NCBI GenBank assembly: GCA_020832455.1 | Contig: JAFIEQ010000021.1 | Location: 1 to 39,492 of the forward strand | Reading direction: 5' to 3' | Source of the DNA: Nitriliruptoraceae bacterium | GTDB lineage: Bacteria > Actinomycetota > Nitriliruptoria > Nitriliruptorales > Nitriliruptoraceae | Length of the DNA: 39,492 nucleotides | Part shown: positions 1 to 39,492 of the stretch, piece by piece | Numbering within the stretch: the stretch's first letter is position 1 | How the letters are laid out: the number at the start of each line of letters is the position of its first letter | Notes under the pieces: model-generated | What the model was told of the DNA's origin: nothing | Databases searched by the model: none | The model's input: the letters and a program-made list of their open reading frames with translations, nothing else | Position numbers and translations under genes: made by a program

Positions 1-60
<60 letters not shown>

Positions 61-86
61 ACCCGTGATCGTGGACGGACCGGACC

Positions 87-530
87 TCAGCCCGCCTGGA
101 CGGTGATGCGGCGGGGCTTGGCGTCCTCCGCCTTCGGGACGGTGATGGTCAGCATCCCGTCGCGGTAGGTCGCCGCGACCTGGTCACCGTCGACGCGGTC
201 GGGCAGTCGCACGGAACGGTGGAAGCGACCGAAGTGCCGTTCGATCCGACGGAACCCGTCGGTCGAGCGGTCGCCGTAGAAGGCACGCTCACCGGCGATG
301 GTGAGCACGTTCTCCTCGAGCGAGACCTCGACGGCGTCCGGGGCGACGCCGGGGAGTTCGACGTGGAGGGTGAAGCCGTGCTCGTCCTCCTCGACGTCGA
401 GCGCGGGGCTGAACGCCCCCGCCGGGGCCGCATCGGAGCTCGCTCCGACGGCCTGACGGAACGCGCGCTCGACCTCGTCGTGGAGCGACGAGACGGAGCG
501 GATCGGGTCGTAACGGGTGATGGTTGCCAT
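87..530 (-). CDS. Hsp20 family small heat-shock protein
   Basis: A 147-aa alpha-crystallin-type small heat-shock protein, a cytosolic ATP-independent holdase that binds unfolding proteins. After a short N-terminal arm that starts with MATITRYDP, the alpha-crystallin domain runs from about residue 40 to 133. It includes the ELPGV segment, the DGMLTITVPK strand near the end, and a C-terminal R-ITV tail that fits the I-x-I/V anchor used in oligomer assembly. A GGAAGGGAGG ribosome site lies before the ATG. It sits 100 bases downstream of dnaK on the same strand, with a GC hairpin between them, so it may be partly co-transcribed with dnaK under the same heat-shock control. Length is normal for the family. 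Confidence 0.95.
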   Translation of the reverse strand: MATITRYDPIRSVSSLHDEVERAFRQAVGASSDAAPAGAFSPALDVEEDEHGFTLHVELPGVAPDAVEVSLEENVLTIAGERAFYGDRSTDGFRRIERHFGRFHRSVRLPDRVDGDQVAATYRDGMLTITVPKAEDAKPRRITVQAG

Positions 531-583
531 CTCGTGGCCTCCCTTCCGGATCGGGTGTGTCGCGGTGCTCCCGGTGGGTGATC

Positions 584-614
584 GGCGGGCCGGTCGGGAG
601 CGGTCCGGCCCGCC
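584..614. terminator. GC hairpin between dnaK and hsp20
   Basis: A perfect 10-bp inverted repeat, GGCGGGCCGG and CCGGCCCGCC, with an 11-base loop lies in the 101-bp gap between dnaK and hsp20. There is no T-tract on either strand. It could be a weak terminator, an attenuator that lowers hsp20 transcription relative to dnaK, or an mRNA processing or stability element. Confidence 0.45.
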
Positions 615-631
615 ATGGGACGTGGCTCGCG

Positions 632-2500
<1,869 letters not shown>

Positions 2501-2572
2501 CTGCGGGCCTCCTCGATGGTGCGGTGGTCAGGGTGCGTAGGGCAGGGTGAGTGGGTCAGGGGTGATGGGCAC

Positions 2573-2598
2573 CCAACGGTGCGCTTCACGCCAACGGT
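2573..2598. repeat. Tandem CCAACGGT motif in dnaK leader
   Basis: The octamer CCAACGGT occurs twice, at 2573-2580 and 2591-2598, start points 18 bp apart, between dnaK and its HAIR-like site. The spacing is a little under two helical turns and the sequence is not one I recognise. It could be a second regulator site; chance is not excluded. Confidence 0.3.
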
Positions 2599-2649
2599 AT
2601 GCGTCCCCGGCTGCGCCGCAAGCGCTCACCGCCCTCTGCGCGCAGATAA

Positions 2650-2670
2650 CCTGAGCCGGTGCGACTCAGG
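2650..2670. promoter_or_regulatory. HAIR-like HspR operator upstream of dnaK
   Basis: CCTGAGC, seven bases, then ACTCAGG. The HAIR consensus bound by the actinobacterial heat-shock repressor HspR is CTTGAGT-N7-ACTCAAG; arm length and spacer match exactly and 11 of 14 arm bases agree. It lies 150 bp before the dnaK start codon, a plausible position for control of the dnaK promoter. No CIRCE element was seen. The match is by eye; hspR itself is not in the window. Confidence 0.6.
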
Positions 2671-2724
2671 ATGGGTGGGGCACCGCAGCATCGGCGCGGT
2701 CGTGCGCCCAGCGTGACGCGGATC

Positions 2725-2750
2725 GGGTCGCGGGTGGCGCCCCGCGACCC
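2725..2750. other. Strong hairpin in lipoprotein-gene leader
   Basis: GGGTCGCGGG and CCCGCGACCC form a perfect 10-bp stem around a six-base loop, 46 bases before the ATG of the acidic lipoprotein gene. No T-run follows. It may insulate that gene from the divergent dnaK promoter region, or act as an operator or 5' mRNA structure. Confidence 0.4.
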
Positions 2751-2795
2751 CACGGCTAGCGTTCCGCTCCATTCCATGGTTCTCCGGGGGTCTCC

Positions 2796-3488
2796 ATGAT
2801 CGCAGCACGCCGTCAACGCCTCACCACCATCATCGCGGCCACTGCGCTCGCCCTCGCGGCCTGCAGCGCCGACGAGCCCGACGCCGACCCCACGGACGAC
2901 ACCGCCACGCCGGAGGAGGACGTCGAGGACGAGGAGCCCGAGGCGACCGACGAGGACCCGGACGAGGGCGCGGACGACGAGGCGCCCGCGGCCGATGAGG
3001 ACGCGGACGGCGATGCGGACGACGACGGGGACGCGGAGGACGACGGTCAGGACGCCCCGTCCGCGGATGCCGCCGAGCCGTTCGGCAGTTCGGAGACCGG
3101 CTGGGGCGGTCCGGGCGGTGGCGACGTCCGGCTGGACCTGATGGAGGTCACCCGGCGGGGCGAGGACTTCATGGAGGTCCGGTTCCGGCTGACCAACCTG
3201 CGCGACGAGCGATCCATCAACCCGTTCTCGCGGCTCAGCGACGGGGAGGAGTCCGGACCCGCCGCCTACAACGCATCCGGCCTCACCGTCGAGGATGTCG
3301 ACGCCGGCGAGCGTCTGCTGGTCCTGCGTGACTCCGCGGGCAACTGCGTGTGCTCGACCGATCTGGGCGAGTCGATCACCGTGGGTTCCAGCCGGGACTA
3401 CTTCGCCCGCTTCCCCGCGCCGGTGAGCGGCCGCGTGGACGTCGCCATCCCGACGTTCAGCACCTTCAACGACGTTCCGGTCGGCTGA
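2796..3488 (+). CDS. Acidic lipoprotein, function unknown
   Basis: A 230-aa predicted lipoprotein. The signal peptide ends in a lipobox, LAAC, with the lipidated cysteine at residue 23. Residues about 25-90 are an extreme Asp/Glu-rich low-complexity linker with hardly any basic residue, followed by a folded domain from about 105 that reads like a beta-sandwich (VRLDLMEVTRRGEDFMEVRFRL and VDVAIPTFSTFNDVP). Two cysteines in CVC at about residue 184 may matter. The stop codon overlaps the next ATG by one base (TGATG), so this gene and the OmpA-like gene are an operon and probably work together at the cell envelope. I do not recognise the folded domain. The acidic linker fits a salt-adapted secretome. 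Confidence 0.85.
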   Translation: MIAARRQRLTTIIAATALALAACSADEPDADPTDDTATPEEDVEDEEPEATDEDPDEGADDEAPAADEDADGDADDDGDAEDDGQDAPSADAAEPFGSSETGWGGPGGGDVRLDLMEVTRRGEDFMEVRFRLTNLRDERSINPFSRLSDGEESGPAAYNASGLTVEDVDAGERLLVLRDSAGNCVCSTDLGESITVGSSRDYFARFPAPVSGRVDVAIPTFSTFNDVPVG

Positions 3489-3997
3489 TGCGCCGTCACC
3501 TCACCACCCTCCTGGTCCTCGGCATCCTCGCGACGTCCGCGCCGGTCACCGCCCAGGACGTCGCCGACCCCGACGAGTTCCGCCTGGACTACGTCGCGAC
3601 GCGCCTGAGCTTCGGGGGTGCCCGCGAGGTGGTCACCCAGGGCGAGCAGGTCCAGGTCAACCTCGCCGCCGACGTGCTGTTCGACGTCGACTCGTCCGAT
3701 CTCAGCGACGAGGCGCTGTCGCTGCTCGAACGCACCGCGGACGAGCTCGCGGACGCCGCCGAGGGCACGGTGGAGATCGTCGGCCACACCGACGACACCG
3801 GGACGCTCGAGATCAACCAGCCGCTGTCCGAGGACCGTGCCGACGCGGTCCGGGATGCGCTGCTCGACGCGCTCGGCACGACCGACCTCGACTTCGAGAC
3901 CGACGGGCGGGCGGACACGGAACCGGCGGTCGAGGGCACGAGTGATGAGGCCCGGCAGGCCAACCGGCGCGTCGAGGTGCGCTACCAGACCCGCTGA
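3488..3997 (+). CDS. OmpA-family peptidoglycan-binding protein
   Basis: A 169-aa exported protein with a cleavable signal peptide (residues 1-22, ending APVTAQ) and an OmpA-like C-terminal domain from about residue 60. That domain begins VNLAADVLFDVDSSDLSD, continues with IVGHTDDTG, and includes NQPLSEDRADAVRDAL and NRRVEV, the usual landmarks of peptidoglycan-stem-peptide binding. The family tethers proteins to the cell wall. The ATG overlaps the TGA of the upstream lipoprotein gene, which fixes this start over longer in-frame options and implies translational coupling. The pair may form a lipid-to-wall link; this is inference. Confidence 0.9.
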   Translation: MRRHLTTLLVLGILATSAPVTAQDVADPDEFRLDYVATRLSFGGAREVVTQGEQVQVNLAADVLFDVDSSDLSDEALSLLERTADELADAAEGTVEIVGHTDDTGTLEINQPLSEDRADAVRDALLDALGTTDLDFETDGRADTEPAVEGTSDEARQANRRVEVRYQTR

Positions 3998-4060
3998 GCC
4001 CATGCCGGCACGGACCCGCGTCCGCGGACCTGCTCCACCGCGGCGAGCCCGGAGGCCGGG

Positions 4061-4228
4061 TCAGTGGTGCTCGTCGTCCTCGAGCGTGGCGTCGATCTGG
4101 CGGTGCCAGTCGCGCTGCAGCGGCGCGCCGCGGGCGGTCAACCGCTCACGGCGCGGGTGGAGGTCGACGAGCAGCGCGAAGGGCAGCAGCACGACGACGC
4201 CCAACGCCAGGATCTGCCACAGTGCCAT
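4061..4228 (-). CDS. Small single-pass membrane protein (55 aa)
   Basis: A 55-aa reading frame beginning MALWQILALG. Residues 3-22 form one hydrophobic helix (about WQILALGVVVLLPFALLV), followed by a charged tail ending LEDDEHH. A GGGAGGCGG ribosome site sits a few bases before the ATG, and the codons have the strong GC third-position bias of neighbouring genes, so it is probably real. It lies 70 bases downstream of the DUF192 lipoprotein gene on the same strand and may be co-transcribed. No family recognised. Confidence 0.6.
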   Translation of the reverse strand: MALWQILALGVVVLLPFALLVDLHPRRERLTARGAPLQRDWHRQIDATLEDDEHH

Positions 4229-4298
4229 CAGCCGCCTCCCTCGTCCGTGACGGACAGCGTACTCCCGGCGCTCGTGGCAGCCCGCAGCGCCGCGCCGG

Positions 4299-5000
4299 TC
4301 AGTCGGACGCGACGGGGAGCCCGGCGACCGCCCGGTCGCCGATGCCGACCCCGACCGAGTCGAACCACCCGGCCGGCACCTCCAGCGCCGCGACGTAGGC
4401 CAGCCCGGGGTCGTAGGTGGGGCACGGCATCGTCTCGCACGGCTCCATGGTCAGCACCGCCCGCACCTCGCCGTCGGGGCCGAGGTAGGCGATGTCGAGC
4501 GGGACCAGCGTGTCGCGCATCCAGAACCCACCGGTGCGCTCCTCGTCGAACACGAACAGCATGCCGGTGCCCTCGGCGAGTTCCTCGACGAACATCAACC
4601 CCTGCTGACGCTGGTCCGGGCTCGCCGCGACGCGTACGTCGATGTCCACGTGCTCGCCCGCCGGCGCACCACGCAGGTCGGCGTCGGCCGGCCCGAGCCG
4701 GACCACGGCTGCGTCCCACCCGTCCGCGGACGTGGCGAGCACGGGTGGCTCGGGGGCCGGCGCCTCGGGCCAGACCATCGGCGCCGCACCCGCCAGCCCG
4801 CCGGTCGGTGCCGGCTCCGGGTCGGCCTCGGCGTCGTCGTCCCCACCGTCGTCCGGCGCCGGGGGCGGATCCGCCTCCGCGCTCGGCGGCAGGTCCCGAC
4901 CGTCCGGCGGTTCGCTACAGGCACCGAGCAGCCCCGCCAACCCCACCACCAGCACCGCGAGGACCCGTCGATGGGTGACGGACCGGGCGCACGTGGACAT
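4299..5000 (-). CDS. DUF192 family lipoprotein
   Basis: A 233-aa predicted lipoprotein. Start chosen at MSTCARSVTH, which gives a compact signal peptide and the lipobox LLGAC with Cys28; longer in-frame starts would spoil the signal. A Pro/Asp-rich linker covers about residues 29-80. The C-terminal DUF192 domain (about 110-232) shows QRQQGLMFVEEL, GMLFVFDEE, FWMRDTLVPLDIAYL, PCETMPCPTYDPG and ALEVPAGW. DUF192 proteins are small beta-barrel-like envelope proteins of unknown activity found in many bacteria and archaea. A 55-aa membrane protein follows on the same strand. Confidence 0.9.
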   Translation of the reverse strand: MSTCARSVTHRRVLAVLVVGLAGLLGACSEPPDGRDLPPSAEADPPPAPDDGGDDDAEADPEPAPTGGLAGAAPMVWPEAPAPEPPVLATSADGWDAAVVRLGPADADLRGAPAGEHVDIDVRVAASPDQRQQGLMFVEELAEGTGMLFVFDEERTGGFWMRDTLVPLDIAYLGPDGEVRAVLTMEPCETMPCPTYDPGLAYVAALEVPAGWFDSVGVGIGDRAVAGLPVASD

Positions 5001-5117
5001 GGCCGCACGGTAGCGCCGGGTTGCGTCCCCGGACGGTGAGCGCGAAGCTCCGCCCTCCGGGGGCACGACCCCACCGGACACCCCGACACCCCGACGTCCC
5101 GACGCTCAGGAGCAGCC

Positions 5118-5633
5118 GTGCACGAGCTCGCCGTCACCGCGGTCGGTGCCGATCGTCCCGGGATCGTCGCGGCGGTCGCCGAGGTCCTCCACGAACGTGG
5201 CGGCAACCTCGAGGACTCCGCCATGACGTTCCTCGGGGGGCACTTCGCGATCGTCCTGCTGGTCCGCACCGACGACGAACCCGACGACCTGCGCACGGCA
5301 CTGCAGACCGCGACCGCCCCGATGGGGCTGACGATCTCCGTGAGCGTCGCCACCCAGGGCTCGGAGGGCCGGGATGCCACCCACCTGCTGAGCGTCTACG
5401 GCGCCGACCGCCCGGGCATCGTGGCCACCATCACCCGCGTGCTGGCCGACACCGGCGCCAACGTGACCGACCTGGAGACGCAGGTCATCGGCGCGGCGGA
5501 CGAGCCCGTCTACGCCATGCTGATCGAGCTGGTGGCTGGCGAGGGCACCGACCTCGAGCCCGCCGTCGAGGCCGCCTGCCAGCAGCTGGGGGTCGACCAC
5601 ACGCTGCGGGCCATCGCCACGGAGACCTACTAG
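5118..5633 (+). CDS. Tandem ACT-domain regulator, GcvR-like
   Basis: A 171-aa cytosolic protein made of two ACT domains. The first (about residues 1-80) starts ELAVTAVGADRPGIVAAV, the second (about 90-168) HLLSVYGADRPGIVATITR; both contain the A-DRPGI turn typical of ACT domains that sense small molecules such as amino acids. The arrangement is that of GcvR-type regulators of glycine cleavage. The GTG start is preceded by AGGAG at good spacing. The TAG stop directly abuts the GTG of the peptide deformylase gene, so the two are co-translated. The ligand cannot be read from the sequence. Confidence 0.85.
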   Translation: MHELAVTAVGADRPGIVAAVAEVLHERGGNLEDSAMTFLGGHFAIVLLVRTDDEPDDLRTALQTATAPMGLTISVSVATQGSEGRDATHLLSVYGADRPGIVATITRVLADTGANVTDLETQVIGAADEPVYAMLIELVAGEGTDLEPAVEAACQQLGVDHTLRAIATETY

Positions 5634-6158
5634 GTGACGGTCCGGTCGGTCGTGCACTACCCCGCGCGGGTCCTCAAGGGACTCGCGGGGCCCGTCGGTG
5701 CCATCGGTGACGCGGAGCGGCGCCTGGCCGCCGACCTGGTGGAGACCATGTACGACTCGCCGGGCTGCGTCGGGCTGGCTGCGCCGCAGCTCGGGGTGCC
5801 CTCACGGGCGTTCGCGTTGGACGTGTCCGTCATGCGCAGACCCCCGCCCGGCAACCACGGACTCGTCGTGCTGTTCGATCCGGAGCTGGTGATCGCGACC
5901 GGTTCCGAGCTGGCCCGTGAGGGCTGCATGTCCGTGCCCGACTACACCTGCGACGTGCGTCGGGCCACCAGCGTCGTGGTCCGGGGCACGACGCCGGAGG
6001 GCCAGACCCGGGTGGTCGAGGCCGAGGGGTTCGAGGCGCGCGCCTTCCAGCACGAGCTCGACCACCTCGATGGCCTGCTGGTGCTCGACCGGGTCGCCGC
6101 GCGCGCGGACGTGTTCCCGCGCAAACGCCGCGCCAAGCGCGGCGAGCACCTGAAGTAG
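5634..6158 (+). CDS. def: Peptide deformylase
   Basis: A 174-aa metalloenzyme that removes the formyl group from the N-terminal methionine of new proteins at the ribosome. All three motifs are present: CVGLAAPQLG (motif 1, with Cys where Gly is more usual), EGCMSVP (motif 2, metal-ligand Cys) and QHELDHLDG (motif 3, two metal-ligand His and the catalytic Glu). Its GTG start follows the upstream stop with no gap, so translation depends on the preceding ACT-domain gene. The C-terminus is a basic tail (PRKRRAKRGEHLK). A genome often holds more than one deformylase, so this may not be the only copy. Confidence 0.95.
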   Translation: MTVRSVVHYPARVLKGLAGPVGAIGDAERRLAADLVETMYDSPGCVGLAAPQLGVPSRAFALDVSVMRRPPPGNHGLVVLFDPELVIATGSELAREGCMSVPDYTCDVRRATSVVVRGTTPEGQTRVVEAEGFEARAFQHELDHLDGLLVLDRVAARADVFPRKRRAKRGEHLK

Positions 6159-6167
6159 CGCCGACGC

Positions 6168-6611
6168 TCAGCGCGGGGCGGGGCGGCAGCCGGTCGAGGC
6201 GTCGATCGCGACCTGGTCGGTGGGCCGGTCGAGCTGGACGGTGATGCGGATGCCGTCGCGCCGTCCGAAGACCTCGTCGGGCGCGTCGGTCCCGCTGAGC
6301 ACGTAGTCGTTCGCCGACAGCACCGACGTCGCGCGCCCGAGCGGATCGTCGACCGCGGGGGTCGGCCCGCGGACCGCCAGCCGGTTCGACAGCCCGTTCG
6401 CACCGGTCAGCTGGGTGCACCGGGTACGGGTGCCGAGCGGCGTCTCGCTGGTGACCTCGAGCTCCAGCAGGTCGACCATGTCCGCCACGATCCCGGCGAT
6501 CTCCTCCTCGGCCGTGTCGACGCGGGTCGTGGCCTCACCGGTCCGGCCACAGCCGACCGCGACCAACGCCACGACCGCCCACACCGCCGAGGTGGTCCGC
6601 CACCGCCGCAT
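6168..6611 (-). CDS. Small lipoprotein, function unknown
   Basis: A 147-aa predicted lipoprotein beginning MRRWRTTSAV. A hydrophobic stretch leads to VAVGC with Cys21 as the likely lipidated residue; the lipobox is slightly atypical. The mature part has a helical first half (ATTRVDTAEEEIAGIVADMVDLL) and two cysteines at about 74 and 143 that could form a disulfide. No family recognised. It converges on the deformylase gene with nine bases between the stops. Longer in-frame starts exist but would put a charged extension before the signal peptide. Confidence 0.75.
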   Translation of the reverse strand: MRRWRTTSAVWAVVALVAVGCGRTGEATTRVDTAEEEIAGIVADMVDLLELEVTSETPLGTRTRCTQLTGANGLSNRLAVRGPTPAVDDPLGRATSVLSANDYVLSGTDAPDEVFGRRDGIRITVQLDRPTDQVAIDASTGCRPAPR

Positions 6612-6740
6612 CGCCGACCTCCTGCCATGGGCCACCGGACACGGCCCGTCCCTGGCCCACCGACGGGCCGCCACTGACCGGGAGCGTACGACCAGGCCGC
6701 CCGCCGGCCGCCCGAACGCGCGACCCGGGCGGGCTCGACG

Positions 6741-6769
6741 TTGGTGGTCCCCCTGTCCGCTCGTACACT
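6741..6769 (+). promoter_or_regulatory. Candidate sigma-70-type promoter for EtfD-like gene
   Basis: TTGGTG, a 17-base spacer and TACACT lie about 70 bases before the GTG start of the EtfD-like gene. The -10 box fits the actinobacterial TANNNT pattern and the spacer is ideal. This is by eye only. Confidence 0.45.
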
Positions 6770-6835
6770 CCTCGCGTCAGTGACCCGATCGGGAGCCCGG
6801 GTCTTCCGGCACCGAGTGCGACGACGGGAGGATCC

Positions 6836-9055
6836 GTGGGATCCGAGACGCTGCTGGTTGTGTTCCGCATCCTGGCCGGGACGGCGGTGATCGTCTTCTT
6901 CGGGGCGTGGGCCGTGCGCCGCGGCATGTTCCTGCTCAACCTCGTCCGGGCCGCGCGCCCGAACCCGAGCCGCAACATCCGCTCGGCGGCCAAGGCGAAC
7001 CTCAAGCACGCGTTGGTCAACATCTTCGCGAACAAGAAGCTGCTCAAGTGGTCGCTGCCCGGCATCGCCCACTTCTGGGTCATGTGGGCCTTCTTCGTGC
7101 TGCAGACCACGCTGATCGAGGCCGCGGGTGAGCTCTACATCGGCCCGAGCTTCCAGCTGCCGCTGCTGAACTCCATCTCGGTGGGTGGGGTCACCGCCTA
7201 CGACGTGCTGGGCTTCAGCCAGGACTCGCTGGCCCTGCTGTCGCTGACCGGCATCATCATCTTCGCGGGGATCCGTTTCGCGCAGGATCCCCGGTCGAAG
7301 GGTCGCTCGTCGCGCTTCGCCGGCTCGAACCTCAACCAGGGCTGGTGGATCCTCATCGCCGAGGTGCTGGTCATCTGGACCCTGTGGGTCGCACACGGCG
7401 TGCGCTTCGCCGAGGGCTACGCGCCGACGGAGGCCGCGTTCATCTCCAACCTGTTCGGGCAGGTGTTCGTCGGGCTGCCCACGCTCACGCTCGAGTGGAT
7501 CGGCGCGGTGAACCTCGTCATCCACCTCGCCATCGTGGGTGGGTTCCTGGTCTTCACGCTGCACTCCAAGCACCTGCACATCATCACGATCGCCTTCCAG
7601 GAGCTGACCCGGGACCCGGACAAGGACAAGGCCCTCGGCAAGCTCTACACCGAGAAGATCGACATGGAGGCGATGGACGAGGACACCGTGCTCGGTGTCG
7701 GCCAGATCGAGCAGTTCACCTTCGACCGCTTCCTCGACTTCCAGACCTGCACGGAGTGCGGCCGCTGCCAGTCGCAGTGCCCGGCGTGGAACACCGGCAA
7801 GCCGCTGAGTCCCAAGATGCTCATCCAGGACCTGCGCGACCACATGTACGCCAAGGGGCCGTTCCTGCTCGGCGAGATCGACGAGGCCGAGGCCGGCGAC
7901 GTCATCAACATCCCGCTGGTCGGCGACGCGCCCGGCGAGGCCGCGGTCATCGACTACGACGTGCTGTGGTCGTGCACGACCTGCGGCGCGTGCGTCGAGG
8001 AGTGCCCGGTCGACATCCAGCACGTCGACACCATCGTCGACATGCGTCGCTACAAGGCCATGATGGAGTCGAGCTTCCCGCAGGAGGCCGGCGTCATGCT
8101 CCGCAACGTGGAGAACGCCGGCGATCCCTGGGGTGTCGGGCAGTCCAAGCGCGAGGAGTGGACCGAGAAGCTCGAGTTCGACATCCCGGTGCTGCAGCCT
8201 GGGTCCGACGAGGGCGGGAGCTACGAGTACATCTTCTGGACCGGGTGCGCCGGCGCGGTCGACGACCGCTCCAAGAAGATCACCCAGGCGACCGCCCAGC
8301 TGCTGCACGACGCCGACGTGTCGTTCGCCATCCTGGGCAAGAACGAGACCTGCTCCGGTGACCCGGCCCGTCGGCTGGGCATGGAGTACCTCTTCCAGAT
8401 GCTCGCCGAGCAGAACGTCGAGCTGCTGAAGTCCGTCGGGGCGGAGAAGACCAAGATCATCGCCTGGTGCCCCCACTGCTTCAACACCCTGAAGAACGAG
8501 TACCCGGACTTCGACGGTCACTTCGAGGTCCTGCACCACTCCGAGGTGTTGGCGCAGCTGATCGACGAGGGGCGCCTGGTCGCCACCAACCAGCTCGACA
8601 AGCGCATCACCTACCACGACCCGTGCTACCTCGGCCGCCACAACGACGTCTACTCCGACCCGCGCAAGGTCGTCGACGCCGTGCCGGGTCTCAAGCCCAC
8701 GGAGATGACCCGCTGCAAGTCCAACGGGTTCTGCTGCGGTGCCGGTGGCGCGCGCATGTGGATGGAGGAGAACATCGGCAAGCGGGTGAACATGGAGCGC
8801 GTGGACGAGGCGCTCGAGATGGACCCGCAGCTGATCTCCACCGCCTGCCCCTACTGCACCACGATGCTGTCCGACGGCATCGCGCAGAAGGTCCAGGAGG
8901 GGTCGCTCGCCGAGGGTCAGGTCGAGGTGCTCGACGTGTCCGAGGTGCTGGCCCGCGGCCGGATGCTGCCGATGGCGGCGCAGGGCGTGGCCGGGACCGA
9001 CGACGCCGGTGCCGACGCACCCGCCAGCGAGGGGGAACCGGCCGGGCAGGCGTAG
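6836..9055 (+). CDS. Membrane Fe-S oxidoreductase, EtfD/FadF-like
   Basis: A 739-aa membrane iron-sulfur protein. Residues 1-250 contain about five or six transmembrane helices resembling the cytochrome-b-type NarI domain. Two [4Fe-4S] motifs follow: CTECGRCQSQCP (Cys 305, 308, 311, 315) and CTTCGACVEECP (Cys 380, 383, 386, 390). The C-terminal half has two CCG (DUF224) domains, with WCPHCF, HDPCYLGRHN, FCCGAGG and ACPYCT. This is the layout of mycobacterial EtfD (Rv0338c) and FadF, which take electrons from electron-transfer flavoprotein in fatty-acid beta-oxidation and pass them to quinone. That role is inferred from architecture; no etfAB is in the window. GGGAGG precedes the GTG start. 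Its stop lies one base from the stop of the convergent GGDEF gene. Confidence 0.9.
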   Translation: MGSETLLVVFRILAGTAVIVFFGAWAVRRGMFLLNLVRAARPNPSRNIRSAAKANLKHALVNIFANKKLLKWSLPGIAHFWVMWAFFVLQTTLIEAAGELYIGPSFQLPLLNSISVGGVTAYDVLGFSQDSLALLSLTGIIIFAGIRFAQDPRSKGRSSRFAGSNLNQGWWILIAEVLVIWTLWVAHGVRFAEGYAPTEAAFISNLFGQVFVGLPTLTLEWIGAVNLVIHLAIVGGFLVFTLHSKHLHIITIAFQELTRDPDKDKALGKLYTEKIDMEAMDEDTVLGVGQIEQFTFDRFLDFQTCTECGRCQSQCPAWNTGKPLSPKMLIQDLRDHMYAKGPFLLGEIDEAEAGDVINIPLVGDAPGEAAVIDYDVLWSCTTCGACVEECPVDIQHVDTIVDMRRYKAMMESSFPQEAGVMLRNVENAGDPWGVGQSKREEWTEKLEFDIPVLQPGSDEGGSYEYIFWTGCAGAVDDRSKKITQATAQLLHDADVSFAILGKNETCSGDPARRLGMEYLFQMLAEQNVELLKSVGAEKTKIIAWCPHCFNTLKNEYPDFDGHFEVLHHSEVLAQLIDEGRLVATNQLDKRITYHDPCYLGRHNDVYSDPRKVVDAVPGLKPTEMTRCKSNGFCCGAGGARMWMEENIGKRVNMERVDEALEMDPQLISTACPYCTTMLSDGIAQKVQEGSLAEGQVEVLDVSEVLARGRMLPMAAQGVAGTDDAGADAPASEGEPAGQA

Positions 9056-9056
9056 C

Positions 9057-10013
9057 TCAGCCCGGCTGGGGCCCACGCTCCGAGGCACCACGTGCGGCCG
9101 TCTTCGCGGCGTACATCTGGCGGTCCGCGGAGGTGAGCACCTGGTCGAGCGAGGCGTGTTCGCGCAGCAGCGCGATGCCGATGCTGACCGCCGGTGTCAC
9201 CGCCACGCCGGCGAGGTCGATGGGACGCTCGATGCGCTCCCGGACCCGCTCGGCGACCTGCCAGGCATCGGCGAGGTCGTCGACCGCGTCGAGCAGGGCC
9301 GCGTACTCGTCACCGCCCAGCCGCGCCCCGAGATCCGCCGGCCGCAGGCCCGAACGCAGCCGGTCCGCGACCTCCAGCAGCACCCGGTCGCCGGCCTGGT
9401 GACCGTGCTCGTCGTTGATCCGCTTGAAGCCGTCGAGGTCGAGGAACAACACCGCACCCCGTGCCTGTTCCCGGTCGCGCTCGTGACGTCGCAGCTCCTG
9501 CTCGAGCCGCTCGTGGAACAAGCGTCGGTTCGCGAGGTCGGTCAGCGCGTCGTGGTAGGCGAGCCGCTCGAGCTCCTCGCTCAGGCGACGCTGCTCGGTG
9601 ATGTCGAGCAGCATGCCGATGGCGTAGGCCGGCTCGCCGTGCTCGTCACGGAGCAGGGAGACCTGCAGTCGCCCCCAGACGAGGTGGCCGTCACGGTGGA
9701 TGAACCGCTTGTCCATCTCGAAGGCGTCCCGCTCGCCGGCGACCATCTCGTCGAACAGCACCAGGTTGCGGGCGATGTCGTCCGGGTGGGTGAAGTGGTC
9801 GAAGGTCTGGGTCGCGAACTCCTCGGGGCTGTAGCCCAGCATCCCCGACAGGGCGTCGTTGGTCAGGACCGTGTGCCCCTCGAGGTCGACGATGCCGATG
9901 CCGATCGGGGCGAGCCGGACGATCTCGCGCAGCCGCGCCTCCATCGCCCCGTCGGCGGGCTGGGACAACGACCACGCCTGCGGCGGCGCTCCGCCCCGCG
10001 TCGACGATCCCAT
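9057..10013 (-). CDS. PAS-GGDEF diguanylate cyclase
   Basis: A 318-aa soluble protein with one PAS sensor domain (about residues 30-140, IVRLAPIGIGIVDLEG to GMLLDITEQ) and a GGDEF domain (about 150-315). The active-site loop is GGDEY at 233-237, a tolerated variant of GGDEF, and an inhibitory I-site RPAD (224-227) lies exactly five residues before it, so product-inhibited synthesis of cyclic di-GMP from GTP is expected. No EAL domain. Start placed at MGSSTRGG, preceded by GGAAGG; upstream in-frame codons encode an unlikely Arg-rich extension. It is one of two cyclases in the window, not far from bldD, whose product binds c-di-GMP. The PAS ligand is unknown. Confidence 0.92.
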   Translation of the reverse strand: MGSSTRGGAPPQAWSLSQPADGAMEARLREIVRLAPIGIGIVDLEGHTVLTNDALSGMLGYSPEEFATQTFDHFTHPDDIARNLVLFDEMVAGERDAFEMDKRFIHRDGHLVWGRLQVSLLRDEHGEPAYAIGMLLDITEQRRLSEELERLAYHDALTDLANRRLFHERLEQELRRHERDREQARGAVLFLDLDGFKRINDEHGHQAGDRVLLEVADRLRSGLRPADLGARLGGDEYAALLDAVDDLADAWQVAERVRERIERPIDLAGVAVTPAVSIGIALLREHASLDQVLTSADRQMYAAKTAARGASERGPQPG

Positions 10014-10327
10014 CGGTCCGGCCTTCCGTCCCCCACGACCCCCGACCACCACGCGCCACGACGCGACCGGGCACGCCCCGGTCGCAGCGCGAGACCAGTC
10101 TGGCACGCCCCGTCGGCCGGAGCACGCTCGACGCGAGCGTTCGGTCGTCAGAGCCCGCGGGAGGCGTCGCTCGTCCGCTGCGCACACCCGTGTGCGCGAC
10201 CACCGCAACCGGATGCGTGGTCCGCACCGGCCGAGCGGGGAGCAGCAGCACTACCCTGCCGTCGCCCGACGCGCTCCGCTCCCGTTCGGTCCCGGTCCGG
10301 CCCGGTGTCCGCACCCCGAGGTCCTCC
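10014..10327. promoter_or_regulatory. Divergent intergenic region with palindromes
   Basis: The 314-bp region between the divergent cyclase and voltage-sensor-like genes has no credible gene. It holds two inverted repeats: GCGCACACCCGTGTGCGC at 10180-10197 (8-bp arms, 2-bp centre) and ACGCTCGACGCGAGCGT at 10124-10140 (7-bp arms). Both have the size of dimeric regulator operators. No clear -35/-10 pair stands out by eye. Confidence 0.45.
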
Positions 10328-11011
10328 ATGGTCGACCAGCGTCCCCCCACCCTCGGGGATGAGCGCGGTGCGGTGCCGCCCGCGGTCGACCGCGCGGACC
10401 GGGTCCAGGAGCGACTCGCCATCCCGGTGTTGATCGCCGCGCTCGCCTCGATCCCCGCGATCTTCCTGACGCTGCTCGACCAGCCGTGGGAGACGATCGG
10501 CAGCGGCATCAACTCGCTGTCCGGCGCCGTGCTCGTGCTCGAGACCGTCGTCCTGCTCGCCCTCGCGGAGGATCGACGTGCCTGGATCCGACGGAACCGG
10601 TGGCTGGTCGCCCTGACCGTGATCATCGTCCCGGCGGTCATCTTCGCGATCGGACCCGTGCAGCTGCTCCGGCTCGTGCGGGTCGTCGGCGCGATCCGCA
10701 TCGTGCGGGTCGGTCGCATCCTGAAGGCCGGACGGATCCTGCGCGGACGGTTCGGCATCAACCGCTGGTGGGAACGCGCCATCGGCGCCGGCGTGACCCT
10801 GCTGTGCGCGGCCTTCGTCGCGGTGATCCTCGCCGACCCGACCTCCAGCACCCGCCAACAGTTGGTCGATCCGGTCCTGGCAGCGACCGGGCTGCCCATG
10901 TGGGTGCTCGTGGTGACCGCAGGGGCCCTGCTGGCCACCGCGACCTTCGTGGTGGCGCGCGCCCGCCGGGACGAGGCTGCGCCGGATCAGTCCGCGTCGC
11001 GCTCGGGGTAG
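10328..11011 (+). CDS. Voltage-sensor-like membrane protein without pore
   Basis: A 227-aa integral membrane protein. Helices lie at about 30-50, 65-81, 91-109, 112-140, 152-170 and 189-211. The fourth is strikingly S4-like: Arg or Lys at 115, 118, 124, 127, 130, 133, 136 and 139, that is every third residue with one gap at 121. Helix two has a Glu (72) at the place of the S2 countercharge. The segment between the last two helices is short and has no TVGYG-like selectivity filter, so this is not an ordinary potassium channel. It may be a voltage-sensing or proton-conducting domain alone, or a degenerate channel. The start at MVDQRPP has GAGG before it. The 3' end overlaps the convergent DUF3152 gene by 25 bases. 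Confidence 0.75.
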   Translation: MVDQRPPTLGDERGAVPPAVDRADRVQERLAIPVLIAALASIPAIFLTLLDQPWETIGSGINSLSGAVLVLETVVLLALAEDRRAWIRRNRWLVALTVIIVPAVIFAIGPVQLLRLVRVVGAIRIVRVGRILKAGRILRGRFGINRWWERAIGAGVTLLCAAFVAVILADPTSSTRQQLVDPVLAATGLPMWVLVVTAGALLATATFVVARARRDEAAPDQSASRSG

Positions 11012-11862
11012 ACCCAGCCGTTGGCCACGCAACCGTTCGTCCCCATGGTCTGTTGCATCATGACCGGGGCGAGCTCGCCCGGCGCGGGGCAGTCGACGTG
11101 GCCGTACCCGAGCCCGTGTCCGAACTCGTGGTTGACGAGGTAGCGGCGGTAGACGGCCAGGTCGTCGAACCCGTCGGCGCCCTGCTCCCACCGCATGGCG
11201 TTGAGCGCCGCGAACTGCCCGTTCCAGCAGGAGAAGCGACCCGCGGTGTTCAGCCCGGCGCGGGCACACAGCTCGTCCACCGTGTCCGGCGTCGCCAGCA
11301 CGACCCGGATGTCCGCGTCGCCGGGCTCCTCGACGCGTTCGAGGCGCACGTCGGCCGCCCAGCTGCGCGGATCGTGCAACGCCTCCTCGACGACCGCGGC
11401 CACCGCGAGCGGATCCTGGCGGACGGCCGGCTCCACCTCGACGGTGTAGCGGACCGTCGTGCCCTCGCCCGCGGTCGCGTCGCCGGCCACCACGTGGAAC
11501 CCCTCGGCGGTGACGATGGGTTCGCTCAACGGCGGTTCGGGGCCGAGATCGACGGGCTCGTCGGTGACCGGTGGCACCACGACGAGGTCCTCGAGCCCGA
11601 GGTCACCCTCGAGCGGCAGCGCCGCACGCGGCTGGTCCCAGCTGTCCGCACCGCCATCGGGTCCACCCGGTCGCTCGTCGGACCAGATCGGCGCACCGTC
11701 CGCGCCGGGGCGCGCCGAGGGGACCGAGCGCTCGGGATCGTCGAGCGCGGACTGCGGCGCCGAGGGTGCGGTCGGCGACGCGGAGGCCAGCGTGGCACCG
11801 ACGGCGAGCCCGACCGCGACCAACGCGAGCGTCAGCGTGGCGACGGGCGGGCGGCGGGACAC
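10987..11862 (-). CDS. DUF3152 exported metalloprotease-like protein
   Basis: A 291-aa secreted or anchored protein. An N-terminal hydrophobic segment (about residues 8-28) ends in ASASP, consistent with signal peptidase cleavage; a Pro/Asp-rich linker follows. The DUF3152 domain (about 115-288) carries HEFGHGLGYGH at 245-255, an exact HExxHxxGxxH zinc-binding motif of metzincin type, and four or more cysteines (199, 212, 258, 277 region) that could form disulfides outside the cell. DUF3152 is an actinobacterial family annotated only as putative peptidase; the substrate is unknown. Its 3' end overlaps the convergent membrane-protein gene. Confidence 0.9.
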   Translation of the reverse strand: MSRRPPVATLTLALVAVGLAVGATLASASPTAPSAPQSALDDPERSVPSARPGADGAPIWSDERPGGPDGGADSWDQPRAALPLEGDLGLEDLVVVPPVTDEPVDLGPEPPLSEPIVTAEGFHVVAGDATAGEGTTVRYTVEVEPAVRQDPLAVAAVVEEALHDPRSWAADVRLERVEEPGDADIRVVLATPDTVDELCARAGLNTAGRFSCWNGQFAALNAMRWEQGADGFDDLAVYRRYLVNHEFGHGLGYGHVDCPAPGELAPVMMQQTMGTNGCVANGWVYPERDAD

Positions 11863-11955
11863 CGGAACTCCTGGTGACGGGGGCGGCGCCGAGCACCGCG
11901 GGTGGGCCGGATGGTACGGGTCGCTCGCGCGCCCGCGAGGCCCACACGTCCGAGC

Positions 11956-12534
11956 TCAGTCGATGATCAGACCCCGGTCGCGCAGCCAGGACTCCATCTC
12001 CTCCGCGGCGATGCCGAGCGCGATCGCGACCGTGCGCAGGTCGTCCTCGCGCAGGCTCAGCACCCGACCGGCGTAGTCGGCCCGGAGCCACTGCACGTGG
12101 CTGGCGAGCCGCAGCAGCGGTGCGGTCTCCAACGAGCCGTCCAGCTCCCGGAGCCGGTCCACGTCCACCCGGACCCCGCGTCCCCGCGGCGACCCGGCGA
12201 CCCGGGGTTGGTCGGGCAGCAGATCGGCGACCCCGACGCCGTAGAAGTCCGCCAGCGCGGCCAGCTTCGTGGCGCTGACCGCACGGTCGCCGCGCTCGTA
12301 GGAGCCGATCACGACGGCCTTGAACCGACCCTCGCTGGCATCCTCGACGTCCTGGAGCCGCATGCCGTGCCCCCGCCGGACGGTGCGCAGCTGCGCGCCG
12401 AGGCGCTTCTGGTAGGTCGCCTCCTGCTCCTCGGCCTCGCTCGCGGTCGGCACCGGCGACGGCGACGGCTCGTCGACCAGGTCGACGGACACGACGTCGT
12501 CCTGGACGCGTTCGGTTCCGGTGGTCATCGGCAT
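11956..12534 (-). CDS. bldD: BldD-family c-di-GMP-responsive regulator
   Basis: A 192-aa DNA-binding regulator. An acidic N-terminal arm (1-40) precedes an HTH_XRE domain (about 41-108) with AQLRTVRRGHGMRLQDVE, IGSYERGDRAVSATKLA and LADFYGV-VADLLP, which closely follow Streptomyces BldD. The C-terminal domain (about 122-192) contains RAD, eight residues, then REDD (151-165), an exact match to the RxD-X8-RxxD signature by which BldD binds a c-di-GMP tetramer to dimerise and repress development genes. AGAGGAG before MPMTTG fixes the start. A perfect BldD box lies in its predicted promoter, implying autoregulation. Two diguanylate cyclases in this window could feed it. The lineage need not sporulate; the targets here are unknown. 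Confidence 0.9.
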   Translation of the reverse strand: MPMTTGTERVQDDVVSVDLVDEPSPSPVPTASEAEEQEATYQKRLGAQLRTVRRGHGMRLQDVEDASEGRFKAVVIGSYERGDRAVSATKLAALADFYGVGVADLLPDQPRVAGSPRGRGVRVDVDRLRELDGSLETAPLLRLASHVQWLRADYAGRVLSLREDDLRTVAIALGIAAEEMESWLRDRGLIID

Positions 12535-12859
12535 GTCGGCTCCTCTGCTGCCACGAGGAGGAGCGTCCCGCGGCCCGACGAGGTGACGCGGGGTGACGGG
12601 GCCGGGCGCGCAACGCACGATGCGTCACGGTGGACGACCGCATCCCGGTCGCGAGCCGTCCCGGGACGACGAGCACGGGCGGACCGGTGCGCGGGCCCGG
12701 ACGACGAGACGCCCCCGGCGCGGGGCACCGGGGGCGTGGACACATCCGGGGCAGGGACCCGACGAGGACCAGGGGATGATGATCGACGTGGGCTCGACAC
12801 GCGGTCGAACCCGGATGGTCGTCGAGGACCGGACGACGGGCCCAGCGCCTCGGGCAGTG
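12535..12859 (-). other. Long bldD leader with internal hairpin
   Basis: From the predicted promoter to the bldD ATG there are about 320 bases without a convincing gene. Inside is a perfect 10-bp stem, ACGCCCCCGG and CCGGGGGCGT, at 12709-12737 with a nine-base loop. If transcription starts at the predicted promoter the hairpin lies in the bldD 5' leader and could attenuate it or structure the mRNA; otherwise it could terminate dcd transcripts. No T-run follows on either strand. Confidence 0.45.
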
Positions 12860-12888
12860 AGCCTAACCCTCGGATGACGCTGTGTCAC
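12860..12888 (-). promoter_or_regulatory. Predicted bldD promoter
   Basis: On the minus strand GTGACA, a 17-base spacer and TAGGCT match a sigma-70/HrdB-type promoter with a TANNNT -10 box. It points toward bldD, whose start codon is about 325 bases away. The -35 hexamer is covered by the BldD box. Confidence 0.55.
12875..12887. promoter_or_regulatory. BldD-binding box
   Basis: TGACGCTGTGTCA on the plus strand, TGACACAGCGTCA on the minus strand. Both readings fit the published Streptomyces BldD signature TNACNC(A/T)GNGTNA at every fixed position. It overlaps the -35 of the predicted bldD promoter, the expected place for negative autoregulation. The consensus is quoted from memory of the Streptomyces work. 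Confidence 0.7.
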
Positions 12889-12915
12889 CCGAAGAGTCGC
12901 TCACGTACCCCAGGG

Positions 12916-13512
12916 TCACCCCTGACCGGGTGTGGTCGCGTCGCGAGGCGTGAGATCGTTGAGGTGGTAGCGCGAGGCGGTCGGTCCACGTTGGCCCTGG
13001 TACTTCGAACCGGCAGCACCGCCGCCGTAGGGCTGCTCCGCGGGCCGATCCAGCTCGAAGAACGCGAACTGCGCCACCCGCATCCCGGGGTAGAGCAGGA
13101 TCGGCAGGGTCGCGACGTTGGACAGCTCGAGGGTCACGTCCCCGTCGAACCCCGCGTCGACGAACCCGGCGGTGGAGTGGATCACGAGCCCGAGCCGCGC
13201 GAGCGAGCTCTTGCCCTCGATCCGCGCGACGACGTCGTCCGCGAGCCGGACCCGCTCGAGCGTCGCACCGAGCACGAACTCCCCGGGGTGCAGCACGAAC
13301 GGCTCGCCCTCGGGGACCTCGACGAGCTCGGTGAGCTCCGGCTGCTCCTGGCGCACGTCGATCACCGGGTAGCGGTGGTTGGCGAACACGCGGAACTGTG
13401 TCGCGAGCCGGACGTCGACGCTCGAGGGCTGGATCGCGCCGTCCCCGAGGGGATCGACGAGGATCCGACCGCTGGCCATCGCCGCACGGATCGTGCCATC
13501 GGACAGGATCAC
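12916..13512 (-). CDS. dcd: dCTP deaminase
   Basis: A 198-aa enzyme of the dUTPase superfamily that deaminates dCTP to dUTP on the route to dTTP. Landmarks are [12 protein letters not shown] at the start, [11 protein letters not shown], the active-site segment [23 protein letters not shown] and [14 protein letters not shown] near the end. GTG start with GGAGG at good spacing; codons upstream of it do not read like the family. Some actinobacterial members are bifunctional and also hydrolyse dUTP to dUMP; that cannot be settled by eye. The gene diverges from tRNA-Gly at the edge of the accessory island. Confidence 0.95.
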
Positions 13513-13567
13513 CGCAGACCTCCGGAGGCCCGCACCGTGCGCCGCAGGCGCTCCGGAGCCGGCCGCG

Positions 13568-13597
13568 TTGCGAACCGAGCCGCGGCGGCAGTACCGT
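13568..13597 (+). promoter_or_regulatory. Candidate promoter for tRNA-Gly
   Basis: TTGCGA, an 18-base spacer and TACCGT lie about 52 bases before the mature tRNA 5' end. Both hexamers and the spacer are acceptable for a housekeeping promoter. Confidence 0.4.
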
Positions 13598-13649
13598 TCG
13601 TCGTTCGCCGGACGTTCCGGGTCTCCCGGAGCCACACCGGACCACCCCC

Positions 13650-13720
13650 GCGGGTGTAGTTCAATGGTAGAACACGAGCTTCCCAAGCTCGGAATGAGGG
13701 TTCGATTCCCTTCACCCGCT
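13650..13720 (+). tRNA. tRNA-Gly (anticodon CCC)
   Basis: A complete 71-base cloverleaf. The acceptor stem GCGGGTG pairs with CACCCGC; the D arm contains GTTCAATGGTAGAAC; the anticodon stem CGAGC/GCTCG encloses the loop TTCCCAA, giving anticodon CCC for glycine codon GGG; the T arm reads AGGGTTCGATTCCCT; the discriminator base is T. The CCA end is not encoded (CCG follows). The 3' end is the left edge of the accessory island, and tRNA 3' ends are common attachment sites for tyrosine integrases. Confidence 0.97.
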
Positions 13721-13736
13721 CCGCTGAGGCCCGAAC
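13710..13736 (+). repeat. Candidate attL: tRNA 3' end repeat
   Basis: The end of the tRNA and the bases after it (CTTCACCCGCTCCGCTGAGG then CCCGAAC) recur imperfectly at 34535-34558 in the same orientation. About 23 of 28 aligned columns agree, with two small gaps. This suits an old attachment site pair enclosing 20.8 kb, but the match is imperfect and chance is not excluded. Confidence 0.4.
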
Positions 13737-13755
13737 AGATGTCCGAGTTCGGGCC
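13728..13755 (+). terminator. Hairpin after tRNA-Gly
   Basis: GGCCCGAAC and GTTCGGGCC form a perfect 9-bp stem around a ten-base loop, starting eight bases after the tRNA. No T-run follows. It is a likely transcription end or processing signal for the tRNA, or part of the junction of the inserted island. Confidence 0.5.
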
Positions 13756-13819
13756 GACATAAGTCCGGGCTCCGGCCGTGGAACGACTCGGGCGCGGATC
13801 GCCCGAGCTCGACCACCCG

Positions 13820-14623
13820 TCACGCCAGCTCGGGTACGTCCTCGTCTGGGTGCGAGTACAGCCACCTGGGCCCATGTCCTGTTGCCGCCCGAGCCTCGGC
13901 CATCGCACGCCGTGCCTCAGCCAGGTGAGTGTCGAGCCAGTCAATGCCGAGGGATGGCTCCTCGAGGACCGGTGGCCCCAACCGCAGGAAGACCGCGACG
14001 TCCGGGGCGAGCGGGACGAGCAGCCCATCCTCAGCGCCCGTCAGCCGCACGAACCCCAGGTCGTTGAGTAGCAGGGAGCCGACCGACGAGTCGTAGCGCA
14101 CGCGGACCTCGAGGTCGTACGCCCCCGCCGAGTACTCGCCTCTGCGTTGCTGAGCGAGCCGTGATCGCAGGTCCTGGACTTCGTCGATGGTCAGGCCCGC
14201 CTGCTGGCAGGCCGCGTCGAAGCCCGGCGAGCGCACGGTGATGTCGGCGACGTACTGCTGGATGACGCCGAGGCGTTCCTGTAGTTCGTGGACGCGATTC
14301 GTCTGCGCGTTCGGTCCGAGGGTGTTGCGGGTCCAGTCGATCGCCGTACCGAGACCCTGTTCGATGGGCTCCCAGAGGTGGTCAACCGTGCGTGTGCCGT
14401 CCGAGTAGTCGAAGGCGCCGCGCTCGGCGGCGAAGCTCTCGGCCGAGCGGCAGAAGGAACGGCCGGTCGAGAGGTTGGTGATGCGGACCGTGGCCTGCCT
14501 CCAGGGCTTCCCCTCCTTGGCACGGCCGAAGCGTCCGACGATCGCGGCGGGCACACGGTGCTGCTTCGTCCCGATGGTCCTCCCCGGCGGCTCCGCAGGC
14601 TCTGGAACGCTCAAGCCGCTCAT
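13820..14623 (-). CDS. DUF4238-like protein, last gene of defence operon
   Basis: A 267-aa cytosolic protein without membrane segments. The N-terminal third ([14 protein letters not shown], then [23 protein letters not shown]) resembles DUF4238, whose members begin with an H-VP-x(3)-RF pattern; the assignment is from memory and tentative. The middle has an amphipathic region ([18 protein letters not shown]) and the tail contains [21 protein letters not shown]. Its ATG overlaps the helicase stop codon (ATGA), so it is translationally coupled to the helicase and belongs to the defence operon. It could be a nuclease, a sensor or a system-specific accessory. No catalytic motif is certain. Confidence 0.75.
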
Positions 14624-17600
14624 CTTCGGGAGCTGCCCGTCGACGGGGCCAGTCGCTCGCGCAGGGCCTTGAGGAGCGCCCTGACCATCGTCAAGTCGCG
14701 TTCCTCAGCCTCGTCGGTAAACCACCCGCCCTGGTGGTAGTTGCTGCGCTGCCAGTAGAAGAGCGCTGCGCGGAGGTCACGCAAGGCCACCTGCTCGAAG
14801 GAGGCTTGAGGCCACTCGTCGACGAGCCCTCGGATCGGCTCCCAGGCGGGGTCATCCACGGACCCGATCTCGGCGTAGCCGTTGAAGGTCTGCGCGAAGA
14901 GGGTCACCGCCGTGATCGCTTCCTCATCCCGCGGGTTGGGGTCCGGTGGAACATCTGCAAGGACCAACTCGTCGTCTGGCAGGGCGCTGCGCTCTTGGCC
15001 CGCGGCGTCCATGAGCGCCTGCCACTCCTCCGCGGTCCACAGACGTCCCAGTGACGCGGAGGCGGGGCTACGGGCCGGCGGGGCGGGGGCTGCCTCGACC
15101 AGCGCGTCGAAGGCGGGAGAGCCCCACACGAGGAGCGAGAGGTCCGGGTCCGCCTCGGCCCGCTCCGGATCGAGCACGGCTCGGTGGGAGCGACCGGTGC
15201 CGGTGACGATGGTCCAGTACCCATCCGACGAGGGGTCCGGCAGGGCCGGTTCGAGCGCGCCACGGACGCGTGCCAGCACGTCGCCTCGGTCGAAGCTCCA
15301 CGGACCCTCGTCGGGGTCGTGGCCGTCGAGGGTGGAGTGGTCGAACGTGCCCGCGGTGAGCGCACGCGCTCGAGCCTCGCGGGCGGCCTGGCGCATCGCC
15401 TCGAGCGCGTCCTCGGTGTCCTGCTCGCCGAAGACGATGCTGCTGATGGCCGCTTCGGAGCTGTTCAACACCAACGAGGGGTCGCCGGTGACCTTGCCGG
15501 TCGGCCCGATGACGGCACCGAAGGTGTCGTGGTCGTCGACGATCCCTCGGTAGACGCGTTCTTCCACGGTGTCCCGGATGAGGAGGTTGCGGACATGAGC
15601 GACCTCGGGGCCACCGATGCGGTCGATGCGCCCGATTCGTTGCTCGACCCGCATGAAGTTCCAGGGCAGGTCGTAGTTCACCAGCAGGTCGCAGGTCTGG
15701 AGGTTCAGCCCTTCGGACATCGAGTCCGTGCCGAGCAAGACCTTGAGCGGGTTGTCGGGGTTGGTCGCAGCGTCGCGGAACGTCTTGGTCACCTCACCCT
15801 TGCTGGCGTAGCGCCAGGTTGTGGCGTCATCGGTGGGCAGCTGTCCGCCGCGACCGGAGTAGGTGGCAACCGTCTCGACCCCGAGAGCGGCGGCGAGACG
15901 GTCGCGCAGCCAGTCCATCGTGTCGGTGTACTGGGTGAAGACGATGCAGGTGCGGTGGTCCCCGGCGTAGAGGGTCTCCCGTAGCAGCGTTTCGAACTTG
16001 CGGTACTTCGAGTCCTTGCCGCCACCGGCCTCAAGCACGCCTTCGATGGCGCTGAGGAACCCGTTCAGCTCCGCGAGCTCATCATCGACGCCGGCGATCG
16101 ATTCGGACAGGGACGGGTCGACGAAGCGCTCCTCGGTGTCTTCGAGCACGTCGAGGTCCTCAGCGTCGAGGAGGACGGCGAGATCGAGCGTCGCCTGCGC
16201 GTCATCACGCCGCTGGGCAAGCGCGTCAGCACGTCGTTCGAGCGATACGCGGATGGCGTGGAGCGACGAGGTGAGCCGACGCCGGTAGGTCGTCATCACG
16301 AAGCCGTGAGCGGGCTTCTTGGCTTCCTGGGCCGCCTGGTAGTGGCGAGAGATCCACGTCTCGACGCGGGCGTAGAGCTGCTCCTCTGCCGGGTCGAGGT
16401 CGACGAGCACCTCGTCGGCGTCCCGTTCGGGGATGACGACGTGCCTGCCGATGACGCCGCTCGTCTGGTAGTGGCGAAGCAGGTCTCGGGAGGAGCGGTG
16501 GACAAGGTGCCGGAGCGGCGTCTGCTCGGACAGCCACCACACCAACGCGTCGGTCTTCTCGCGCCGCCAGGAACCCGCACGGGCGGGGTCGGCGGCGTCG
16601 TGCCACCGGAGGACGTCTTGCATGTCCGCGAACCCCACGCGGTCCCTCAGCGCGTTCTCGATCGAACGATCTACGCCCCAGCGCCCCACGGTCGCAGCGA
16701 GCAGTGCTTGCAACCGTCCCCAGGCGCGTTGATCGTGGGGCCGGTCCGTCGCGAGCTGCTCCCAGTAGTCCTCGAACGCCTGGGCGGTCCACTCATCGGG
16801 CAGCCCGAGGACGCTGAGCAGCTCCCACGCTTCGTGCACGTGCATCTGCATCGGCGTGGCCGTCGCGAGCAGCATCCTCTTGACCGGTGCGGAGGCCTTG
16901 GCGTCGCGGAGCAACCTCAGCAGCAGGTTCGCTGAGCCGGGTTTGGCGGCGTCGCTGCGTCGAGCGTGGTGCGCCTCGTCGACCACCAGCAGGTCCCACC
17001 CGGCGTCGAGGACCCGGTCCCGGTGCTGGGACAGTCGCGCAAGGTGCGAGGAGGCGATCAGCAGGTCTGCTGACCGCCACGGGTCACCGTCGATCGGTTC
17101 GATACGGCCGTCGGGCCACACCAGACGGTTGGAGCGGTCGAGCAACGGCACCCAGAGCGAGAACTTGTGCCACATCTCGCCTTGCCACTGGGGTGCCACC
17201 GAGGCGGGCGCAAGGATCAGCACGCGCTTGACGCCGCGGTTCGAGATGGCCTCCCGCACGACAAGGCCCACCTCGATGGTCTTGCCCAGGCCCACCTCCG
17301 AGGCGTGGAGCCGCCCGAACTCCTCGTCACCCGCGGACGGCCACAATGCATCGGTGACCGCTCGCGCCGCTGCGTCCTGGTGCGGCCACGGAGTCACGGT
17401 CGCGGTGCGGAGCCCCGACCAGCGTTCGGTCCGGATGGCCGCTAGCTCGGCCACGACGTCGGTGCCGGGCAGCGACGGCGGATCCGGCTCCGGCTCCTCG
17501 GGCTGGCCGGCGAACGGGTCCACGACGCGTTCGCCGGGGTCGGGAAACTCGACGTGCTCCCAGTCGCGGTCCGGGTCTGCGTACTTGAGCAGTCGGTCGA

Positions 17601-18306
17601 CGGCTGGGTCGGGAAGGTCGAATAGCTGCCACTGCCCAGCGCGGTTGTCGGTCCAGGCGCGATCGAACCGTTCAACGAGCGGCGCTCCGTAGTTGTCCCA
17701 CACGGTCAGGTCCCAGGAGGGGTAGACCGAGAAGCCCTCGTAGTTGCGGGCCCAGCCGGCAGGCGTCTCGTTGAGTGAGCCGCGGAACGCGACGGCGTCC
17801 TCCTCGTCGTCCCACAGGATCCCGACCTTGTCGTGGAAGACCTTGCGCGCTGGATGATCCGGCGGCAACGGGAGACCGTCCTGGCCTTCCATCACCGCGA
17901 CCTTGATCTCCATCAGCCCAGCGGCGACCAGCGTCGCGACCAGCGACAGCCGATCAGATCCCGGCAGCTCGGCGCGGAGCACCGCTTGCTCAACCTGTGT
18001 CTTGACCGCGGACCGGAGTGCCTCGTCATCACCCACCGCCGCGCCCCGGCGGACCTCATCGACGTCGGCCTGTGTCAGCTCCGCGTCCACCACGATGCGG
18101 ATGCGTCCACCGTGACCGAAGAACGACTGAAGCCCCTCGTCTGCGACAGCCTCGAGCGACGCGGCGCGGAAGTAGCCCGCGAACCGGTCGTAGCGAGTCG
18201 CGACCTGCAGGCACGGCACGTAGAACGTCTCACGCGGGCGGCTGCCCGGTTCGTAGTCACGCCGCAGCTGCAGATCCCGCAGCCTGGTTGGAGCAGCGTC
18301 GCTCAC
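14620..18306 (-). CDS. PLD-nuclease-like SNF2 helicase
   Basis: A 1228-aa protein. The N-terminal domain is phospholipase-D-like: HDKVGILWDD (His158, Lys160, Asp166) followed by FRGSLNET (174-181), the H-K...GS-N pattern of PLD-family nucleases in helicase fusions. The SNF2 helicase core follows: EVGLGKT Walker A at 337-343, DEAH at 443-446, ATATP at 481-485, the second lobe with FTQYTDTMDWL near 790, SEGLNLQTCDLLVNYDLPWN, and motif VI QRIGRIDR at 889-896. The C-terminal 300 residues are unassigned. GTG start overlapping the methyltransferase stop (GTGA). Such proteins translocate on double-stranded DNA; with the methyltransferase and DUF499 ATPase it probably discriminates and destroys unmodified phage DNA. 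That job is inferred. Confidence 0.9.
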   Translation of the reverse strand: MSDAAPTRLRDLQLRRDYEPGSRPRETFYVPCLQVATRYDRFAGYFRAASLEAVADEGLQSFFGHGGRIRIVVDAELTQADVDEVRRGAAVGDDEALRSAVKTQVEQAVLRAELPGSDRLSLVATLVAAGLMEIKVAVMEGQDGLPLPPDHPARKVFHDKVGILWDDEEDAVAFRGSLNETPAGWARNYEGFSVYPSWDLTVWDNYGAPLVERFDRAWTDNRAGQWQLFDLPDPAVDRLLKYADPDRDWEHVEFPDPGERVVDPFAGQPEEPEPDPPSLPGTDVVAELAAIRTERWSGLRTATVTPWPHQDAAARAVTDALWPSAGDEEFGRLHASEVGLGKTIEVGLVVREAISNRGVKRVLILAPASVAPQWQGEMWHKFSLWVPLLDRSNRLVWPDGRIEPIDGDPWRSADLLIASSHLARLSQHRDRVLDAGWDLLVVDEAHHARRSDAAKPGSANLLLRLLRDAKASAPVKRMLLATATPMQMHVHEAWELLSVLGLPDEWTAQAFEDYWEQLATDRPHDQRAWGRLQALLAATVGRWGVDRSIENALRDRVGFADMQDVLRWHDAADPARAGSWRREKTDALVWWLSEQTPLRHLVHRSSRDLLRHYQTSGVIGRHVVIPERDADEVLVDLDPAEEQLYARVETWISRHYQAAQEAKKPAHGFVMTTYRRRLTSSLHAIRVSLERRADALAQRRDDAQATLDLAVLLDAEDLDVLEDTEERFVDPSLSESIAGVDDELAELNGFLSAIEGVLEAGGGKDSKYRKFETLLRETLYAGDHRTCIVFTQYTDTMDWLRDRLAAALGVETVATYSGRGGQLPTDDATTWRYASKGEVTKTFRDAATNPDNPLKVLLGTDSMSEGLNLQTCDLLVNYDLPWNFMRVEQRIGRIDRIGGPEVAHVRNLLIRDTVEERVYRGIVDDHDTFGAVIGPTGKVTGDPSLVLNSSEAAISSIVFGEQDTEDALEAMRQAAREARARALTAGTFDHSTLDGHDPDEGPWSFDRGDVLARVRGALEPALPDPSSDGYWTIVTGTGRSHRAVLDPERAEADPDLSLLVWGSPAFDALVEAAPAPPARSPASASLGRLWTAEEWQALMDAAGQERSALPDDELVLADVPPDPNPRDEEAITAVTLFAQTFNGYAEIGSVDDPAWEPIRGLVDEWPQASFEQVALRDLRAALFYWQRSNYHQGGWFTDEAEERDLTMVRALLKALRERLAPSTGSSRR

Positions 18307-21302
18307 GTCTCGAGCCCGAATGCCAACGTCTCCTGCTGAGCCACCGGAGTAGCCACGCTGCGCTCGACGTCAGCGAGGCGGAGGCCCAGCGTCGGAACGT
18401 TCGTCGCAACCTCGTCGATCACCTCAGCGAGTTCGACGCTCCATTCGCCGTCCTGGTCCTGCACGCGCGGGACGGCGTTCGCCAGCGCGAGCACCGCCTC
18501 CTTGAACTCGGTCGAGTGCTCGTAGCCATGCTCGACCAGCCAGGACCGGACCGATCCAGCCCCGTCGGTGGTGTACAGCCGCAGCATCACCGAAACAGCG
18601 TCGTAGAGGTTGGAGAACGGCCCCTCGGGCTTCAGCCTCCGCTGGACCCGGTCGCGCGGGTCGACGAGGGAGACGTTGCTGCCCTTCTTGGCCAGCACCT
18701 TGCCATCGATCAACCCATTGACATCCGCCCCGACACCCAGCGCGAGCTTGCGGGCTTCGTCGAAGGGGAAGCCCACGTCCGCGAACAGCGACCACGACAG
18801 CACCACGAAGTCCGTGATCGGGTCGAACCGCCGTTCGTGGCCGACCAGCCGGGCAATGCGCAGCTTGGCAACCTCCGCACGTGCGATGTCGAGCGCCTCC
18901 TCTGGACGGATCGGCACCAGGTTCCCCGAGGCATCCGCTTCCGAGCGGTAGACGGGCCAACGACGGGACAACACCGACAGCGTTGGTCCGTATGTCGACA
19001 GCATCAGATCGACGCCGCCGTGTCCGACGATTGGCTCGAAGTCCTCCGCCCCCTGCCGGGCGGCTGCACGCAGGCTCGCTTCGATGTCCTCGAAGAACAC
19101 CTTGGACGTGTCGTCGACCAGTCTCTTGCGGCAGACGAGGACGATCGTCGACTTCGCAGCATTCACGTTCGTCTGATGCAGCGAGACCTGCGCCTCGGTG
19201 TTGACTGGCCACGACGTCTCGATGGTGAACCCAGCGTCCATGAGCGCGGCACCGAGAGTGTCCCAGGCTTCGGCACGCTTGTGGGTGAACCAGACAACCA
19301 GCACTCCGTCGTCACGCAACACTCGACGCGACTCGGCAAAGATGTCTCTCATCTTGGACTCGTAGTCACTATCCGCCAAGGCCTTGCGCTGCTTGCCCTT
19401 CGCGAAGTCAAAGCGGGCGATGTTCGCAACCGCTTCGTTGTCCTTGTCGGTCAGTTCGGACTTGAAACGGTCCGGGAACAGCTGACCCAGAGTCCGCTTC
19501 TCCCAGACATAGAAGAAGTCTGCAAGCTCGGCGTACATGACGTTGTCGTAGTACGGCGGATCGATGTTGACGCACTCGACAGAACCGTCCTCAAGGTAGG
19601 GAAGGTCCGAGCCCGAGCTCAGACTGAGCGTGAGGGGTCCCGGCACCGAAGGGCTTGCTTCCGAAACGTCGTCCTCGAACAGTCCTTGACCGGAGTCGAC
19701 TGACGTCCCCGACACGATGCGGTCCAAGTAGGGAAGCAGTTCTGCATTCAGCCCTCTTTGCCATAGGCGGGAGGCGCCCTCGTACTCAGCAAAGGTCCAC
19801 TTGAACGAGAAGTCGTGTCTGGCGAACATGTGTGAGAAGCCATTCTTGGCTGGCGTCCACTCAGTTGACCGAGAGTTGTAATCAAGCGCCTTGGCTTGCA
19901 TCATCGCCAGCGTGGCCATGACTGCCTCGGCATCCTCCTCAGCCAGTTCGGCTCGGGCTTCGTCCGCAACCTCACGCCACTTCTCGACGAAGGTCCCATG
20001 CACGAGGAGTTGGCGCGGCGTGAAGAAGTCGCGCCAGTGCTCGAATCCGTACGGACGGATGTCGTGTTTCGGGATAGGCGGCGGCACCTCCTCAGTTGGG
20101 ATGACGTCGGAAGCTGCCCATCCCGGCTCCCGCCTTGCAAGTTCGTCAGCTGCTCGCGCCAGCCCATCGATGTCATCCCTAGTCGGATGACGGACCTCCC
20201 ACTCGCCGCGACCTCCTCGCACCTTGACTGCGTAGAGCATGGCGAACATCCGGCCGTCTTGTGCCTGGCGCTTGATCTCGTCTCGGTCGATGGGTAGCTC
20301 GTCCCAGGGAGAGACGGCTTCTCCGCCCTTGACTGTCCCGAGGGACGGATCTTCTTCTACGTCTCCTGCATCGCAGATGTCGAATGTGATGTGCGACGGC
20401 CGACCTGCGTCGTCACGGTGGTAGACAGGACGAGCAACCTTCTTTGCTTTGCCCTTGTTCACGAGCCACCAGTTCGGCACCAACGGAACGGGCCCGCGTG
20501 TTCTCGGGCATTCGATCGCGTTCGCGAAGATGTAGGCCTCGGGAACCAGACCGTCAGCGTGGGGTGGGAAGTAGGGCGACAGAGACGCTTCTAGCCGCTC
20601 GCATAGCTTGCGTCCCCACTCCTCAGCAAGACTTCGCCCCGCGCTGCCGAGCGCCCCAGGCACAGCGACCGATCCCAACATGGCAGCCACGGCTACGGGG
20701 TTGAGGTCATTGGCCACAGCGTGGAGGCCATACCTGATGGCTGCGTACGGGATCGAACCTCCACCTGCCGTCGGGTCTAGCACCGCAGGCACACGCCCCC
20801 AGGTTCTAGTCAGTAGGCGATGGAGCACCTGCAGATCTCGGGCGTAGGGGCGTGCCTGCCAGGCCTTCTCCCACGCCCACGCGGCACCGGCGGACTCTCC
20901 GAGCTCGTAGCGGCGTTGACCCTCTACGTTGTCGCCGCGTATCCCGCACACCCAGAGCACCCAGTTGCGGTAGCGGCCCTCGTCCGAGTCGGCTGGCAGA
21001 TACGTCGTGGCATCTAGCGCGTCCCGCAGGCCCTCTACCTGGTCGAGGAGGCTCTCACTCCACGGCGGGAGAAGCGCAGCGACTTGGACGCCTTGAGCTG
21101 CGCCCACTGGACGTCGGGCCCACCAGAGGTGGATCAGGAAGAGCGGTGGCAGATGGCCGATGGCACGCCGCTCGCGACCGGCGTCTATCCCAAGCTCTGT
21201 GACGGGAAGCCAGCGTTCAATCAGTGTCTCACGCACTGGCGCTGAGACGGTCGTGGCCACCGGGGGCGGCGCACCAATCACTCGATCTATGTCAAGGCTC
21301 AT
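18303..21302 (-). CDS. DUF1156 DNA adenine/cytosine-N4 methyltransferase
   Basis: A 999-aa DNA methyltransferase. The N-terminal DUF1156 region reads LIERWLPVTELGIDAGRERR then GHLPPLFLIHLWWARRP (about residues 27-65). The AdoMet-binding motif I equivalent is DPTAGGGSIPYAA (176-188), and the catalytic motif IV is NIDPPYYDN with DPPY at 581-584, of the N6-adenine/N4-cytosine type. A late strand LVVWFTHKR and a long C-terminal region follow. Together with the DUF499 ATPase and PLD helicase it should provide self-marking. ATG chosen at MSLDIDR, 23 bases after the preceding stop; an in-frame GTG at 21329 overlaps that stop and is an alternative. Parts of the gene (19.7-20.6 kb) are poorer in GC than the flanks, in keeping with transfer. 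Confidence 0.92.
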   Translation of the reverse strand: MSLDIDRVIGAPPPVATTVSAPVRETLIERWLPVTELGIDAGRERRAIGHLPPLFLIHLWWARRPVGAAQGVQVAALLPPWSESLLDQVEGLRDALDATTYLPADSDEGRYRNWVLWVCGIRGDNVEGQRRYELGESAGAAWAWEKAWQARPYARDLQVLHRLLTRTWGRVPAVLDPTAGGGSIPYAAIRYGLHAVANDLNPVAVAAMLGSVAVPGALGSAGRSLAEEWGRKLCERLEASLSPYFPPHADGLVPEAYIFANAIECPRTRGPVPLVPNWWLVNKGKAKKVARPVYHRDDAGRPSHITFDICDAGDVEEDPSLGTVKGGEAVSPWDELPIDRDEIKRQAQDGRMFAMLYAVKVRGGRGEWEVRHPTRDDIDGLARAADELARREPGWAASDVIPTEEVPPPIPKHDIRPYGFEHWRDFFTPRQLLVHGTFVEKWREVADEARAELAEEDAEAVMATLAMMQAKALDYNSRSTEWTPAKNGFSHMFARHDFSFKWTFAEYEGASRLWQRGLNAELLPYLDRIVSGTSVDSGQGLFEDDVSEASPSVPGPLTLSLSSGSDLPYLEDGSVECVNIDPPYYDNVMYAELADFFYVWEKRTLGQLFPDRFKSELTDKDNEAVANIARFDFAKGKQRKALADSDYESKMRDIFAESRRVLRDDGVLVVWFTHKRAEAWDTLGAALMDAGFTIETSWPVNTEAQVSLHQTNVNAAKSTIVLVCRKRLVDDTSKVFFEDIEASLRAAARQGAEDFEPIVGHGGVDLMLSTYGPTLSVLSRRWPVYRSEADASGNLVPIRPEEALDIARAEVAKLRIARLVGHERRFDPITDFVVLSWSLFADVGFPFDEARKLALGVGADVNGLIDGKVLAKKGSNVSLVDPRDRVQRRLKPEGPFSNLYDAVSVMLRLYTTDGAGSVRSWLVEHGYEHSTEFKEAVLALANAVPRVQDQDGEWSVELAEVIDEVATNVPTLGLRLADVERSVATPVAQQETLAFGLET

Positions 21303-21325
21303 TACGGGGTCCCAACTGGTCTGAC

Positions 21326-21790
21326 TCACTCTGCGGCGAGGTAGATGCGGAGCGCCTTGGTACGGCGCTGGTCGGTGGGCGATCCCGCGCAGGTGGCTGC
21401 ATACCAGTAGAGGCACTCCTCGTCGGCGAGCCTGGCAACGCCGTCCAGTAGCGCGCGGGTGCGGCCGGGCTTGGTGATGCCGTGTACGACGTTGAGCGCC
21501 AGCGCGAGCCGGACACCGGCCATCTCGTTGAGGTCGATGGGTTGCTTGCGAGTCGGTGCGAGCACGCGGGGCTGCTTGCCCGACGCACTGAGGGCAGCGA
21601 CGACGGCGTCGGAGACTCGTGAGTAGCGGGCAGCGGGCAGGTGGGCGACGGGGCGTGCGTGGTCGGGTCGGCCGTTGGTCTCGTGCAGGCGCAAACCAAA
21701 GGTGCCTTCGTCGGCGGGTTCGACCTGGAGGCGGAACCCGCGGTGGCCGGGGCGAGCCGGCTTCTTGGCCGTGCGTGTGGAGGCTGGCAT
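21326..21790 (-). CDS. Small partner protein of DUF499/DUF1156 system
   Basis: A 154-aa basic protein with no membrane segment. The N-terminus (STRTAKKPARPGHRGFRL) is Lys/Arg-rich and the C-terminal half (GVRLALALNVVHGI, ARLADEECLYWYAA, RRTKALRIYLAAE) is the conserved-looking part. In related loci this place between the DUF499 and DUF1156 genes is held by small families named DUF3780 or DUF7680; the EE-x-YWYA and ALRI-L features recall DUF7680 to me, but I cannot verify it. Its ATG overlaps the DUF499 stop by one base (TGATG), so it is translationally coupled and probably binds one of the large partners. Confidence 0.75.
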   Translation of the reverse strand: MPASTRTAKKPARPGHRGFRLQVEPADEGTFGLRLHETNGRPDHARPVAHLPAARYSRVSDAVVAALSASGKQPRVLAPTRKQPIDLNEMAGVRLALALNVVHGITKPGRTRALLDGVARLADEECLYWYAATCAGSPTDQRRTKALRIYLAAE

Positions 21791-24700
21791 CAGGCCACCT
21801 TGCCGTTGGCCTTGGCGGACACGTCGGCGAACGCCGTCGTCAGAGTCTGGCGGAGCGCGATCCACTGCTGTTGGTCGGTGGCGATCGGCTGGTCGAACGC
21901 CAGCGTGAACCGAACGCGGCCGGAGCACTTCTCGGCTGCAGCGACGAGCCGTTCGATCAACGGCTTGGCTGCGCCGAGGGTGGCCTTGTCAGCCTTGACG
22001 TCGGCGGTTGCGGTACCGAGTTCGCCGGTCAGTTCGGCGGCGATCTCGAGGTCGACGGTCAGTGGCAACGACTGGACCATCGAGGGGATCGTCAGCGCAG
22101 CGCGTGCACGGTTACCGGCAGGGTCGAGGTCGAAGGTGACAGCGAGTTGTGCGATGCCGGTGAGGTCGTCGTTCTCGGTGATGAGATCGGCTGCGCGGGC
22201 GTACGCCTTGCCGAGCGCTTCCCCCACCGTGCCGGAGGCGGAGAACAGGTCGTTGCGTGGCTGGACGGACTCCTCTTGGGGACGGACCAGGCGGATGTGG
22301 TCGAAGCCGATGTCGTCGAGGTCGGATGGGACCAACTCGACGGTCGTGTCATCGTCCTTGTATGCCTTCACTCGCCCGGTGCGAATCGCGGACTTCACCA
22401 CGTCCCGCAGATCGGCCTTGGTCGGCATGTGCCCGCCGCGGGCATCCTCGATCTGTGTGCGGACGTCGGTCAACACGACCGGATCGGCACCGGGCTCAGG
22501 CACCGCCTGAAGGAGCATGGGCACGTCGACGGGCGGGGCGATGTAGCCCTGCGCTTCGGCGTGAGCCCGTTCGACGAGGAAGGTGTTGTCATCGATTGCT
22601 GGGGTTGCTCGGCCACGGGGTTCGTCGGCGAGGAATGCCCCCGAGTGCTGGTCGTAGTAGACCCACTCGCCGGCCTCCGCACCTTGCGAGATGGCCTTGG
22701 TCAGCTGAGCGTCGGTCGGAACGATCTTGGCACCGTGGTCACGCCACAGATGCGACTTGACCTCAGCGGTGGAGATCTGCGGCTGCTGGTTCACCCAGCC
22801 CTTCTGCTTCAACCACGCTGCCGACACGGGCCCGTCGAAGACCAGATCGTGCTGGATGAGCAGGTCCCACACCCGATCGGTTCCGGAGGTCGCAACGTCA
22901 CCCTTCTGCGCCGGCGTCAGCTGCTGGTGAGCGAGGTGGGCGTTGGCCTTGTCCGACACGGGCCAGTAGATGTGGGAGAAGCATGAGGCGACCGCGATGG
23001 AGGCCGACAGGTCGGCCTGGTCGGCCGCGGTCTGGATCTTCTCGCGCAGTCGTCGGTTGCCCTCACCAGGGAACCGAGTCTCATCGTCAGCGAGCCGTTT
23101 GGCAGCGAGCTTGCGAGCCACCTCGCGGTGCATGTTGGCCAGAAGCGGCTCGTCAGCGACGACGAACACGACACCGTTACGGTTACGTCGGCGGCGGTCG
23201 TTGTAGTTGTCGCGTGCCTCGGCCAACAGCGACGGCGGCGGCAGCGCCTCGCGATCAGAAACGGCGACCTCGCTCGGGTGCACGACCGCCATGTGGAGTC
23301 GTTCCTCGTCCTTGACCGATCCCAGCCCAGAGCTGGGGAACACGTCGACCTTGACGACGGCCTTGGCTGTCTGGTCCGACGGGGTCCGGAACAGCGCCAG
23401 CACGAGATCGTCGACCTCGTCGAGAACCTTCCCGCCGGCCTGACCTCCGGGCAGCAGCGCCGCGGTCTCCTCCGCGAGGATCTTCTTCTCGTTCGGTTCG
23501 GGCGTGAAGCGCCACCGGTCACCGGTGGCCTCCAAGTGCCAGGCAACCGCAGCCGTGTCGTCGAGCGCGTCGACGATGGTCGACGGGTCGTCGCCAGGCC
23601 GGGCAGCTCCGAGCAGCACGTCGCCTCGGGTCGCGCCCACGACGTTCGTGCGCTCGAGTGAGTGCACGAACGTCACCGTCGCAGCTCGCGCGGCGTGACG
23701 GGCCTGCGAACCGCGCTTGTGGTCGACCTCGACGGCGTGGGCGTCATCCCCGACAAGATCTGCGTCCGCGACCTGCTGGAACTCGGACCGGTCGAGCTTG
23801 ATGGTCAGCTGCCGCAGCAGGTCGTTGTCGTCTAGCGGCAGGTCACCGACGTTGAGCGTCGGGGGGGCCGTGTCCGGCTCATCCCACAGGATCCTGACGG
23901 TGCGTGCCAGCAACCGGAGCGCGCCACGGGTGCGCTGGAAGGTGGGGATCGTGGACAGCCGTTGATCGAGCACGCGCACGAGCTCGGGGTGTAGCGGGTA
24001 GGTCGCTTGGACCGTGGCTGCGTAGCCTTCGGGGTTGGATGTGGCACCGGCGAGGTGCTCACCCTGCCCAGCGAACTTGTCGTATGCACCTCGGTACTCC
24101 GAGGCTGTCTCGGCCGCGGCTTCGAGGTCGACGTCTGCGAACAACCGACGCTTGATGATCTCGGCGATGTCGGTGTCCTCGGCCGGCTGGACCATGCCGT
24201 GCTGGCGACCTACGACCGAGTCGATCTCCGCCTGCACGGTCGCGGTCTCCTCCGAGAACGCGTCCTGCGCCGTGGCGAGTGTGATGACGACCACCAGGTT
24301 CGGGGTCGACATCGAGTGCTCGAACAGCGTCTTGAGGAACGCGGGGATCTGGCGTGCCATCCGCCGGACATCTTCGTCGCCCGACTGCGAGCAGGTACGC
24401 AGGTACGCGGCGATCTCGTCGATCATGACCACGGTCGGAGTGGTGCCGATGACGTCGGTCAGCGTCTCGCGGCCGGGCGGGGTGCGCGTCTCGTCGGAGC
24501 GACGCATCGCCTGCCACGAGTTGTCACCGAGCTGGGCTGCAAGCGCGCCCCACAGTGTCAGCGCTCGGGCCCCGTCTGGCGCTGCGGTGCCGTTGACCGG
24601 GTCGAGCGCGTCGCCGACGAGTGCGACGGATCGGCAGTCGTCCGGCAGCAGCGCCGGGTCGATGAACTCATCGACGTTGTCCGGCTTCGCGCCGGCGGCG

Positions 24701-24996
24701 AGGTGGTGAACGGCGATGAGCGAGTGGGTCTTGCCGCCGCCGAAGGAGGTCTCGGCTCGAACGACTCCTGACTCCCCATCCGACGTTCGCGACAGGCGTC
24801 CGAACACGCGACGGAGCAGTTCCTTGAGCCCGGCTGTGGGGTAGGTCAGCGCGAAGAACGCGTCAGCCTGTCCGTACACGGGGTAGGCGTCGGGATTACG
24901 CACGACCGCGTCGAGTTGAGCTGCGAAGTGCTGGTCGGTCAGCTCGCCCGCGAGGACGTCCTCGCGGGGCGTGCACGTAGCGGTGATCGGCTTCAC
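21790..24996 (-). CDS. DUF499 AAA-type ATPase, first gene of defence operon
   Basis: A 1068-aa cytosolic ATPase. The N-terminus (VKPITATCTPREDVLAGEL, then FAAQLDAVV) is typical of DUF499 proteins. Walker A is SFGGGKTHSL (about residues 84-93) and Walker B is VVMIDEIAAYLR (189-200, Asp193/Glu194). C-terminal regions contain a winged-helix-like part and a late alpha/beta domain. GTG start preceded by a GGGGGA ribosome site; longer in-frame starts give unrelated low-complexity sequence. It is the first gene of the operon and diverges from a plus-strand membrane-protein gene, leaving 229 bp for promoters. DUF499 ATPases occur next to DUF1156 methyltransferases and PLD helicases in loci annotated as anti-phage. 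The precise action of the ATPase is not known to me. Confidence 0.92.
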   Translation of the reverse strand: MKPITATCTPREDVLAGELTDQHFAAQLDAVVRNPDAYPVYGQADAFFALTYPTAGLKELLRRVFGRLSRTSDGESGVVRAETSFGGGKTHSLIAVHHLAAGAKPDNVDEFIDPALLPDDCRSVALVGDALDPVNGTAAPDGARALTLWGALAAQLGDNSWQAMRRSDETRTPPGRETLTDVIGTTPTVVMIDEIAAYLRTCSQSGDEDVRRMARQIPAFLKTLFEHSMSTPNLVVVITLATAQDAFSEETATVQAEIDSVVGRQHGMVQPAEDTDIAEIIKRRLFADVDLEAAAETASEYRGAYDKFAGQGEHLAGATSNPEGYAATVQATYPLHPELVRVLDQRLSTIPTFQRTRGALRLLARTVRILWDEPDTAPPTLNVGDLPLDDNDLLRQLTIKLDRSEFQQVADADLVGDDAHAVEVDHKRGSQARHAARAATVTFVHSLERTNVVGATRGDVLLGAARPGDDPSTIVDALDDTAAVAWHLEATGDRWRFTPEPNEKKILAEETAALLPGGQAGGKVLDEVDDLVLALFRTPSDQTAKAVVKVDVFPSSGLGSVKDEERLHMAVVHPSEVAVSDREALPPPSLLAEARDNYNDRRRRNRNGVVFVVADEPLLANMHREVARKLAAKRLADDETRFPGEGNRRLREKIQTAADQADLSASIAVASCFSHIYWPVSDKANAHLAHQQLTPAQKGDVATSGTDRVWDLLIQHDLVFDGPVSAAWLKQKGWVNQQPQISTAEVKSHLWRDHGAKIVPTDAQLTKAISQGAEAGEWVYYDQHSGAFLADEPRGRATPAIDDNTFLVERAHAEAQGYIAPPVDVPMLLQAVPEPGADPVVLTDVRTQIEDARGGHMPTKADLRDVVKSAIRTGRVKAYKDDDTTVELVPSDLDDIGFDHIRLVRPQEESVQPRNDLFSASGTVGEALGKAYARAADLITENDDLTGIAQLAVTFDLDPAGNRARAALTIPSMVQSLPLTVDLEIAAELTGELGTATADVKADKATLGAAKPLIERLVAAAEKCSGRVRFTLAFDQPIATDQQQWIALRQTLTTAFADVSAKANGKVA

Positions 24997-25225
24997 AGGT
25001 CCCCCAGACGGTCTGCGCGGTTGTCGCAGCGTAGGGCCGCCATGGGACTTCTTCGGTCGTTCAGCACCGCAACCGAACTTTCGAACGGCTACCGGGCCGC
25101 TGATGCCGATGCCCCCCGAGCTGCGATCACGCATGCGGTCACGGGCATACGGCGGGACGCCGGTGACGACTGCACCGGTCGCGGCTGCCGTCACAGTCCA
25201 GCGGTCCCCACTCCAGGAGCCTCTC

Positions 25226-25759
25226 GTGTTCAACAGCAACAGTGCACCTGTCACCTCGAGCCAGCTCACCGACTTCGCCCAGTCGGTCGCCTCCGAGGTG
25301 GACCGCCGCTGCCTGCACCCGAGAGCTGTCGAGCTCATCGTCGCCGCCGAGGCCGGTGCGGCGATCGAGCTGGTGGTCAGTCACACCCGCGGGTCGGCGA
25401 GCGCGAGTGCCCAGATCGACCAGCTCCTCACGTCTCGCCGGAGGATGGGTGCCATCGTGTCTGGCGTTGGCTGGTCCCCGGATCCCGGGACGCCGACGTC
25501 GTCGGCCTGGTTGCTCATCGCTGTCGGCGTGGGCGGTGTCGCGGCGGTCGCTGCAGTACGACGCCTTGAGGAGGATGAGGGTTGGTGGGAACTCAGACCG
25601 AGTGAGCTGCCCTGGCTGGCGTTGTCCTCTGCCGGTGCCCTACGTGGCGCGCTGGAACAGGGCCGACCGCTGCGGCTGAAGTCTGCGCGCGACAGAGGGC
25701 TGTTCGAGCGCCCCGATGAGAACCCGTCGCCACCGCTCGATGAGCGAGGCGAGCTCTAG
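25226..25759 (+). CDS. Single-pass membrane protein, function unknown
   Basis: A 177-aa protein not recognised. Residues 1-90 are soluble with a helical start (QLTDFAQSVASEVDRRCL), residues about 93-111 are one transmembrane helix (AWLLIAVGVGGVAAVAAV), and the tail is charged and Pro-rich, ending SPPLDERGEL. GTG start chosen because AGGAG lies six bases before it; in-frame codons upstream read as low-complexity. It is divergent from the DUF499 operon across a 229-bp gap, the classic position for an associated effector or regulator, but this is only positional evidence. Confidence 0.6.
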   Translation: MFNSNSAPVTSSQLTDFAQSVASEVDRRCLHPRAVELIVAAEAGAAIELVVSHTRGSASASAQIDQLLTSRRRMGAIVSGVGWSPDPGTPTSSAWLLIAVGVGGVAAVAAVRRLEEDEGWWELRPSELPWLALSSAGALRGALEQGRPLRLKSARDRGLFERPDENPSPPLDERGEL

Positions 25760-26223
25760 GGCAGCTCAACCTCGGCACGTTCAGTTCCATGTTCAGGACG
25801 AGCCGAGTCCTCTCAGCGCTAGCTCCGACGGCGGACAACGATCGCAGTTGTTTACGTGCAAAGCCCCCAGGCCACCTGCCCCGTCAGGCACCGATGGGCG
25901 CGTGGAGCGGGAAGCCCCAGCAGGGCCAGAGACGCGGAGCCGCCGGCCCACACGCCTCCTGGTCGGCTGACATCGGACCTCGCTCGGCTGCGCGGCGCTT
26001 GTCAAGCGGACGCTTGACACGCCGCGATCGGCCGTCAATGGATGGCTTGACACCACCGCGCCGCCCTGGGATCGCGTTGGGGACGAGGTCACCCATCGAC
26101 TGGGATCCGCCGGTTGTCGGAGCATTGCGGTCGGCCAAGACGGCCTTGTCGGCCGGCCAGCCAGCGCACCCGTCGACCACCCGGACAGTAGGTTCACCGC
26201 CCGAATCCCATCGGGAGGTGCCA
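25760..26223. other. Non-coding gap with palindrome
   Basis: A 464-bp stretch between two unknown membrane-protein genes shows no gene with a good start. Its middle holds the 20-bp palindrome at 26000-26019 and a further copy of GCTTGACAC at 26045-26053. The TTGACA inside each copy could serve as a -35, but no good -10 is found 16-18 bases on. Confidence 0.5.
26000..26019. repeat. 20-bp palindrome with nearby direct repeat
   Basis: TGTCAAGCGGACGCTTGACA is a perfect 8-bp inverted repeat about a 4-bp centre. The right arm GCTTGACAC recurs at 26045-26053, 33 bp further on. Size and symmetry fit a dimeric repressor operator or a recombinase core site. The site lies 204 bp upstream of the 352-aa membrane-protein gene. 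Confidence 0.5.
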
Positions 26224-27282
26224 GTGGGCAGGTCGCCGAGACGGCTTGGCAGACGAGAGGCCGCCCTCACCGCGATCAAGGCTCGGGCGGTACGACTGCT
26301 CGAGGTCCCGCTCTGGGTCTGGGCTGCGGCCGTGGTTCTGGTGGCCCTCATGTTGATCCCATCGTCCTGGGGGTTCGTTCCCTCTCTCGGCATGACCGAG
26401 CAAGTGCGTGCCCAACTCGGGGGCGGACTGGCGACAGGCGCCGCCGTCGCATTCGCGCTGGCCGCCTACGAGCATCGCCGCCGCGAGGAAGACAGGCGCC
26501 GACGGATGGCTGCAGCCGTCGCAGCGGTCGACGCATCCCTGAACCGCCTGCTGAACGACCTCGTCGTTCGCTACGTGCGAGCAGTCCAGATCATGGAGAA
26601 GGAGATGCGAACGAGGCCGAATGTCCGGGTCGGGCCTGGGGCCGAGCCGGGTCAGTGGGACGCCGGCTTCCTGTGTGAACTCTGGCTCAAGGGAGTGTGG
26701 CTCGCACCGGCGATGCGCCCCATGCAGACACCCGACGACGCGCGCGTCTATCTGGCGTTTCTTCACATGATGAACTCGCTTCTCGAGGGTGGCTCGCAAG
26801 TGGGTCTGTCATCGCGGGTTCTCAGCAGCGTGGAGGAGGGAGCCGAGATCTTGCCGACCTCACCGGTCGTCATGCTCCGGGCTGCGTCGGAAGCCGCAAG
26901 TTCAGCCTTCACCCAGCTGACGAGTGACGCCGACCCGGAAGCACACCGGTACGCGCAACTTCAGTACGAACTGCAGGCGATAGGAGCGAGCCCCGTTGGA
27001 ACGTCCGGCCCTGAACGCGCGGCAATGAAGATCGCCAGACTCTCGCTCGATCATGCACACCATGACACCGTGGGCTCTGCTTCGACTGCTGCGGCGCGAG
27101 CCCGACCGGCCGGGGTTGAGAGTGGCCACCACTGCTGGTGGCAGGACCCGGCGGCCCTCTGCAGATGGGTCGACAACGCTGCCAGGCACCTTCAAGCCGG
27201 TGGCGACGCTTCCGAACTCCTACCAGCCGCCGTGGAAGTGGCACCCATGACTCTCGGACCGGTCCCCGGCCAACCGCAGTAG
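26224..27282 (+). CDS. Two-pass membrane protein, function unknown
   Basis: A 352-aa protein not recognised. A basic N-terminus (MGRSPRRLGRREA) precedes two transmembrane helices at about 30-52 and 62-82, followed by a very charged coiled-coil-like stretch (YEHRRREEDRRRRM) and a large helical cytosolic domain to the end. The GTG start has GGGAGG at good spacing; the long in-frame extension upstream is rejected because it crosses the palindromic gap and reads as Arg/Pro-rich low complexity. No enzyme motif is seen. Located in the island between the DUF499 system and the recombinase-like genes; it could be a membrane effector, but nothing in the sequence proves it. Confidence 0.65.
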   Translation: MGRSPRRLGRREAALTAIKARAVRLLEVPLWVWAAAVVLVALMLIPSSWGFVPSLGMTEQVRAQLGGGLATGAAVAFALAAYEHRRREEDRRRRMAAAVAAVDASLNRLLNDLVVRYVRAVQIMEKEMRTRPNVRVGPGAEPGQWDAGFLCELWLKGVWLAPAMRPMQTPDDARVYLAFLHMMNSLLEGGSQVGLSSRVLSSVEEGAEILPTSPVVMLRAASEAASSAFTQLTSDADPEAHRYAQLQYELQAIGASPVGTSGPERAAMKIARLSLDHAHHDTVGSASTAAARARPAGVESGHHCWWQDPAALCRWVDNAARHLQAGGDASELLPAAVEVAPMTLGPVPGQPQ

Positions 27283-27345
27283 CTGTCCGTCGAGACGTCG
27301 TCGTCCTGCTCGCACGGCACGTGATCCTGACCGCAGCCGGACCGG

Positions 27346-27365
27346 GCTGGGGAGGTGATTGCCGC
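27346..27365 (+). repeat. 20-bp direct repeat, copy 1
   Basis: GCTGGGGAGGTGATTGCCGC; 18 of 20 bases match copy 2 at 29217-29236. The last twelve bases are identical. It starts 48 bases before the ATG of the first recombinase-like gene; copy 2 starts 47 bases before the ATG of the second. Either a shared leader/regulatory or recombination site, or the footprint of gene duplication. Confidence 0.65.
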
Positions 27366-27393
27366 CTGACGGAGACCGGGGACGGTCGGGGTC

Positions 27394-29229
27394 ATGGACG
27401 AGACGACCCGAACCCGCATCGACAACTACCGCCCAACGGTCAGCCTGCCTGACGACGCGGCGCTCGACGCCGTGCGTGACGCAGTGCGGCGTGCCGAGCC
27501 CGACGATGCCGATCGGGCAGCACTGCTTCTCCACACCGCGTCCCGGCACGTCTGCTGGGCAACCGCCAACGGCTACACCGGGGACGTGCGCAAGCTGTTC
27601 TCACCTGCGTGTGTCGCCGCTTCGGTTGCAGCCGCCGAGGCCGCATCCGCCAGTTCCGTGTCGCCGTACCGCTCCCGCTTGAACCGGCTCTGTGGAGCGG
27701 TTTCGGGTCGTCCGCCATCGGCAAGACGGAGGCCTGGCTCCGCACCTAGTTCACGTGTGTCACCGCGGCAGCCCTCCGCAGAGCTCAGTGCCATACGTGT
27801 GGCAGCGCGGGGCATGAACGTGGAAGAGCATCACGACTTGGAGGCGGCCATGGCCCTGGGTGCTGGCGCCGGCCTCGTCGGACCGCTCGCCTCACTCGTG
27901 CACGCCAAGCACCTGCAGGTCATCGCCGGCCACGTCGTCGCATGTGGGCCTGGTTTCGGACCGGTGGTCGTTCGCGAACCGTGGGGAGCGGTCATCCTCC
28001 GGATTGTGGAGCAGCGCGGTGACGGTCCGCTCACCAGCCTCTACACGTCCGCCGGACGGCAGCGGGTTGAGAGAGGGTTGCGGGCCAGTCCGCATGCGCC
28101 AGAGTTCCAGGCGCACCGGCTGCGCACCGGTTGGATCACCGACCTGCTGTCTGCCGGCGTGCCCCTCGATGTGGTCGCTGTGCTGGCCGGCATCACCGTC
28201 GCCTCTCTTCATCCCTATGTCGCCCTGTCCGAAGCGCCGGCACAGACGACAGGGTCCACACCTGAGATCGCCCCGTTCACGGGGCTCCAACGCCGGCCCG
28301 GTCCAACGACTCACCAAGGGCACAACGTTGCTGCCGTGATCGATCACCGGCAGCCGCAGAGTGCCGCGGTCGCAGCGGTGTGGTCGTCCGAGGAGGCCGA
28401 GGAGCTTCGGCAACTCGTCCGTGATCGTGCGACCACGGAGAAGCAGGCCAAGAACCTCCTGACTGCGCTGTTCGTGCTGTTGGAGTGGGCGATCGAACAG
28501 CCCGGCCTGCCGCTGCGGCCACAGACGCTGCTCAAGGAGACCACCTTGAAGCGGTGGGCTGCCGTCCAGATCGCGGAAGGCCTTGCCGACAAGTCGGTGG
28601 CGGCCTACCTCTCCCGACTTCGACGGCTGTCGGGCGTCCCCGAGGCGTCCGGGGATCGTGGGCGGCAGCCGGCAGCCGCAGGGGCGTACAGCGAGGAGGA
28701 ACGCCGAACGCTGATCGCAGCCTCGGACCCATCCGCCAGCCCACTGTCCGAGCGACTCCGTCGCCACTTGGCTGCCCACGTTCATGGCCAACTCGGGGGC
28801 GGCGTGTCCGGCCACGAAGTGGCGACGACCTTGGGAAGCGACGTCCAACGGACCGACGTTGGGATCCAGCTGCACGTCCGGGGAACGCCCGCGCGCCTGG
28901 TTCCACTACACGGCCCGCATGCAGACGCGCTGGCGCGACTCGCTGAACAGGCCCCTGACGAGACACTGACCGGTCTCACCGGCAACGACGCGCGACAGCG
29001 CCACTTGGTGATCAGCAACCAACTCGGGTTCGAGTTCCATCCACGTCGGCTGCAGGCCACCTGGATCGTCGACCGGGTCCGTGACGGCGCCACCGCGCAC
29101 GAGCTCTGCCTCGGGACCGGGCTCACCCTGGTTGCGATGGCACCACAGATCGAGGCGGCTGCCGAAACACGACCGCTGGCTGAAGTCGTCGCCTGGTCAG
29201 CTTGGCCCGCTACAGAGCTGCGGGGGTGA
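27394..29229 (+). CDS. Double tyrosine-recombinase-like protein, degenerate
   Basis: A 611-aa protein made of two tandem integrase-like modules. Module 1 (about 1-290): N-terminal IDNYRPTVSLPDD, a helical core-binding-like part, then a catalytic-like part ending HRLRTGWITDLLSAGVPLDV (H241xxR244) and HPYVAL (Tyr275). Module 2 (about 325-611): core-binding-like with LPLRPQTLLKETTLKR, then FHPRRLQATWIVDRV (His549/Arg552). The first catalytic Arg, expected in a G-x-R-x-x-E setting, is missing in both (GLVGPLASL; GVSGHEVATTL), and module 2 has no Tyr nucleophile. It therefore probably binds DNA or partners rather than recombining alone. The next gene repeats the same module. Family assignment is by pattern and tentative. 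Confidence 0.65.
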   Translation: MDETTRTRIDNYRPTVSLPDDAALDAVRDAVRRAEPDDADRAALLLHTASRHVCWATANGYTGDVRKLFSPACVAASVAAAEAASASSVSPYRSRLNRLCGAVSGRPPSARRRPGSAPSSRVSPRQPSAELSAIRVAARGMNVEEHHDLEAAMALGAGAGLVGPLASLVHAKHLQVIAGHVVACGPGFGPVVVREPWGAVILRIVEQRGDGPLTSLYTSAGRQRVERGLRASPHAPEFQAHRLRTGWITDLLSAGVPLDVVAVLAGITVASLHPYVALSEAPAQTTGSTPEIAPFTGLQRRPGPTTHQGHNVAAVIDHRQPQSAAVAAVWSSEEAEELRQLVRDRATTEKQAKNLLTALFVLLEWAIEQPGLPLRPQTLLKETTLKRWAAVQIAEGLADKSVAAYLSRLRRLSGVPEASGDRGRQPAAAGAYSEEERRTLIAASDPSASPLSERLRRHLAAHVHGQLGGGVSGHEVATTLGSDVQRTDVGIQLHVRGTPARLVPLHGPHADALARLAEQAPDETLTGLTGNDARQRHLVISNQLGFEFHPRRLQATWIVDRVRDGATAHELCLGTGLTLVAMAPQIEAAAETRPLAEVVAWSAWPATELRG

Positions 29230-29236
29230 TTGCCGC
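29217..29236 (+). repeat. 20-bp direct repeat, copy 2
   Basis: GCTGCGGGGGTGATTGCCGC, overlapping the stop codon of the 611-aa recombinase-like gene and lying 47 bases before the ATG of the next one. It matches the copy at 27346-27365 at 18 of 20 positions. Confidence 0.65.
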
Positions 29237-29263
29237 GGCGAGGCCGGGCGGCACCTCTGTCTC

Positions 29264-30280
29264 ATGGACAACCACGACATCGCCAACCTGATCGACAACT
29301 ACACGCCCGCGTCGCTGACGGCGGACGACTGGCAGGCTGTCTGCACCGACGTTCGAGCCTGGGTGCATGCCGCGGGGCCGGGGCATCCTCACCGGGCACG
29401 GCAGCTGCTCGCAGCCGCGGCTCAGCTCGCCGCCTGGTGCAGAGAAGCTGGCATCCCCCTTCGCCCGGACACAGCGCTCAAGGCCACGACGATCGAGCGC
29501 TACTGCGCCGTGGCCGAGCGCGCCCGCCGTCACTCGGCCACGACACGTGCGACCATCCGGGCGCGCCTTCGCTGTCTCGCTCGTGTCCAGCACATCCACG
29601 GGCAGCCGCCCCCACCGCCAGAGATACGGCGCGGACGGGTGAAGCCGCCGTACACGGCTGCTGAGGTCGCCAGCTTCTTCCTGCTCGTCCGTGGCCAGTC
29701 CGAGCCCACGGCGACGCGTCTCAGCGCGCTCTTGCTCGCCGGGCTCGGCGCGGGATGCGGCAGCGAGGAGCTCCGCGACCTGCGGGGCACCGACATCCGA
29801 CGCGCGGCTGATGGCACCGTGCTCGCACACCTTCGGGGTCGCCAACAGCGCACCGTGCCGGTGGTGAGCAGCTACGCAGATCGGCTGGCCGACATCGCCG
29901 AACGAAGCGGCGACGCGATCCTGATCGGCGGCGCGAAGGCGGATCGGCGTGCCGTCGCCTCTGGGCTGCTTCATCGGCTGCATGGCGTGGACTCGCTGAC
30001 TCCGCTCGAGCCGGGCCGGTTGCGGTCAACTTGGATCGCGGGGCGGCTCATCGCCTGCGTCAGACTCGACGTGCTGATGCAGGCCGCTGGGCTTACTACG
30101 CCGACGACCATCGTCGACCTCGCCGCGAGTCTCCCCGCGTTCCCCATCGATCTCGCACATCGACAGTTGCGAGCCGACCAGCCGCCTGATGCCGTCGATG
30201 CGCGCCGAACGCACGAGTTCGACGGCGTCGCGCGTCGCGACTGCCCGCCCGAACTCGCCTCGGACGGTCGCGGCGCATGA
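29264..30280 (+). CDS. Tyrosine-recombinase-like protein, degenerate
   Basis: A 338-aa single-module relative of the two modules in the gene before. The N-terminus IDNYTPASLTADD echoes IDNYRPTVSLPDD of module 1, and IPLRPDTALKATTIER (64-79) echoes the matching segment of module 2. The core-binding-like part is about 20-115; the catalytic-like part runs from about 128 (PPYTAAEVASFFLLV), through LLLAGLGAGCGSEELRDLRGTDI, RGRQQRTVPV and LEPGRLRSTWIAGRL, to about 295. Catalytic Arg I (Gly in GCGSEE), the His of HxxR and the Tyr are absent. ATG start with the 20-bp repeat upstream. The final 45 residues are unlike the other modules and overlap the transposase start by four bases (ATGA). Confidence 0.65.
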   Translation: MDNHDIANLIDNYTPASLTADDWQAVCTDVRAWVHAAGPGHPHRARQLLAAAAQLAAWCREAGIPLRPDTALKATTIERYCAVAERARRHSATTRATIRARLRCLARVQHIHGQPPPPPEIRRGRVKPPYTAAEVASFFLLVRGQSEPTATRLSALLLAGLGAGCGSEELRDLRGTDIRRAADGTVLAHLRGRQQRTVPVVSSYADRLADIAERSGDAILIGGAKADRRAVASGLLHRLHGVDSLTPLEPGRLRSTWIAGRLIACVRLDVLMQAAGLTTPTTIVDLAASLPAFPIDLAHRQLRADQPPDAVDARRTHEFDGVARRDCPPELASDGRGA

Positions 30281-32066
30281 CCATCAACCTGAACCGGCAG
30301 CCCTCGAACGACGCTCTCAGCGTCGCGTCCGACCTCGCAGCCGAGACCCCCCGCCCGATGTCTCCCCTGGAGGCCCGACTCCGCACCGACTTCGAAGACG
30401 TCCGCGCCGTCGTTGACGCCTCCCAAGTGGCCAGCACCTACGAGTACCTGTGCGTCCGTCGAAGCGACAAAGGCAAGGTGCTTGGCCGGCCCCGCAGGAT
30501 GACGATGCGAGCCTTCCTGATCCTCGCCATCCTCACCTGCCTGCGCGAGCGCCCACCATCGATCGTGAAGATCACCGAGACCGCCAACGAACTCCCCGAG
30601 GACCTGCTCGAGCAACTGCGCCTCATGAAGCAAGGCGAGCGCCGCTGCACGATCACGACGAGTCAGGTGGGCCACGTCTTCAACGCCCTCGCCAACAGCC
30701 TGGACCTCTCCCCGTACCGCCCTGGCAAGCGACTCGGTGTCACCAGCGACGGGCACGTGGTCGACCAGTTCAAGACGGCTCAGATCGACCGCAAGTGCCT
30801 GCAGCCCGACCTGACCAACGAACAACTCGAACCCGCCGTAGCCACTCGACAGCTCGCGGACCGCCAGCCAACCGAGCTGACCGCCGAGGTTGCCGCATCC
30901 CGCGAAGCGGCCCTTCATGGCCTCATCGACCGCATGCTCCAAGCCACCGTCGACCCTGACCTGGACATCCGCACAGCGGCGATCGACTGGACCGACCGCG
31001 AAGCTTGGGCCCGCGGGGGCCGCCACGCCCGAGGAACCAAGGACGGCGTCCTGTCCGCCGATCCGGATGCGAAGTGGGGGCGACGACGGCCCTCGGGCAA
31101 CAGCTTCACCCCGTCGCGCAAGGCCGTCAAGAAGGCCGCCGGCCCCCTCGACAAGGACGGGTTCGAGACCGACAAGACCCAGTACTACTTCGGCTACCTG
31201 GTGCATGTCGCCGTCGCGACCGGGGAGGTCGACGGCCCCCCGCTCCCCGAACTCGTCCTCTGCCTGCGCGTCGCACCAGCCGACGACATGGCCGGCGTGG
31301 GCCCAGCACTCACCGACATGATCGACTCCATCCGAACCATAGCCCCGATCGACCACGCCATCGTGGCTACTCCATGCGAGCCGCCGAGTCCGTTCACCTG
31401 CCACTCGCGAACCGCGGCGTCCATCTGACCTTCGACCTGTCCAAGCAGCAGCGACAGCGGCACGGCACGACCGCCGACGGGGCCATCATGATGGGCGGCG
31501 ACTTCTACTGCCCGATGCTGCCTCGCGAGATCGAGGTCGAGGGCATCCCCGGCCCTCAAGCGACTCGCGAGGACTGGGCCGACTACCACCGCAGGCGCAA
31601 GGCCCGCGAAGCGTGGATGATGGCTCGAAAGGGCAGGCCAACCGCTGACATGGGCAAGCAGCGTTTGGTGTGCCCGGCCGCCGCCAACAAGCTCCGCTGC
31701 CCCCTGCGTCCGGACTCGATGGCACTCCCCGAGGAACGGAACATCCCCGAGATCTACGACGACCAGCTCGATGACATCCGTGACGCGCTCCCCAACTGCT
31801 GCACCTCCAAGTCCTTCACCGTCCACCAGCAGGACGGGGCGGGTCGTCGCCAGCAACATCACTTCGGTAGCCCGGAATGGATCCGCTCCTACGACCGCCG
31901 GACCGCGTCCGAACGCGTGATCTCGCACTACAAGAAGCTCGTACGAACGGGCCGTGAGGACATCCAGGTGTTCGGCCGCACGCGACAGACCCTCGCTGTC
32001 GGGTTCGCCACGGTCGCACTCAACATCCGCCTGGTGCGGAACTGGGAGCAGAAGACCGACGGGTAG
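30277..32066 (+). pseudogene. DDE transposase, frameshifted
   Basis: A transposase of a large DDE family, about 600 aa if restored, broken near 31366. Frame one runs from ATG 30277 to a stop at 31428 and includes RPRRMTMRAFLI and AAIDWTDREAW, the likely first catalytic Asp. The protein continues in another frame with RGYSMRAAES, VHLTFDLSKQQRQRHG, FYCPMLP, CPAAANKLRCPL, and SYDRRTASERVISHYKKL (likely catalytic Glu) to a stop at 32066. Homologues are expected to read about IVADRGY at the join; only IVA then GYS remain, so the second Asp is lost. A 10-base deletion between two GTGGC copies would explain both. No slippery heptamer is seen, so programmed frameshifting is less likely. The ATG overlaps the preceding stop. 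Confidence 0.75.
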
Positions 32067-32097
32067 GTCCAGCCGTTCGTCCCGACATGCACGCCGG

Positions 32098-32135
32098 GAA
32101 GGGTGCCGGCCCCCCCCGGGGGGGCGGGACCCTTC
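32098..32135 (+). terminator. Long GC hairpin after transposase
   Basis: GAAGGGT at 32098-32104 pairs with ACCCTTC at 32129-32135, with a C-run and a G-run pairing inside. It lies 30 bases after the transposase stop and 80 bases before the CBASS operon. It has no T-tract but is strong enough to separate the two units. It may also belong to the end of the transposable element. Confidence 0.6.
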
Positions 32136-32214
32136 GTCGTACCTGGACTCAGGAGGCTCCGGGGTTGTGTCACGGGCCAGGCATAGCCTTGTCCGAGACA
32201 CAAGAGGAGATGGT

Positions 32215-33105
32215 GTGAGCACCGAAGACCTGCTTGCCAGCTGGACCGGACCGTCCAGTACGTCGGAACAGGAGAAGCAGGAGCGCACCGAGCGGATGAT
32301 CCGCGATGCGGTCCGGGCCCACCCTGCGTTCGACGGTGTGTCGCTTCGAACCTTCGCCAAGGGCTCGTACCCCAACAACACCAACGTGCGGGTTGACAGC
32401 GATGTCGATGTCGCCGTCGAGTGCAACGAGGTCGTGTACTGGGAGGAGTCGACGCCCGGGGCCGGCAGGGCAGCGACGAGTGGCTCCCGGTACGAGGGCC
32501 CGTGGACCCCAACGAAGTTGCGAACCGAGGTTGCCGGCGCGCTCAGGGCCCGGTTCGGTGACCAGGTCGATGCGTCCGGAACGACCGCGATCCGTGTCAG
32601 GTCCAGCAGCGCACGCGTCGAAGCGGACGTGGTGCCGTGCTTCGCCTACGAGTACCACCTCCCGGGCGAGACGCGCCGAGGAACCCGCATCTTTCGCAAG
32701 AACGGTGACGCGATCGAGAACTACCCCGATCAGCACCTCGAACGCGGCCGGACGAAGAACACCGGTACCACAAGCCGGTTCAAGAAGACCGTGCGCATCC
32801 TCAAGCGGGTCGAGAACGCGATGGTCGAGCAACAGGTCCACCGGGCTGTCCCGTCCTTCCTCGTCGAGTCGCTGGTCTACAACTGCCCGAACACGCTGCT
32901 GAGACGGACGACCTGGACAGGCACGGTCGGCGCCGTCCTCGCACACATCTGGGAGAGTCACCAGGGCGACGCGGAGCCAGCTGAGCCCGATCGCTGGCTC
33001 GAGGTCAACGAGTGCAAGTACCTGCACTTCGCAGCGCAGCCATGGTCACGGCGGGATGCCCGGGAGTTCGCATTCGCGGCGTGGAACTACCTGGAGTTGG
33101 GCTGA
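32215..33105 (+). CDS. CD-NTase (CBASS cyclic-oligonucleotide synthase)
   Basis: A 296-aa nucleotidyltransferase of the CD-NTase/OAS class. The active site is FAKGSYPNNT with GSY at 50-52, then VDSDVDVAVE with catalytic Asp63 and Asp65, and a third Asp138 in RVEADVVPCF. The C-terminal helical half includes RFKKTVRILKRVENAM and FLVESLVYNCPN. Such enzymes make cyclic di- or trinucleotides when phage infection is sensed; which product cannot be told by eye. GTG start with AGAGGAG five bases before. One base separates its stop from the Cap15-like gene, so the two form an operon, a minimal type I CBASS without Cap2/Cap3 or HORMA/TRIP13 genes. Confidence 0.92.
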   Translation: MSTEDLLASWTGPSSTSEQEKQERTERMIRDAVRAHPAFDGVSLRTFAKGSYPNNTNVRVDSDVDVAVECNEVVYWEESTPGAGRAATSGSRYEGPWTPTKLRTEVAGALRARFGDQVDASGTTAIRVRSSSARVEADVVPCFAYEYHLPGETRRGTRIFRKNGDAIENYPDQHLERGRTKNTGTTSRFKKTVRILKRVENAMVEQQVHRAVPSFLVESLVYNCPNTLLRRTTWTGTVGAVLAHIWESHQGDAEPAEPDRWLEVNECKYLHFAAQPWSRRDAREFAFAAWNYLELG

Positions 33106-33106
33106 C

Positions 33107-33748
33107 ATGACGAGGCGAACACTGATCCAGGTCGGGGTGCTCGTCGTCCTCGCCGTGTTCACCATCGGCCTCTGGGCGTCCGGTGTCGCCGTCGAAGCGT
33201 GGTGGTTGCGCTTCTACTCCGCGGCGGTGCTCGCCGTCGGTGTTCTGTGGACCACCTGGGACAGGTGGCTATGGCGAACGGCGGGACCTCAGCGATCACC
33301 GTCCGTGCCTCCGGTCATCCACGGCACCTGGAAGGGCACGGTCACGTCGCTGTGGCGCGACCCCGCGACCGACGCAAGACCGCAGCCGAAAGCCGCATAC
33401 CTCGTCGTGAGGCAGACCGCCACCAACGTGTCGGCGGTGATGTTCACCGACGAGGCGAGGTCGCGATCGACCCTCGCTCACGTTGACAGCGCCGCCGGGA
33501 TGGAGACGCTCTCTTACACGTATCTTTCGCGGCCAGCCGTCTCTGTCGAGGACCGCAGCCGGATGCACCATGGCACCGCGATGCTCGACATCGTCGGTCG
33601 GCCGGGCCGGCGTCTCGACGGCCGCTACTGGACCGACCGTGACAGCCGAGGCGAGTTGCGGTTCACCCGACGCGTCGGCGACCTGGCCGGCGACTTCGAG
33701 GAAGCCGAGGCGCTCTTCGAGGGCACCGGTGAAGACGCCTCCGGCTAG
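33107..33748 (+). CDS. Cap15-like CBASS membrane effector
   Basis: A 213-aa protein with two transmembrane helices at about 7-26 and 35-55 and a C-terminal beta-rich domain (about 69-190). The pattern HGTWKGTVTSLW, YLVVRQTATNVSAVMFTD, TLSYTYLSRP, HHGTAMLDI and LDGRYWTDRDSRGELRF is what I expect of Cap15, the CBASS effector whose eight-stranded beta-barrel binds the cyclic nucleotide and whose membrane part then disrupts the inner membrane, killing the infected cell. It follows the CD-NTase gene directly. ATG start; the last 25 residues are acidic. Assignment rests on topology, motifs and neighbour; no database search was possible. Confidence 0.85.
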   Translation: MTRRTLIQVGVLVVLAVFTIGLWASGVAVEAWWLRFYSAAVLAVGVLWTTWDRWLWRTAGPQRSPSVPPVIHGTWKGTVTSLWRDPATDARPQPKAAYLVVRQTATNVSAVMFTDEARSRSTLAHVDSAAGMETLSYTYLSRPAVSVEDRSRMHHGTAMLDIVGRPGRRLDGRYWTDRDSRGELRFTRRVGDLAGDFEEAEALFEGTGEDASG

Positions 33749-33808
33749 AACGCTGATCAGGCTCGTCGCTCGGACGCACCCACCAGCGTGCTCAAGTGCG
33801 ACGTTCGA

Positions 33809-34534
33809 CTAGAGGTTGGCAACACAATGACCGGCGCTGACCGTCTCGACGAGGGCAGCGTGTTCGATGAGGACCCGATCGGCCTTGCGTGAGAGGTCCA
33901 CGTCGATGTCGCGACCGTCCACGCTGAACCGAAGGCCACCAGCCACGTCAAGCGTGACATCGCCGCGCTGCACATGCCCGGTGACGAGCGCGCTGATCCG
34001 CAAGCTCGTGGCCTGCGTGGGACCAGGCTTCATGTAGTTGCGTAGACGCCGGCTGAGGTTGTTCGACTCACCCAGGTAGACCTGATCGACCTGCGCTCCC
34101 TCGAACAAGGTCAGCCGGTAGACCGCTGGTCGCGGCTCGACCCTCGGGAACTGCAAGGCCCCCGCCGCACCAAGTACCACCGCCCCGACTCGCTGCCACT
34201 GCAGATGAACCTCGACGCGCGACGGCGATTCCGCCGGCCGAACCGTGTCCCCGCTCGCAGCTTCGATTCTCCCGCGCGGACTCCTGGACCGCGGCTGCGG
34301 AGACCCGGCCACGAACCGCACCGTCTCAGCCGAGACGTTCACCTGATCCACGCGATACCCAGCAGTCAGCCACGCACCGCCCTGGGGACTGGCGCTGTTC
34401 GCCCACCACTCACGGTGTCTGCGGGCCGATGCCGGCAGCCCACCAACAACATCGTCGAGGTCCGCGAAGGTGAACTCGACAATGTCTGCCGTCTGCTCCA
34501 CCAGCAACCGCGTGAGCGGGTCATACCGGCCCAT
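33809..34534 (-). CDS. DUF7662 plus GIY-YIG nuclease-like protein
   Basis: A 241-aa protein with two parts. Residues 1-75 (YDPLTRLLVEQ, VEFTFADLDDVVGGLPASAR, HREWWAN, AWLTAGYRVDQVNV) match the pattern of DUF7662, a small domain of unknown role. Residues about 135-240 resemble a GIY-YIG domain: AVYRLTLFEG, VYLGESNNLSRRLRNY with the conserved Arg, and a late Glu in VLIEHAALVET. GIY-YIG nucleases cut DNA in restriction, repair and homing. It converges on the CBASS effector gene 60 bases away and is read separately. ATG chosen with GGGGGTG before it; a GTG two codons earlier is possible. It is the last gene inside the proposed island. Confidence 0.7.
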   Translation of the reverse strand: MGRYDPLTRLLVEQTADIVEFTFADLDDVVGGLPASARRHREWWANSASPQGGAWLTAGYRVDQVNVSAETVRFVAGSPQPRSRSPRGRIEAASGDTVRPAESPSRVEVHLQWQRVGAVVLGAAGALQFPRVEPRPAVYRLTLFEGAQVDQVYLGESNNLSRRLRNYMKPGPTQATSLRISALVTGHVQRGDVTLDVAGGLRFSVDGRDIDVDLSRKADRVLIEHAALVETVSAGHCVANL

Positions 34535-34558
34535 CTTCACCCCCTGCCGCTAGCCCCG
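34535..34558 (+). repeat. Candidate attR: imperfect tRNA 3' end repeat
   Basis: CTTCACCCCCTGCCGCTAGC then CCCGACC resembles the tRNA-Gly 3' end and flank at 13710-13736 (CTTCACCC identical, then CT, CCGCT, AG and CCCGA shared with two single-base gaps). Further out, ACATAAGTC occurs on both sides (13757-13765 and 34601-34609). It lies between the GIY-YIG gene and lemA, where island gives way to chromosome. Confidence 0.4.
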
Positions 34559-34778
34559 ACCGTAGACGAAGACCGCCGATCATCCGGCAAACCAGGGCGA
34601 ACATAAGTCGCGTGGAAAATGCGCAAGCCCAACCTGGAACCGCGCTCCGAGCACCACCCCAGATCTTCCTGCTAGAGCCCCCTGCGAGCCCATCTATGAG
34701 TTATGTTTCGTCCTGTCCGCTCTCCGGGCGTCCCGTGAGCCGCAGACACCGTCGCGGTCCGACGATCCGAGTCCGTCC

Positions 34779-35324
34779 ATGGTGTGGGTGCTGAGCACGA
34801 TCGGGCTGGTGCTGCTCGCGGTCGTGGTGCTCTACAACCAGCTCGTGCGCGCACGCACCCACGTGCACCGTGCTTGGGCGCAGGTCGACACCCAGCTGCA
34901 GCGGCGTCACGACCTCATCCCGAACCTGGTCGAGACCGTCACCGGGTACCGCGACCACGAGCGTTCGCTGCTCGACGCCGTGACCGCGGCGCGCGCTGCC
35001 GCCCTCGAGGTCCACGATCCGGTCGCACGCCAGGACGCCGAGGACGCGCTCGGTGACGCGCTCGGGCGGCTGCTGGCCCTCGACGAGGCCTACCCGGACC
35101 TGAAGGCCGACGGGGCCTTCACCGCCCTGCAGGCGGAACTGCGGGCCACCGAGGACCGGCTCGCGTTCGCGCGGGGCTTCGCCAACAGCAGGGTCGCTCG
35201 CTACCGCGCGCTCATCGACACGCTGCCTGGCGTGCTGCTCGCCCGCCCGCTTGGCTTCCCGCGCGAAGCGCTCTACGCGCTCGAGGACGAACGTGCCCGG
35301 ACCCGTCCGGCCGTGGAGATGTAG
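34779..35324 (+). CDS. lemA: LemA family protein
   Basis: A 181-aa membrane-anchored helical protein. Residues 3-22 are one hydrophobic helix (VLSTIGLVLLAVVVLY), followed by the conserved YNQLVRARTHVHRAW and QLQRRHDLIPNLVETV segments and a coiled-coil-like bundle with NSRVARYRALIDTLPG near the end. LemA proteins are widespread, of unclear role, and very often sit next to DUF2207 or TPM-domain membrane proteins. Here the DUF2207 gene follows after ten bases, so the two are an operon. It is the first gene to the right of the proposed island boundary. Confidence 0.93.
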   Translation: MVWVLSTIGLVLLAVVVLYNQLVRARTHVHRAWAQVDTQLQRRHDLIPNLVETVTGYRDHERSLLDAVTAARAAALEVHDPVARQDAEDALGDALGRLLALDEAYPDLKADGAFTALQAELRATEDRLAFARGFANSRVARYRALIDTLPGVLLARPLGFPREALYALEDERARTRPAVEM

Positions 35325-35334
35325 GAGCGCCACG

Positions 35335-37164
35335 ATGCGTGTTGGGTGGCGGGTCGCGGTGTCCACGTTGACGGTCGGGGCGATGGCCGGCGCCGCCGTG
35401 GTCATCGGCGTCGTCGATGCCGACTTCGACCGCGACAACGCCTTCGTGATCGACACCTTCGACCGCCACGTCGTCATCGAGGCGGACGGCACGACGTTGG
35501 TCCAGGAGACGTTGGACGTGACGTTCTCCGTCGAACGTCGGGGCATCTTCCGCGACCTGCCGGTGGAGACCCGGTTCGACGCCGGGGAGTACCGGGTCGT
35601 CTCCGTCGATCAGGGCAGCAGCGATCGACCCTGGACCTACGTGGTGGAACGGCTGGACGACGGCGGCACCCGCATCCGGATCGGCGAGGTGAACACCTGG
35701 CTGCAACCGGGCACCTACCGCTACCGGATGCGCTACGTCACGCCGACCTCCTCGCACCGCCGCGGGGAGGACCCCGACACCGTCGCGACCCGGATCGACG
35801 TCCCCGGGTTCGACTGGCCCACCTCCGTGGGTGCGACCACGTTCCGCGTCGAGGCCCCCGGGGACATCACCAGCGCCGCGTGCGTCCAGGGTCCGCGCGG
35901 CACCACGGCGCCGTGCGACGACCGGCTGACCGTCGACGGGTCGGTCCTGCAGGCCGACCTCGACGCCTTCGACGCCTTCCGCGCCGCGACCATCGAGTTC
36001 CGCACCGACGGGCAGGCGTTCACCACCGACCTGCCGACCTACCGGGAGCAGCCGTTGCGCTCCGGTCGACTCGTCGGGCCCTTCGAGCTCCCGAACCCCG
36101 TCGCCGCGCTGCTGCTCTTCGGCCTGCTCGCCGTCCCGTTGATCGCCTTCGACCTGCTGCTCGCCGCCCGGGTCTACCGCGACGAGGTCACCGACCCGGC
36201 GCTGCACGATCGCGCGCATCCCACCGCCATCCCCGCGCCCCCGTTCGGGATGCGGGCGCCGGAGGTCGCGGGCCTGCTGCGTCGCCAGGACCCGCGGGCC
36301 CTGTTCCTGGCCACCCTGGTCGACCTCGACCAGCGCGGCGTGCTGGCCACCATCAGCGACGACGACGGCGACGACCTCGAGGTCCTGCGCGGTCCGGGAG
36401 CCATCGACGAGCAGACGCTCGACGTCTGCGATCGCTCCTTCCTGCGTGCGCTGGTCCCCGACGGCGGCGCGACCGTCTTCGACGGGGAGTACGACGGCGT
36501 GGTGGCCACCCGGGTCACCGCCGCGCAGGACACCGTGGTCACCCGCGCCAGCGAGGTCTTCGACCGGCACGGCTTCCAGCACGACCGCGCCCCGCTGCTC
36601 CGCAACGACTGGTTCCGTGCGCTGCTGTCCCTGCTCATCCTGGCGGCCAGCATCGGCGTGGGCCTCGGGGTCGCCGCCGTCACACCGCTGAGCACGGTGG
36701 CCGCGATGATCACCGTCGCGGTCGTGCTCATGGGGCGCGCCGGCGCGAAGGCGCCGTGGGGCCACCAACGCCTCCCGCTGAACTCGGCCGGACGGGACGC
36801 GGTCGTCCAGGCCCGCTCGTTCCGCGAGTTCGTCGCCACCGTCGAGGGCGACCAGCTCGAGTGGGCGGCGGGCCAGCCGGGCATCGACCACCTGCACCCG
36901 GCGGTCTCCCTGCTGCCCTACGCGATCGCGCTCGGGCTCGCCAACAGCTGGTACGACCGGTTCGACCACGTCATGCGGGAGCTCGGGGTCACGGCCGCCG
37001 GTGCCGGCGCGGCGGCCGGAGCCGGCGCGGTGTGGTGGACGTCCCGCTCGAGCTTCGACTCGGTCAGCGCGACCCAGTCCGCCACCAGCACGGCCCCGTC
37101 CTCGTCCTCGTCGGGTGGGGGCGGCGGGTCGGGCGGTGGGGGCGGGGGTGGGGGGTCCTGGTGA
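35335..37164 (+). CDS. DUF2207 family membrane protein
   Basis: A 609-aa membrane protein. An N-terminal signal-anchor (about 5-28) leads to an extracytoplasmic beta-rich DUF2207 domain (about 35-240) with VIEADGTTLVQETLDVTF, RGIFRDLPVE, TYRYRMRY and FRVEAPGD. One helix at about 257-280 is followed by a cytosolic winged-helix-like part, two further helices near 432-475, and a tail of Ser then nearly pure Gly ending GSW, typical of the family. GGAG precedes the ATG. It is paired with lemA. No enzyme activity is known for this family; a role in envelope quality control or transport has been guessed at but not shown here. Confidence 0.92.
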   Translation: MRVGWRVAVSTLTVGAMAGAAVVIGVVDADFDRDNAFVIDTFDRHVVIEADGTTLVQETLDVTFSVERRGIFRDLPVETRFDAGEYRVVSVDQGSSDRPWTYVVERLDDGGTRIRIGEVNTWLQPGTYRYRMRYVTPTSSHRRGEDPDTVATRIDVPGFDWPTSVGATTFRVEAPGDITSAACVQGPRGTTAPCDDRLTVDGSVLQADLDAFDAFRAATIEFRTDGQAFTTDLPTYREQPLRSGRLVGPFELPNPVAALLLFGLLAVPLIAFDLLLAARVYRDEVTDPALHDRAHPTAIPAPPFGMRAPEVAGLLRRQDPRALFLATLVDLDQRGVLATISDDDGDDLEVLRGPGAIDEQTLDVCDRSFLRALVPDGGATVFDGEYDGVVATRVTAAQDTVVTRASEVFDRHGFQHDRAPLLRNDWFRALLSLLILAASIGVGLGVAAVTPLSTVAAMITVAVVLMGRAGAKAPWGHQRLPLNSAGRDAVVQARSFREFVATVEGDQLEWAAGQPGIDHLHPAVSLLPYAIALGLANSWYDRFDHVMRELGVTAAGAGAAAGAGAVWWTSRSSFDSVSATQSATSTAPSSSSSGGGGGSGGGGGGGGSW

Positions 37165-37210
37165 GCCCTCCCGCCCGGACCGACCAACGGGCCGGGACCG
37201 GCGCACCGGC

Positions 37211-38521
37211 TCACACCGCGACGGCGGACGTCCGTGGGAGCTCGTGGACGATGTAGGGCCGCCACATGGTGTTCTTCGCCTCGTACATCGCGACGTCCGC
37301 GGCGTGCAGCAGCAGATCGGCGTCGGGCGCGGGGGTATCCGCGGCGACGTGGACCGCACCCACCGATGCACTGACCGTCAGCCCGCCGATCTCCCCACGT
37401 AGCGCCTGCACGACCTTGGCTGCGACCGTTCGGACCTCCTCGAGGGTCTGCAGGTCGCGGACGACGACGGCGAACTCGTCCCCGCCGAGTCGCGCCAGCA
37501 CGTCGTCACGTCGGAACGCCCCCCGCAGGTCGTCCGCGACGGAACGCAGCAGCCGGTCCCCGGCGGCGTGCCCCAGCTCGTCGTTGACGGCCTTGAACCC
37601 ATCGAGGTCGAGGTAGAACAGGCTGAGCGTGCGGCCCGAGCGGTCCCGCTCCGCTAGCGCTCTGGCCAGCGTGCGATCGAAGCTGCGTCGGTTGTCCAGG
37701 CCGGTCAGCGGGTCGGTCGACGCCTGACGCCGCAACTTGTCGAGCAGGACCGTCCGTGCCACGGCCTGCTCGATCGCGGCCACCAGTGCGTCCAACACGA
37801 CCTCGTCGGGCTCGTCCGGTGGTGAGACCAGCGGCACGTCGGCGGCCCCGGCGGTGACGTCGAGGTAGCCGAGCACGGCACCGGGCCCGTCCAGCGCCAA
37901 CCGGGTGGTGGCGTGCGGCGGGGTCGTGGGCATGGGGCGGCCGTCGAGGTCGCGGAAGCCCGCACGCACGCCGTCGGCGATCCAGAACCCGGTGGCGAGG
38001 TGGCCGGTGGCCGCGAGGTGGCGGACGAGCAGCTGCTCGATCTCGCGCAGGTCGTTCGCCGCGACCAGCGAGCGGGCGATGTCGTGCAACAGCTGGGTCT
38101 GGCGCTGGGAGACCTCCGCCATGCGCCGGGCGGCCAGCAGGTCACGCTCGTAGTCCCGTCGCTCGAGCACCGGGGTGACCGAGGTCACGGCGGTGGCGAG
38201 CGCATCCTCGACCAGACGGCTGCCGAGCAGGACCGGGACCACCGTGGCGTCCGCACCCACGAGATCCACCGCGACCTCCCCGACCTGGCCGTGCGCCAGG
38301 AGGCGGGGTGCGTAGTTCGACTGGTGCATCACCCGACCAGCCACGGTCAGCAGCGTCGCGAAGGACCGCCCCACGAGCTCGTCGCGCGGGTGACCGGTGA
38401 GTTCGGCCGCGGCCGAGTTGCACCCCACGATCGTCCACTGCGCATCGGTCGCGAACAACCCCAGCGGGGCTGCCCGACCGAGTAGCTGCTCGATCGGTTC
38501 CGCGGCGTCCTCGGCGCTCAT
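37211..38521 (-). CDS. PAS-GAF-like-GGDEF diguanylate cyclase
   Basis: A 436-aa cytosolic protein. A PAS domain (about 8-115) contains PLGLFATDAQWTIVGCNSAA and HQSNYAPRLLAHGQVGEVAV, the PAS subtype often linked to RsbQ-like hydrolases. A coiled-coil (120-142) connects to a GAF-like domain (about 143-260) and the GGDEF domain (about 270-430), with GGDEF at 346-350 and I-site RRDD at 337-340, five residues before it. It should make cyclic di-GMP from GTP with product inhibition. Its ATG overlaps the stop of the RsbQ-like gene (ATGA), so sensor and hydrolase are translationally coupled. This parallels Bacillus rsbQ-rsbP, in which the PAS protein carries a PP2C phosphatase instead of a cyclase. 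Confidence 0.93.
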   Translation of the reverse strand: MSAEDAAEPIEQLLGRAAPLGLFATDAQWTIVGCNSAAAELTGHPRDELVGRSFATLLTVAGRVMHQSNYAPRLLAHGQVGEVAVDLVGADATVVPVLLGSRLVEDALATAVTSVTPVLERRDYERDLLAARRMAEVSQRQTQLLHDIARSLVAANDLREIEQLLVRHLAATGHLATGFWIADGVRAGFRDLDGRPMPTTPPHATTRLALDGPGAVLGYLDVTAGAADVPLVSPPDEPDEVVLDALVAAIEQAVARTVLLDKLRRQASTDPLTGLDNRRSFDRTLARALAERDRSGRTLSLFYLDLDGFKAVNDELGHAAGDRLLRSVADDLRGAFRRDDVLARLGGDEFAVVVRDLQTLEEVRTVAAKVVQALRGEIGGLTVSASVGAVHVAADTPAPDADLLLHAADVAMYEAKNTMWRPYIVHELPRTSAVAV

Positions 38522-39327
38522 ACGTCGATGGGCACCGGCAGGACCGGCCCGATGGCGGCGACGATCTCCTCGGGGGCGCTCAGCAGCGGGCAGTGGCCGG
38601 TGGCTGCGAGTTGGACGAAGGTGGTGCCGGGGAGGTGGTCGCGCAGGTGGTGACCGGCGCTGTCGGGGACGATGGCGTCGTCGGTGCAGTGCAGCACCAG
38701 GGTCGGGACCGTGACCCGGGGCAGCGCCGCGCGCACGTCGGAGAGGAACGTCGCGCGGGCGAAGGTGCGGGCGATCCGCGGGTCGAGGCCGTGGAACTGG
38801 TCGGTCAGCGCGTCGCTCAGCTCCGGGCGGTCGGCGTTGCCCATGATCGCGGGTGCCATCTGCGTCGACCAGGCGAGGTAGTTGTCGTCGATCGCGGTGA
38901 GCACCGCGTCGACGTCGCTGGCGGCGAAACCACCGCGGTAGTCGCCATCGTCGAGGTAGCGGGGCGAACCCCCGATCAGGACCAGCTGCCCGAACCGGTG
39001 GGGCGCACGGATCGACGCCAGCACCCCGATCGACGAGCTGATCGAGTGCCCGATGAACACGGCGCGCTGCAGATCGAGCGCCTCGGCCAGTTCGACGAGG
39101 TCGTCGGCGTAGCCCTCGAGTTGCCCGTGCCGGGTGTGGTCGAACACGGCGCGCTCGGAGCGACCGGACCCGACGTGGTCGAAGCGCACGACACGGTGGG
39201 TCGCCTCGAAGGCCGGCGCGACCCGGCTCCACACGCTCTGGTCGCACCCGAACCCGTGCCCGAACACGATGGTGGGGCCATCGGTTCGACCGGTGATGGT
39301 CACGGCGTGGCGGGCGAGCGCATCCAT
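38518..39327 (-). CDS. RsbQ-like alpha/beta hydrolase
   Basis: A 269-aa alpha/beta hydrolase of the RsbQ/KAI2-D14 group, the same length as Bacillus subtilis RsbQ as I recall it. It follows RsbQ through PTIVFGHGFGCDQSVW, RFDHVGSGRSE, LEGYADDLVELAEALDL, MGNADRPEL and ATGHCPLLS. The catalytic triad is Ser95 (GHSISS), Asp217 and His245. RsbQ is thought to process or present a small hydrophobic molecule to the PAS domain of RsbP during energy stress; the PAS-GGDEF protein encoded immediately downstream with a 4-base overlap is the likely partner here. The start at MDALARHA lies after GAGG; a longer in-frame start has no support. The substrate is unknown. Confidence 0.93.
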   Translation of the reverse strand: MDALARHAVTITGRTDGPTIVFGHGFGCDQSVWSRVAPAFEATHRVVRFDHVGSGRSERAVFDHTRHGQLEGYADDLVELAEALDLQRAVFIGHSISSSIGVLASIRAPHRFGQLVLIGGSPRYLDDGDYRGGFAASDVDAVLTAIDDNYLAWSTQMAPAIMGNADRPELSDALTDQFHGLDPRIARTFARATFLSDVRAALPRVTVPTLVLHCTDDAIVPDSAGHHLRDHLPGTTFVQLAATGHCPLLSAPEEIVAAIGPVLPVPIDV

Positions 39328-39420
39328 GGGGGAGCCTCGGGTCGTGGGCTGCCCCGGGCAGGCTGCGTCGACGGCCCGGGACACCTCCGGTGCTCCGACT
39401 GCCCCCGACGCCGGAACGTG

Positions 39421-39492
<72 letters not shown>

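Follow-up and report, generated by a model that had tools for sequence, protein, structure and literature searches.

The window analysed here is a stretch of 39,492 nucleotides from a Nitriliruptoraceae bacterium, and at 13820-24996 it contains five coupled open reading frames (ORFs), all on the minus strand and transcribed from 24996 to 13820. Gene 1 (21790..24996; GTG start at 24996, stop at 21790) encodes a DUF499 AAA+ ATPase resembling HmaC; gene 2 (21326..21790; ATG start at 21790, stop at 21326) a small DUF7680 protein of 154 aa; gene 3 (18303..21302; ATG start at 21302, stop at 18303) a DUF1156 DNA methyltransferase resembling HmaB; gene 4 (14620..18306; GTG start at 18306, stop at 14620) a PLD(HKD)-SNF2 helicase/translocase-nuclease resembling HmaA and the helicases of Type-2 BREX-related (BR) systems; and gene 5 (13820..14623; ATG start at 14623, stop at 13820) a DUF4238-like protein of 267 aa. 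The five coupled genes proposed in an earlier note on this DNA are thus present, joined by a one-base overlap (TGATG) between genes 1 and 2, a 23-base gap between genes 2 and 3, and four-base overlaps between genes 3 and 4 (GTGA) and between genes 4 and 5 (ATGA). They also share a codon-position signature, with GC3 of 0.76-0.86 and GC2 of 0.46-0.55; gene 5, with GC of 0.71/0.51/0.85 at the three positions, is like the other four, and this identifies it as a real coding sequence and not a shadow ORF.

Profile searches of all five products, a check that the note had proposed, returned families for genes 1-4, and for gene 5 only when profile was compared with profile. Gene 1 matches Pfam DUF499 (E 3.2e-35) and PADLOC HmaC (E 6.3e-84), with Walker A (GGGKT) and Walker B (VVMIDE) both intact. 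Gene 3 matches Pfam DUF1156 (E 3.4e-8) and PADLOC HmaB (E 3.9e-64) and retains the methyltransferase motif DPTAGGGSIP as well as the catalytic DPPY, a motif type present in 87 of 87 relatives. Gene 4 is recognized by Pfam SNF2-rel and Helicase_C (E 8.5e-13 and 2e-14) and by PADLOC HmaA (E 3.7e-62), with GLGKT, DEAH, and QRIGRIDR intact; the Pfam PLDc_2 match is weak (E 0.012), and an N-terminal HKD-type motif, HDKVGILWDDEEDAVAFRGSLN, lies near ORF residue 179 and is kept in 69 of 70 related helicases. Together, these profile matches and intact motifs bear out the suggestion of a defence-type DUF499/DUF1156/PLD-helicase operon. The narrower NCBIfam anti-phage equivalogs are not reached: the DUF499, DUF1156, and PLD models give 178, 183, and 295 bits against cut-offs of 1200, 1000, and 1100, and the match of gene 4 to NF042964 (E 1.4e-87) likewise falls under its curated cut-off. 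Cut-offs missed by so wide a distance mark this system as a relative of those families, not a member.

The closest described systems are the Type-2 BR loci in the account by Rakesh & Krishnan (2026; PMC12839542) and the NCBIfam anti-phage DUF499/DUF3780/DUF1156/PLD set. The window has the same core families in the same order (DUF499, small protein, DUF1156, PLD(HKD)-SNF2 helicase), and it carries the features by which that account recognizes Type 2, namely a DUF499 ATPase with a DUF1156 methyltransferase, and an HKD nuclease N-terminal on the SNF2 helicase. What it lacks is the stand-alone DUF3780 gene, reported for 98% of taxa there; the window has DUF7680, whose similarity to DUF3780 is only remote. 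It departs further from both sets in its separate methyltransferase clade, its sub-threshold NCBIfam scores, and the addition of gene 5. The likeness to Hma (helicase-methylase-ATPase; Payne, 2021; PMC8565338) is one of component models, with HmaA, HmaB, and HmaC all matched. HmaB has been called an m5C enzyme (PMC8565338), whereas the DPPY motif of the window methyltransferase argues for amino-methylation. Two Type-1 examples (L135 and L137) are unlike the window, with the order helicase-DUF1156-DUF499 and no small gene. Type-3 BREX has an ATPase, methyltransferase, and helicase homologous to the kind found here, according to the same account (PMC12839542), but neither PglZ nor BrxC/DUF6079 is among the Pfam matches of the five products, and the window ATPase is DUF499 rather than DUF6079.

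The earlier note was also right to doubt that the small partner was the usual DUF3780. Gene 2 matches Pfam DUF7680 (PF24728; E 9e-24) and not DUF3780, and no PADLOC model matches it. Its AlphaFold2 (AF2) model (pLDDT 93) has four strands and five helices, and a four-strand, five-helix pattern is described for DUF3780 in PMC12839542. When the DUF7680 and DUF3780 profiles are aligned, the C-terminal half scores 28-33 (P ~0.001), whereas none of 100 column shuffles exceeds 17.6. One DUF7680 protein bears an ASCH domain, a fusion also described for DUF3780 in PMC12839542; a Foldseek search of the DUF7680 model against the PDB gave no significant match. The weak profile score and the equal strand and helix counts suggest that DUF7680 is probably a remote homolog or counterpart of DUF3780 rather than a new part.

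DUF7680 sequences proved too variable in alignment to serve for scanning genomes, so the methyltransferase was the query against ~85,000 species genomes, and the 80 nearest loci among the matches listed were compared. DUF7680 is present in 73 of these 80 and DUF3780 in none, and all 30 small proteins sampled from the nearest loci match PF24728. The nearest loci listed span Actinomycetota, Chloroflexota, Pseudomonadota, Acidobacteriota, Cyanobacteriota, haloarchaea, and others; plasmid examples likewise keep the order DUF499-DUF7680-DUF1156-helicase, some of the cyanobacterial ones with inserted genes. A methyltransferase tree was built in which seven systems of the DUF3780 type and three of Type 1 accompany the DUF7680 loci; it is quick and midpoint-rooted, and long branches call for caution in reading it. 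The DUF3780-type and Type-1 groups each form one side of a fully supported branch, and the remainder of the tree consists of the DUF7680 loci and six loci with no detected DUF7680. The window methyltransferase falls among actinobacterial sequences, on a long branch of its own. This large, cross-phylum, DUF7680-bearing lineage has no name in the papers searched and may be under-described; PMC12839542 may count such loci under DUF3780.

The operon lies on an island inserted at the 3' end of a tRNA-Gly(CCC) gene (13650..13722, plus strand), which forms the left edge. Nine family relatives resemble the window at the DNA level as far as 13721-13723, the tRNA 3' end, where the similarity stops; the operon begins 98 bases beyond this edge, with GC lower than in the left flank. 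In one of the nine relatives (L160), the tRNA and dcd are separated. A search of the window for a second copy of the tRNA 3' end found none. A CBASS pair on the plus strand at 31954-33748, comprising a CD-NTase (PADLOC cyclase, 1e-122) followed by a Cap15 effector (PF18153), lies ~7 kb from the operon, and this proximity marks the stretch as a defence island. Beside it, at 33809-34540 on the minus strand, is a gene for a DUF7662 protein (7e-20) with a possible GIY-YIG end. Two adjacent plus-strand ORFs at 27394-30280 show weak phage-integrase similarity (E 0.01-0.06) and may be degenerate tyrosine recombinases belonging to the island; transposase-like ORFs at 30277-32066 (plus strand; DDE_Tnp_1_6, E 3e-4) lie in overlapping frames, apparently broken by a frame change. 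Beyond the island, a membrane-protein gene (35251-37164, plus strand) that adjoins dcd in many family relatives is here ~22 kb from it, the result of a rearrangement.

Searches of gene 5 by hmmscan against Pfam, PADLOC, NCBIfam, and PHROG matched no family, and the gathering score of PF14022 was not reached. A DUF4238 profile built from 12 actinobacterial DUF4238 proteins aligned by hhalign with residues 21-137 at a score of 41.6 (P 1.8e-5); the best of 60 shuffles reached 21.5 and the best of 400 natural ORFs 20.0. Only profile-profile alignment makes this separation; plain hmmsearch with the DUF4238 HMM did not distinguish gene 5 from shuffles, and a single-sequence AF2 model (pLDDT 39) was unusable. 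The DUF4238-like label given previously holds, then, as remote homology to the PF14022 family, recognized by an alignment above both nulls. A single DUF4238 protein confers strong T7 resistance on its own, and the stand-alone gene belongs to P2 hot spots of E. coli (Rousset, 2022; PMC9122126). The likeness to the DUF4238 family is clearest in the N-terminal half of gene 5, from the region of the QHRVP...F motif to VRSP. In PMC9122126 the gene stands alone, whereas gene 5 is coupled to a BR-type operon and scores below the Pfam cut-off.

The note had further supposed that the fifth gene might mark an undescribed subtype; it proposed testing whether the gene recurs after the helicase in other genomes, and named its absence beside this system elsewhere as a refutation. 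Such recurrence was not found: an ORF search returned no gene 5 homolog in any of the 80 nearest loci listed, even at E 10, although in ~52 of them the sequence continues for 0.9 kb or more past the helicase. Nor was a homolog found in 66 class genomes, plasmids, phages, or viral contigs; short matches in the class genomes were low-scoring, and those in 397 phylum genomes were low-scoring and at chance level. The best short match (G309) was rejected as a chance frame interrupted by stops. A subtype of five genes, with gene 5 as its dedicated component, would draw on the translational coupling of gene 5 and on the long branch of the window methyltransferase among its actinobacterial relatives, but these absences leave that reading unsupported, and we consider it very unlikely.

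It is more credible, if still rather unlikely, that gene 5 works independently as a single-gene defence, like the stand-alone DUF4238 gene of the E. coli P2 hot spots, and came by chance to lie behind the helicase within an island, mechanistically unconnected with the four-gene system. Its absence from the related loci speaks for such an account, as do the 12 actinobacterial DUF4238 genes, none of which has a system gene within ~10 kb or before its contig ends; in E. coli a DUF4238 protein defends by itself (PMC9122126), and the island is itself a mosaic that includes CBASS and transposase genes. Only this one locus links gene 5 to the system, and gene 5, lying at the island's edge, could be a passenger. 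However, the ATGA coupling, shared strand, and shared codon signature imply that the genes are carried on a single transcript and co-translated. The position after the helicase is also variously filled at other loci: a caspase-domain gene (Peptidase_C14, 3e-14) overlaps by four bases the stop of the helicase at L065, which ends near 9528, while an OLD-TOPRIM gene begins 35 bases after the helicase at L043 and a KAP NTPase gene follows it at L041. Such variety fits the idea of back-up effectors, which is raised in PMC12839542, and makes an accessory role for gene 5 likelier than a core one; an accessory effector is what gene 5 most likely is. At L011, the helicase is followed, at 3847-6641, by a DUF4365 gene and, coupled to it, one whose product resembles a Piwi/Argonaute C-terminus, a resemblance noted by eye and with no Pfam match.

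Taken as a whole, the operon is fairly likely, in our estimation, to combine a DUF499-centred, BREX-related, restriction-modification-like system of Type-2 kind (genes 1-4, with DUF7680) and an accessory or back-up effector (gene 5) on a tRNA-Gly island. Its gene content, coupling, families, conserved motifs, lineage, and place on the island are seen in the sequences themselves, and from these we infer its biochemical steps and what DUF7680 and gene 5 do. The DUF1156 methyltransferase would mark host DNA, its DPPY motif predicting amino-methylation at N6-adenine or N4-cytosine; the DUF499 ATPase would assemble the complex on DNA, with DUF7680 as a putative adaptor or reader between it and the methyltransferase; and the PLD-SNF2 protein would translocate along and cut unmarked invading DNA. 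Gene 5, translationally coupled and occupying a variable slot, may act when the core is engaged or blocked. DUF7680 systems are linked to defence by sequence evidence only, and the operon might instead be a regulatory or genome-maintenance methylation module. We regard this as highly improbable: the Hma relatives and neighboring CBASS genes fit defence, as do the patchy distribution at tRNA islands and the conserved nuclease-helicase.

A broader proposal would treat the DUF7680 loci as a distinct cross-phylum lineage centred on DUF499, with a swappable effector position following the helicase, where DUF4238-like, caspase, OLD-TOPRIM, or KAP proteins would serve as back-up killers under the control of the system; this is speculative, and we think it improbable as it stands. 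At the scale of the window, gene 5 offers a testable example of DUF4238, a defence family known to act alone, having been captured by an operon. DUF7680, which is very widespread, is not named in the defence literature searched, and is missed by current defence libraries, can here be assigned to one particular slot of BREX-related systems; the findings suggest that it is the functional equivalent of DUF3780.
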